Shown here: positions 1-64,000 of the stretch, piece after piece
Layout: each line of letters begins with the position of its first letter
Numbering within the stretch: the first letter of the stretch is position 1
NCBI RefSeq assembly: GCF_910592395.1
Contig: NC_088326.1
Location: 8,001,001-8,065,000 of the forward strand
Origin: Lineus longissimus
Lineage: Eukaryota > Nemertea > Pilidiophora > Heteronemertea > Lineidae
Length of the DNA stretch: 64,000 nt
Reading direction: 5' to 3'
Notes under the pieces: generated by a model
Seen by the model: only the letters and a program-made list of their open reading frames with translations
Database searches by the model: none
What the model was told of the DNA's origin: nothing
Position numbers and translations under genes: made by a program

Positions 1-2
1 GT

Positions 3-209
3 TACTACTTCAGCTATTCGAGCTACCTCCCAAGTCATCTGAGAGACGATTATGTGCCACTTAATACTGGACGTGACAGTGGTGCAAATTCTGTATATGA
101 CTATGAGGCTGTCAGCTGGCTCCTCTTCGGTTGTAAAGAGAAAGCAAATTTCCTCCGTTTGATGTCATCAGTGTCGGCCTTGAATTCATTGCAGTCAATT
201 GCAAACAAG
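3..209 (+). CDS. Exon of an unrecognised gene (5' partial)
   Basis: An open frame runs from base 3 to 209 (69 codons) and ends exactly at an AAG|GTATGA splice donor; the other two plus frames stop early. The peptide begins YYFSYSSYLPSHLRDDY, contains a DYEAVSWLLFGCKEK stretch and ends SLQSIANK. It leaves phase 0, so it can be joined in frame to the exon at 1110. The gene starts outside the window. I recognise no domain; the mixed helical, non-repetitive composition looks like ordinary protein and not transposon. A weaker possible extra exon lies at 971-1056 after a good TTTATTTCAG acceptor, but its donor phase does not match the next exon. Confidence 0.45.
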
Positions 210-543
210 GTATGATATACTGATAGCCCAACCACCAAGTAATCTGTAATTTTATTGACTTCAATACATTTAACATCGTTACTGATCTCCTCCCTGGTCT
301 TGTATCCAGTGTGAGTAAAGATGGAGACAGATGCCTAGATTGCCCTTACAAGATATTTGGTCACGTATATGAGAAAAGTGAGTCTTTTTTGGTGTAATGT
401 GACATCAGGTTTATGATGTCACAAGTATTGAAGCGGAGGGGTGGGGGCAGTTCCAGAATATTCCTTAAAGAATTTTGTATCATTGTATTGTGTATGTTGG
501 TATCAAAATAAGGATCTTATTCTGCTAGAAAACCCATTTGAAG

Positions 544-935
544 AACAGGCCCTTTTCTAGTTGATAATTAACTGAATCCGGTCGTCGTCTGTATCCTGTT
601 CAAAAAACAGTGGCACGCTTCTTAAACGCTTGGGCTTTGAGCTTATTACACTGGACCCCCCAGGTCTGGTGACCTCTGACACTGAATTTCGGTCTGATCT
701 GATTTGGTACATATGTATGGCACCCTATAATCAGGTGATCCCAGGGACCAAAGTTCAGTGTGGCCCAATCTCCAATGCTTGAAAATGCAATGATTGCTCA
801 ACTGCTAGACCGACTGCCACCAATCTGATATCATGAGCATCCAAACACCATACAATATTATTCGTGACGTTGGGAGTGATCTGTCTTCTATATATCTATA
901 TGATGAGTACAATGGCCCCTGACCTTTTCATTGTT
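544..935 (+). repeat. Fragment of the dispersed 300-bp repeat family
   Basis: This intronic-looking stretch carries the family landmarks: a GTCGTC run, a segment reading CAGTGGCACGCTTCTTAAA, then TGACACTGAATTTCGGTCTG, and near 910 the end motif ACAATGGCCCCTGACC. The same order occurs in the 13.7-16.3 kb cluster and at 44.0 kb. It has no coding frame. Confidence 0.6.
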
Positions 936-1109
936 GCTGAGCGTATAAAAACACTTCTGTTTTATTTCAGCCTAAAAAACCTGTCTTGATTTGCGCTGAG
1001 TCATACAAGAAAGGCATGTTGTCAGTTCTTCAAGGCATAACTCCTACATCAGCAGCGTGATGTGGTTAACAACTGAATTTACATGTACATGTAATTCTTA
1101 TTTTTACAG

Positions 1110-1275
1110 CTCTGTGACTTCACATCTGAAATGAGTTCAGAGGAACTGGTTGCGTGGATGTCACTCACGACAAAGACTGCCACAGCTATACGCGGTGTTG
1201 GATGTCGTCGGCGAATTCTTAAGGAGACAATCGTAGCAGAGGTCAAAAGGTCATTCAATGTGAATGAAGAGCCTG
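1110..1275 (+). CDS. Exon of the same unrecognised gene
   Basis: The exon follows a strong acceptor (ATTTTTACAG-like, ending at 1109) and ends at CCTG|GTAAG. Only one frame is open through the whole exon; it starts LCDFTSEMSSEELVAW, contains RGVGCRRRILKE and ends NVNEEPG. It enters in phase 0, matching the donor at 209, and leaves in phase 1. No domain is recognised. A candidate short exon at 1661-1720 follows, but I could not find a chain of exons whose phases connect cleanly to the exon at 2621, so the middle of this gene is unresolved. Confidence 0.45.
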
Positions 1276-1822
1276 GTAAGAATAAACTAAATGATGGGAC
1301 CATTGCCTTCTTCTAAAAGGACTTTGTTTTGAGAATGCAATTTAACCCTTTCAATCTATGACTGCCAAACCCTCCCCTAATTCCCCGGTTTTGAGCGGTT
1401 CTATTTTTATAAAGCTTTTAGAGCTCACAGAATGTATAGGTATCGGGATTACCCCACATGGTGGATGACGTCACAGCAGACGATGGAACCATGGTGGCTG
1501 GTCGTTTCATGCTTAGCACAGGAGGTTTAATTATGCCCAGCAGAGAAAGGGTTAAATGAATTATAATACAGACACTCAAGATATCCAATATGTCAATGCA
1601 TCGTGATCCGGTCGACAATTGATGATACATGTTTGATAACAAGTGATTATAAATTTTCAGGGCCTTTACAAATGCTTCTGATTCACTTCTACCTGAAAGT
1701 ACCATTAGTGGTGTACATGGGTGAAAAGCAGTGTGTCTTCAATGTCGTAGGATTATCAAATGAAACACCAATTAAGCTTCTCGTTGTCCCACTGACTTGG
1801 GCTTTCTTCACTTGGTGGGAAA

Positions 1823-2044
1823 ATGCGACATGTGCCACTTATCAGAATCAGCGAAGAGAAAAAAAAGTCAAGGGAGGAATGTGAGGCTAATCAAGCCGAC
1901 ATCTGTTCGACTCCTGAAGAAGAATGCTGTATTTGCTGCATGTTTTGCAGGCAACAATACCACAGTTCATGTATTTCATTGAATACACAGAGTTTTTTCA
2001 GCTGTGGCTGTGACAAACTTTGGCCACTCTCTCCAAAAAGCTAA
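1823..2044 (+). other. Possible cysteine-rich (PHD-like) coding segment
   Basis: One frame ends with EECCICCMFCRQQYHSSC followed by CGC a dozen residues on, then a stop at 2044. The spacing of Cys pairs, His and aromatic residues resembles a zinc-binding PHD-type finger, but the tryptophan and final pair are not convincing. There is no clear donor, and its phase relation to neighbouring exons is unknown. It may be a real terminal exon of an alternative transcript or chance. Confidence 0.22.
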
Positions 2045-2620
2045 GCAAGCAGCATATCTATTGTATAATAAGTGGGCTTGAATATTCTGTGGCTTGCTGG
2101 GATGAGGTGTGTGATATTTTTGGGGCCCAATCTGATAGCCTGGAAAGCTGCCTGGCGACCCCTTTTGGATTTTGCATTTCGTGCAAGTCATGTGATGGAC
2201 TTTCTGTGGCTTTATTACGTGGGCTGGGAGAGGTGCTCGATCAATGTTAATATCAGATATGACTGCCAGGCAGCTGCTTCAGATTTTCCGGTGTGGACTG
2301 TTACTACTAAACTAGTCACCTTCAAGTTTCCTGTGCCCTGAGCTGCACTCACTTAACACAGGTGGCCAGTTTTATATCCCCTGCAAAGCAATGATCATTA
2401 TTTATTGTAATTGAAGTCGGAGCTATTTTATTTCCATTCGATATCACTCATACATAAGAAATTTTGCTTGTCCCATCCGTAGTTAGTCAGGTAAATGAAC
2501 GGGGTGGCAGGTGATTACATGAATACTGTAATCACTGTTTAACCTGTATAAAGCTGACAGCGCCTGTCATGATCTGCTAATGACAGTTTTCACAAACCCC
2601 AGTATTTTTTTCTTTTCCAG

Positions 2621-2732
2621 AGAGGAAGTTTATTTGTCCGCTGCACAGATTATTCATTGCTTCAAGCGGATGGAAGTAACCTGCCATGCAAGCACTGCTG
2701 TCAATGCTGTTCCAGAGAAAGTATCTCTGAAG
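2621..2732 (+). CDS. Exon of the unrecognised gene
   Basis: It lies between a strong polypyrimidine acceptor (TTCTTTTCCAG) and a CTGAAG|GTAAGC donor. Read with one carried base, the frame gives EEVYLSAAQIIHCFKRMEV, then VTCHASTAVNAVPEKVSLK, leaving phase 0. This phase fits the exon at 2997 exactly, which in turn fits the last exon at 3598; that concordance is the main evidence. No family recognised. Confidence 0.55.
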
Positions 2733-2996
2733 GTAAGCAATGTAGTGAAAATTATTCTAATGGTTATATGTACTTGTATGTGGTAGAAAAGGGACTTATG
2801 CCATGTAGTGTTGCTCTTTTGGACAATTTATTTTCATTCTCAGGTGGATGAGTGGGACTTTTAGTCGGTTGCAAAGAAAGGTTCTAGGTTGAAATTTTGG
2901 TTAAAAAGAAAAACATTTACTTCTGGTATTTTGGGGGAAAGTGTTAAAAGTGTAAGTACATGTAGCTCCTATGACTTTGTATTACCATTTTTTCAG

Positions 2997-3131
2997 ACTT
3001 ATCTGATTAATGTGATGGGAATGAAGTCACCAAGAGGGAGGATGAACTTGGTTGCATCCGGTAAGGGTAGCACGGTTAGTGCTTTATGTCTAAAAGAGAG
3101 CTCTTTCCTCGGAACACTCAAGGAAGAGACA
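2997..3131 (+). CDS. Exon of the unrecognised gene
   Basis: A 135-base exon (45 codons, phase 0 to 0) lies between a TTTTTTCAG acceptor and an ACA|GTAAGT donor. The peptide begins TYLINVMGMKSPRGRMN and ends SSFLGTLKEET. The SPRGRMN and KGSTVSAL patches are basic and polar; no catalytic motif is visible. Continuous phase with both neighbours supports a real transcript. Confidence 0.55.
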
Positions 3132-3597
3132 GTAAGTTAAATTGATTATTAACATCTCAATTGCAGTGTGACCATGCTTAACCCCATACAGGCTGGTGTT
3201 ATTATTCTAATTTTGGCTGCGTGGCTTGGTCACATGGTTATGCGTCTAGTGCTTTTGCCTCCTTAACTGTAGAAGCTTCACAATTCTCTGCTGGCTCTGA
3301 GTCTCTGTAGAAGGGGAGTAGAAGTTCATTCAAGTAACTCGATAGCTTTTGGCTCCAGGCCAAATGATGGAGATTTAGAGTTGAGGGGAAAAGGTGCACT
3401 GCGCAGGCCCACAGGTGTGTGGAAACACCCTTGCTCTCTCCTATCTAATCCAAAGCTGTTAAGAAGTCTAAGACTGTAGTTGTTTCAGACTTCAACTGGC
3501 TAACTACCGGTATGGGTCAGTGGCTTATCATTTAAATGTTTTCATTATAAAACAGCAATTAGATACCTTTCATTTGACAAATGTTATGTTATTTCAG

Positions 3598-3639
3598 ATG
3601 GAGGCCATCATAGATTTCTTGAGGGATGAGTTGCCGTAA
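3598..3639 (+). CDS. Terminal exon of the unrecognised gene
   Basis: After a TTATTTCAG acceptor the frame continues in phase 0 as MEAIIDFLRDELP and then TAA at 3637-3639. This would be the C-terminus of the protein whose exons lie at 3-209, 1110-1275, 2621-2732 and 2997-3131. Short terminal exons are hard to prove without transcripts, but the acceptor quality and phase match are good. Confidence 0.5.
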   Translation: MEAIIDFLRDELP

Positions 3640-3912
3640 ACAGAGATGATAACAATGATGAGCTGTGTACCAGAGGTGGGTCTGAAATTTGACAAATGGT
3701 CGGCTTAATTGATGGTATCTCTCTATGAAAGTACAGCACATGACAGGCGAGAAACTTGAAGCGAATTGGTTTAAACTGACCGACTGCAACCAAATACAGT
3801 GCTGTGTGATAATTTTGAATCACTTCATGCATTGTCCTGTGGTTAGTCATGAAACAGTAAAAGACATACGTACAGAGATGGGTACATTTTCAGGCATTTG
3901 GAATAATTTGTG

Positions 3913-4010
3913 CTCAGAGGAGCGCAGTGGCACAACAGTTGAGCATCAACATTATGATCGTGAGGTCCTGGGTTCGATACCTGGCAGGTGCCACTGTGTA
4001 ACGCTTACCT
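3913..4010 (+). mobile_element. tRNA-derived SINE head
   Basis: An RNA polymerase III internal promoter is visible: an A-box-like TGGCACAACAGTTG at 3928-3941 and a perfect B box GGTTCGATACC at 3971-3981, spaced as in a tRNA. The head does not fold into an intact tRNA with matching acceptor stem, so a SINE is more likely than a tRNA gene. The 3' limit is unclear; related AT-rich tail sequence may extend to about 4300. Confidence 0.6.
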
Positions 4011-4837
4011 TGTCGATGTCTTCCTTGGATTTTACATTATATTATGTCATTTTCGCCAACATCGGGTTTTGGCGCCAAGACGTTTGTTCCTTGAATGATT
4101 GATTTAAATGCCGAATGTGGTCAGTTTTATATTTAGTTTTATTCATAGTTTGCAGAGGGCACTGCAGTTTGATTAGCGCTTGTGCAGCGTCACAGTACAC
4201 GAACTGTTGGGAAAAAAACTTTATTTCAAAATTACCGAATGGTTGGTCATCGGGATTCAAGAGGTTGACTGCGCACCATTGCTCATTGGGCAAGAAACAC
4301 AATGTTTAAGTTTTGAATATAAAGTTAAAATAAAAGATTGAGGTGTGTCGTGTAATCAAGCCATGTGCTAATTCATTTATGCGTCACTCGTTAATCATCT
4401 TCTGTAATAATTTGTATGAGTAATCTGGGAAAGTTTTGAAAAATGGCATCCATAAAGTACATTTACATTCTTTGTTTGTGCCTTATCTCAACTAGAGCCC
4501 TTTGACAAGAGATAATGGCTTTTTCTGGCACTTATCTGAAAAACTTTACTTTCCTGAGAAACGTGACAACGCCCAAGTTGTAGGGTAATTACACATTTCT
4601 TCAAGTCCCAAGATAACATTCATTGAGTTAAGTTGAAATCAGCGAGACAGTGAACTGAATGGCTGCAAGAATTACCAGCAAGTACTTGTGCCGGTAACAT
4701 TTTTATCTGACAACAACCGTTTTTGGGCCTTTTTGGAGCTTATTTGACCTTAATATATATATGAGTAGGAGACAGATCAAGTTGTTGACATATTTTTAAA
4801 AGCCGTTTTCCTACAATTGCCAACCTGATTATGTTTC
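4011..4837. other. Intergenic, possible SINE tail at the start
   Basis: I see no coding frame, splice pair or repeat of note here beyond the possible SINE tail. The LTR element begins at 4838. Confidence 0.4.
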
Positions 4838-5055
4838 TGTGACAAACGTTTTGGTCTTCAAAGACGTTTAGATCCATCGGGCGCCGCCAGGGAGGCGACG
4901 CTTTTAAGCCTGCACCATTTTGTACCCAACATACTATTTTTACTCGTCCAGATACTTTGTATAATTGTAACTCTGTGTATGATTGTTTTATGTTAACAAT
5001 AAGTCTAGAGTTGAGAATTATTTGTTGACGACCGGGAGCCGTCGGTATCGTCACA
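4838..5055 (+). repeat. 5' LTR of the gag-only element
   Basis: It is 218 bp and matches 7505-7738 along its length, including the shared block CCCAACATACTATTTTTACT. It begins TG and ends CA as LTRs do, and is followed directly by the primer-binding site. Confidence 0.85.
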
Positions 5056-5073
5056 TGGGGGCTCGTCCGGGAG
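5056..5073 (+). promoter_or_regulatory. Primer-binding site, tRNA-Pro type
   Basis: TGGGGGCTCGTCCGGGA starts immediately after the LTR. This is the classic sequence complementary to the 3' end of tRNA-Pro used by many retroelements. It fixes the orientation as plus. Confidence 0.85.
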
Positions 5074-5504
5074 TGTTTTATTGTGAGGTGATTTTCAACT
5101 TTTCACCGTTCTTGTAAAATCGGCTCGTTCATGTTCATTACCTCTGCACTGAAGTGTATCTGAGAAAACCACGAGGTTTGGGTGCTGAATGGCGTATAAT
5201 GCATGCATGTGTACATTTTTATGTGTACTGAGTGCTAACTTGGGCTAAGTGACTTTGGACCCCATTGAGTTGGTGATTCATTGTATTGCTGCCTGCATTT
5301 TTAAATGCACAGTTTATACTTTTGATTGTCCTGATGTTTGGACAGTAACATTACTTGTTGCACACAGTGCTGTTTATTGCTCGACTCTTTTTGTTGATGT
5401 ACAGGTACTTTTGTGTCAGAATCTGAGTCGTCCGGCACTTGGACATGTCATGTACTGTACTGTCGTTTAGTGTTCTGTTAATTCTAGCAAGTTGTTGGTC
5501 ATGA

Positions 5505-5745
5505 CGACCGGTAGAACGCCTGGTTTTGCGCGTTCTTGGCAGGTTTAGCTTGTCATTTGTGTGTTTTGCTACTAAGCAAGGGTGATCAAAGATGATCAGT
5601 GTAACGCCTGATTTTGTGCGTTATTGGCAGGTTTAGCCCACCATTTGTGTGTGTTGCTAATTTTGGTTAGGTTTGGTCGAAACGACCTATATGCAACGCC
5701 TGGTTTTGACGTGCTTGGCAGGTTTAGCCTGGATGTAACTTGTGT
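5505..5745 (+). repeat. Three degenerate ~88-bp repeats in the leader
   Basis: The motif AACGCCTGRTTTTG followed by TTGGCAGGTTTAGC occurs three times (near 5514, 5602 and 5696), with a GGTCATGACGACC-like segment between units. It sits in the untranslated leader upstream of gag. The role is unknown. Confidence 0.65.
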
Positions 5746-5979
5746 TCTGCCAATTTGGGCAGTGTGGGTCAAGGTGATTGGGACTTATCAGTTGTTAGTT
5801 CTTTCATGTTGAACTTAACCGTCGGTTTGAACTGTTTTTGGTGATAAAACTGGTAGTCCTTGGGTGTTGTGAAAACCTAATCGTTATATGATCAATGGCG
5901 GTGTGGTTTTCCCCATCCATGTAGGCCCTGTATTTTGTGTACTTTCTTGCTTCTTAGCCTAGTCAACTCTAGTATAACC

Positions 5980-6769
5980 ATGCCATTTGATCTAAAGAAA
6001 TTTGTGGCTGACCCCAAACGGGATCAGTTGTTAACTTTGAAGAAGGCTGATTTGGCTTCTATAGCTTCTCATTACAAGATCGCTCTTGATAGTGAAGTAC
6101 GGCGTGGGAAATTCTTGAGTCTTTTGATCGAGGGTTTAGAGGAAGCTGGTCTTGTTACTGTTAATGAGATTGAGTGTGAGGATGATGAAGAAGAGGAACA
6201 TGAGAGTGAGGCCGTTGCGCTTTCGCGTCTCAAGTTGCGTGAATTGGAACAGGAGTTTAAAATGAGAGAGTCAGAGATGAAGCATGAAATGAATGTTATA
6301 GCTGCTGAGGCAGACTGTCTTTTAGCTATAAAAGTAAAAGAGTGGGCACAAGCTTTGAAACTTAGGGAAATTGATTTAGAGGAGGAAAGACTGTGTTTCA
6401 CGACATACTGGTAGTGCTTCCAGGGGTATGTCTGGGTCAGGTCATCATGGTTTTGACGCTAGTAGAAACGTGAGACCTGTGCCACCTTTCAAGGAAAAGG
6501 ACGTAGACAAGTTTTTTAGTCACTTTGAGAAAGTAGCCACCTGTTTGAAATGGCCAAGTGAGGTTTGGGCCTTGTTGGTCCAGAGTGTTTTGAAGGGTAA
6601 AGCTCAGGAAGCGTACTCTAGCTTGTCTCTTGAAGATGCGAGTGATTATTTGAGGGTCAAAAAGGCAGTTTTGAAGGCGTACGAGTTAGTGCCTGAGTCG
6701 TACCGCCAGAAATTCACAACTCAGATGAAAACTGATTCCCAGATTCCGGAAACTTTGTCACGGATCTAG
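5980..6769 (+). pseudogene. gag: SCAN-like gag of an LTR retrotransposon, frameshifted
   Basis: The likely start is the ATG at 5980 (MPFDLKKFVADPKRDQL), preceded by AACC and well placed after the leader. The N-terminal part ends in an acidic stretch (DDEEEEHES) and a coiled coil rich in Glu, Lys and Arg. The first frame stops at TAG 6412-6414; a sister frame carries on from about 6395 and includes FKEKDVDKFFSHFEKVA, then a helix with WALLVQSVLKGKAQEAY and ESYRQKF. That order is the capsid fold shared by Gmr1-like Gypsy elements and the vertebrate SCAN domain. The second frame ends at 6769, early for a full gag, and no zinc knuckle follows. One frameshift near 6395 therefore breaks the gene; bases 6770-7493 have no recognisable pol. 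Confidence 0.75.
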
Positions 6770-7493
6770 GATATGATTCTAGTGGACAATCTTGAGGACT
6801 TTGATTTCGGACATTCGAGTTGTTTGTGCTGTGCATATTGGACAATAGTGATCGATAATAGAAAATTGTGTGGATTTTGATACGAATTAGGACATTCTTC
6901 GTGTGTTGCGCGAAAAAGATGTGATCGAGTAAAATTATTTCAAAATGTGACACTGTTTGAATTATTTGTGTTTTCAATTCACATGTTGGCTAATTCAAGC
7001 CCTCTGTAGTTGTCCTAACGTTACAGTATTGAAAATTGTGTTTTTCAGTCGACTTTTGTGTTCTATACATGTATGTGCATGTATGTACAATTTTGCCCAA
7101 TATTCCCTGTGTTTGGGAATTTCCAAGTTTGAGAATTGGGGAGCAAGAATTTTAGCTCTAAATGCGGATGAATCAAATTTAGTCAAAAATAGGTTCTTGA
7201 GTGCATTTATAGTACTGTAATTTGGTTTCAAGTATTTGCCATACATGTATAGCCAGTTTAGTGAATTATCCTTTTGCCTGAGTAAAAAGAGTGTTTGGCA
7301 AGCACTTTACTGTATCTATGAATACATGTCGAAATGGGTAGAATTTCTACCTCTTTTACTGGTACTTTACAATCTGGTATTTTGGCGATATCAAATGTTG
7401 AGATTTACTTATGTCTCTATTGTATAAGAAGAGAGTTTTGAGTTAGAAATTTCTACCTTCACTAATATTTTCCCCACTGGTTCCAGCTCTTTT

Positions 7494-7504
7494 TAGGGGG
7501 GAGA
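7494..7504 (+). promoter_or_regulatory. Polypurine tract
   Basis: AGGGGGGAGA lies directly before the 3' LTR, the expected site for plus-strand priming. Confidence 0.75.
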
Positions 7505-7738
7505 TGTGACAAACCCCAGGTTTTGGTATTCAAAGACGTTTCGTTCCACTGGGCTCCGCCAGGGGGCGACGCTTTTAAGCCTGCGCCATTTTGTACCCAA
7601 CATACTATTTTTACTCGTCCAGATACTTTGTGTAATTGTAACTCTGTGTATGATTGTTTTATGTTAACAATAAGTTTAAAAGACATTTGAGCGTTGAGAG
7701 TTATTTGTTGATGACCGGGACCCGTCGGTATCGTCACC
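7505..7738 (+). repeat. 3' LTR of the gag-only element
   Basis: It is the direct copy of 4838-5055, starting TGTGACAAACCCC and ending TCGTCAC at 7737. The terminal A of the left LTR is missing or mutated. It carries about 16 extra bases (AAAAGACATTTGAGCG region) that the left LTR lacks. Confidence 0.85.
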
Positions 7739-8276
7739 TAGTATCTCATGTGCCCCATCCGTACAAATGAATCATGTTTGGCAAAATTAAATGTGTGGTG
7801 AATATTGAAAGTTCAAGTGTGAACACATTATGTAAAAGTGTGGAATCACACAGCGAGAACTGTATAATCCCAGTAAATGATTTTTTAAATACATATTGTA
7901 GCCATGAAGACTGTGAGTGTGAATTTTATCCTGATACTAAAAGGCAGAAAGGGAATTGAAGATGCTGACAATACTAAAAAATGGTATTTTTTCCTAATGT
8001 TAAGTCAGGATGGTGGGATTATCAATTTCTGCCCATTTCTAGTATTGTGAGGGTGTATTTGGTCATTTGTTTTGTTATGCATGAATGAAGTAACCCGGAT
8101 CGTCATAATTGAAAAATTTGTATAGAAATTTCATTTGTAGAAGAGTGTGTAAATCTGTTACTTCTAATGCTTTTAGTCTTGAACAAGGGTTTGGTGTGGG
8201 CAATGAGCAGAGCAGATAATAATAATGAAATGACCTGAAATCTATCGCCTTGTCTTTTATCTTTTTCACCCAAAGT
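7739..8276. other. Intergenic, nothing recognised
   Basis: Short open stretches only; no splice-supported exon, RNA gene or repeat could be identified. Confidence 0.4.
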
Positions 8277-9230
8277 TCATTTCTGCGACTTCTTTGTATC
8301 ACAGTGACATCTCTGTGAGACCACCTTGTTGTCTGTTAAAGACAGCACACCAAGACATGGCTCCATAAGCGATGTCTCTTTGAGAACATCTTGGTGTCGG
8401 ATTAGGACTGCACACCGAAGACTTGCCTCCATAAGGAACTCTCTAGACTGTATGAGAAAATATTGTTGACCGATTGGGACACCACACTGAAGACATGCCT
8501 TCAAAACAACATACCTTTGAGACCACATCGAACACATGTCTCAATAAGGGACATCCATTTGAGACCCCCTTTTTGTCTGATCAGGACAGCACACCAAAGT
8601 CTCCATAAGTGACATCTCAATGATACCACCTTGTTGTCTGTTGGGTGCAGCACGCACACTGAAGATATGCGTCCATAAAGGATATCTCTATGAGACCATC
8701 TAGTTGTCTGATTGGACAAGACAAGTCTCCAAGAGTGACATCTGTATGAGGACACCTTGTTGGCTGATTGTGACAGCACACTGAAGACTTGTCTCCATAA
8801 AAGACATCCATTCGAGAGCACACTGAAGACTTGCCTCCAAAAGGGACATGTCTTTGAGACCTTCTGGTTGTCTGATTGAGACAAGACATGTCTCCATAAG
8901 TGACATCTGTATGAGGACACCTTGTTGGCTCATTGTGACAGCACATTGAAGACCTGTCTCTATGAGTGGCATCCCTTCGAGAGCACACTGAAAACTTGCT
9001 ACAAAAAGGGACATGTCTTTGAGACCATCTAGTTGTCTGATTGAGACAAGACATGTCTCCATAAGTGACATATGTATGAGGACACCTTGTTGGCTGATTG
9101 TGACAGCACATCGAAGACTTGCCTCCAAATGGGACATCTCTTTATGACAATATTGTTGTCTGATTGAGACAAGACAGTCATCTGTCCATAAGTGTCACCT
9201 CCATGAGACATTTTGAGACCTAGGGGTGTC
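8277..9230. repeat. Minisatellite, ~65-bp units paired into ~165-bp units
   Basis: Repeated motifs include ACACCTTGTTGGCTGATTG, GACAGCACACTGAAGACTTG and TCCATAAGTGACATCT. Landmarks recur near 8752, 8920 and 9083, giving a compound period of about 165 bp made of two diverged half units. The 3' half is the more regular. Long open frames on the minus strand overlap in all three frames, which is expected of a repeat lacking stops and is not evidence of coding. Confidence 0.8.
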
Positions 9231-9284
9231 CTGTGTACAAAGTTCCAAGTTATTAGCTTTAGCGGATGAGAAACCTGGCACTGT

Positions 9285-9345
9285 TTTTGAAACAGGATAC
9301 AGACGACGACGACGACGGACGACTGACACAGCGGTGTTGTATACA
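9285..9345 (-). repeat. Short reversed fragment of the dispersed repeat
   Basis: It contains the reverse complement of the family head: TTTTGAAACAGGATAC followed by a GAC/GACGAC run and CAGCGGTGTTGTATAC. Confidence 0.5.
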
Positions 9346-10002
9346 CCTTTCCAGAAATGGGGCACTGAGTGGCCGAAATAGTGATGTCATATGAGGAAAC
9401 TAGGCCTGATGGTGGAGGGACAAAGGAGATAGTCATGGTTGACCAACACACTTGAATGCCTTTAATGACGGACAAGGGGGAAAAGTTAGTTCCAATACAA
9501 GCCACCAATTTGGGGAAGCATGTATAGACTCTCTAAACAAAAAAATCACATTAGGTAACCTCCAAATAAGGGATAGGCCTTTTGCCAGATATATATGAAA
9601 GGGCATACGTCACCTAGGGTCGGGGGGGGGGTTAAATTTGAGAATTTTCTTTTTTTCCTAATTTTCCAATTTCAATGATACTTCTGCACATTCTCAACAT
9701 ATTTTAGCCAATTCCAACCGTTTTTGTGGATTTCAGAGCTCATTTTCTATTTTTGACCTGTAACCCAAAACCCTCTATACCCAGTCCTAGGGTTTTTGAG
9801 TATAAATGCCAAAAATTGAAATTTTCAAAAAATTTCAAATGTTTCTGCTTTTTTGGGCTAGATATGTTTCATAACCATCATCTATTGTGAATAGTAATTA
9901 GCGTGTTGATTGTTTTGCATGTTATTTTCATTGTGGGAGGTGTCGGGCACAAAGCACGCTGGGTGGCAGGGTACCAAGCTTTCACTATTTTTTTCATTTC
10001 AG

Positions 10003-10376
10003 CTAGTGAATTCAATAGGAAAGTATCTGAATTGAGGACTAGAATGCTCGCTAAAACAAAAAGTGCTGGATTTTGTTTGAATTGGTATGGAGCAAGGCAA
10101 AAAAGCGTGGTATTATATACGGCTTTGTCAAGGTCATTTTTCTTGACAAACCGGTTATAATGACTGCACACCGTGCAATGTATCTTTGTGAAAATATCGG
10201 ATTGAATTTCAATGTCAGCAAAGGCTATCATATCAGCCATCTATGCCATAACGTACTCTGCATAAAAGTAGAACATCTGATATTGGAGAGGGAACGAATA
10301 AATCAGAGCAGAAAAAAATGCAATGTGAAGAAAGTATGTATATGCCATGCCCACCGACCGAACTTCATTTTTCCTG
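10003..10376 (+). pseudogene. Exon-like His-Me-finger endonuclease zinc-loop protein, frameshifted
   Basis: An acceptor (TTTTTTCATTTCAG, ending at 10002) and a donor (CCTG|GTAAGC at 10377) bound a coding-like block. The second frame carries HISHLCHNVLCIKVEHLILE, then ERINQSRKKC and CICHAH. SHLCH, C, (E)HL, N..SR, C and C.CH are the pattern of the zinc-binding loop shared with I-PpoI-type His-Me-finger (beta-beta-alpha metal) homing endonucleases. The upstream part (FNRKVSELRTRML, then GFCLNWYGARQK) is in another frame; the switch falls at an A6 run near 10100. A one-base indel there would make it continuous, so it is either a pseudogene or an assembly slip. Animal members of this family are mostly of unknown role. 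Confidence 0.6.
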
Positions 10377-10479
10377 GTAAGCTATCTGTTGAAGTTGAAA
10401 GAAAATATCATTATACTGAATTGACATTTGAAAGTTTTCTAACCGCGATGGCAACCTCTTGCTTGTCTTGACGCCTGGT

Positions 10480-12636
10480 TGGATCTTGAAGGATCGCCGA
10501 AAGTAGGAATGATAATAGTTTCTGCTGTTTGGGTCGAGACATTTCCACTCTGGTACATGGTATGCGGTCTGTCTCGTCGTGCAACAGCCTTCTTGACAGC
10601 ATTCCTTCGCAAGTCCGGCATCTTTATCATCACATGTAGTCACCACCCCTGGATTTGTTTTTCTTCTTCGTGAAGTAGTCCGTTGCCCTGATGTTTTTCA
10701 AAACACCAGCTAACTTCTGGTGTCTAGCACTCCGTTTATACCTGACTGTGTACTGCCTGTTCATTGCAATTCTGTCCAGCGCTTTCATCGGGCGGCAACG
10801 AGTATCAACTTCGATGTTTAACCACTTTAGTTTCCGTCACCCACTCTCAACTATGTTATGGTTCATTCTGTGGGCTGCTGAATGGATACAGGGGGGTTGA
10901 GTTCCTGCTCCTGGTCACAATTGTCGGATCGGTGATCGTCAGACCTCGATTCTTGGACTCGACTCCCTGGGTTGTCACTCCAAAACTCAGCTGTTGCAAC
11001 GCAAGACATATCTCCGGAATGAGATGAACCAAGTTCTTGTCAGTCAGTCAGGTCATCGTTGTGCCACCAAGAACCAGTTGTACCTGAGCATAGTGAGAAT
11101 TCATTCTGTGGACAACCAGTGCAGTCACCACCAACAGTTCACAACACAGGTAACAGTGTCATACAGGTATCACATGATCCTGTTGAGATCACCGTTGCTG
11201 CGCTTGAATAGAGATTGCAAAATCTTGGATGACCTTACGCTAAGATCATTCAGAAACGTTGTTTTTAACAGTGTTCTCTCCTCTGTAGTACGTCCCGGGA
11301 ACATACATTTACTGAATTCAGCTCTATGTCCTGCACGTGTCTGGGCTTGATGCAAATGAATCGAGTCAAGTTGAGGCTTCACAGTCAACAAGCCACCGAA
11401 GAGCTTTTTGTTGCATCGGTTTACCCTTTGAATGAACTAGAATCACCGTCTGTAGTCAAGTGTTCCACATGTAGGCCCTGTTTCTCAAAAGTCTCGGCAA
11501 ATGCAACCCCAAGATCATATTCTCTGAATGCGTCCACCTCAGGAAAGTTTGCCGTGCACCTAGAGTGTCGTTTGTCAACATTTGTGCCAGTGGCGCCACA
11601 TCTAACATCAAAACCTTTGGCCGGCATTGCAGCCCCTATCCAGCAGAGTTTGTTTTAACCTCAATGTCTATGATTTTGTGTTCATCTGTCACATCTTTAA
11701 CACATAATCCCGTCACTGTTCCTCGAAGTGAAGTGTAAGCTATTATAACGTCCGTCAGATTGAACGTTGATTCCTGTTTCGTCCTGGTTTCTTAGCCGCA
11801 GTATCCTTTTCGAGTTCGCGCGTATGTCTGCAATATCAGCCACATATATTTTAACTGTTTCTTCTGGGGGGGGGGGGTGGGGGGTGGGGGAGGGGATTCC
11901 CATCATGCGTAGTATGTAACTCATACTGTCGTTGCCGATCATTGTGTCCTGCAACGCAATCTGTAATGCAACATTGGAAGGGCGGCTTTTTGGCCGCGCT
12001 TGCCAGTGTCTATGTCCTCAAAAAGTTTGTACAATTTCGACTTAAAACCGCAGTTTTCGCACACCATAGTAACTAAATAACACACGCCTTGCTTCCGTAC
12101 CTCTCCATATTTGAATATCGGGAGACAGTTGACCTGATATTCACTATGGGCCCTGTTAAGGTCATTGAGTACATCCATCAGTTTGGTTGTCTGAACAACG
12201 AAACTCTCGTGATCATGCTGAATGGTCTCATCTGGTATTTCTATCTCATCAGTGTCTTCTTTCATGTTGACCCATAGTTAGTTTACATTCTTGGCAGTAC
12301 GGTTATTAATGTCTGGTATATGTCTTTTGCCGTCGTGTCCCATCGTTGTGACCAGTCCATACTCCTGGGGCGCGAGTCGTCTCCGTGCGGGTGTTCAGGC
12401 CTACATCCAGTTCGTTGTCGCTCACCATCGCGACACCTCCGGTCCGCACGTGTCCGCTCTTGAACATTGTTCTCATTGCTGCTTTCGATGCTCTATGGCA
12501 CCTCCTGCAACTCCATTTCTCTATCAACTTCTTCTCCGTTGTCCTCATCTTGTCTTTTCGTTACTTATCTTTGCTTAGAATCTTACTCCTAACAGATGTC
12601 TGTTTTGGGATGCTTCCTTCAACAAACTGAAAATAC
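10480..12636 (-). pseudogene. Decayed Mutator-like transposase (zinc finger plus DDE core)
   Basis: Several minus-strand frames, read from high to low coordinate, follow the order of a transposase family I associate with Mutator-like elements. At 12.27-11.94 kb is CENCGFKSKLYKLFEDI and GQKAALP. At 11.95-11.70 kb: TMIGNDSMSYILRMMGIP and SDGRYNS. At 11.63-11.42 kb: FDVRCGATGTN, CTANFPEVDAF and HLTTDGDSSSFKG. At 11.39-11.17 kb: AEFSKCMFPGRTTEER. Near 10.75-10.65 kb: RHQKLAGVLKN with a basic end. A basic, cysteine-bearing N-terminus (KKLIEKWSCRRCHRA) may lie at 12.3-12.55 kb. At least four frame changes or stops separate the blocks, so no active enzyme remains. TIRs were not found. Confidence 0.6.
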
Positions 12637-12640
12637 ACAA

Positions 12641-13040
12641 GAAAGTACAACAGATTACAAAAGGGTGGATGTTGATATGATAATAGCAATGACAATAGCT
12701 GTAACAATGGTTGCTGTTGTGGAAGTGTCAGACTTGGATGTGACAGGGAGATTAGATATGGGTTAATCTTTTTGTCATTTCACACCTTACTATCAATCCT
12801 CCATGCTGCAGACAATTTGAGGACGAAATATAAGGTACATTGTCTGTATCAGACAAATTCTAAAAAGTTAATAGCTCGCTCAAATCAAGTTCAGTTTTGA
12901 TGAAACTGGATCCCTCTTCATTGAGACAATACCACCAATGAATATTCATAGGTTTGAGGGTTCAGACGTATGAATTGGACGAGTGCATGTTTTTAGCTAT
13001 CAAGTACAAGTCTACAGATTAAAATAAATTTGTTTCGTAA
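12641..13040. other. Intergenic, nothing recognised
   Basis: AT-rich DNA without a supported gene or clear repeat. Confidence 0.35.
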
Positions 13041-13049
13041 AAAAATTAA

Positions 13050-13720
13050 TTTTGAATTTTGACAACTTGGCAATAGGGAGCCCCATTCAAATTGGGAGCC
13101 AAAATGGCCAAAATAGGTAAAACTGTCCACTTGTGTCAAACTTGTCAGTTGAAAAAAAATTCCGCGGTCAACTACCAGTTTAAATCACACCAGTTACTCC
13201 CAAGACTAACCCGTATATCATATCCGAATTTCGGTTTCACAACCCCACGCAGTATTTGATGGCGGGCATTTGAATTAACTGGAAATGGCTTGGAAAATCA
13301 ATGGTGGTCTTGTCTCTCATGGGATTTGACTGAAAATTAGGGATATTGATAAGAGTACATAGATACATAATCTCATGAAGTTTGGTTGCAATCCGATCAC
13401 TAGTTTCGGGGTAATCGGACTTTGTTTAATTTTCAATATGGCTACCTGGCGGCCATATTGGAAAATGGATTTGACTGAAAATCAGGGATGTTGTAGAGAG
13501 TACAAAGATATACAATCACATGAAATTTGGTTGCAATCCGACTTTGTTTAATTCTGGCCGCCTGGTGGCCATATTTGAAGTCCGAGCGGGACACATTTTT
13601 TGGGTAGGATAGATGGTCCCTAGATACCTGTCCTCACAAGTTTGAAACCTTCTAGCTCAAATAGAAACGAAACCTGCTACCTATCATTGATTTAGCGAAC
13701 TTTGATCTCTGTGACCCTGC
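13050..13720. repeat. Two degenerate ~165-bp tandem units
   Basis: Shared motifs appear twice: GATTTGACTGAAAATYAGGGAT (13326 and 13471), then TTTGGTTGCAATCCGA (13381 and 13527) and GGCGGCCATATT-like segments (13453 and 13565). The unit style resembles the adjacent dispersed family, with which it may form one compound repeat. Confidence 0.55.
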
Positions 13721-13740
13721 AAAGTAGGTCAAATCAAAAA

Positions 13741-16345
13741 CCCGGGTGATATGACATTAAGCCATATTAGATACACCCACCATAAAAGTGTTTTTACTCT
13801 ACGTACAACCTTTAGCTTCAAAAAGGCAAAAAAACAGTTTCCACGATGGCCATCCGGAGGCCAGAAAGTAGGTCATATCGCGAAAAGGAAAGTGCTTCTA
13901 TGTATATTGCCAAAAGCTACCATCGAATTTTGATCCGATCTGATTCTCGACTTGGCCAACAGGAGGTCAAAACTAAAAATGGAGAAAGTGCAATATCTTG
14001 CTTATAAGTGACTTGTTTTTGATGATTTTTTTATGGTAGGAACCAAGCAAGGATACATCACATGTCATACCGACTTTTGTTTGACCTATATAATATGCAG
14101 GTAGCATGCTTCTTAATCAGGATGAATTCCCAACCACCAACTATCTATTGCCCCTCGTCGTTTCATTTACATCAAATTTAAGATGGATAACTTATAGAAT
14201 AGGATAATTTATGTTGATGTGAACATGTGTTGTATATATGTTTTCAATGCTCTGGTATAGTTAGGTTGCTTAATTCCTCGAAATAATGGTGTTTTGTGTA
14301 CATCAGTGTGCTTTTTTGCTCACCGTAAGGGAGTCTAAACAACACCGCAGTGTCCGTCGTCCGTCGTCCTCGTCATCGTCGTATCCTGTTTCAAAAACAG
14401 TGGCATGTTTCTTAACCGCTGGGGCTATGAACTTGAAACTTTGTACACTGGACCCCCTAGAATAGGTGACCTCTGACAATGAATTTCGGTCTGATCTAAT
14501 TCTTGACTTGGCCACCAGGGGGCAAGAAGTGAAAACGTAAAAAGTGTGATATCTCTCTTATGAGTGACTCGTTTTCGATAAAATCACATATCCTACGGGT
14601 TTTCGATTTGACCTGATTTTTAAGGTTTCAGAGGTCAAATAGCGTAAATTGTCCGTTTGAGTGTAAATATGGCACGTTGCTTAACTGATACAGCTCTGAT
14701 TAAGCTATGAACCTGAAATTTGGTACACATGACTCCATATATCATATAATCTCTGACATCGAATTTCGGTCTGATCTGATTCTTGGCTTTGCCACCAGGG
14801 GGCCAAAACTAAAAAAGGTAAAAAGTGCAATATCTCGCTTAATAGTGACTTGTTTTCAATTTTTATTTGTATGGTAGGTACTCAGAGCAAGGATACATCA
14901 CATATCCTACGGGTTTTTGATTTGACCTTATTTTCAAGGTCACAGAGGTCAAATGGTGTGAATTGGCCGTTTGTGTGCAACTATGGCACGTTTCTTAACC
15001 ACTAAAGCTATGAACTTTAAAATTGGTACGCATGACCCCCTAAGTCAGATGACCTGTGACACTGATTTTCGGTCCGGTCTGATTCTTAGCTTGGCCACCA
15101 GGGGGCCAAAACCAAAAATTTGAATAGTGCCATATCTCGCTAATTACTGATTTGTCTTTGACACGATTTTTGGATTAGGTACTCCTAGCAGGGATACATC
15201 ACATGTCATGCGGGATTTTGATTTGACTTACTCTTCAAGGTGACTGAGGTCAAAGTCCAAAATTTCAAATTTCATTTTCTTTTTTCAAGGTCCGGTCAAG
15301 CATGGGGGTATTATTAGCTCACCATAGGGGAGTCTATACAATACTGCAGTGGCTGGCGTCCGTCGTCGTCGTCGTCTGTCATCGTCGTCCGTCGTCTGTC
15401 GTTTGTCATCCGTCGTTGTCGTCGTATCCTATTTCAAAAACAGTGGCACGTTTCTTAACCACTAAAGCTATGAACTTTAAACTTAGTACAAATGACCCCC
15501 TAGGTCAGATGAACTCGGACACTAAATTTCGGTTTGGTCTGATTTTTGACTTGGTCACCAGGGGGCCAAAGCCAAAAACTTTAAATGTGTGATATCTCGC
15601 TTTTTACTGATTCGTTTTTGGTAAAAATTTTATGGTAGGTACTCTTAGGAAAGAATACATCACATATGATACGGGTTTTTGATTTGACGTAATTGTCAAG
15701 GTCACAGAAGTCAAATGGCGTCAAATGGCCATTTGAGCATAACTGTGGCACATTTCTTAACCCCTAAGGCTATGAACTTGAACTCTGATCCTCAATTTCA
15801 GTCTGGTCTGATTCTCGACTTGGCCACCAGAATCCAAAAGTGAAAACCTAGAAAGTGTGATATCTCGCTTATTCGTGACTCCTTTTCAATAAAAAAATTA
15901 AGGTAGGTTCTCCTAGCATGGATACATCACATAACACATGAATTTTTGATTTGACCTGCTTTTCAAGGTCACAGAGGTCAAATGGCGTAAATTGGTCGTT
16001 TGAGTGTTGACTATTGCACGTTTCTTAACCACTAAAGCTATGAACTTGAAATTTGGTACCCATGACTCCCTACATTATGTAACCTCGGACACCGAATATG
16101 ATCTGGTACTCAACTTGGCCACCAGGAGGCTAAAACTAAAATAGGTAAAAAGTGCAATTTCTCGTTTATCAGTGACTTGTTTTTGATGATATTATAATGG
16201 TACTTACTCCAAGTAACGATACATCACATATCATTCAGACTTTGGTTTGACCTATATACTATACATGTACAATGTTTCTGAACCAGAATGAATTCCGAAG
16301 CACCAAATATCTATCAGTGAGCACAATGGCCCCTGGTCGTTTCAT
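13741..16345 (+). repeat. Cluster of the dispersed repeat family, ~270-310-bp internal periodicity
   Basis: Recurring landmarks are GTGGCACGTTTCTTAACC (near 14400, 14670, 14985, 15445, 15745, 16012), CTATGAACTTGAAAT, TTCGGTCTGATCTGATTCT, TTGGCCACCAGGGGGCCAAA, GTGATATCTCGCTTAT and GGATACATCACATATC. Two heads beginning GCTCACCRTARGGGAGTCT (14318 and 15316), each followed by a GTC/GTCGTC run, and two tails ending TGGCCCCTGGTCGTTTCATT-like (14146, 16325) suggest several element copies, each built of tandem sub-units. No protein frame is conserved. Confidence 0.75.
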
Positions 16346-18420
16346 TTGTACAGCATTGTATACCTCTGTCTGTAAACAAACCCTTGCCTTGATTGGAGTA
16401 TTGACAATTCTATTCGTAGTACACTCCGGATGCAGTTGACCAGCCTCGCCTCTGCCATCCCTCTATGAAACGCTGTAAAACGAAATGGACTCCCCCGGGA
16501 ATCTTATCTATTCATAGCGGAGGACAGGGTACTGTATTCTGGCGTGGTTCCTTATGTCTTCCAGGGACACCATTTATTATTGACTGTGTGGTCTGCTTTG
16601 TGTGCAGGATAAGCTCTAGAAAGAGTCCAACTCGTAACAAAGACGCGGAAAGTATATACCTAGAGACATTTTGCTCAGAAGGTTGGGGACCATCTTTGAG
16701 GTACTGTGACCGATTAGTAGTCAGACGTTATCTTTAGGAAGAGAACCCTCATCTGATTCTGACCTGCGCGGGTGAAAATCAGGTACGAGAATAAGATTAT
16801 GAGTGTGCTGCGGACAGTCTTTTGAAAGACACTAGCTGCTGCCGGAGATTGACGGGTCATTCACGAGTCGTATTGCTTTTTGGAACATATCCACAGGTAA
16901 GACAGATTATTATTTATTTTACATATATGTTTGGAGGTGGACATTTTGTTTGGCTTTTCAGAGTGTAATTTAGCCCCGCCCCCAAGCCTTTTGCCCCTCT
17001 TACCAAGAATAAAAAAACTACATCTACGTCCCAGATGAACGCCTATCCCTTTCGCCACTTTTCTCATGCAGCAATTTGGGACTTCCTGACATGTATTGAT
17101 CAATAAGAAGAGAGCTATCATGCTTGACAGTGTGGCCATGATCACATACATGGGTTATGATTGGTTAAGACCTGTCGCCTGTCACCTATCGATGCAAAAC
17201 AAGCTTTAGGCGTTCGCTTCGGCGATTCTGGGACTTTGCGAAAACTCCTTATTCTTGTACACCCCGGAGAATGAATTCCCTACATTGCCAAGCATCTTAT
17301 CAGGCCTTCCAGTTTGCCGAGCTTGGTTGTCCTTGGAAAGGAAATGTTGTTTAATAATGTCAGAAAAACTGTGCTGTTGGGTCTTTCACCGAAATATTGT
17401 TGTGTATATCTGGTAATAAGGTTCTCCAAGCATGATTTGCATCAAATAAATGCAAGAGTGCTGGTTTGTCCGATGGAAAGCGAACAAATTGTGAATTATG
17501 CATGGATTGATTTTGTGCTGGCACCATAGAGTAACCCGCTGGTTAATTTACCTTGAAATTTAGTGCATATGATGACATATTTTCCATCTTACCAGATGGA
17601 AGCAGTTTATTTTAAAAATTTGCCAAAGAGCGCACCTTTTGAATGGTTTTCTTTGTGAGGCAGCCATTCGCCTCGGCTTCAAGAAGCACTATCCAGGGCA
17701 GTCTGCTCAGTAAGTTGGAAGTCCTGATAATTGTGCTCGGCAATTTGGAGAACTCATTCTCCAGGGTGTTGTAAGATGTCCAATTTCTATGAATTCTTAT
17801 TGCCATGGTTTCACTTCAGGCTACATTTGAGTCTGCAACGACCCTCGCGAGATTCTCTTCGCTATTAGATGGTGGTATTTCCAGTCGAAAATTTGATATA
17901 TTTTCAACAAGTCTTTGACCGGACACATTTCAGTCGGAACATATTGAGCCAATTATTGACCGTTTTCAGAATCTGGTGTAATCAAAGGTGGCGCCATCTA
18001 TTTGTTCGGCATCACATTAAATACGTCCAAGGTGCTCCAATATCTATGAATGTGTAGGGAGTGGCTGATGATATTACCAAAAACTCATCACTTCATATTA
18101 CTTATTCCTGGCCCACACAATTTGCAACCTACCTTCAATCTGCCAGGCTAGGCTGCTGAAAGTTGGCGAAAGTTGCGCGATAGTCAATTTCTGTAGTGAA
18201 AAGCCGCAACACCCCAATGTTTTCTGATTTGATTTCGGAACAGTATTCCCTTGGCTATCACATGGTGGTTGTCTCAGGAAGAAATAAATATTATTCCACC
18301 AATCTAGGACCAGACCTAATTTTGACCTAATTTACAACTTAATCGTATTGATATGTTGACTTAGCTCAATTTCACATTGTTTGGGACCTGGCAAAATTAT
18401 GATACATCTACGAATCCATC
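16346..18420. other. Intergenic, nothing recognised
   Basis: I see only short chance frames. There are no splice-bounded exons that I would defend and no RNA gene. Confidence 0.35.
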
Positions 18421-18429
18421 TCATTTTCA

Positions 18430-19330
18430 TTGTCACACCAAAATGCAATAAGGTCTGATGCTTTCAGTGATGAATATTATTCCCTTCATGTTTCATACAA
18501 AAAAATTATCTGGAAATCGATCCCCCTTCTCCCCTACATTGCCAGAGGGACGTGTGCAATAAGGTCTTGTGCTTTCAATGATGAATATTATTCCCTTCAT
18601 GTTTCATACAAAAGTTTCAGAACAATTTTTTGGGCAGAATGATTTTTTTGGCAGAATGTAGAATTTTTCATTCTGTGAAGTAAATTTTGAATTCAGTCTG
18701 CTGTAAAAAGGGTTCTGAACAATATTTTCTGAATTTCTGATTGCAAAACGGCTTCCTGCATTAAAAAAATAGTGTCCTCGATAAAGACTGCTTTGGCATG
18801 CCATACCTACATGACCTTGCAGTATTGCTTATAGCTACATTGCTTCCCAGGGACCTGGGTGATCACCCTTCATTTGTAGAATTATGAGGGCTGTAGGATT
18901 TGAAATAAAAAATGAAATCTTTTGGCGGTCGTATCAGATAGAATCGTGTATTGACACATTGAAGTTGCTCAATATCACGTAGTTTGGGACCTCGCTAAAT
19001 TATTTGGAATCAAAAAGAAAATCCTTGGGCGGTCGTCTCAGACAGAATGTGTATTGAAACGTCGAAATAACTCAATTTCACATAGTTGGGGACCTAGCGA
19101 AATTAGGGTACATCTAATAATCCATAGCATTATCATTGTCACACAAAACTGCAATAAGGTATGATGCTTTCAATGATAATTATTCATTCCCTTCATGTTT
19201 CATAAGCAAAATTTGTCTGGAAATCGATTTTCACTTCCCCCTACATGACCTTGGGTTATTGCTTATAGCTACATTGCCTCCCATGGACCTGGGTGTTCAC
19301 ACTATATATAGAAATAAGAGGACTGTAGTA
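18430..19330. repeat. Degenerate repeats upstream of the large minisatellite
   Basis: ATTCCCTTCATGTTTCATA preceded by GCAATAAGGT and GATGCTTTCA-type sequence occurs three times (18430-18495, 18555-18615, 19140-19205). CAATWTCACATAGTTTGGGACC-like segments occur near 18368, 18970 and 19075. The copies are irregularly spaced. Confidence 0.55.
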
Positions 19331-19369
19331 TTTTGAATCAACATAAGATTGCTGTAAAGAACAAAGCGG

Positions 19370-22300
19370 TATAAGGGCTTTGACCGACTAGCGACCGAGG
19401 GGCCTTCTCACTGTTCCTTATTGACTGGTTTCTGAAGGAGGGACAATGCTTCTGTTTTACCATTGGCTGGTAACGGAACTGAGGGACCATTTCATATTTC
19501 CCAGATTGACCTGTTACTGACGGAGAGACAATAATACTGTTCTCCCACTGACTGTTCACTGGCAGATCACCGACTGGGTACCAACTTGCTGTTCCTTCAC
19601 TCACAGGTTTTTGACCAAGGGACAATCTCACTAATATCCCATGAATTGGTAACAGAATGAGGGACCATATCTCTGTTCTGCCTCTGACTGGTTAGTGACT
19701 GAGGGACCTTGTCACTGTAATATACCATAATTGGCAACAGACCGAGGGACGCGATTTCACTGTCCGTTCACAGACTGGTTACTGACTGGGATACCATCTT
19801 CCTGTGCTCTTACTGTTCTCCCATCCCGATGTCATCTAACTGTTCATCCATTGACTTATTAGTGAACGAGGGGCCATCTCACTGTTCATTCAGTGACTAG
19901 TTACTATTCGAGGGATCATCTCCCTGTTCATCAATTGACTAGTTACTGATCGAGGGATCATCTCCCTGTTCATCCATTGACTAGTTACTGACTAGTTACT
20001 GACCAAGGGACCATCTCACTTTTCATCCATTGACTAGTAACTGATCGAGGGATCATCTCACTGTTCATCCATTGACTAGTGACTGACCGAGGGACCATCT
20101 CACTTTTCATCCATTGACTAGTTACTGACCGAGGAGTCATCTCCCTGTTCATCCATTGACTAGTTACTGATCGAGGGATCATCTCCCTGTTCACCCATTG
20201 ACTAGTTTTTGACCGAGGGATCATCTCCCTGTTCATCCATTGACTAGTTACTGATCGAGGGATCATCTTAGTGTTCATCTATTGACTAGTTACTGACCGA
20301 GGGACCATCTCACTGTTCATCCATTGACTAGTTACTGATCGAGGGATCATCTCACTGTTCATCCATTGACTAGTTACTGATCGAGGGATCATCTCACTGT
20401 TCATCCATTGACTAGTTACTGACCGAGGGACCATCTCACTGTTCATCCATTGACTAGTTACTGATCGAAGGATCATCTCACTGTCCATCCTTTGACTAGT
20501 TATTGACCGAGGGACCATCTCACTGTCCATCCATTGACTATTTATTGACCGAGGGACCATCTCACTGTCCATCGATTGACTAGTTACTGACCGAGGGACC
20601 ATCTCACTGTTCATCCATTAACTAGTTATTGACCGAGGGACCATCTCACTGTTCATCCATTGACTAGTTACTGACTTGGGGACCATCTCACTGTCCATCC
20701 ATTGACTAGTTATTGACCGAGGGACCATCTCACTGTCCATCCATTGACTAGTTATTGACCGGGGGACCATCTCACTGTCCATCGATTGACTAGTTACTGA
20801 CCGAGGGACCATCTCACTGTTCATCCATTGACTAGTTACTGACCGAGGGATCATTTCCCTGTTCATCCATTGACTAGTTACTGATCGAAGGATCATCTCC
20901 CTGTTCATCCATTGACTAGTTACTGACCGAGGGACCATCTCACTGTTCATCCATTGACTAGTTACTGACCGAGGGATCATCTCCCTGTTCATCCATTGAC
21001 TAGTTACTGATCGAAGGATCATCTCCCTGTTCATCCATTGACTAGTTACTGACCGAGGGATCATCTCCCTGTTCATCCATTGATTAGTTATTGACCGAGG
21101 GACCATCTCACTGTTCATCCATTGACTAGTTACTGACCGAGGGGTCATCTCTCTGTTCATCCATTGACTAATTAGTGACCGAGGGACCATCTCATTGTTC
21201 ATCCATTGACTAGTTGCTGACTTGGGGACCATCTCACTGTTCATCCATTGACTAGTTACTGACCGAGGGACCATCTCACTTTTCATCCACTGACTAGTTA
21301 CTGACCGAGGGACCATCTCACTGTTCATCCATTGACTAATTAGTGACCGAGGGACAATCTCATTGTTCATCCATTGACTGGTTACCGACCGAGGGATCAT
21401 CTCCCTGTTCATCCATTGACTAGTTACTGACCGAGGGACCATCTCATTGTTCATCCATTGACAAATTAGTGACCGAGGGACCATCTCATTGTTCATCCAT
21501 TGACTGGTTACTGACCAAGGGACCATCTCACTGTTCATGCATTGACTAGTTATTGACCGAGGGACAATCTCACTTTTCATCCATTGACTAGTTACTGACC
21601 GAGGGGTCATCTCCATGTTCATCCATTGACTAATTAGTGACCGAGGGACCATCTCACTGTTCATCCATTGACTAGTTACTGACCGAGGGACCATCTCACT
21701 GTTCATCCATTGACTAGTTACTGACCGAGGGACCATCTCGCTGTTCATCCACTGACTAGTTACTGACCGAGGGACCATCTCACTGTTCGTCCATTGACTA
21801 GTTACTGACCGAGGGACCATCTCACTGTTCATCCATTGACTAGTTACTGACCGAGGGACTATCTCACTGTTCATCCATTGACTAGTTACTGACCGAGGGA
21901 CCATCTCACTGTTCATCCATTGACTAGTTACTGACCGAGGGACCATCTCACTGTCCATCCATTGACTAGTTACTGATCGAGGGATCATCTCCCTGTTCAC
22001 CCATTGACTAGTTTTTGACCGAGGGATCATCTCCCTGTTCATCCATTGACTAGTTACTGATCGAGGGATCATCTTAGTGTTCATCTATTGACTAGTTACT
22101 GACCGAGGGACCATCTCACTGTTCATCCATTGACTAGTTACTGACTAGTTACTGACCAAGGGACCATCTCACTTTTCATCCATTGACTAGTAACTGATCG
22201 AGGGATCATCTCACTGTTCATCCATTGACTAGTGACTGACCGAGGGACCATCTCACTTTTCATCCATTGACTAGTTACTGACCGAGGAGTCATCTCCCTG

Positions 22301-25300
22301 TTCATCCATTGACTAGTTACTGATCGAGGGATCATCTCCCTGTTCACCCATTGACTAGTTTTTGACCGAGGGATCATCTCCCTGTTCATCCATTGACTAG
22401 TTACTGATCGAGGGATCATCTTAGTGTTCATCTATTGACTAGTTACTGACCGAGGGACCATCTCACTGTTCATCCATTGACTAGTTACTGATCGAGGGAT
22501 CATCTCACTGTTCATCCATTGACTAGTTACTGATCGAGGGATCATCTCACTGTTCATCCATTGACTAGTTACTGACCGAGGGACCATCTCACTGTTCATC
22601 CATTGACTAGTTACTGATCGAAGGATCATCTCACTGTCCATCCTTTGACTAGTTATTGACCGAGGGACCATCTCACTGTCCATCCATTGACTATTTATTG
22701 ACCGAGGGACCATCTCACTGTCCATCGATTGACTAGTTACTGACCGAGGGACCATCTCACTGTTCATCCATTGACTAGTTATTGACCGAGGGACCATCTC
22801 ACTGTTCATCCATTGACTAGTTACTGACTTGGGGACCATCTCACTGTCCATCCATTGACTAGTTATTGACCGAGGGACCATCTCACTGTCCATCCATTGA
22901 CTAGTTATTGACCGGGGGACCATCTCACTGTCCATCGATTGACTAGTTACTGACCGAAGGACCATCTCACTGTTCATCCATTGACTAGTTACTGACCGAG
23001 GGATCATTTCCCTGTTCATCCATTGACTAGTTACTGATCGAAGGATCATCTCCCTGTTCATCCATTGACTAGTTACTGACCGAGGGACCATCTCACTGTT
23101 CATCCATTGACTAGTTACTGACCGAGGGATCATCTCCCTGTTCATCTATTGACTAGTTACTGATCGAAGGATCATCTCCCTGGTCATCCATTGACTAGTT
23201 ACTGACCGAGGGATCATCTCCCTGTTCATCCATTGATTAGTTATTGACCGAGGGACCATCTCACTGTTCATCCATTGACTAGTTACTGACCGAGGGGTCA
23301 TCTCTCTGTTCATCCATTGACTAATTAGTGACCGAGGGACCATCTCATTGTTCATCCATTGACTAGTTGCTGACTTGGGGACCATCTCACTGTTCATCCA
23401 TTGACTAGTTACTGACCGAGGGACCATCTCACTTTTCATCCACTGACTAGTTACTGACCGAGGGACCATCTCACTGTTCATCCATTGACTAATTAGTGAC
23501 CGAGGGACAATCTCATTGTTCATCCATTGACTGGTTACCGACCGAGGGATCATCTCCCTGTTCATCCATTGACTAGTTACTGACCGAGGGACCATCTCAT
23601 TGTTCATCCATTGACAAATTAGTGACCGAGGGACCATCTCATTGTTCATCCATTGACTGGTTACTGACCAAGGGACCATCTCACTGTTCATGCATTGACT
23701 AGTTATTGACAGAGGGACAATCTCACTTTTCATCCATTGACTAGTTACTGACCGAGGGGTCATCTCCATGTTCATCCATTGACTAATTAGTGACCGAGGG
23801 ACCATCTCACTGTTCATCCATTGACTAGTTACTGACCGAGGGACCATCTCACTGTTCATCCATTGACTAGTTACTGACCGAGGGACCATCTCGCTGTTCA
23901 TCCACTGACTAGTTACTGACCGAGGGACCATCTCACTGTCCATCCATTGACTAGTTATTGACCGAGGGACCATCTCACTGTCCATCCATTGACTAGTTAT
24001 TGACCGAGGGACCATCTCACTGTCCATCGATTGACTAGTTACTGACCGAGGGACCATCTCACTGTTCATCCATTGACTAGTTACTGACCGAGGGACCATC
24101 TCACTGTTCATCCATTGACTAATTACTGACCGAGGGACCATCTCACTGTCCATCCTTTGACTAGTTATTGACCGAGGGACCATCTCACTGTCCATCCATT
24201 GACTAGTTATTTACCGAGGGACCATCTCACTGTCCATCGATTGACTAGTTACTGACCGAGGGACCATCTCACTGTTCATCCATTGACTAGTTACTGACCG
24301 AGGGACCATCTCACTGTTCATCCATTGACTAGTTACTGACCGAGGGACCATCTCACTGTCCATCCATTGACTAGTTATTGACCGAGGGACCATCTCACTG
24401 TCCATCCATTGACTAGTTATTGACCGAGGGACCATCTCACTGTCCATCCATTGACTAGTTACTGACCGAGGGACCATCTCACTGTTCATCCATTGACTAA
24501 TTAGTGACCGAGGGACCATCTCATTGTTCATCCATCGACTAGTTACTGACCAAGGGATCATCTCACTGTCCATCCATTTACTAGTAAGTGACCGAGGGAC
24601 CATCTCAGTGTTTATCCGATGACTATTTACTGACCAAGGCGCCATCTTACTGTTCATCCATTGACCAGTCACTGTTAATCCATTGACTTGTTACTGACCG
24701 AGGGACCATCTCAGTCTTCATCCACTGACTGAAGGACCATGTCATTTTTCCCCAACTGACTTGAAACAGACCAAATGAACATCTCATCGTTCCCACTGAC
24801 CCGTAAGAGTGTAAGGAGCTGTTTTGCTGTTTTCCCACTGACTAATCACAGACTGAGGAACCATCTCACTAAGATCCCATCTGACTTCTTCCTGACTGAA
24901 GAACGATCTTACTCTTCCTTCACTGACTTGTCGCTGACAAGGGGACAAATTCGATGTCTCTTCACTGACTGATTACAGACTCGGGGACAATCTCACTGTT
25001 CCCTACGGACAGGTAAGAGACTGATCGACCATCACACTGTTCCTTTACTGACTGGTAACAGATATTAGGACCATCTCACTAGTATCCCACTCTCTGGTAA
25101 CTTACTGTGGGACCATCTCATTGTTTTCCCATTGACTGGCTGGTTACTGGCTTGGGGACCATGTCACTCTTCATTCATTGACTAGTTATCAACTGAGGGG
25201 CCATCTAACTGTTCTCCCACTGATTGGAAACTGACTTGGGGATCACCACACAGTACCTTCACTGACTTGTAATAGACCATCTCATTCTTCCTGACAGATT

Positions 25301-25450
25301 GGTTACTGACTTGGGGACCATCTCACTGTTCCTCACTGACTAGTTACAGACTGAGGGACCATCTCATATTTCCAAGACTGACATATTATTGACTGAGGGA
25401 CCATCTCGAATCTTACTGACCAAGGGATGTTAAGATATTTTAATGCCATT
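19370..25450. repeat. 42-bp minisatellite array with higher-order duplication
   Basis: The unit is 42 bp, read on plus as GTTACTGACCGAGGGACCAT then CTCACTGTTCATCCATTGACTA. The core from about 19980 to 24640 is homogeneous (about 110 units); both edges (19370-19980 and 24640-25450) hold diverged, unevenly spaced units. Block 19980-21785 is repeated at 22133-23938 (offset 2153 bp) with few changes. A smaller marker block (GTTCACCCATTGACTAGTTT, then TTAGTGTTCATCTATTGAC) occurs at 20190-20285, 21990-22090 and 22340-22437. Because 42 is divisible by three, minus-strand frames stay open for long runs with a 14-residue unit (MNSEMVPRSVTSQW), broken where CAATGG becomes CAATAG. Confidence 0.9.
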
Positions 25451-25818
25451 GGTTATTAACCAAGGGGACTGTGCATACTTCCCTTAAGCTATATCTTGCT
25501 CCATGATTCTTCGTAGTCCTTCGGCTTATTTTTGTGTTTGTTCTCCTTACATTACTTTGTTTATTTGATTGGTCTAACAGTTGTCTGCATAACAAAAAGA
25601 AAGCTCCAGCATTCTGTGCGGACTCATAAATTTGCGCCGGCTAATGAATAACAGAATGTAAACTCGAAATATACGCGGATACATCCTTCCGTGATTGCAA
25701 TTTCCCCGTACATTTAGTCGAACGTTTTGACAGCGTCGTCAAAAAAATTCTAAATTTGATTTGTTTCTCCACGGCAATCAGTTTCGTGAACAGCAGTTAA
25801 CCAGAGTCTTTAAAAGAT
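25451..25818. other. Unique sequence upstream of the ankyrin gene
   Basis: It contains no repeats. It could hold the former promoter or 5' leader of the ankyrin-nucleotidyltransferase gene, but no core promoter motif stands out. Confidence 0.3.
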
Positions 25819-25959
25819 ATGATAGACTCTGAGTTCACAGAAAAACTGAAAATAAAAAGGCACATGAACATGAAGGTCAAATGTACATGTAATATCACAA
25901 CATCTTCTTATTCATCAGCGACATCAATCTTAAACCTCTGCAGATTATTGATCATCAAC

Positions 25960-27410
25960 ATGGAGAAGAATCAATCAAAACTAAAATACAAGGACGGAAG
26001 AAAAATCCAGAAGGAGCAATCCGACACTGGGAAGAAGCTGTCCAGACGGGATAAAGAACTTTTGAAGGCTGTCAGAAGAGGCAATACTGAGTTGGTGAAG
26101 GAGAAGTTAGAGAGAGGTGCAAATGTAAATATGAGAAAAAATGACTGCTTTCGTCGTAGAGAGCCTTCTCACTTTTCATCATGGAAAGGTCACAAAGCAC
26201 TGATTAGAGCTATAGCTAATGTCGGTATCAAAAAAAGAGATCATGATACTGCCTTGCTTTTATCATCAGAGAAAGGTTACATTGACATGTCCAAGGCATT
26301 GATTGAAGCTAAAGCTGATGTCAATGTCAAGAATGTAGATGATGTTACTGCCTTGCATTTATCATCAAGGAATGGTCACATTGATATTGTGAAGGCATTG
26401 ATCGCAGCTAAAGCTGATGTCAATATCAAGGATATCTATGATAATACTGCCTTGCATTTATCATCAAGGAATGGTCGCATAGACATTGCCAAGACATTGA
26501 TGGAAGCTAAAGCTGATGTCAATGTCAAGTATATGGACAATCAGACAGGTTTGCATTTAGTGTTAAATGAAAAGGATCGCATTGATATTGCAAAGGTATT
26601 GATTGAAGCTGATAATACTGACGTCAATATCGGATTATAACAAAAACACGTATCTTCATTTGGCATCATTGAAAGGGAACATCCTAATTGTTCAGAAGCT
26701 GCTAGAATGCAAGGCCGACCCAAATCTAAAAATTGACCAAGGATTAAAACCTGTCCTTCTTGCGGCATTAAATGGGCATACAGAAACTATACGAGAACTT
26801 TTCAATGGTGGTGCGAAGATAGATGTCAATGATCTTGGTGAACTATCTTTAATGCATCTCGTGCTCATAGAATCGGCCCCAACATCGTTGAAGTTTGTGA
26901 TATCTGATGAAATTAATTGTAACGCGGTAGGGAATTACGGCAGGACAATTCTCCATCTTGCGGTGCATCTTGGGTGCCATGTACATATGAAATGCTTATT
27001 AGCTTTCGCAGGAATCCATGTGAATTTAAAGGACTAATTGGGAAAAACCCCTCTTTATTATGACAGTGAAATAGGGAATATAGAGGCCGCCACTGACCTC
27101 CTCCGTGCTGGTCATGAGTTGCATGTTTTGGATAATACAAAAAAATAGGTTCTGCACATTGCCTCAATCTATGGACACTGTGGGCTTGTGAAACTCTTTA
27201 TTAGTGAAGGTTTAGACCCTTATCAGGTCGACAAATTTGGAAGGAATTGTCTCCATTATGCTGTTTTGTATCGAAACGAGGCTCTAGTGCGTGATTTACT
27301 CGAGACGCTTGAAAAGTCTAAATTAAACACTGTGGATTCAAATGAGAAAACGCCAAAACAGTATTTGTGTGGTTGTGAGGGAAACAGTTTGATATTAAGA
27401 TTACTCGATG
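25960..27410 (+). pseudogene. Ankyrin-repeat region of the fusion gene
   Basis: The likely start is the ATG at 25960 (MEKNQSKLKYKDGRKIQ); an earlier in-frame ATG at 25819 adds 47 residues with no clear domain. After a basic stretch, about eleven ankyrin units follow. Clear ones read TALHLSSRNGHIDIVKALI then AAKADVNIKD, NTYLHLASLKGNILIVQKL then LECKADPN, TILHLAVHLGC, VLHIASIYGHCGLVKLFI and NCLHYAVLYRNEALVRDLL. The frame moves by one base near 26625, and stops lie at 27035 and about 27147; ankyrin sequence continues in frame past both, showing the stops are secondary. A short linker with ending GIEEFRLKEYDSFHP leads into the enzyme domain. Confidence 0.85.
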
Positions 27411-27479
27411 GAAAAACATTAGGGATTGAGGAATTCAGGCTGAAAGAATATGACTCATTCCACCCGGATAGTTCAAAAT

Positions 27480-28230
27480 GTCTTCGTGAATCAGAAATAT
27501 CAAAACAAGAATACTTAGGATCAGTGAATGCAATCAAGGGACATGATATGAATGTATTCATTGCAGATGTTAAGAAACAAGTGGAAGAGATAATTCGTAG
27601 TGCAATACCCGAGAGTGATTCTGTTGAAGTCATCGGTGTTGGTAGTTCTTTTGAAGGCACAAAGAATGGACTCCCAGATGAGTTGGACTTCATCATCAAG
27701 TTGTTCCATGTCAAATCCAGTTGCATTGAACAGGAAGGATATGGGAAGATGGAGAGGGACGAGAAGGAGGTAAAGCGACTCAATATCATCGGGTCGTACG
27801 GAATGTGGTTGTGGCAGAAGCTGATGACGTATTGGTTAAATGCTTAATCGAGGGCACGACAACACGAAGGGTAGTAATATGGAAGCGTAGGAAATTTGAG
27901 ATGCCGCTACCTCCACAGCGACATCCTGACCGTAAGACTTGCACAACGTGGACCTGGTTGTATAGTGATGGTATGTTCAACGACTTACCTGTGTCCATTG
28001 ATTTCGTCCCAGCAATTGAGAATTACATAAGTGCTTCTAAGACAAGATCAACATGGGTGATGAAAGAATCTGATATGAAACGGAGGGAATGTTACATTGT
28101 GCCAAAGATACCACACGAGAACAGTGTGCTGTCAACCCATTTCAGATACGATGACGCTAATCAGCTTGGACGGGTTTCGTACCCAACTCTAGAAGTAGAA
28201 CACTTAAAGGCCTTAGACATGTTAGATTTA
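27480..28230 (+). pseudogene. cGAS/Mab-21-type nucleotidyltransferase core, N-terminal half
   Basis: The block VIGVGSSFEGTKNGLPDELD (27633-27692) has the fold signature of the family: a GS motif, the spaced EGTK, then an acidic pair E-L-D equivalent to the first two metal-binding residues. After a frame change between 27780 and 27805 comes RNVVVAEADDVLVKCLIE, then a basic strand, WLYSDGMFNDLPVSIDFVPAI (27957-28018) with the third catalytic Asp (SID), and RECYIVPKIPHENS. All three acidic positions are present, so the ancestral protein was probably catalytic and not a Mab-21-like inactive form. The sequence stops at 28230 where the insertion begins (KALDMLDLRN, then TGA). Confidence 0.8.
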
Positions 28231-28403
28231 AGGAATTGAACCCGAGGCGGAGGACCTTGGTTGAGTTACCAAGACACTCGAGGGTGGAGCTAAAATACAG
28301 TCCAAAACCCGAGCCGATAGGCGAGGGTTTGGACGAAATTTTAGCTCCACCCGAGAGTGTCTTGGTAACTCAACCAAGGTCCGAAGCCGAGGGTTCAATT
28401 TCT
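28231..28403. mobile_element. Foldback (palindromic) element
   Basis: Two long inverted arms meet here. GGACCTTGGTTGAGTTACCA at 28252 and its complement TGGTAACTCAACCAAGGTCC at 28363 are perfect, and the outer ends AATTGAACCC and GGGTTCAATT also pair. The arms (about 75 bp each) flank a short loop with GAGCCGATAGGCGAGG. It starts exactly where the nucleotidyltransferase frame breaks. Next to it, ATTCTAAAATACCT (28404-28417) is the exact complement of 30753-30766 at the far edge of the insertion. Confidence 0.75.
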
Positions 28404-28495
28404 ATTCTAAAATACCTCAAAATTAAAAAGATAGGCCACGAAAATAACTTGAATATGTGCGAATTTGGCAAATTCCATCCATCGCCTGCCCGGAG

Positions 28496-29444
28496 GCGAA
28501 ATTTTTTTCTGCAGGATACTTCTGCCATAGTGTACATCTGACAGCCAATCAGAATTCAAGGCAAGCACGTGTCTTTGTTGACATCATCTTTCCACATGGC
28601 GCAATAATGTCAACAATGCCACGTGTTCTGATAATCTTGGAAAGAACAAGTTAGCAAATGGTTGGAGGAGTATATTAGCTAAAATATATTTATTTGCAGT
28701 ATCTTAACATGTATTTTCATTGTCGTCAATGTCGAGTGGACTGTATTTATTGGACTTGTCTGTTAAAGGCGCACTGTGCTCGGCAAAATAGCCGAGGTTG
28801 AATGTTTATCTGTCAACCGTGTAACTAGTTCTGCTGTATATGCATAGGTGGCGCCACCATTCAATTTATTTTGTTTGCTTGTCAAAATGTGTTTTATACA
28901 ATGGCCCTTCAACAATGTTCAAACTACCAAAATAGGCCTGATACCTTCAACAAACAGCAGACATCGGATACACTGTCCCTTTAATAATTATCAACATTGG
29001 CAACACTGTCAGTGTCACTGCCCCTTAAAATTTCACAAATCGCGAGACATCGGATACACTGTCCCTTTAATGATTATCAACATTGGCAACACTGTCAGTG
29101 TCACTACCCCTTAAAATTTCACAAATCAATGCATGCACTGCAATGTAGCGATCAGATCAGCTGATGCCTCTTTTGTACGCATAATATCATCAATTTTACA
29201 ATGAATCTGTGCAATTCATTCCTAAACACTACGACACAAACCTTGAGTTGAGCATAATTGGGGTCAGACAATGAACTATTGTCACATTCACAGTTGAAGT
29301 GGCACTCGGCATGCGACTCGGTATCGTCCATTGTATTTGCATTATCATGCATAAATAAACAGTGTGACGTCAAAGATCGCGCCAATTGTGATTGGCTGTC
29401 AGATGTACACTGTGGCAGAAGTATCCTGCAGAAAAAAATTTCGC
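28496..29444. mobile_element. TIR transposable element, copy A
   Basis: A 949-bp element has terminal inverted repeats of about 56 bp (28496-28551 and 29389-29444; outermost bases GCGAAATTTTTTTCTGCAGG). It is flanked by TGCCCGGAG at 28487-28495 and again at 29445-29453. It encodes no transposase. Internally an 88-bp block with ATACACTGTCCCTTTAAT and CACTGTCAGTGTCACT is present twice. A 9-bp duplication is typical of Mutator-like elements, among others, so membership there is a suggestion only. Confidence 0.8.
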
Positions 29445-29453
29445 TGCCCGGAG

Positions 29454-30389
29454 GCGAAATTTTTTTCTGCAGGATACTTCTGCCATAGTGTACATCTGAC
29501 AGCCAATCAGAATTCAAGGCAAGCACGTGTCTTTGTTGACATCATCTTTCCACATGGCGCAATAATGTCCACAATGCCACGTGTTCTGATAATCTTGGAA
29601 AGAACAAGTTAGCAAATGGTTAGAGGAGTATATTAGCTAAAATATATTTATTTGCAGTATCTTAACATGTATTTTCATTGTCGAGTGGACTGTATTTATT
29701 GGACTTGTCTGTTAAAGGCGCACTGTGCTCGGCAAAATAGCCGAGGTTAAATGTTTATCTGTCAACCGTGTAACTAGTTCTGCTGTATATGCATAGGTGG
29801 CGCCACCATTCAATTTATTTTGTTTGCTTGTCAAAATGTGTTTTATACAATGGCCCTTCAACAATGTTCAAACTACCAAAATAGGCCTGATACCTTCAAC
29901 AGCAGACATCGGATACACTGTCCCTTTAATAATTATCAACATTGGCAACACTGTCAGTGTCACTGCCCCTTAAAATTTCACAAATCGCGAGACATCGGAT
30001 ACACTGTCCCTTTAATAATTATCAACATTGGCAACACAGTCAGTGTCACTGCCCCTCAAAATTTCACAAATCAATGCATGCACTGCAATGTAGCGATCAG
30101 ATCAGCTGATGCCTCTTTTGTACGCATAATATCATCAACTTTACAATAAATCTGTGCAATTCATTCCTAAACACTACGACACAAACCTTGAGTTGAGCAT
30201 AATTGGGGTCAGACAATGAACTATTGTCACATTCACAGTTGAAGTGGCACTCGGCATGCGACTCGGTATCGTCCATTGTATTTGCATTATCATGCATAAA
30301 TAAACAGTGTGACGTCAAAGATCGCGCCAATTGTGATTGGCTGTCAGATGTACACTGTGGCAGAAGTATCCTGCAGAAAAAAAATTCGC
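29454..30389. mobile_element. TIR transposable element, copy B
   Basis: This 936-bp element is about 97% like copy A by eye and in the same orientation, separated only by the shared 9-bp TGCCCGGAG; a third TGCCCGGAG follows at 30390-30398. It lacks a 9-base internal duplication of copy A near 28725 and four bases near 28957. Its right TIR and the facing TIRs at the A/B junction form a near-perfect 56-bp-arm palindrome around 29449. Confidence 0.8.
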
Positions 30390-30398
30390 TGCCCGGAG

Positions 30399-30759
30399 CG
30401 CCGGTAGCGCCGTTGTTTACATTATGTTACGGCAGCGCGCATAGGAAGTCCGCATCGGCTCGCTCAAGTGATGCTAAAATCCGCGCAAATGGGCTATTTG
30501 GAGCGTTTTCTCAGCAAATATGTGTAGTGCTCATTAAAAAACTTAGGGTGGTTGATGCTTCCTTGGCTGATTTGTGTTTGAAGCAGTGTTTTGAGAGCCT
30601 CAAACTTCTGAAGTGAGCTGTGTGCATGGTTTCCACATTTTAGTGCAACCCGAGGGAACTTTGGTAGAGCATCTTGGTTGCGTGTCCAAAACACTCCACT
30701 CTCAGAACGAGGCTTATGCATTTTCCATTTAAAAGTTGACTTTACGGTACCAAGGTATT
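30399..30759. other. Remaining part of the insertion
   Basis: About 360 bp lie between the TIR pair and the point where the nucleotidyltransferase frame resumes. I see no coding homology except that the resumed frame is open from 30736. It may be the remains of the element into which the TIR copies jumped. Confidence 0.35.
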
Positions 30760-31200
30760 TTAGAATTGCGAATAAAAAACGTATATATAACAGCTAAGTG
30801 TTTAAGAAAACCTGAGGTGTGCAGGTTCAAAATCAAGAATGAAAAAGGGGAGGTCCAGGCAGCAAGTGAGTTTGTTACAAGCTATCCATTAAAATCAGTG
30901 TTTCTGCATCTAGTTCTGCTATTCATCAAGTCGAAAATGTCACTGGGGAAAATGGTACTGATGTTGTATGAACAGTTGGAGACATGCCTCGAGAGAGGGA
31001 TTCTTCCGATGTTCTTTGACCCCAACGTGAACGTTCTGGCTGGATCCAAGTTGAGTGCAGAAGAGAGTCTCGTAGTAACCAGGATGATGACAAGGTTTGT
31101 CAGGGCGCTGTACGAGAGGGATTACTCATCAGAGATGGAGACGGACTCTGAAGAAGAATCTAAGGCAATCGAAATGGCAAAAACAGCACATGCAAGGTAG
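30760..31200 (+). pseudogene. cGAS/Mab-21-type nucleotidyltransferase, C-terminal half
   Basis: The frame reads LELRIKNVYITAKCLRKPEV, then ASEFVTSYPLKSVFLHLVLL, LGKMVLMLYEQLETCLERG and ILPMFFDPNVNVLAG. SYPLKSVFLHL and CL..G.LP.FF.P..N.L are the helical C-lobe signature of Mab-21/cGAS proteins (compare SYHLKT..LH and LPHYFIP in relatives). It ends in an acidic tail and TAG at 31198; 84 further in-frame codons to 31461, rich in Arg and Glu, may be a read-through tail if the TAG is a lesion. TTAGAATTG at 30760 resembles TTAGATTTA at 28222; the two are in the same frame, so the insertion can be removed without shifting the frame. No zinc ribbon like that of vertebrate cGAS is seen. Confidence 0.75.
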
Positions 31201-31469
31201 GCCTACGATGAGGATATGCGTATCTATGAACATAATTTGAGCAAATGGAGAGCTGAATCAAATAACATTTGGTGGATGCCGCGCTTTCAATCAAGGGAAT
31301 TTGAAGAATCAGGGGGAATCAGAGGAATCAGAGGAATCAGAGTATCCAGGGTCAGAAGATGGATTCGTAACATCGAAGCCAAAGGAAGCAGTCCTACATT
31401 TCTATATCCTAGAAAACCTTCACCAGATTATAGAAAAGAGAAAGCAAGCAAACAAAGATGAATTAATTT

Positions 31470-32590
31470 CATGACTGGCCAACCGCGGAGCGGTTGATCG
31501 ACACCCCGTCGCAGTGTACTGGTAGGTCGCAAAGCGGTAGATGCAGTAAAGCATTGATTTTTTTAAATATATAGTGCTGCCATCTGTGAATACCATTTGG
31601 AACTGAAGTCATGAAAAATCGTTTTGTAGCTTTCCGTAGGGGCTCGGCCGATTTTGAGGGGTCTTCTGATTGAAAAAAGGGCAAAACTGAGCTTGCGTGT
31701 GTGTTTGGGGGGGGGGGGGGGTCCTGGGGTAGTCTTTAGTAATTTATCAGCTGCATAGGCTGTATAATGAGCCTGGATGCGTTTCACATGACAATAGCCT
31801 GTTTGGAGATACCTTTGGTTTACTGGGAACAATTTTACTTTTTCGGAAAAAAATCATTTTTGGGGGTGGGGTAAGGGGTGGGAGTCCTAGGGGTAATATG
31901 TTTACGTTTTCTATCAATCAAATATATTCAGAATACAGCTTAGATGCACAAGAAAATTGCATTATAGTAATTATTTTACACTTTGTCAAAATTTGTGAAT
32001 TTTGTGAATTTTTTACTAAAATCCCTCCAAAATAATACTTTGCTATTTTTAAATTTGTTTTGGCTCTGAAACATGCACAACAACCATGGCAATCAATATC
32101 ATGCATGTTTTTGACCAGTTACCTAATGGTAAGTGCCCTATGGGAGGTTTTGTTTGAAAAAAATCACTAGAAATAGTCACAAAATTATGTTAATTATGTC
32201 ACGTGACCTAATTTGCATAAATTTGCATATTTTCGTAATTAGAAATTAAGGTTGAGTTAATTGCTTATTAGTTGCAACCATTTGTTTGTCTTTGACTCAT
32301 CAGTTAATGGAGCACCAGGCTTGAGAAAAAAAGCTCCAAAAATCCCTTAATTTTGCTCAGTACTGGACTGGCACATACCTGCAGTAACGAAAAGATTAAG
32401 GAACTGCCAGTCTAATAAGGAAGAGATAGACTTCGCATTAGAGGTTAAAGAGTATTCAGATGAAGGAGACAGACTCCGTGCTCGACGTGTTAGAAAGACA
32501 AGCACATGCCAATGCGATGATCCATGAGGAAGTGGTCGTCTATGTTCGTAAAACCATGAATCACTGGATAGTTAGATGTCAGATGGACAA
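31470..32590. other. Intergenic with a G15 tract
   Basis: No gene is supported. A run of 15 G lies at about 31707-31721. AT-rich flanks include a repeated TTTGTGAATTTTGTGAATTTTT near 31993. Confidence 0.4.
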
Positions 32591-32599
32591 TCACACGGA

Positions 32600-32830
32600 A
32601 GTCTGAGATTTGACTCCTCCAATATCTTGGTGTTATATCAATGTGACTGTGAATGCTGAGATTTTCCTCGTCAAATATCTTGGTGTTATATCAATGTGAC
32701 CGTGAAGCATGAAATTTGACTCCTCCAATATCTTGGTGTTATATCAATGTGACTGTGAAGGCTTAGATTTTCCTCTTCCAATATCTTGGTGTCAAAGTGA
32801 CTGTGAAGTCTGAGGTTTTATCGACTCCTC
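32600..32830. repeat. ~60-bp tandem units
   Basis: TATCTTGGTGTTATATCAA followed by TGTGACYGTGAAG and TTTGACTCCTCC-type sequence repeats about four times. This shorter unit is part of the longer 157-bp unit that follows. Confidence 0.7.
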
Positions 32831-33290
32831 CAATATCTTGGTGTTATATCAATATGACTTTATTCGACTTCTCCGTTATTTGGGTGTTACATCAAAGTGT
32901 CCCAGATGTGATAGATTTGACTCCTCTATACTCTTGAAATCTCGGATATAAATGTGACTGTGAAGTCTGAGGTTTTATCGACTCCTCCAATATCTTGGTG
33001 TTATATCAATATGACTTTATTCGACTTCTCCGTTATTTGGGTGTTACATCAAAGTGTCCCAGATGTGATAGATTTGACTCCTCTATACTCTTGAAATCTC
33101 GGATATAAATGTGACTGTGAAGTCTGAGGTTTTATCGACTCCTCCAATATCTTGGTGTTATATCAATATGACTTTATTCGACTTCTCCGTTATTTGGGTG
33201 TTACATCAAAGTGTCCCAGATGTGATAGATTTGACTCCTCTATACTCTTGAAATCTCGGATATAAATGTGCCTTGGAGTCAAAGTACACA
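32800..33290. repeat. 157-bp tandem repeat, about three copies
   Basis: GACTTTATTCGACTTCTCCG starts at 32856, 33013 and 33170, an exact 157-bp spacing, and the copies are nearly identical through ATACTCTTGAAATCTCGG. Such identity points to recent amplification of a compound unit that contains the 60-bp motif. Confidence 0.85.
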
Positions 33291-33319
33291 CTGCTGTATG
33301 TAAGCAATGTATGTTGTAA

Positions 33320-33880
33320 ACAAGTTATTGTTGATCGAGTTGACCGACTAAGATATTTTTGTATTAGATGTAACTATAGTTTAGATAAAATGCAACTATA
33401 ATGTAAATGCTGTAAATATATTACTGTGGATCGAGTTGACCGACTCAGATATTTTTGTATTAGATGTAACTATAGTTTAGATAAAATGCAACTATAATGT
33501 AAATGCTGTAAATATGTTACTGTGGATCGAGTTGACCATCTCAGATATTTTTGTATTCTATGCAACTGTTATGTAAATGCTGTAAATATGCTAAAATTGA
33601 CCGACTCAGATATTTTTGGATTAGATGTAACTATAGTTTAAATGCTATTAATATGTTTTTGATGATCGAGTTGATGAACAATATATATTTAGTATAAGAT
33701 GCAGCTATCAAGTATTTAAATGCTGTAAATATGTTACTGTGGATCAAGTTGACCAACTCAGAATTTTTGTATTCGATACATCTGTTGTAAATATGTGAAA
33801 GTTGACCGACTCAGATGTTCTTGTATAAGATGTGCACTATAATGGAAATGCTGTAAATAAGTATGTTATTATGGGTCGAG
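33320..33880. repeat. ~96-bp tandem repeat, about five degenerate copies
   Basis: GATCGAGTTGACCGACTCAG followed by ATATTTTTGTATTAGATG and AATGCTGTAAATATGTTACT recurs near 33332, 33429, 33524, 33595, 33665, 33740 and 33800, the later ones shortened. AT-rich and non-coding. Confidence 0.8.
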
Positions 33881-34079
33881 TCTAGAAAGATTTCCCTCGG
33901 GTGCTACATACTATAATGTTAAATATTGTGTTGAATTTTTGTCATATAAGCACACTATTTTAGTGATAATGTGCCATTCAACACCAATTGCGTCCGGTTA
34001 TCTGGTTGGTCTTGTCAGGGGTTGACCCGAAGTACCTATTAGTATGTGCGATAGCACCAACAGAATATGTATGTGTTTG

Positions 34080-34304
34080 TTTTGCGGACTCCAGCTTGAT
34101 ATTGTCGGAGCGAATTCAAAGACTGGACAACATGGGTTCCTTTTGCGGAGTCACTTTATTTATTCATACTACACATAAGCAAGCATGTATACTACACATA
34201 AGCAAGCATGTATACTACAAGTTACAAACTTAGTATAGGTGGCAGCACCAATCAAGTCAGCTATAGTTTGTTCCGAAATAAGAACCACACTAAAGTCTAC
34301 AACA
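34080..34304 (-). repeat. 3' LTR of the BEL/Pao element
   Basis: 225 bp; read on minus it starts TGTTGTAGAC and ends at GGAGTCCGCAAAA. It contains a 21-bp direct repeat (two adjacent copies of ACTACACATAAGCAAGCATGT). Confidence 0.85.
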
Positions 34305-34318
34305 TTCTCCCCCATTGG
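34305..34318 (-). promoter_or_regulatory. Polypurine tract of the BEL/Pao element
   Basis: On minus, AATGGGGGAGAA directly precedes the TGTTGTAG start of the 3' LTR. Confidence 0.7.
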
Positions 34319-35226
34319 AGGATCCAATACTTTCATCTTTGCTTAATATACATTTATGGCACTCTTTGCAAGGATAATATAAATTTCAGTATTGACGGAC
34401 ATTACTAATTAACATTTAAACACTTAAACAACTAAACTAAACACTTAACTTTAACTCAAAAAATTTCTGAATTACTGAACTTAGCTTAACTTCTGATTTG
34501 TCATTGTCAAATGCAATGTCAATCCGGACTTATCCAGTACATCTTACTTCACTTATTCTTTTGATTCTGTCCTTACAACTGTTGGGAGAGCTATGCTTGT
34601 TTCACTTATACATCTTGTGCCATTACACATGGACTTATTTACTTCGGTAACACATACCTTTTAACATATTTGATGAAGTCTACATGTTTCTTCTGTTCAT
34701 CAATCAAAGATAGTGTACTTTTTTTTTTTACATTTCCTAATTTTACACACAATTATACTTCTATGGTTGTCTGAGAGACAAACGCCCAATATCTTATACT
34801 ACAATGGAACTACTATTTCTTTAAAACATTGCAGTGTACTTAAATCTTCATACTGTTTTAAACAACTTTTTCCAGATTTTATACACACCAACATATGACA
34901 TCAACATTACCTACAGATAACATACTTACAGACAACTAAAATTCACAAACAGTGTAAACCAATTTGAACAAACACAGTGTAAACTTTTTTTGTATTTTGT
35001 ACCGATTACTCAGACTAACAAATTTCATCACACATTTAACCTGAAGCCCAATTCACAGTCATGAAAGTTTATCACACAGCGACACAAATAGTTCTTTTAT
35101 CACAGTACATGTGGATTATAACGGATCTCATAGACACATCTTTAGAGTAAATCACCCATGTCTACACATCCAATCTCTTTTTGGGTTTGATCACTCTCCC
35201 CAGACGTGTCTTCACAGCCTTGTCTT
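34319..35226 (-). other. 3' untranslated region of the BEL/Pao element
   Basis: Lies between the pol stop codon and the polypurine tract. AT-rich, with no further reading frame. Confidence 0.6.
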
Positions 35227-37560
35227 TTAGTTGGTTACTGGTATTATGAGTGCTCTGTGCACCAGTTGCTGTGTCAGTTTTCCCTGCCTTACCCTGACCT
35301 GTAGTAGAATGAACTGATGGAGCAGTCTTTTTTGAACTACCGCTAATGGGGTAATGTTTTTACTGTCTCCATCTTGTTCAGCCTGTACATGCACTTCAAG
35401 ATCATGCAGTCTCTGTACTGACCTCACAACAGTACCACCTTTGGTTTTCAACTCAACACTTCTGACCAAACCATCTCTTCCTGGGAAGAGTTTAGTGACC
35501 ACTCCAATAGGCCACTGCATCCTAGGGGTGTTGTCTTCCTTAATCAGAACCATATGACCTATGTCTAAACTACCTTTTGCCTGATGTTTGTTGACAGTCG
35601 GTGGGAGATTGCGCACATAATCTTTGGACCAAACTGACCAAAACAGGTCAATTTGTCTCTGACGTATCAATTGACTTTCAGTGAGAATTTCCTGAGAGAT
35701 GACCCTTTCATCCTCAGACACAGCAGTTTGGTAGCTAGTGTGTTTGCCCAACAGAAAATGAGATGGAGTCAGAGGTCTGATACCATCTACTTGATCACCC
35801 ACGAAAGTCAGAGGTCTGTCATTGATACATGCCTCAATCTCACATAGACTGGTTTCTAGTTCTGTCCTGGTTATACATCGGTTACCAACTGTTTTCTTCA
35901 ATGCCTTTTTTACAGATTGGACGAGACGTTCCCACCATCCTCCCCACCAGGGAGAACGCGGAACAATGTACTTCCACTTGATACCACTGGAACCTGATAA
36001 CTTGGCTAACATTTTTTCAGTGGCTTTGAAAGTTTTAGCATTGTCTGAGTAGAGGATAGTGGGACATCCACGTCGAGACATGAATCTTCTCAAAGCTAAC
36101 ACACAGTCATCACGACTTAATGATGCTGTCAACTCAAGATGTATCGCTCTAACCACTCCACATGTAAATAACAGTATGTAAAACTTGTGACCTGGAAAGT
36201 CTACACAATACACCGGCCCAGCAAAATCTAGGCCCGTCACTGAGAAAACAGGGGCTTCATGTACCCTCAATTCTGGTAAAGGGGCAGCAACTTGGTTGCA
36301 AGCTAATGCATCTACTCTTTGACACCTAACACAAGATCTTTTGACCGCTTTGGCCAAATGTCTGAGTCCTATAACCCAGTAGTTGTCTCTGATGGTCGTA
36401 ATCATGGCCTCTACACCCGCATGTTTTGCCCTGAAATGTTCAGACCTGATAAGAAGTGTGGCAAACCTGCCCTTGGGCACGATGACTGGATGTTTTTCAG
36501 CATATGTCAGCTGAGAGTTTTCTAACCTACCACCAATCCTTACTAACCCATCTTTTCCAATGGCTGGATTTAACTTTAACAATGGTGATGATTTTCCTAC
36601 AGACTTTCCCTGTTTCAGGGCTTCAATCTCAGCACTATATGCCACACTCTGCACGTGTTTCAACAAAATCTGTTTTGCCGTTGCATACTCTTGTAAGGAC
36701 AATTTTCCAGAGACATGTTGCTTTGTTTTATCCATGTTTTGGAGTACTCTCACGACCCAAGCTGTGATTCTAATTGCTTTCTCAAGTGTACCCCATCTCT
36801 CAACTTTGAGAACATCTTCTGGCAACCACACTCTAGCTACATTTACAATGGCCACAGTTTCTGGCTGAAGGAACCGCTCTACCTGATCAAACATCACTTT
36901 GTCTTTGCCCAGTACTAATGATCCAGCTAGCCAACTAGGTCCCGACAACCACTGTTTGGAGGAGACCAATTCTCCTGCAAGAACACCTCTAGTCATGATA
37001 TCTGCTGGGTTCCCTCTACCAGGGCAGTGAGACCACTGTTCAACATCTGTCAGTTCTTGAATTTCAAGAACTCGGTTAGCAACGAAAGTTTTCCAACGAG
37101 AATGTTTACCTTTAATCCAACCTAGAGCTACAGTAGAGTCTGTCCAATACCTACACATTGTGTCAGATGGAAGTTTCAAGGCTTTCAGCACGAAGCTGAC
37201 CACACGAGCACACAACAGAGCACCAAGCAATTCTAATCTTGGGAGTGAAACCTTTTTTACTGGTGTAACTCTAACCCTGGATGTGACTAGTGAAACCTCA
37301 TAGCTGCCATCTGAACAGGGAATGCGCAGGTATACCACAGCTCCGTAACCTTGTTCTGAGGCATCACCAAACCCATGAACCTCAACTCCAGTCAAATTTG
37401 ACCACAATGACAAGCCGTAGCGTCTTGGAATTCTCCACTGTTGTACCTCAGTCAAACCTTGCACCCATCTCATAAACCTATCATGAAGTGGGGCTGGAAC
37501 ATTGTCATCCCAATCCAGTTTCAACAACCATATTTCTTGCAACAAATTTTTGAGATACAT
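35227..37560 (-). CDS. pol: BEL/Pao pol, RNase H and integrase part (after in-frame stop)
   Basis: This 777-codon frame continues the upstream frame in register after TAG 37573-37575; the first Met at 37560 is not a true start. Order: RNase H segment (VHGFGDASEQGYGAVVYLR, then TDSTVALGWIKG), integrase zinc region (HFRAKHAGVEAM, then CVRCQR), integrase core with the D, D, E residues in TGLDFAGPVY, TILYSDNAKTF and WWGGWWERLVQSVKK, and a C-terminal DUF5641-type domain (DLFWSVWSKDYV to QRLHDLEV). All catalytic residues look intact. The tail after RLHDLEV is low in conservation. Confidence 0.9.
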   Translation of the reverse strand: MYLKNLLQEIWLLKLDWDDNVPAPLHDRFMRWVQGLTEVQQWRIPRRYGLSLWSNLTGVEVHGFGDASEQGYGAVVYLRIPCSDGSYEVSLVTSRVRVTPVKKVSLPRLELLGALLCARVVSFVLKALKLPSDTMCRYWTDSTVALGWIKGKHSRWKTFVANRVLEIQELTDVEQWSHCPGRGNPADIMTRGVLAGELVSSKQWLSGPSWLAGSLVLGKDKVMFDQVERFLQPETVAIVNVARVWLPEDVLKVERWGTLEKAIRITAWVVRVLQNMDKTKQHVSGKLSLQEYATAKQILLKHVQSVAYSAEIEALKQGKSVGKSSPLLKLNPAIGKDGLVRIGGRLENSQLTYAEKHPVIVPKGRFATLLIRSEHFRAKHAGVEAMITTIRDNYWVIGLRHLAKAVKRSCVRCQRVDALACNQVAAPLPELRVHEAPVFSVTGLDFAGPVYCVDFPGHKFYILLFTCGVVRAIHLELTASLSRDDCVLALRRFMSRRGCPTILYSDNAKTFKATEKMLAKLSGSSGIKWKYIVPRSPWWGGWWERLVQSVKKALKKTVGNRCITRTELETSLCEIEACINDRPLTFVGDQVDGIRPLTPSHFLLGKHTSYQTAVSEDERVISQEILTESQLIRQRQIDLFWSVWSKDYVRNLPPTVNKHQAKGSLDIGHMVLIKEDNTPRMQWPIGVVTKLFPGRDGLVRSVELKTKGGTVVRSVQRLHDLEVHVQAEQDGDSKNITPLAVVQKRLLHQFILLQVRVRQGKLTQQLVHRALIIPVTN

Positions 37561-37572
37561 GATGTAGGGTGA

Positions 37573-40500
37573 CTAGAAACCAAACGGGTCAAACAACCTC
37601 GCTATGAAGCTCAAAACAACTCTTTTGGTTGTGACAATCTGTGTAGGGATGTCAACTCCATCAAATGCAAAACAGTCTTCTGTTTTCAACCACTTCAGCC
37701 CAAGTATCTTTGTTGATACAGTACCAGAGTGAGAATCAAACTCGTGTATGAACATGTATTTGATTACCTCATTGTTAGAGTTGCACTTTGCCAATGACAG
37801 ACTACCTTCTTTTAGAATCTTTTGACCATTACGAAACAACTCACAAGTCTCATCTTCATAATCAGCCCCAGTGATCCAATCATCAACATACAAATTTTCC
37901 TTCAGTTCCTCGACAGCAGTAGAGGTTTCAGAATCAGAGTACTGAGACAGATGGTGGCGGATGGTGGCATTTAAGAGAAATGGACTGGCTGTATTGCCAA
38001 ATGGGACACGCAAGAATTTCATCACCCTATCTTTCCCATCTTTTGTCCACATGAAGCGATGGACATCCTGATCTTCCTTGTTGACGGCAATCTGTAGGAA
38101 AGCTTTGGTGATGTCACTGGTCATCGCCACCCGCCATCGTCTGAATCTGATTAGAATGTCTAATAGACCTGGCAACAAGTTGGGTCCTGACTCAATGCAA
38201 TCATTCAGTGACACTCCGTTAGCCCCCTTAGCTGAGGCGTCAAACACAGGTCGAATTTTGGTAGTCAACTTTGACTCTTTTATGACTGGGAAATGGGGTA
38301 GATAAAATACGGGGCGCTCATCATTTGGTACAATTTCTGTCTGAGGTACTTCCTGAACGATTCCAAGAGTCTCTAGTTCGACCAAGGCTTCATCATACCG
38401 ACCCCTTAACACTGGGTTCTTAGAGAGTTTACAGTTTAAACTTTGTAACCGGCCTTCTGCCAAATTTCTATTATTCAACAGCGATGGCTTAGCACCTTCT
38501 TTCCATGGAAGTCTAACTACATACCTATCATCTTTGAACTCAACCGTTTCAGTGAATTGTTTCATGATTATCATATCTGTTCCAAGACTCGACTCTCCGT
38601 TATCGGTCATACCAATGGACTCTAGGTCCCAAAACTTGGAGAGCGTCGCGTCTGGAATATCTGACAAATTCAGTAAATTATGACTAACACTAACATGACT
38701 GACTATAGCAGTTGACTGGCTTGGTGTCTCACTCAGACCATTTGAGTAAGACCCAGACAATACCCACCCAAAGATGGTGTCTTGAGCTACAAGACCAGTG
38801 GTGACCTGTATGAAACCCTGTTTAACAAATTTCCAATACATGTCAAGGCCAATCAAGATGTCAACTGTGACTTTTTTATCCGTGTCGTAGTCATCTGCTA
38901 TGTTCAGATGACCAAGTGATTTCAATAAGTGGTTTGGTACCCTTGGTCGTTCCATAGGTGGACTAATCGCTTTCACTTTGACAACATTAAGTGATCTTGT
39001 GACACCGTCATTTGCCTGCATATCCAGGCTGTGTACATTATGTACCTTACTGGCTGATGAAGAACTTGCACCAAAGGCTGCAAAGGACATGTTTTTGGCA
39101 GTCACCCACTTAGGACCGATTTTCTCCACAAAATCAGAACAAACACATGAGGTATCAGACCCAGAGTCGAACATTACAGTTGCTTCAGCTGAACCCCTCT
39201 CGCCTTTAACGAGGACGCGGGCAACCTGGGGTACAGTCAAAACCCCCTCGGTAGAACAGGACACACCTACATGCGATGTGACCGGTTTCATGGAGTTCCG
39301 ATCTGCAGCCCCAGACTGACCTGAATTGGAGGGATTCTTCTGAGCAGCTCTCCTACTCGGATCACACATAAGTTCATTGTGCCTGCCTTTGCAAGCCCTA
39401 CATCTGGCCATGCAACCTTTTGCCAGGTGACCTCTCAAAAGGCAGCGAAAACAAGCTCCACTGTCCTTGATCAACTTGTGGCGTTCACTAAGCGATATTT
39501 TCTTCACATCCCAGCATTTATCAGACGGATGTTTTTTGGAACAAAACACACAGTTGTTACTGTCACTATTCGAATTCTCCCCACTGCTGAACATTGCTGA
39601 GGCAGTAGGAACTCGTTGCTTAACTATCTGCTTGCTCAACGAAGGCGATGCACATGCACTCGGTTGTGCTGATAAATTCATGTCTTTGAATGTCTCTGCT
39701 CGTTCACGACGTTGAATTTCCAATTTAAGAAATTCCAAAAGACCAATCAAGTTGCTCTCTTTCCCAGCACCATTTCGAGCCCACTCCATTCTGATATCAT
39801 TGGGCAGTCTAGACAAGATGAGTGGCGTGAGAAACAGACCATACGTTCCCCCATTGACACCGAGGGACTCCAAATTTCTAACATGTGTCTGTATTGTGTC
39901 CTGTAGGGACCACAAACCTCGAACAGTCGGAGACGGTAGCGAAACATTCAGCAAGGCTTGGATATGGGAAAATATCAGTCGATCCCTATTGCCAAATCGC
40001 TCCCTCAGGAGCTCGATAGCAGCACTATAGTTATCTTTTGTGATGCTCAGACCTGTCACCACTGACTTCGCCTCCCCCTCTAGGAGAGAGGTCAGGTATG
40101 CGAATTTTGTTACGACAGGAATGTCTCTATTGTCATGTACTATTGTCACAAACTTTTCATAGAATGCCTGCCATTCTGTCAGCACTCCAGAGAAACGTGG
40201 TAGTTCCAACTTAGGTAGCTTTGCCTGACAGGAACTCACAGTTTTAACTACTTTTGTACTCGCACCAACACTAGGACTCAACGGCTCCTTTTTATGCACG
40301 TGTGCTTCTAAAAGTTCCTGTGCTGTACGGTACGACTTCTTAACTGCGTCCCGCCACGCACCGTGCGAATCGATCTCAGCTGCCAATTCTTTTTCATCTA
40401 ATTCACACTCTATTTCTGTTTGAATATTGTCCACTTTTCTTAAAAACTGCTCAAACTCTTTCATGTCCTCCTTTAATCTGCACAGGTTTACTGGTACCTC

Positions 40501-40623
40501 ACTCAAAGTTTGGTCAATCGCCATCTTGGTTCGGGTGCACCAGCCTTTACATGCCGATTTAGACTTTTTCAATCTCTTTATACTGTCCTCATCCGGCATC
40601 TTCAGTTTTAAAATGTGACTCAA
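37573..40623 (-). CDS. gag-pol: BEL/Pao gag, protease and reverse transcriptase part
   Basis: This 1016-codon frame starts MSHILKLKMPDEDS. Around residues 140-300 is the DUF1759-type capsid region (LPRFSGVLTEWQAFYEKF). Two or three CCHC-like knuckles lie at 358-420 (CVFCSKKHPSDKC, CFRCLLRGHLAKGC). The aspartic protease motif ATVMFDSGSDTSC is at about 481-493. Reverse transcriptase follows (IRPVFDASAKGANGVSLND, MTSDITKAFLQIAV, ENLYVDDWITGA with the YVDD box). It ends FIARLFDPFGF then TAG, where relatives normally continue into SP and the RNase H linker, as does the next frame here. Read-through or a point mutation is needed for the downstream enzymes. Confidence 0.9.
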   Translation of the reverse strand: MSHILKLKMPDEDSIKRLKKSKSACKGWCTRTKMAIDQTLSEVPVNLCRLKEDMKEFEQFLRKVDNIQTEIECELDEKELAAEIDSHGAWRDAVKKSYRTAQELLEAHVHKKEPLSPSVGASTKVVKTVSSCQAKLPKLELPRFSGVLTEWQAFYEKFVTIVHDNRDIPVVTKFAYLTSLLEGEAKSVVTGLSITKDNYSAAIELLRERFGNRDRLIFSHIQALLNVSLPSPTVRGLWSLQDTIQTHVRNLESLGVNGGTYGLFLTPLILSRLPNDIRMEWARNGAGKESNLIGLLEFLKLEIQRRERAETFKDMNLSAQPSACASPSLSKQIVKQRVPTASAMFSSGENSNSDSNNCVFCSKKHPSDKCWDVKKISLSERHKLIKDSGACFRCLLRGHLAKGCMARCRACKGRHNELMCDPSRRAAQKNPSNSGQSGAADRNSMKPVTSHVGVSCSTEGVLTVPQVARVLVKGERGSAEATVMFDSGSDTSCVCSDFVEKIGPKWVTAKNMSFAAFGASSSSASKVHNVHSLDMQANDGVTRSLNVVKVKAISPPMERPRVPNHLLKSLGHLNIADDYDTDKKVTVDILIGLDMYWKFVKQGFIQVTTGLVAQDTIFGWVLSGSYSNGLSETPSQSTAIVSHVSVSHNLLNLSDIPDATLSKFWDLESIGMTDNGESSLGTDMIIMKQFTETVEFKDDRYVVRLPWKEGAKPSLLNNRNLAEGRLQSLNCKLSKNPVLRGRYDEALVELETLGIVQEVPQTEIVPNDERPVFYLPHFPVIKESKLTTKIRPVFDASAKGANGVSLNDCIESGPNLLPGLLDILIRFRRWRVAMTSDITKAFLQIAVNKEDQDVHRFMWTKDGKDRVMKFLRVPFGNTASPFLLNATIRHHLSQYSDSETSTAVEELKENLYVDDWITGADYEDETCELFRNGQKILKEGSLSLAKCNSNNEVIKYMFIHEFDSHSGTVSTKILGLKWLKTEDCFAFDGVDIPTQIVTTKRVVLSFIARLFDPFGF

Positions 40624-40697
40624 ATGGTTTACAATATACTTATCTAAAAGTCCTTTATGTTCAAGTTAAAATTTCGGCACCAATTTTGATCAGGGTT
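40624..40697 (-). promoter_or_regulatory. Leader of the BEL/Pao element next to gag
   Basis: On minus it contains ATTGGTGCCGAAATTTTAAC, which begins TGG as a primer-binding site should. A second TGG-starting candidate (TGGCAACACCCT) abuts the 5' LTR at 43495. The TIR insertion now separates the two; which one is used is undetermined. Confidence 0.45.
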
Positions 40698-41268
40698 CGC
40701 CAGTCTACCTCTCTGGCTGGGCACCACCTCCACAGCTAGGAACCTCTCTGACCAGGCGCCACGGATGCGCATGCTCCGTTTGGATCTATTCCGTTTCCGT
40801 TTTGATCACTTCCGGTAACGCAGGCGCATTGAAGTTGAGGAAAATATTAACTTAATATCGTATCCGTATTTCGCTTAGCTAATGCCTGAAATGCAGTGGC
40901 AGTGCCCAATCATGGCATAGTGATAGTAGTAAGGTGGATGCCCCATAGACATAGACAGTCATACTATGTACTGTAACGTAAATCATGAAATACAGGCCAC
41001 AGGCACAGCACAGGGCGTCTCCAAAAAAGGTAATCCTGACAGAACAGAAGGGGTCAATACTGATTTGATTGCATACTTTTAAATACGGGAAGCTGATTGC
41101 CTATACTGCAGCACAAGAGACCAACTTGTCACCGAGCAGTCCGAACCTGGAACCAGCTTCCAGAAGCAACAAGATCAGCTGAGACTGCCGAGGAGTTCCT
41201 GCCGAGTGCTCCAAGCCTCCCATCAGTAGACAACAAGCACGCCTTTTTTAATCAAGACTTTTTTTCAG

Positions 41269-42116
41269 ATTCAAAGTTTTATTTGTACAAGTATTCAATT
41301 GCATATAAAGGCCAGGGACACATACAATGCTTTTTTCACTTGGTGGTGCCTGGCTGTGGAGGTAACCTGCTCTCGACCATTTCAAGAGAAATGACTGAAA
41401 TGTTCTGTTATTAACACAGTTTACCCAATATTGAACAGATTCAAAGTTTTATTTGTTCAAGTAATCAAATGTATAAGGCCAGGGACACATACACTGCTTT
41501 TTTCACTTGGTGGTGCCTGGCTGTGGAGGTAACCTGCTCTCGACCATTTCAAGAGAAAAGACTATGAAATGTTCTGTTATTAACACAGTTTACCCAATAT
41601 TGAACAGACTCAAAGTTTTATTTATCCAAGTAATCAATTGTATAAGGCCAGGGACACATAGACTGCTTTTATAACTGGTGGTGCCTGACTGTGGAGGTAA
41701 CCTGCTCTCGACCATTTCAAGAGAAAAGACTATGAAATGTTCTGTTATTAACACAGTTTACCCAATATTGAACAGACTCAAAGTTTTATTTATCCAAGTA
41801 ATCAATTGTATAAGGCCAGGGACACATAGACTGCTTTTTCAACTTGATGGTGCCTGGCTGTGGAGGTAACCTGCTCTCGACCATTTCAAGTGAAATGACT
41901 ATGAAATGTTCTGTAATTAACACAGTTTACCCAATATTGAACAGATTCAAAGTTTTATTTATCCAAGTATTCAATTGTATGAGGCCAGGGACACATAGAC
42001 TGCTGTTTTCACTTGGTGGTGCCTGGCTGTGGAGGTAACCTGCTCTCGACCATTTCAAGTGAAATGACTATGAAATGTTCTGTAATTAACACAGTTTACC
42101 CAATATTGAACAGATT
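41269..42116. repeat. ~170-bp tandem repeat, five copies
   Basis: TTCAAAGTTTTATTTRT starts near 41269, 41441, 41608, 41777 and 41947 (one reads CTCAAAG). Each unit also has GGCCAGGGACACATA and GGTAACCTGCTCTCGACC. The segment CCTGGCTGTGGAGGT resembles part of the surrounding TIR, so the array may have grown from a TIR fragment. Confidence 0.85.
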
Positions 42117-42778
42117 GGGTTATTGATCAGTTTGGAAGAAACTTCTTTGAAATATTCAATATTGGGTGGATTGTGGTAATAACTTTATAGTCATTTTACT
42201 TTAAAAGTCAAGAGTGGTATTCATTGATTGTAGTCACAGTGTAAAATGTTCAATTCTCATCAGGAGGTTTTTATTAATAGATATGCGAATGTGTCCACTG
42301 AACAAAATTGTTGTAATTCAAATGATGTCTATTGATTGATTAATAAATACATCTTTAAAACTAAATCGTGTGGTCATTTCATTACTTGGACCCTTCAGCC
42401 TGGAAATTCTTCTTCTTTGTGTTCATTTCCATCTAACAGACTCTCCAGACTTACTAGTAATCAGAAGCGGAGTTGGTGTTCGTCAGCCGGTCAAGTCTCC
42501 CTCCTCAACGCTGCAAGCGTTGGGCATCTTCCAAGGATGTGCTGTACAGTCATTGGCTCGATCTGGGGGGTGTCGCTATCTCCTTACTCCTAGACAGAAG
42601 CCTGGAACAAGCTGGACATCGGGCAGCAAACCCAATATTAATGTGCTCAGAACACTTCTCAAGTAATTAGTGTTTCTAGTGATCTATAGCCTATACCTAA
42701 TACAATAGTGATGGTTTCGGGCAGGGCTAAGAGGAGGCTTAGAGTAACGAGACTAGTATATAGCAGGCCCGGGAAAGC

Positions 42779-42936
42779 AGGGGCGTAGGTAGCAGAGGGG
42801 GGGGGGCAAATGCCCCCTCCCCCCGAGGTCACCAAAATATGTGTTTTTGGCCAAAATATTTCATAAAGGGTCATTTTGTCCCCCAGAGAGCCTTTTGCCC
42901 CCCCCCCCGCCAGACCAAAAAGCTAGCTACGCCCCT
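42779..42936. mobile_element. Small MITE with C/G-rich ends
   Basis: Ends AGGGGCGTAGGTAGC and its near complement AGCTAGCTACGCCCCT form short TIRs. The interior has GTCACCAAAATATGTGTTTT and CATTTCATAAAG-like sequence and long G and C runs. A truncated relative lies at 58088. Confidence 0.65.
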
Positions 42937-43497
42937 GGCCCTGTAGGTGTATAGTATAATTTACTCTAAGTAAGGGCAGGGCAATAAGGAAAGGTGCTAT
43001 GCTGCATGTAGGCCCTATTATATTCTATAACAAAGAAACCCAACATATGATTTAAAGGTGCCAGTGTAATAGAATCAGATGCCCCCTGATATTAAATGCC
43101 CTCAACAATAGAACACCGGCACCATTCAATAGGACTCTAAAGAGGCCAAGACCCTTCATCCGAAGAAGAACAATACAGGCGGGCATCAGGAAAGGGAGGG
43201 CATTTGATTCTATCACAGCGGAACAATATATCTCCCTTTTCCCACAAGAACTAATATTCCTCACAAAGGAATTCTAGACTGGACTTAGATTCATGGGGAC
43301 CAGCATTTCTTTTACACCCGCACGCGGAGCATGAGCTGAGCTACTACTGCACGCCAACATATCAACCAACAGCACCGCCATTTCTTCAAACGGTTGGAAG
43401 TGATACTACTAGTCACGTGCGGTTCCTGGTCAGAGAGGTTCCTAGCTGTGGAGGTGGTGCCCAGCCAGAGAGGTAGGCTGGCGGAGGGTGTTGCCAA

Positions 43498-43724
43498 TTT
43501 TGCGGACTCCAGCTTGATATTGTCGGAGCGAATTCAAAGAGACTGGACAACATGGGTTCCTTTTGCCGAGTCACTTTATTTATTCATACTACACATAAGC
43601 AAGCATGTATACTACACATAAGCAAGCATGTATACTACAAGTTACAAACTAAGTATAGGTGGCAGCACCAATCAAGTCAGCTATAGTTTGTTCCGAAATA
43701 AGAACCACACTAAAGTCTACAACA
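43498..43724 (-). repeat. 5' LTR of the BEL/Pao element
   Basis: 227 bp, nearly identical to 34080-34304. On minus it starts TGTTGTAGAC at 43724 and presumably holds the promoter. Confidence 0.85.
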
Positions 43725-44010
43725 GTCTTGCATGGTGATGACTTGAATTGCCTTTGAATGATATGGTAGTATATGTATGTGTCATCACTTTATAACACCA
43801 ACAATGTCTCTGTTATCCAGTTGGTCTTCCGGGGGTGGGGGCGACTTCGATTACTTTTCGATGTTATAGTAATATGTGCCATTACCAGTCTGGACACTTG
43901 CCCATTTTGGTAGTGCGTTTCTGCAACGGCTAAGATGTTAGTGTAACAGTCAGTAAAGTTGCGTTTCTGTTAGGTGTTACCTATCCTGCTAATGCACACT
44001 CCGTTACCTT

Positions 44011-44690
44011 TTGGCTCACCGTAGGGGAGTCTGTATAACACTGCTGTGTCGGTCGTTCGTCGTCGTCTGTATCCCGTTTCAAAAACAGTGGCACGTTTCT
44101 TGACCGCTAGGGCTATGAACTTGAAACTATATACACAGCACCCCCCAGGTCAGGTGACCATTGACAATGAATTTTGGTCCGATTTGATTCTTGACTTGGC
44201 CACCAGGTGGAAAAGCTAAAAAGTGTGATATCTCTCTTATGAGTGACTCGTTTTAGATAACATTTTTGTGGTAGGTTCTCCTAGCAAGGACACATCACAT
44301 ATCCTACGGGTTTTTTGATTTGACTTAATTTTCAGGGTCACAGAGGTCAAAGGCCGTAAATTGTCCATTTGAGTGTGACTATGGCACGTTTCTTAACCGA
44401 TGAAGCTATGAACTTGAAATTTAGTAAACATGACTCCCTACGTCATATAACCTCGACACCGAATTTCGATCTGATCTGATTCTTGACTTGGCCACCGGGA
44501 GGCCAAAACTAAAAAAGGTAAAAGTGCAATATCTTGCTTATTAGTGAACTGTTTTCGATGATATTTTTATGGTAGATACTCAAAGCAACGATATATCACA
44601 TGTCATACCGATTTTGGTTTGACCTATATACTATACATGTGGCATGTTCCTTAAAGACCTACGGTTATGGGAAAAACTGCTTACAGAGAT
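44011..44690 (+). repeat. Copy of the dispersed repeat family
   Basis: It begins GCTCACCGTAGGGGAGTCTG, then has GTCGTC and CAAAAACAGTGGCACGTTTC, two internal sub-units and the TGACCTATATACTATACATG tail sequence. This is an isolated copy of the cluster at 13.7-16.3 kb and the best one for defining the unit. Confidence 0.75.
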
Positions 44691-44956
44691 TAATTATTGG
44701 TACAAACTGTTCATAATACGATGCTAACATTGAAATAAAAATCTATCATAAATTTTTTATTAAGCATTTTGTTCGTGGAATTCGATCGTCTGCTAGCAAA
44801 CACAATTAGGCCTGCATCTTCGGAACACTTCGGTGATCTTCGGTTCATCTCGGCCGGTGACGTATCCGAAGGAACCGGGCCAGATTATGAGATCGAGGCT
44901 GTATGTACGCCATATACGTAGTTTATGCGATTGAGTTCTAGATTTGTCTTTTAAAA

Positions 44957-45219
44957 ATGCCGAATAGATGTGTGGTTGGAGGTTGCAATAACATTGCAAA
45001 CAAGGCTACGGGGATCGTAGTTCAGGCTTTTCCGCTGGAGAAAGGTATTCGAGCGAAATGGGTTCGTTTTGTGCTGTGCAGAAGGAAAGACTGGTCGGAG
45101 CCTGAGCTGAAAAATCGATCGGCTGTGATTTGTTCCGAACACTTCGATAGGACCTGTTATGAACCACTTGCCCGGAACGTTGTAGACTGCAGCAAGGAGT
45201 CAGGATATAAAATAACTAG
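44957..45219 (+). CDS. THAP zinc-finger protein, first exon
   Basis: It starts MPNRCVVGGCNNIANK and ends at an ACTAG|GTATGT donor in phase 2. THAP domains bind DNA through a C2CH zinc site: Cys5 and Cys10, then the CSEH of VICSEHFDRTCYEP. The conserved Trp (KWVRFVL), Pro (AFPLEK) and Phe (EHF) are in place. The terminal AVPTIF-like box is not seen before the donor and may lie in the next exon. The start codon is the first ATG after a GC-rich stretch. THAP domains occur in host transcription factors and in P-element transposases; no transposase follows within the next few kilobases on this strand, so either remains possible. Confidence 0.75.
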
Positions 45220-47109
45220 GTATGTTTACGCTTTGCCTATGCCTATGACCATCAGGTCCATGATTGTCGGTTTTTGTGATGATCGAAGCTGGAAAAGAGA
45301 TGGGGACCTAGCCCTAGCCTAGTGCATGCTGCATGCATCATCATTGTAAGTGTGCCAGATGCGCAAAGTTGATATTTCCCCCCAAAAATCACCAGGATAC
45401 GTAACCTGGATGCTGTGCGCCTGCGCTCTTGGCATTCGCCAATTTGTTTATTAGCAGACCCACATGGTTCACCCTTTATTAGTTTTATAATCGAGCAAAG
45501 GCAGTCAAGGAGGTAATTATGATAAAAAAGAATATCGGAATCCAAAAGAGTAGTTCATTAAGGCCATCTTGTCATGTCTTGCTCGGCCGTGCAGATTGCA
45601 CCAAATACAGATTTATTGGAGTTTTGTACAGCCAGTCCTCCGGTCCTCGCTGTCATTGAAGTCATTGGGACAGCGCATCCTTTCGACATAACTTCTCTGG
45701 TATCTCATTTAGTTGTTATTTTAAGTATTTGGCACTGGCATGTGCTCCAAGCTTGCTCTAAATCACAAGGTTGGCATTGTTGCAACCATTTTCTCTATTA
45801 CTTTGGATTTGATGGTTAATTTCTGCCTTTGTGAGACAAGTCCTGTCGTTTTGTGGTTCCACCACCTTAGTGTAGATGGCAGCACTTTCCAGAACAGATT
45901 TCTGCTGCTAACTTGAAGACAGGCACAATACAGTTTATCTGGTAGAATTGTTTGTTAAATACTTTTACAGTTCTTTTGATGATATTGTACTTAACAAGTG
46001 GTAATATTTTTTATTTCCAGATTTTACGGCAACTACTGTAGAACAGCAACTTATTAAATCAAGAACAATCATCATATTTTATCTACAGACGTTGTCAAGT
46101 TTATATTTCCTTTGTTTATTTTATTCTGCCATGGCTGGACCGGTGCGGCTACAATCATTGTGCTTGCAAAAGTTGCATGCATGAGTCATCATGAGGTGTG
46201 TGTGCAGTTTGTAGTTCATGCAGCCTGTCCATGGGCCTAGGCTGCTGTCCGGATTGTACTGCTTCTAGCGTATAGGCCTAAGGCCATAGACCTGAAGTAG
46301 GCTACATTGTAGGCTACAACTAACTGACAAGTTGGCCTAGCCCTATTGTCATTGATTTAAAATGTACTGTAGTGTAGGGGCCTACTGGTAGCATTTTTGT
46401 TTTTTTATTCCAAAACTTGGAAGAAGAAGTCGGATGCAGTGCCGACAATATATGACTCTGCTCAGACAGCTAAGCCTTCTGGACCCCCCCCCCCCCCCCC
46501 CCACCTTTTGACATGTTGGAGGAGCCAGCAGTGCAATCACGGCCATCCGACTACCTAAAAAGAAGGGATCAAATGGTTAGTAATAGGACTAGTAGATACT
46601 GTAAAATCGGACTTAAGACATCACTTCTGTAAACCAGCCCACTTCATTACTATGACGGTCACATGGCTGCACATGCAGTAATAATCTGTGATAATACATG
46701 TACTATCTGCTTTCTGATTGGTTTACCAACGCAAATCGGCCTAGTAGTCATTGGCCTTCATAGAACTGACACCAGTAATGTCACGTTCGCAGTAGGCCTA
46801 TTGTGAAATTATTGAGAAGAGAAAACCAGCTCTGATCATTTCTGAATTTCAAGGTCGCGTACAAAAACTTGTACAGGTTGTCAAAATAAAAAAAAAAAAA
46901 TTCGAAGACCACTTTTAATTAATTTTTTCACTGAATTGGGTTTTGCTAATTACACATCATTTTCTTGGATGTCTAAAATGGTGGGTCCACGAGTCTGTAG
47001 GGTTGTTCTATAGGAGTCCAACACAGATCGGAGAAGATTAAAGTTAGCTGTTAGCCACAGTTTTGAGGTTCATTACACCCTGATCATGCCAAACTTCCAC
47101 TTCGTCGCG
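45220..47109. other. Intron or intergenic DNA with a C19 tract
   Basis: If the THAP gene is real this would include its first intron, but I found no convincing next exon. A C19 run is at 46484-46502. TAGGCCTA-type palindromes are common (46262, 46796). Confidence 0.35.
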
Positions 47110-47780
47110 TGAAGATCTCCATCGACGACTGGAAGTGGCCCAGCATCAACATGGCCAGGACGAAATGCCGCTTCAAATCCAATGATGATGACCTGTGGAC
47201 TACACCAGCCTCACATGCAACATTTACAACGCGTATCACATCTGAAAGTCCAATCATTCCGCATCCGCCCTGCTCATCAGTATTTGCTGTTTTCCATGCC
47301 TTCCATGCCTTCTATGCCTTTTTCGCGTTAGACTTAAACAACTTCATCACCGTAATGTCTAACGGCTGCCGCAGGGATGTGCAGCCCACTGGCACCAACT
47401 GCAGAATTCCCCACATCTCAGTAATCCGCATCCAAAATGTTCTGTCCTGTACGTGGGGTCGAAAATGGTCAACTATCAAGAAGTAATTTTCAACGTTCTC
47501 TCCTTCCACGAATGGTTGCAGAACCTCAGGTACCCAGTGGTCAAGTATAGGGTCTCCTTCCTCATCCACCCTGTTTGTTAAGACGTGTACTTCAACTGCT
47601 CATTTTCCAAGGCGTCGAAATGGCGTATAATCTTATAATGGTCCGCAAATTCTTTCATTGAGGTGACAACACCATTTACCAAAGCTTCTTCGAAGTCACG
47701 CACGTACTTGATTGTTTTCTCTGACACTGTATACGAACCTTTCCTGGCATTTGGGGTACATCTTGCAGTATAGACGATGT
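47110..47780 (-). pseudogene. Pogo-type transposase remnant, internally deleted
   Basis: From high to low coordinate on minus there is a helix-turn-helix-like segment (TVSEKTIKYVRDFEEALVNG, then VVTSMKEFADHYKI) near 47640-47760, then a frame at 47569-47312 with YFLIVDHFRPHVQD and VPVGCTSLRQPLDITVMKLF. The latter is the end of a DDE_1 domain: the second Asp/Asn region and the TS..QPLD motif. A stop follows (KKA then TAG), and sequence alike to the C-terminus goes on to 47110. Most of the catalytic core between the two parts is missing, so this is a deletion derivative. Confidence 0.6.
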
Positions 47781-48244
47781 GTGAAAACGAAGCCTGCTAA
47801 ACCAATCATTTCAAAGGCCTGAACAGTCAACACCCAAAAAATCCTTAGATGAAAAACAGCTTTCATAAAGCACTAAATACAATAAAGTTTTCTTTTGTGA
47901 CACCATTTATATAGAACTGGTCAATTCTGGTATGACACAAACTCCTTTTATGAAAAGTGATAACGATTAGGCCTACATGATCATGTCCATCCAAGACCCA
48001 GTCAATAAACTAAACCTCAATCTGTTTATGCTTGGTCTTGAACAATGATTGGAGAAACCATGCATATTCAATAGACAAACCAACCCATATCAAAATACAA
48101 CTTATGCCCTCAAAGTGCTAATGAATTCCTCGCGCGGGAATTTGCTTTCCCGCTCCCCGAAATGCAGTGTTGAGAGAAATGGGAGTCCGAAGCCTTGCAA
48201 ATGACGCATTTTCTCTCCCGATGTTCTAATTTTTCGAAGCGATG
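47781..48244. other. Intergenic, nothing recognised
   Basis: No supported feature was found in this interval. Confidence 0.35.
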
Positions 48245-48475
48245 TTAGGAAAGGACGTTGAATGTACCCTTTGTATTATTATGTGTAACCAAGTAAAGTC
48301 GTCCGCCATCGTGGCTGATTTTGGCTATATTCCCAGACTCTTTAGCAACAAGGAAAAATATATCCAGCGTGCCGTCAATGTGTAGATGCATGGCTCCAGG
48401 CAGTGCAATATCCATGCATTTCTCCCAATGTGGAGGATCTGTGGGCGCTGGGCTAACTCGCGTCCAGTTGAAACA
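48245..48475 (-). CDS. Possible terminal exon of an unrecognised gene
   Basis: On minus, a GCTATTCCAG acceptor is followed in phase 0 by 76 codons (CFNWTRVSPAPTDPPHWEKC to THNNTKGTFNVLS) and TAA. The composition is protein-like, with GAMHLHIDGTLDIFFLVAKE and two conserved-looking Trp residues. No upstream exon could be chosen with confidence and no family is recognised. Confidence 0.35.
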   Translation of the reverse strand, partial: CFNWTRVSPAPTDPPHWEKCMDIALPGAMHLHIDGTLDIFFLVAKESGNIAKISHDGGRLYLVTHNNTKGTFNVLS

Positions 48476-50498
48476 CTGGAATAGCGTTAACATTCAGTCA
48501 GCTTTTAAATCATAAACTTTATGTGCAGTTGTTTGATGGAAACTACACACTGCAATGATAATAAAAGGAGATACAGAGCGTTTTGTCTAAGAGACACAAT
48601 TTATTATCTAGTTGATTTAATTGGTGCCGCGCGTAGTCAGAAAATGCCTAGATATTATATATACAGGATGGTCCAGAAAAAACGAAGTGGTGTGCTGAGG
48701 CCTTGTCATGCTAACAAGACCTTGTCGACATTATCTCATATCAATGTTACAACCTAACATTTAATCCACCTACTTACTATGTTCAATTTACCGGCACAGT
48801 TCGATTTTCCAGCGCAAAATAGGCTCCAAAACAAAAACTTATGATTACCAAATTGGGCGATTCTTTTCCTGGAAAGATTCCCCATCCACTGATATCAATG
48901 GTTTTAATCCCCCCCCCCCCCCCCCCGGTAGTGGAAGTATCCCGTTGCGTTTTTTTCTTGACCACCCTGTATATGCATGGTCACAGCAACTATATGTGAC
49001 ATTCGTCTAAATAGGCGGTCTCTAAACACGAGAAAAAAGCAATACATGTACACTTGCATTGACTAATTTTAATACTAAACATAATCGATTGTTCGTAGGA
49101 TATTCTGATCAGCAACGAAACAAACATGACAAAAGCGCATGAACAACCACATCTTTCTTTTGAAAGTCAACTATAACTTTGATTAGATTTATACCACATG
49201 TACATGTATTTGGACGTGTGCCATGATAATGTAGTAGTTTTAAGCTTAGAATTGGCGGCGAAAGACCACCAGCGTCGCCTAGAGACACCAAGTGGAACCG
49301 CGAGAGTGAAGGTGGACAAAGGACAGACGAAACCCAGGATTCGAACAGGAAAGGACAAGTTTGCCGACATCGTCAATAAGCCTGGAACCACGGGAAAACG
49401 AGCACAGTAAAGAGGTAATCTCTTTCAATACTCAGTCATGTAATGGTGGTGTGCCCTTCTTTCAAATTGGAGCGGCCTTTGGTTTTAGGGCGTCATTGGC
49501 ACGTTTTGCCATTTCCGACTCGCCAAGCCTTCGGCACGGCAGCCAGAGCGTTCATCTGCCCCTTGTTTATCGATGTCATTCTCTATGAATTTGCCACTGG
49601 ATAGGGAACGAAACCCTCAGACTACAGACGTATCACTTTAATAATTTTCTGTATGAAGGTCGCCAAATAGTCCAGTCAGTCTCGGCTTTGACACAAAATA
49701 AATTGCAACAGAAATTTTTTCACTGGTATGCATTTCAGTATGGTCCCCTAAACAACAATCCAAAAAGATCAGCAGTGTTGAATTGCATAAGATAGAATGT
49801 TGGCGAAAGTGCTAAGTGTTCTGTTCTCGTTGACACACTCTCGTGTCATCATCATCCGACTCATCTTTCATCTAACTGAGGAAGTCCTGCATCCGTTCAA
49901 TAATTTGCCTCGTTATACATCATAGAGCCTCTACTGCTAAGGGTGAGCCCCTTTGCACTTGTTTAGGAATGATTACTTTGATAGAAAAATGTGTCCTCCA
50001 CCTCGCCAGACTGAAACCATGAGTTCTCGCAGATTATGAAGAAACACTTAACATTTGGTCTTTCGTGCTCAAAGACCCATCTCGAGTGTCCTCCGAATAA
50101 ACTATCAAATGCTATGACCTCCGCTACAGGTGGCCTCATAAAGTCGGTGCAGTGAATGATATGCATCTAGGTGACATGGCTTTCTGATCACGGCAAATAC
50201 AATTTTCGTGAACAAAACGCATAAAATCAGCCATTCGGAAGATGAAAAACATCTTACTTCAATTTTCTGGCCACCTCGGGAGCGACCTTGAAAAGTCCAA
50301 GCATTTCCTATCAAGTAAAAAGCATATGCAATGCTTTATTCATATGAAGACAAGCATTTCCTCCCTTTCGAAGCAAACTCTAGAGGCTAAAACCGTTTGC
50401 TTTGACTTGTAGCAAAGACTTAAATTTCTGAGCATTTGCTGCGGTTTTATTCATACGAGTACAAGCAAATGCTTCAAAATCGGTAGAGAGAGGAAATG
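48476..50498. other. Intergenic with a C18 tract
   Basis: A C18 run at 48909-48926 lies in otherwise ordinary sequence. An open stretch at 49198-49410 (ending KFADIVNKPGTTGKRAQ) is basic and could be an exon, but lacks good splice evidence. Confidence 0.35.
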
Positions 50499-50958
50499 CT
50501 AGTTTTTATTCATGTGACCCATTGTATGTAATGATCTTGGCAACTTTTTCTCGAAAACGACTGTACCGATTTCTTTCAGCAATTCCAAGTCATCACCAGA
50601 ATTTTTCTTTGGACAATATAACCCTCTCTCCACTTGTAAACAAAACGAATTCATTTTACTTTGTCGGGAGCCACAGCTTTTTTGGATCAAATGTTTGAGA
50701 AGTAGTATCACAACCATGCAAAGAGTGGATAAACAATATGTTAGGGCATATGTCGCTGGTCCTAATGCCATAGTCTGCTAATGTCAGGTTAGCTTGTTTG
50801 ATATCCGCTGTCTTGATCTTCTTTGCATCCCTCTTGGGTTCAGGCTTGAAATATATGTCATGACCACCAGTGTCGAGATGGTAAAGATGAAACACCAAGA
50901 ACAACAAGAACAACAAGCAGCTAGCGTACCGCTCTCTCATTCGCAGATTAAACAACAT
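50499..50958 (-). pseudogene. Fragment of a transposon-linked protein with a GCDTTS motif
   Basis: On minus, ICPNILFIHSLHGCDTTSQT is followed by a frame change into FCLQVERGLYCPKKNSG. The LF.H...GCDTTS motif recurs in large multicopy proteins of invertebrates and fishes that I regard as transposon-derived; their exact superfamily is uncertain to me. The frame shift after DPKKLWLPTK and lack of flanking domains mark it as dead. Confidence 0.45.
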
Positions 50959-52678
50959 GTAGTACTATTTTGACATCTGCATCTCCCTGGGCATGGACAG
51001 TGCTGCAACTAGTTTTCTCAAGTGAGTTGCTGAGGAGAGAAATGAACATTTAATATGTTTGTTTTCAAAGGATGTATTTTAGCTAGTGCTAGCTTTGCAA
51101 TATTTGGTGACCATACAATCAGCATACGGTACATATTGGTCCAAAACGCTGGACGAGAGCACCAAATGCACATCAACAGTTTCAAACGCCTTTTTACCAT
51201 CCTTATGTGTTTTTGACAAGTTTCTAAAGTGCATTTGCTAGTGCTGGTTTGAAAGGCTCCAATGGACATGCTGAACGATAAGATAATGCTGGTGGATTAG
51301 TACAGAGTTTATACTTGAACACACAATTTTAATCACAATGTGAGCTATCAGCAGCTATGAGACTCCCTGGAAAGTAATTTCTCATCAACCTGCTCAAGTA
51401 TTCTCTTCTGTCTATTTTAACAGAGAGATATTTTGACCAAATGGTGACCGAGTGAGTGTTCTATTGAAAAGAGAATTCGTTCACATGATTACCAACCATG
51501 CTGTCCATACGAGCTATCTTTCCCACATTACTTGCATTTTTAACACTGGCAAATTTGACCCCGTGTGAATGTTGGGAATTGGTGTGGATTTTGACAATGC
51601 CGAAGAACGGCCCGGAAGATGCGGCAGTACGTTTTTGAGTATAGTCTCGCACGTACCAGATATGACATATTTGGCGGGATCGTTGATTAATTCACAGCAC
51701 GGTTATAGGCAGTTGAGCACAACGCAGTGTTTTCTTTGAAGGAGCTATGCTTCAGGTCATATCCGATACGCGCGAGACTATACTCAAAATGTACCGAAGC
51801 AACTTTTTGACCAACTTCTTAGGTGTCGTATTAGGCCAGATAAATCTGTGTGATTTACCGCCGTTTTCCTCCCGGCGCTAATTTCAATATTGCGGTCGTT
51901 CTTTGAATCTTTGTACTTGATAGCCTATTATCTTCGACAAATATGCCTAAAAACGACACAGGACATGAGAACGCGTCAATTTTAGAGTGCAAAACAATGC
52001 AAATGAGGGATCTTCTCAAATGCACGTGGGAGGGTTTAAAATTTTTGAATGTCGTCGTCATATAAGAATTACCACGGGGCATCCGTGACTCTGAATGACG
52101 TCATTATTTAGGAATCTCCAAAGTCGAAAACGCGTTTATTTTGAATTCTAATTCATCAATGTGTTGAAAGTTGACCATAAATGGAGGAAACAGGCATGTT
52201 TCTAGGCGAGTACATGTTGACGCGTGAGAGATTTCAGCACAAAATCATCACCTCGATGATTCCTCAAATGATATGGAGGATTTAACAATGCCCCGGCAGT
52301 CACTCACTGACGAGTCCATGTGGAGGCTCAACTTATCAAACCGAGCCAGAGATTTGTTGGGTAAATGAAGTTTTGAAACAACTGCGCTTACACCGACGAC
52401 TATTTCGTCGAGGCATCCTCAAACTTGAAACACAAAAAGCGCGACACCACAAGTTGGCTACAAAAGATGCACATTCTTCCAGAAATCCCAACAACTATAT
52501 AGCGCACATACTTTGTCGAGGCAATTATGAGTAACGGACGCGGATCAACCGCTTAAAACCGTCGACACAGTACATTCTTGACCAGGTTTTTTCTGATGCA
52601 GTTTTTTAACACGAAATTTTGGGCCCGGCGATTACAATCAAAATTTTAATTGCTCCTTTATGATTAAAAGCAATTGAC
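50959..52678. other. Intergenic, nothing firm
   Basis: Minus-strand short frames here may be more of the GCDTTS-type fragment but carry no motif I can name. CGCGCGAGACTATACTCAAA-like sequence appears twice in opposite orientation (about 51638 and 51770), suggesting a small inverted-repeat element. Confidence 0.35.
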
Positions 52679-53002
52679 ATGCTTTCAATTGGCTTAATGA
52701 CAGTCTGCATTCTGTCTCTTACAATCATTGTTGGCTTAGGCAATAAAAGAGGTTGTCAGGGGGACATCACAACAACATTATTTCAAAATGTTCAAAACAC
52801 GAATTTGATAAGTCCACAAGTACTTCATCGATACATGATAAGGTCTGCATGTGAGTGTTCCCTCTACACGATAAAATATCGAGAGGTGTTCTATTTTGCT
52901 CATAGGGGGCGCATTTGCGATCTGCACGCGAATGCTCAGAATGTACAAGCATGTAAAACAGAACTGAACAGACTGCAAATAGGAAAGAAAATGCGTAAAA
53001 AG
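52679..53002 (+). CDS. Probable secreted protein, exon 1 (signal peptide, PAN-like segment)
   Basis: The protein starts MLSIGLMTVCILSLTIIVGL, a textbook signal peptide with cleavage likely near GLG-NKRG. Then come four Cys groups: RGCQG, ACECSLY, GRICDLH and QACKTE. The spacing around ACECSLYTIKYREVFYFAH and RICDLHAN resembles a PAN/Apple domain core, in which a Cys pair precedes an F.Y strand and a C.L segment; this is tentative. An AAAAAG|GTTAGT donor at 53003 leaves phase 0. The exon at 54501 enters in phase 0, so the two can be joined. If unspliced the frame would stop at 53044. Confidence 0.5.
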
Positions 53003-53296
53003 GTTAGTGGTGATACAGGGTACGATATCTTAGCCGACCAGTAGTTATAACATTCACCAAGATAAGCACAATTATAGAGTTTATATTATCTTTAAAGCTT
53101 GAAGAACTAAGCGTATATTAGCTTGAAACTACGTTAAATAAGGCTTTATATAATTGTTCCCTCGATGAATTTGTTCTTCGTCAGTTTCGATAGTAAACTA
53201 CTCCCTTGAAAGCGTTTGATTGTTTGAATGAAAACGTGTTGTTCGATATTTTTAACCCGTACAACTCCTTACGCGGGAAACCTACGTGCTTTCACG

Positions 53297-53412
53297 CCAG
53301 CCTTGTAAAACCACGCGTCTCCCTGCGAGATCTCGTGATATTTGGGTGGTCGATCGCTCCGTAGCTATAATCCAACCTTGCGACAGGAATTGGCGGATGC
53401 GCAATGGCTTGA
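53297..53412 (-). repeat. Inverted copy of a dispersed repeat
   Basis: The reverse complement of this stretch matches 59496-59631 (for example ATCACGAGATCTCGCAGGGA and CCGCCAATTCCTGTCGC). The 59.5-kb copy has about 20 extra bases in the middle. It lies in the putative intron of the secreted-protein gene. Confidence 0.7.
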
Positions 53413-54206
53413 GCCGATGCTGCGTTCACGCCTCCCGAGTGCACACCGGACGTCACCTTGGTAGGTCACGCACCTGTATTAAATCAATCTGCTCGCGGTT
53501 GTATAGTTCAGTTTGAGATGGTCTCACCATACCAGAAGAATAGTATTTTCAACTTAAATTTTTTTTTCTTAAATTGAGAATAAGGTGTGTTTAAAATGAA
53601 GAAAATTATGAAGTTTCAGTCCAATTGGCTTACTTATGTGATTTTTAGGCTCCATTCAACCCGTCGTGTTGAAAAGTCGGACTCGCGGGTTGAAAGCCGT
53701 CAAAAATAACCCCCTTATAAACTTCAGACCCCCAAACCCTGAAATTATCATGCATAACGTACAACGAAAATGTCATGGGTGTATGGCGAGGATAGGTTTA
53801 TTTGGCTTTGAAAGCATTCCTCCCGCATTACGTCTCTGAGAAAGTTATGAGCATGTAGAAAGTACCATTTTAAAGAGAACACGGGTTAAAACTTTATTAC
53901 AGATCCGTGGCTGGTAGGACGAAGCTAACGTCCTGGCTATTGTCGTCTATATTTATGGTAGTATCGGTTAATCCAGTGTCACGGGGCCGGTTCTCGCCTC
54001 CGCGCTGCGTGTTGACAATGCATCGATCCACACGGAGAGGATCGCCACACGGAAGGCTCACTCAGGATCAAGATAGGAATAACGTGATAAATCTTGCCAG
54101 TCGTCTTTATCAATTATTGTCAGAAAAAAGTCATTGTGATTCTCAATATCAGCCGTTGTTTTCTCAAATATTTCTTTCCAAACCAGTCTTGTTCTTATTT
54201 ACGACT

Positions 54207-54482
54207 AAAGCTCCCTGCAAACGAGTGATTTAAATCGCTGTGACCTGCGATTGTGTGTGACAAAAATCGCTCGTTTGCTGTGGTTACCACAGGTGCCTAC
54301 TGTGGCAAGAATTGGTAATCGAAGCCAACGATTATAAAACCCCGTGTGACTACTGGTTTTACCATACTTATATCTCTTGATATATTTATGGTTTTACGCA
54401 CCGTCGAGAGATTTTGTCCCACATAACAGAAACTACAATCGCCGGTTACAGCGACAAAAATCGCTCGTTGGCGCGACGCTTG
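54207..54482. mobile_element. MITE with ~50-bp degenerate TIRs
   Basis: The left end (CTCCCTGCAAACGAGTGATT, then TCGCTGTGACCTGCGATTGT) pairs with the right end read in reverse (GCGCCAACGAGCGATTTTTG, then TCGCTGTAACCGGCGATTGT). The element is about 275 bp and has no coding capacity. It ends 18 bases before the putative acceptor at 54500. Confidence 0.6.
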
Positions 54483-54500
54483 ACCTAAATTTCATCATAG

Positions 54501-55511
54501 TTCCGGGCTGAGTTATTCTGGAAATTTGAAACTACCTTTTCCGCTGACGAAATCAAATTAGCAAATAATAACTATCATATGTATTATCACTACGATATGA
54601 AGATATTCGTCACGGAATATTGTACAGGAGCAGGCTGTGCGTTCAGAACATTTAAGATGGATGAGAGGAAGCGTAGATTTGTACTAAGAGATGGCCCGAC
54701 AGTCTTTTATCGTTTGTCGAAATGTGCCACCAGCGGCCTAACCGAACACGGGGTAGTGATATCAGGAAGGAACACAACAAGCGGGAAGTGGCTGACGGTA
54801 GTATATGATATTAGAACGGGTCACACTACAGGAAGAATTGAATGGGTAGATTTAGATAACACGAATTGTTTGCCGTATTTTCGGGTCTTCATTCTTATAA
54901 ATTCGGCCTTCGCTAGCTGTAAAATTTGGAAAAACAATTTTTCGTTTTATTTTTTTCGGCGTTATGACAAAGATGAAAACGGGGACATACAATTAAGGGG
55001 AGGGACGTTATTTTGGAATAACGCTGTAAATCTTTATCTATTGACGGCACGGCATCTACTGTTCGCCCAGGATGAAATATTTGCCATGTCAGGATCGTAT
55101 GGGTTCAGGAGGGGAAAGAGGCTATTTAAGATCATCCGGGTTACCACTGGGCCTTCCGACTCAATATTCACCACTAATATTACTATAAAACTCCATATCA
55201 AACAGGCAACCAGTTTTTACGTCGTGAAGCAAACCGTGTTGATTGTATTGCTTGTTTGCTTTCCCTCAAAAATTTACATATATGATGTCATAATCAAGGA
55301 TGGTACTTTAAAAGCGGTTCCATATCGAGGCAATCCTATAGAATCTGAACTCGCATTTAAATGGCAGAGGCATTTCCTTGATGGGGATGGAAATTACTAC
55401 GAGATATTGACAAGGAGATCAAACTACTATGTGATAATGACAGGAAAATCAAAATACAAGGAGACAGCCATGAACATTTACACCATGAGGAGGTTACTAT
55501 TTAAAAGATGA
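54501..55511 (+). CDS. Probable secreted protein, exon 2 (unrecognised)
   Basis: After a TTCATCATAG acceptor the frame opens with FRAELFWKFETTFSADEIKL and continues for 336 codons to TGA at 55509; the first internal Met is at 54579. Segments such as CTGAGCAFRTFKMDERKRRF, GKWLTVVYDIRTGHTTGRIE, RYDKDENGDIQLRGG and FLDGDGNYYEILTRRSNYY suggest repeated beta strands. Two hydrophobic or AT-rich patches (about 54890-54960 and 55155-55290) look less protein-like and could be retained introns, although I found no good GT-AG pair for them. The family is unknown. Joined with exon 1 it would give about 444 residues. Confidence 0.5.
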   Translation, partial: FRAELFWKFETTFSADEIKLANNNYHMYYHYDMKIFVTEYCTGAGCAFRTFKMDERKRRFVLRDGPTVFYRLSKCATSGLTEHGVVISGRNTTSGKWLTVVYDIRTGHTTGRIEWVDLDNTNCLPYFRVFILINSAFASCKIWKNNFSFYFFRRYDKDENGDIQLRGGTLFWNNAVNLYLLTARHLLFAQDEIFAMSGSYGFRRGKRLFKIIRVTTGPSDSIFTTNITIKLHIKQATSFYVVKQTVLIVLLVCFPSKIYIYDVIIKDGTLKAVPYRGNPIESELAFKWQRHFLDGDGNYYEILTRRSNYYVIMTGKSKYKETAMNIYTMRRLLFKR

Positions 55512-57018
55512 ACAGTCACTTTCATCGTTTTGTAATTTGATGTCATCATTATAAAAGTGGCTATGTACACAGCAGACTGCTGTATACGCAGGAACAAGTT
55601 GGTTGCATGCACAGCAGAGGCGAATTAACATAACCGCGTCATCAATGATGTCAGCTGGAGAAAAAATGGCGGTGGCAGAACTCCCCGCTTCCCTTCAAGT
55701 CGGGGCCAAATTTTCATCCTTACCCGCCTTCCAAACAGCTCTCTTTCGGTATCAGGAGCGACAACAACGTTGCCTTTGTAATACGGCACGCTAGAACCAT
55801 CGACAAACAAGAAAGAGTCTTAAACAAATGATGAGAAAACTCCACAGCACTTCAAGTACGCGTATGTCAAGTACCACTGCAAGCATGGTGGAAAACACGC
55901 AAGCCTATGACCCCCCCCCCCCCCCCCCCGTTCAACGGTAGGTGATAAAGCTTGGAACCAGTGAAACCTTGAAACCAGTGATAAACCTTGGAATCAGTCC
56001 TAAAAATGCATAAAAACATGAAATAATGCCATTTGAACCTAAGGTGGTTACGAATCAATATTTGGAGCTTATTTTTACATGATCAGATCGGAATTTGACG
56101 GTAGTTTAGAAATCAGTCGCATATCCGATTCAATAATCTATATTTTAGAACAACCCAGTCATACCTCGCCTCCAGTGTACATTACTGATCTCCCAAATAT
56201 GGGCATGCACGTCACAACACGCCCACCACACACCTATAATATGGACCAATCAGCGCTCCGCTCACTACGCCACCACACGGGGCCTATTTGAACTACGGAG
56301 CGGTGTGATCATACAGGATGATACAGAGGAGATTGACTACATCATGCAGTACCGACTGGCACTTTAATCCGTAGAAGCGTAGATGAAGGTTTATGACCGA
56401 AGGTTTTAGCCGGGTTTGGAGATGAAAAATGTGAATAAATTCCTTCGCTGTGAGCGATTTCGTACATATTCTTGTACACATCGAGAGATGTAGAGATATT
56501 TTCGTGATGCAACCAGTTCTAAGCGGACACATTTTTTAGTGATTCCCGTGTGCATGTTTGTCATATCTACTGAGCTTTATCAGAGCATTATATATACAAA
56601 TGATTCTTCTAATAAAAACGTTTTATTTTAGTATATGGAATACAAAACAATCACAAAAGCTTACTTTTGCTTTCATCGAAGAGCAATAATTAGATATTTG
56701 CAAATGGCGGCCCGTCATGAATATAAGTTTATTTTTTAACGACAACAACACATTTCCAATGCATTCAATGATGACGTCATCCTCCACAAAAAGGTTGATT
56801 CTGGAACTACTGGCAAATTGCTATCAATAAAGTCAGCTGGGACGAGATTGGCAGTTGGGAGGGTATAAATCGTGGAAGGAACGCGCCCGATTTCACGCGG
56901 TGCTTGCACAGTGATTCCACGGTTTAGTACTGACTATTCCAAGGTCTTTCACTGGTTACATGGTTTCACTGATTCCAAGCTTTATCAACTACCCCGCTCA
57001 ACACCTGTCGCGTTTCGT
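55512..57018. other. Intergenic with a C19 tract
   Basis: A C19 run lies at 55911-55929. GGTTTCACTGGTTCC-like phrases recur on opposite strands (55945-56000 and 56930-56985), hinting at a diverged inverted repeat. No gene is supported. Confidence 0.35.
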
Positions 57019-57070
57019 GATTTGTGTTCAACACAAATCATTCTTGATTGATTTGTGTTCAACACAAATC
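57019..57070. repeat. Two copies of a 21-bp palindrome
   Basis: GATTTGTGTTCAACACAAATC occurs at 57019-57039 and 57050-57070; a partial third copy, AATTTGTGTTCAACAC, lies near 57144. Each is a perfect palindrome about its central base. No gene adjoins it closely. Confidence 0.8.
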
Positions 57071-57370
57071 GTTTCCCGACTGCCTGACCAATTTCAGGCC
57101 CAGCCGAGCATCACGTGATCGACGAGTGGGCGTTTCTGATATCAATTTGTGTTCAACACTTTTCACTTACACATCATTTATTTTCATATGGATTCCCATG
57201 GTCATTGTGTTCGAGGTGCTAATTATCAACACGGACTTGCGAGAAGGTGCCAATTGATACGATGCGGTCATGGGTCGTCGTCGTCATCGTCGTCACCGCC
57301 AGATGCTATGTTCTGACGATATCATACTTATGTACTGTACGTTGATTTTCATGAATAATATGGAGGTTAA

Positions 57371-57767
57371 GATCGGTCCCGACTCCCACTCCGATTCCGG
57401 GTGATTATCTTTCTGTGAACTACGTCATCAATTCGAACGGGGTTCCCGCCTTATGTTCTCTTCTCGCTCGTGAAAACGACTTGCACCTGCCTGCGTTGTT
57501 AGTGATCTCCGACTTGAAAACATCAATATTTCTAAATGAAGTATCACCATTAAATCGGTTTTAACTCTTTATAATGATTTTGTAGAACAAGTGCGTCAAG
57601 TTTGCAAATGGAAATTTGGCTTCGAAATAAGCATTTTGGAGCTCATTTGCAGGACACGATTTCCTCGCACACACTGCGCTAAAGAGTAGAAATGATTCCG
57701 GACTCGGGGAATTTCTTAACGCCGACTCCGCCTGCGAGTGGTGTGTCAGTCGGAGTCGGGTACGATC
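57371..57767. mobile_element. Possible TTAA-flanked MITE
   Basis: TTAA at 57367-57370 and 57768-57771 flank a 397-bp segment whose ends read GATCGGTCCCGACTCC and GGAGTCGGGTACGATC, imperfect complements. TTAA duplication is a piggyBac trait, but the terminal bases are not the usual CCC, so the class is uncertain. Confidence 0.4.
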
Positions 57768-58087
57768 TTAATCTACCTATTGTTTCCAGTACTTTCCATT
57801 CTATTGTAATTTTCAAATGCACTAAATTTGTCGTTTTCGCAGGCAGTTCACCCCGGAGTTCACCAAACAAGATAAGGATTATTACTCGGCGACCGGCTTG
57901 CTGAATATTACCGGACATTTGTTTACAGTTAATGTAACAAATGGTTAAACATATAAAAGATTAATTATTTTGTCAATTTGAGTTGTTTGGTAGAACCTGC
58001 CACTTTTAATGGCATTGGCTGAAGAACCTCCGAAATCGCATATTCTCTGAGATAATCCTTAATGTAACACTCATAGCTATTGAACAT

Positions 58088-58185
58088 GGGCGTAGCTAGA
58101 TGGGGACACCCCAGGTCGCCAAAATATGTGTTTTTGGCCATGATTTTGCCCGAAACATTTCATAAAGTGTCATTTCATTAGGAGA
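58088..58185. mobile_element. Truncated relative of the MITE at 42.8 kb
   Basis: It shares GGGCGTAGCTAG at the end, then CCAAAATATGTGTTTTTGGCC and ACATTTCATAAAGTGTCATT-type sequence, and loses similarity after 58180. Confidence 0.6.
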
Positions 58186-58379
58186 AATGGAGCAAGTCCG
58201 CTATCCGCAACGTGGCAGCACCGTTCACATCGCCAGCCAATCAGAGGCCCGCAATCGCTACCATGGATCCCGCAACAACAAGTTTTGAATTGTCACGCAC
58301 TCGCGGCGTTAATCCCGATTATTGTCAACCGTGTTCTCTGTTATCAGGATTCCTCTCCAAAGTATAACGATCCGCCCCT

Positions 58380-58930
58380 CTCCCCCCAGCCGGGTCACAC
58401 CCTGCTAACAGGACCACACCACATCCATGCACAACCAAATCATCTTCAAGTAATGTAAAGTGTGCTCCTGTTGCATTTGTGAAGAAGATTCAGTGGGTTT
58501 TTGCTCGATTTGGTCTCTGACGAAATTACAACATTCTGAAAATGGACCTCCAAGGAGTAACGACCCCCCCCCCCCCCCCCCCCGGCCAGGCCACACCCCA
58601 CACCCTGCTAACAGGACCACATTGGAGTAATCAGGCCAGGGTCACACCACATCCATGCACCACCGAATCATCTTCACGAAATTACAACATTCTGAAAATG
58701 GTCTTCCAAGGAGTAACGACCCCCCCCCCCGGCCAGGCCACACCCGGCCCACACCCTGCTAACAGGACCACACATTGGAATAATCAGGCCAGGTCCACAC
58801 CACACCCATACACAACCGAAACATCATCAAGGTAATGTAAAGTGTGCTCCTGTTGCATTTTAAGGAAGAAGAATCAATGGGTTTTTCTTGATTTGGACTC
58901 TGACGAAATTACAACATTCTGAAAATGGTC
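58380..58930. repeat. ~160-230-bp tandem units with C tracts
   Basis: ACGAAATTACAACATTCTGA followed by AAATGG occurs at about 58519, 58676 and 58903. ACCCTGCTAACAGGACCACA occurs near 58400, 58605 and 58755. Each complete unit carries a C run next to CGGCCAGGCCACACC; the longest is C20 at 58564-58583. Confidence 0.75.
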
Positions 58931-59495
58931 GATTTTGAGGACCCCAATGTTCAACGGTGAAGTTTCTTCAAATAAGCTCAAACTTGGTGGAGGTGCTCTA
59001 TACGGTATCGCCATCTGCACTTGCTATCGGCAACTAAAATCCATGCAACGCGCGCGAAGTTACAAGCCTTCTAAGTCACTACATTCTCTAATTTTGCCAT
59101 TTTTCAAAGCAATTCTAATGCATTTAGGCTTGGAAAATCGGGCAAATTTCACCGGATCACGCTAACAATCATAATTTTATTAGGATTCCTTTATTCCTTT
59201 ATTAGGTTTAACAAATCCTATATGAGATTATGATGAAGAATAAGCTCAGAATTTGCACATGATTATCACTTGTAGTGGGGGAAATGTTTTGAAATGAAAT
59301 GTACTAGAACGATATGTAGCTTAAGCAAATGTAGAACGCAGACCAACTTATGTGCATACTTTGTAAACATACTAGTTGTCGATGTATGTTTCTCAATGAT
59401 AGTTTTGTTCAAATGTTCGCAAACAATTGTCTGAACTTTCCAAACGAAATCATGCACTATATAAATACCTTTTTATTTTGTTTCAGGCAGCCTCG

Positions 59496-59631
59496 CCCCA
59501 AGCCATTGCGCCTCCGCCAATTCCTGTCGCGAGGTTGGATTGCAGCTACATTTTCGGTTGAGCAGAGCGATCGACCACCCAAATATCACGAGATCTCGCA
59601 GGGAGGCGCTAAGTTTTACCATGCAGGCTGG
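59496..59631 (+). repeat. Dispersed repeat, forward copy
   Basis: This is the partner of 53297-53412. It follows TTTGTTTCAGGCAGCCTCGC, which looks like a splice acceptor, but no long frame supports an exon. Confidence 0.65.
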
Positions 59632-59720
59632 GTTTCAGATGGCGTGATCGATTACTTCTCCTTTTCTTCGTTATCTCTTGGAAGGTTAGTCCCTTCTAGC
59701 GATGTACGCCGTCGTCTGCC

Positions 59721-59885
59721 TTAGCCGGTCCTGGTCATCGTACAACTGGTCCTTGATAGAGGTTCCCATGGCCAGATCTCCTCTCTTATGGCTGCTAGGT
59801 CAGGGCACTTGGACAGGATGTTGCGGACAGTCATCGGTTCGGAATTGCAGGAGCACAGGTCACTCTCTCCGATTCCAAACTCGTG
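59721..59885 (-). pseudogene. LINE ORF2 C-terminal fragment
   Basis: On minus, GESDLCSCNSEPMTVRNILS runs into KCPDLAAIREEIWPWEP and a stop. The spaced C.C......T...IL..CP.....R...WP motif is the zinc-knuckle-like end found after the reverse transcriptase in many invertebrate non-LTR elements. Upstream sequence to 60085 may be RNase-H-side remains but is frameshifted. Confidence 0.5.
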
Positions 59886-60089
59886 GAACAGAACGTCTTA
59901 TAGTCTGCAATGGCCGATCGATTACTAAGCACAAGTGAGCACGAGTAAGCGCCACAGCGTTCTTTTTGGTACGGACGCCTCATCTCGCGCCAGGCCGTAG
60001 TGAGCGACCCTCGGAGTAGACCAATGCTTCGTCCCCAAAAAGGACGAAGTGTGAGGTGCCATTGCGAAAATGATTGACGAAGCAATGAC

Positions 60090-61342
60090 CCGATTGGTTG
60101 GCTAGCCTTGAGACGTCAAAGTATTTTTACACCGAGGGGTTTTCCTGCTTTTTCATCATGGCTTTTTGCTTAAATGCGTTTGGGTTGGAATTCCTGGCTT
60201 TTTTCGAGGTAACACATAGCCTCGATGTACAGCGTAGCAGACCGAGGCTATATAATGGGCTAGCCTCGGAGTGCTTTACGTGTCACCCCGACATCAAATG
60301 GCCGCCGGATAAGATTTTGAGAAAAGATGACAGACGATCCTACAAATGCCGGCATTACGATGTACACAAGTTTGTTTCATTGCATCAGACTGCAGTTCTT
60401 TGGAAAACATAGAATATATAGGTATGGAAGTAATTGATATAATAATGTAAAGAATTTGGTCAATAAGGTCAGCGATTACTTTAAACTCACCCGGTCTTTT
60501 GTCTGGTCATTATTTTTTATCGCTACTTTTCCTTACTGTAACTCAGGCCTGGCGCGAGAGCGTTCGGGCTTAATTCATATAGGCAGGCACTTCCAGGCGC
60601 GAGATCCGGAGGCCCTTCGTTGTTGGATATTTGACCAATAATTCTGATACCTACGCGAGGCAGCTTCTGAGGCAATCAAGGGCTGTGTCCAGAGTTTTAC
60701 CGGTTATGAACAAAATTCCAAATGATCTGCTTCGAAATTGCATTCGCTCAAAAACTATTTCTGATAATCGATAATACTGTGGCCAAAGGCCAGCTAAGTC
60801 TTTATGTGGAGACAAGTATGACGGGCCTATTTGATCTTGCCCTCCTGCCCCGTGGAATTGTCTTCTCATCTACTCATAGGTTAACTCAATCGTCCGAACA
60901 TTGACATTTCAAGTAAATCCATTCCCTGAGGGTCCCAGCTAGAAGTGACAAGATGGAGGCATCGAAATTACAATTTTATTACCGATGTCATTATCCTCTA
61001 CAAACTAAGCGATTGCTCTCTTGATAGCCGAAACGAGGAGTCTACTGGCGTGCTGTGTAATATGTAAATTATATGAACCATGCATTGCTTATGAATATGG
61101 CCCCGGTATTCGGCATTGCCTTTGCTTCGTCAGAGGATGCAACGACGCACGCAAGACGGAGATATTAAAAAGGTTTATTGTGTTTTTTGGAAGAGACATG
61201 TATTCATCCACGACCGGAAGTCACATAGAGGTTATTAAAATATCAAGTTGCCGTGGTAAATCCATGGCTGGGATGGATCAAAGTGGAATTAATTCTCAAT
61301 ATGTGGTTGATTCTAAATTCACAGAGTCAGGCCATCACAAAT
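60090..61342. other. Intergenic, one weak cysteine-rich frame
   Basis: A frame at 61015-61260 contains SLLACCVICKLYEPCIAYEY then HCLCFVRGC, a Cys pattern loosely like a PAN domain; no good donor was found. A small hairpin (TAGCCTCG/CGAGGCTA) lies at 60217-60253. Confidence 0.3.
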
Positions 61343-61500
61343 GAAACGGCCAGGGGCCATTGTGCTCACCGTATGGATATTTGGTGCTTTGGAATTCATC
61401 CAGGTTAAGAAACATTGTACATGTATAGTATAAAGGTCAAACCATAGTCGGTATGACATGTGATGTATCGTTGCTTGGAGTAAGTACCATAAGAATATCA
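61343..61500 (-). repeat. Reversed tail fragment of the dispersed repeat family
   Basis: It contains GAAACGGCCAGGGGCCATTG followed by TGCTCACCG, and GGTATGACATGTGATGTATC, complements of the family tail at 16205-16345. Confidence 0.6.
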
Positions 61501-62553
61501 TTAAAAAAAGGGACAAGGCAGCAGCTATGCAGGCAAGATAAAGCACAAAAACACCAATAGGGGTCTCTCACATCTCACAGTACGTCGAAATGATTCAAGC
61601 TTGTACAAGGAATATATTTAGTGCTGAATCTGACTTGACCCAGGGCCCTTACTGTGTATATTAGTCACCTGAAGATGCCCAAATTAGCCCCTCTGCTCCT
61701 GCCTAAAGTCCCCCTTCAAAGGCCTACGCCGTTCGTTAAAAATGTTGAATTTGTAATTGAACTTTTAAATGTCCAATGGCGGAAATACGTACTAACTATG
61801 AATTTCAACATTGCGGTTGTGAAGACTGATATATAAATACCAAGTTTAAACAAATTTGTATTCACAAAAACTGCACTACGGCATTGTGTATTTGTGTATT
61901 TGTGTATTTCTATTTAACTGGACCACCAGTAATTACGAACGGCGTACCCCTTTAACACATATTTCAGATGGTTTGTGTGGGTCACGTGAGGCTTGATCCT
62001 GGTGACGTGAGTGTTGAGGGAATTTTCCAGACTTGGGGGAATTCTTCGGGTGTTGAGGAGAAATATTGTTCCGAGTCCTTTCGGTATCTTGAGTCAGTTC
62101 TTTTACCTGGAGGGCCGTTTTTCCTCTTGAAGGAGATTTTATGTCTCGATCCATTTTTAAATCTGTCCTGAGGAATTTGTTATGTATTCAGTGCATTTCT
62201 GTCTTCTGCATTGCAGCAATATCAGGAATGGTCACGTAGCTATCGATGCTAATACATCTGTCACATAATAATGGTTGCATGCATTCTGATGAGATCCTCA
62301 CAGCATCTAACATGTCTATCTTAAACATCAATGCCAAACTATTTTTTATCAATTGATCTGGTAGATGGGCACTCTGCCTCTTTTGATTTTTTAAAAATCG
62401 AATTTTTAATTAGCGCGGTTTAACGCAATTTGTTGGCGGGGAATAATAAGTATGGGATTGTAATAAGATAATTTAGGCAAAAGCAATCTGATACGTTCAA
62501 TGGTTAATTAATTAGAGCTGAATTAGGCCCAATAACTAGTTAAACATTCTATA
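61501..62553. other. Intergenic, nothing recognised
   Basis: No supported feature was found. TTGTGTATTTGTGTATTT near 61882 is a short microsatellite. Confidence 0.35.
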
Positions 62554-63812
62554 AGGTAAAATGGGGTAATTGTAGCCCCTTTTTCACCTATAACTTTGAT
62601 TTCGCAAGAGATTTCCAGGCAGATTCACTAAAACCGGCTTGCATTTTGTAGTGGCATTTCTTCCCAATTTTTTAGCCTACAATTTAGGATATTTGATCTA
62701 AAACAATGCCTCTGAGAGACAGTACAAGACCCGTGGTCAGGGGCTAAAAATACTCCGTGGCCTTGGGGTATTTGTAGCCCCCGACTGAAATTTTAAATTG
62801 CATGTTTTTTTATGTATGAGAACGTTTCTTCACAGGTTTATGGTCTTTATTGGTAATAAAACTGTCCATATTATTCCAATCTAGGTTGACGACGAGATTT
62901 TGCTGGTATCAAACGGTATTTATTGAATACATTAAGAGATGTTCGATGCAATCACATACCAACAATTCAAACAATATCAGACTGATTTTAAACTGATGTA
63001 AAAACACAAAGTATGATTTATCCCCTTATTTGTATAATACACCTTGTTTCAGACAACATCTTGTGACATTCTGAATTAACTGACGGTCTTGTCGTGCTCC
63101 ATTAAAAACTGTAGTTTCAGGTATGGGTCATGTATCAACTCCAACTATAGCTGGCATCACTCAATGGTGAAGTGTACCATAAGAAATGCTGCCATCTATT
63201 AGTCGAATGTGTGACTTAACTAGAGATACAAGTAACTTTGAAAATATTAACATTATTTCGAAATAATGTTAGATGAACTAGTATGAAACCTCAAATGTAT
63301 CATTGTTGGTACATATAGGGTTAAATTTGTATCGAAATCGGCTATATTTATGATCAAATAATATAATAAAGAAACCTAGCATCTTCCTGATTTATGACAG
63401 GATATATTAAGCTTTTTATAGGGGCTACAAATAACCCCAGAGGACCTTGGTCAGAAAAGTGCCTCTGAAAAATTTAATTTTGATAATTACATCAAATGCC
63501 GCATATTACATTATCTACACTCAATACTGATCACCTGAAAAGTTTCAAATATATCAATGCTCCGTAAGTGTGGAAAATTCATACCTGTAAAAAGTTCGAT
63601 TCCAACTTTTTTTGTGCATGTGTCTGATTTGTTTACTTCTTATAGCCAATGCTCTTACATAACATTTTGCATAATCCAAAACTATTTATGTTGTGATACT
63701 CCAGAGTCACCTCTTTCATATCCATGCTTGTGTTGGCTGAATAATTCCATGGTTACCAAAACATTGTCAGGGGCTACAATTAGACCGGGGCTACAAATAC
63801 CCCATTTCACCT
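62554..63812. mobile_element. TIR element flanked by TA
   Basis: The left end AGGTAAAATGGGGTAATTGT then AGCCCC and the right end GGGGCTACAAATACCCCATT then TCACCT are complementary with about two mismatches. TA flanks both sides, as for Tc1/mariner-type insertions. Internal copies of GGGGYTAYTTGTAGCCC-like motifs occur at 62765, 63420 and 63770. No transposase frame is seen in the 1.26-kb body. Confidence 0.6.
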
Positions 63813-64000
63813 TACATGATAGTATATGGGTATTTTTCAAAACTATTGTGACATCTGGAATCAATACAACCTTTGTGCACTAATGATGCAGAATAATGTA
63901 CGCAAGAGCTAGGCAACACTATACGCCATCATGATTAGTCAAATCAAAGGTTTTCTCTTCTTCCTTCCGTAAACCTTCCTTATCTCTATGACAAAGCCAG
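63813..64000. other. Unique sequence at the window edge
   Basis: Nothing recognised. Confidence 0.3.

What the first reader, a model, noticed from the sequence alone, without database searches (positions are those of the whole stretch)
25819..31461. Ankyrin array fused to a cGAS-like nucleotidyltransferase, now a broken gene
About eleven ankyrin units precede a nucleotidyltransferase core with GS, E-x-D and a distant Asp, and with the LPxFFxPxxNxL C-lobe signature. cGAS-like receptors in animals sense foreign RNA or DNA and make cyclic dinucleotides; an ankyrin N-terminus would suggest a different input, such as protein binding. The catalytic positions survive although the gene has two shifts, two stops and an insertion, so decay seems recent or intact paralogues exist nearby.
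Basis: partly seen in the sequence, partly recalled or inferred. Interest (0 to 1): 0.88.

Follow-up and report, generated by a model that had tools for sequence, protein, structure and literature searches.

The report
Broken ankyrin cGAS-like gene, bootlace worm
This is a recently broken copy of a bootlace-worm gene that joins a protein-binding repeat array to a cGAS-like alarm enzyme; its many intact relatives in the same genome matter because recent copies differ most densely in two small loops that line up with places where cGAS touches DNA.

Summary
Window 25.82-31.46 kb (Lineus longissimus, a nemertean) holds one broken gene: an ankyrin array running into a cGAS-like nucleotidyltransferase. 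It has two frame changes, two in-frame stops, a probable third near the C end, and a 2.5 kb insert of transposon sequence. The three metal-site carboxylates and the C-lobe signature survive. The best intact relative examined lies on the same chromosome and is 50-63% identical. The broken copy is no more diverged than that relative and keeps 85 of 86 family-invariant residues, so death looks recent.

What appears new is in the relatives. In two separate copy sets, differences are densest in the same two loops, just after the E-x-D strand and just after the third Asp (omega about 3 and 10; about 0.8 elsewhere). These align to cGAS segments holding R222 and K335. Copies swap segments. A third cluster varies elsewhere. 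I read this as a diversifying ankyrin-cGLR repertoire; ligand and product are untested.

The parts
25960..26637 (+). Ankyrin repeats, first reading frame; 25960 is the likely ATG
   Evidence: Pfam Ank E 1.3e-28 for 25822-26637; 52% identity to L014 over 26194-26631; the start is my reading by resemblance to the N ends of L029 and L030
26603..27148 (+). Ankyrin repeats, second frame, with in-frame stops at 27035-27037 and 27146-27148
   Evidence: Ank_2 E 4.4e-22 for 26603-27034; stops
27149..27844 (+). Last ankyrin units, linker and N lobe of the nucleotidyltransferase
   Evidence: Ank_2 E 6.8e-9; 21 intact group-B matches at 36-54% identity
27641..27688 (+). Catalytic motif GSSFEGTKNGLPDELD (GS, then E-x-D)
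   Evidence: position
27704..27733 (+). Segment matching hypervariable loop 1 (HV1) of the intact copies
   Evidence: homology; loop defined
27838..28218 (+). Nucleotidyltransferase core after the second frame change
   Evidence: 57% identity to L014
28000..28002 (+). Third catalytic Asp, in VSIDFV
   Evidence: the family motif aligns to the cGAS SVD
28021..28092 (+). Segment matching hypervariable loop 2 (HV2)
   Evidence: homology
28219..30756 (.). Insert of about 2.5 kb that splits the gene
   Evidence: gap between two L014 matches; exact ends not resolved
28231..28403 (.). Near-palindrome inside the insert, 79-nt arms, 85% complementary
28486..30396 (.). Two tandem copies (28486-29440 and 29444-30396) of an element with 61-68 nt inverted ends, a TIR transposon by its looks
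   Evidence: 41 near-full-length places in the genome, 97-100% identical
30757..31197 (+). C lobe (Mab-21_C), signature LPMFFDPNVNVL at 31003-31038
   Evidence: 31.3 bits, cut-off 24.1, for 30733-31197; 63% identity to L014 over 30736-31170
31198..31461 (+). Probable third in-frame stop (31198-31200) and remains of the C tail
   Evidence: L010 and P0001 alignments run on to 31281

Best explanation
SHOWN: the locus is a dead, by all signs recently dead, member of a large family of ankyrin-cGLR fusions in Lineus longissimus whose intact members are long single open frames. INFERRED: intact members are ligand-gated nucleotide second-messenger synthases. The ankyrin array scaffolds or docks the enzyme; the ligand is felt on the face of the nucleotidyltransferase formed by the loops after the E-x-D strand (HV1) and after the third Asp (HV2); binding orders the active site and the product goes to STING. 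Tandem duplication, segment exchange between copies and selection on the two loops make new specificities, and copies such as the one in the window die through small lesions and transposon insertion (birth and death). The dead copy itself most likely makes no working protein.
Against: No activity, ligand, product or transcript was tested. The STING match covers 35 of 182 positions. In the third cluster (C17, 5 copies, group A) the variable spots lie elsewhere, before the third Asp. Recombination weakens the tree-based omega test, and the loops were first picked by eye. Most variable columns by number lie outside the loops (39 of 65 and 47 of 61); it is the density that differs. Omega outside the loops is not significantly below 1 in either set. 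The invariant-residue test has little power, since intact members score 0.84-1.00 in it. PF03281 does not reach its cut-off in any of 10 group-B members scanned. Module pI of group B runs from about 5.5 to 8.9, so nucleic acid is not the obvious ligand for all. Alignment inside gapped loops is uncertain.
Confidence: 0.6

Rival explanations
1. The ankyrin array is the sensor and binds pathogen or host proteins; the variable loops are not for ligand choice but escape from pathogen inhibitors that target the enzyme.
For: Open frames differ widely in length between copies with near-identical enzyme modules (969-2005 aa in C12, 1406-2425 aa in C15), and ankyrin units are homogenised, 83-86% identical at a 99-nt step in L018, L024, L011 and L015. 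Loop selection alone does not tell ligand choice from escape.
Against: The loops align to cGAS stretches with DNA-binding residues (PMC9675814, PMC6927687, passages). I know of no inhibitor here and looked for none.
Confidence: 0.3
2. The loop pattern comes from relaxed constraint and gene conversion among young duplicates, not from positive selection.
For: Strong exchange in both sets; few synonymous changes; omega about 0.8 outside the loops, not significantly below 1; C17 differs.
Against: pN exceeds pS more than twofold in the loops of both sets, at homologous places, with the catalytic residues unchanged; relaxed constraint alone would not take omega above 1.
Confidence: 0.25
3. [quoted passage not shown]
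For: NTase core of group B is below the Pfam Mab-21 cut-off in 10 of 10 scanned; no enzyme test.
Against: All three carboxylates kept in 21 of 21 group-B loci, and the motifs align with those of cGAS.
Confidence: 0.12
4. The window copy is not dead: the lesions are assembly errors or are spliced out.
For: The insert could in principle be spliced; no reads or transcripts were seen.
Against: Two frame changes and two or three stops lie in sequence with normal homology on both sides, while 21 relatives in the same assembly show no stop inside the matched stretch.
Confidence: 0.03

Closest known systems
Ankyrin-containing cGAS-like receptors (Li et al. 2023, PMC9980059; passages read)
   Same: Ankyrin modules fused to a cGLR with a putative active site; [quoted passage not shown]
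   Different: The passages I read do not mention nemerteans, open frames of over 2000 residues, hypervariable loops or segment exchange. Group B is below the Pfam Mab-21 cut-off. I could not open the supplements.
cGAS (PDB 4k9b, 7fui)
   Different: 14-16% identity; ankyrin array in place of the cGAS N terminus; HV1 variable between copies, where PMC9675814 calls R222 conserved. Zinc thumb not examined.
Cv-cGLR1 of Crassostrea virginica (PDB 8gjw)
   Different: The solved chain (355 residues) has no ankyrin array; its full-length protein was not examined. dsDNA-activated and makes 2'3'-cUA (PMC9980059, passages); neither is tested here.
Clustered, diversifying immune receptor families such as animal and plant NLRs (recalled)
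   Same: Tandem clusters, segment exchange, selection on binding surfaces, birth and death.
   Different: Here the variable part lies in the catalytic domain of a nucleotidyltransferase, not in leucine-rich repeats.

Membership tests
cGLR by fold and active site (as in PMC9980059) | cGAS-like nucleotidyltransferase fold | tested here: met
cGLR by fold and active site (as in PMC9980059) | GS, E-x-D and third Asp | tested here: met
   Window pieces and 21 of 21 group-B loci
cGLR by fold and active site (as in PMC9980059) | Intact coding sequence | tested here: not met
   Window copy has frame changes, stops and an insert: filed as a pseudogene of the family, not as a working member
cGLR superfamily by Pfam (PMC10732462: clade plus PF03281) | PF03281 Mab-21 domain | tested here: not met
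   No hit at E <= 1 in six window pieces; below cut-off in 10 of 10 group-B members scanned. Met in 13 group-A members
cGLR superfamily by Pfam (PMC10732462: clade plus PF03281) | Place in the cGLR clade of a tree | not tested
   No tree of cGLRs was built; groups A and B are labels by similarity
cGLR superfamily by Pfam (PMC10732462: clade plus PF03281) | Mab-21_C (PF20266), my addition | tested here: met
   Window 30733-31197, 31.3 bits; over cut-off in 4 of 10 group-B members scanned
Ankyrin-cGLR fusion | Ankyrin repeats N-terminal in the same open frame | tested here: met
   10 of 10 group-B and 13 of 14 group-A frames scanned; L044 has none in its open frame. In the window the ankyrin part and the core are in order but no longer in one frame
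cGLR-STING pathway | STING in the same genome | tested here: inconclusive
   One exon matches STING_LBD positions 1-35 of 182, over cut-off
cGLR-STING pathway | Ligand-dependent cyclic dinucleotide synthesis | not testable with these tools
   Needs protein
Vertebrate cGAS proper | Zinc thumb | not tested
   Not examined

The most novel reading that the evidence does not exclude
Nemerteans carry a diversified repertoire of ankyrin-cGLRs in which two exchangeable hypervariable loops on the cGAS DNA-contact face, set on a constant catalytic core, are shuffled and selected between copies: a germline, complementarity-loop-like recognition system built into a second-messenger enzyme, hidden because annotation mostly calls the genes 'ankyrin'.
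Probability: 0.35. Interest if true: 0.88.

Novelty: new variant of a known kind. Interest (0 to 1): 0.62.

Why it matters
How animals with innate immunity only keep up with changing pathogens is an open question. If loops on the ligand face of cGLRs diversify and recombine in gene clusters, cGLRs would join NLR-like receptors as a repertoire family, and the activating ligands of the expanded invertebrate cGLRs become testable by loop swaps. It also shows a cGLR-like group that the usual Pfam scan misses.

Tried and rejected
EPSP_synthase hits on P0009 and P0011: matches of about 33 residues inside ankyrin repeats, rejected as spurious. Second copy of the gene in the window: none found (blastn; tblastn with three relatives). 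Viral contigs: no relative. Dating by dS: already saturated or nearly so between L014 and the four intact relatives tried, so not tried for the window copy; distances and invariant residues were used. HV1/HV2 as a rule for all clusters: rejected, C17 differs. PDB search with the D piece alone: best 8gjw at E 0.087, not significant; with piece E: none; with piece C the 60 rows shown of 336 are ankyrin proteins by their names and ranges. Exact ends and target-site duplication of the insert: not resolved. Full census by PF20266, by an alignment or by the L025 module: not completed. Fetched but not scanned with Pfam: L039-L041 (C17 mates), L045 and L050 (no catalytic motif in their longest frame). 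No tree of the family was built. A search for site-B residue names with whole-word matching found no paper and was redone. Paper searches were made; in the rows listed I saw no hypervariable cGLR loops and no nemertean cGLR expansion (open-access library only; for selection or hypervariability, with 12 of 9,043 and 3 of 3 papers listed; 32, 101 and 102 for nemerteans or ankyrin).
Full report
WHAT IS THERE. The window is G000:C20:8001001-8065000 of a 391 Mb assembly. P0001, 100% identical over the part compared to a frame on contig C15 and lying on a contig of the same length (16,292,257), is named Lineus longissimus, and the published genome of that worm is 391 Mb (PMC8593623, abstract in the search listing). 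The pieces 25822-26637, 26603-27034 and 27149-27844 carry ankyrin repeats; 30733-31197 carries Mab-21_C over its cut-off; the NTase profile PF03281 gives nothing. An intact frame, L014, on the same contig at 5.6 Mb aligns to 26630-27835 (50%), 27838-28218 (57%) and 30736-31170 (63%), with two in-frame stops and one frame change visible in the alignment; the other frame change lies between 26603 and 26637. GS, E-x-D and the third Asp survive.

HOW IT BROKE. The insert holds a near-palindrome and two tandem copies of a 0.95 kb element with inverted ends. That element has 41 near-full-length places in the genome at 97-100% identity, two of them in the window; two elsewhere are printed as 100% over positions 4-955 (a lower bound, 40 of 152 candidates scored). 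Family-invariant residues are kept 31 of 32, 22 of 22 and 32 of 32, and the window copy is never further from L010, L015, L018 and L028 than L014 is (11 of the 21 group-B loci were used). Intact members score 0.84-1.00 in the same test, so it has little power alone; the distances and the young element point the same way. So death looks recent. The third stop, 31198-31200, is likely a lesion too.

THE INTACT FAMILY. Of 26 matches to the piece 27149-27844 in the genome, one is the window itself (L009), one a second part of L014 (L031), one belongs to the other group (L033), two show ankyrin only in the stretch held (L032, L034), and 21 are relatives that I call group B, in open frames of 659-2425 aa; 8 lie between 1.75 and 2.11 Mb on C12 and 5 between 13.95 and 14.04 Mb on C15, and a sixth, L016, 1.3 Mb away on C15, is counted with that set below (contents). 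Groups A and B are labels by similarity; no tree was built. Ten of the 21 were scanned: all have ankyrin, none reaches PF03281, four reach Mab-21_C. Group A has both ankyrin and PF03281 over cut-off in 13 of 14 frames scanned; the fourteenth, L044, has PF03281 and no ankyrin. PF03281 alone gave 25 places in the genome, some in frames of 308-457 aa that I did not scan. The counts are lower bounds. Ten of the 14 hits named Lineus longissimus bear ankyrin in their names, the other four are 'uncharacterized'. Related proteins with ankyrin and PF03281 occur in unnamed jgi, ena and lgn sources (precomputed domains), so the fusion is not confined to this assembly; their species are not known to me.

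HYPERVARIABLE LOOPS. In the C12 and C15 sets the module has dS below 0.08 but pairwise omega with medians 1.42 and 1.19. Differences are densest in HV1, directly after the E-x-D strand, and HV2, directly after the third Asp. pN/pS is 2.28 and 2.37 in the loops against 0.79 and 0.78 in the rest. The two most variable 12-codon windows are HV2 and HV1 in both sets, and a window just after HV1 ranks third in C12 and fourth in C15. The two sets are 45% and 47-50% identical to the window piece and saturated at silent sites against each other (L011-L018), while within sets dS is small, so they diversified separately; yet their per-site variability coincides (Spearman 0.27 over 340 sites; smoothed r 0.64, 0 of 310 circular shifts). 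Codon models give omega 3.3 and 9.8 in loops and 0.80 and 0.81 in the rest; against omega 1, 2 delta lnL is 7.5 and 10.2 in loops, 0.9 and 0.7 in the rest (my sums). HV2 net charge runs from -4 to +5 over both sets. Recombination is plain (0 of 2000 permutations in each set): L022 has 0-2 differences per 25 codons from L018 through HV1, then 15 in the bin where HV2 begins, where it has none from L019 (one in the next bin), and its HV2 residues equal those of L019. This also means that tree-based tests must be read with care. In C17, five copies of group A, the variable spots lie before the third Asp, and the C lobe shows almost no amino-acid change.

LINK TO cGAS. In one search, HV1 falls on mouse cGAS EVPRIELQEYYETG, after EFDVMFKL; the next variable window falls near KFKRIPRGNP; HV2 falls between SVDIILALES and FYLVPK. 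PMC6927687 (passages) names K240, R241, R244 and the IPRGNP loop, which fixes the numbering of those letters; my count along the printed mouse sequence then gives R222 in EVPR and K335 in GTKVR, inside the HV2 stretch. PMC9675814 (passages) calls R222 and K240 site-B residues about 6.5 A apart; PMC6927687 ties R222, K240 and R241 to nuclear tethering and reports K335E as severely defective in DNA binding; PMC13228216 (passage) groups R222/K240/R241/R244 as junction loops. So the variable loops line up with places where cGAS meets DNA. This is inference by alignment; distances on the model could not be measured.

NOVELTY. Ankyrin-cGLR fusions are in print (PMC9980059, passages: tetratricopeptide and ankyrin modules in some cGLRs; coral examples; 87% of cGLRs are single-domain). 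The searches listed under Tried and rejected showed no report of hypervariable cGLR loops or of nemertean cGLR expansion; a study of Lineus ruber immunity does not hold the words cGAS or STING in its main text (PMC9835746, find). The window copy is ordinary as a pseudogene; the family is a new variant of a known kind.

Noticed in passing
window 34080-43728: BEL/Pao-like LTR retrotransposon on the minus strand: Peptidase_A17, DUF5641, integrase zinc binding, DUF1759 and RVT_1, between direct repeats 34080-34308 and 43498-43728, 97.8% alike over 231 nt.
   Followed up: partly
window 19833-24674: 42-bp tandem array of about 115 copies just upstream of the broken gene, open over long minus-strand stretches as a 14-residue repeat.
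   Followed up: no
L036:3555-3725: STING ligand-binding-domain exon on C11 (30.1 bits; positions 1-35 of 182); the rest of the gene was not traced.
   Followed up: partly
L037-L041 (C17:0.28-0.91 Mb): Third cluster of ankyrin-cGLRs, with a long repetitive C tail of units of about 31 residues and different variable spots (two of the five scanned).
   Followed up: partly
L018, L024, L011, L015: Ankyrin units at a 99-nt step are 83-86% identical over the first 1100 nt held, against 33-49% in L010, L014 and L028, so some arrays look homogenised (7 loci tried).
   Followed up: partly
C15 set, alignment columns 530-541: A further variable spot in the C lobe (LPSFF to VNVL), seen in C15 but not among the six top windows in C12.
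   Followed up: no
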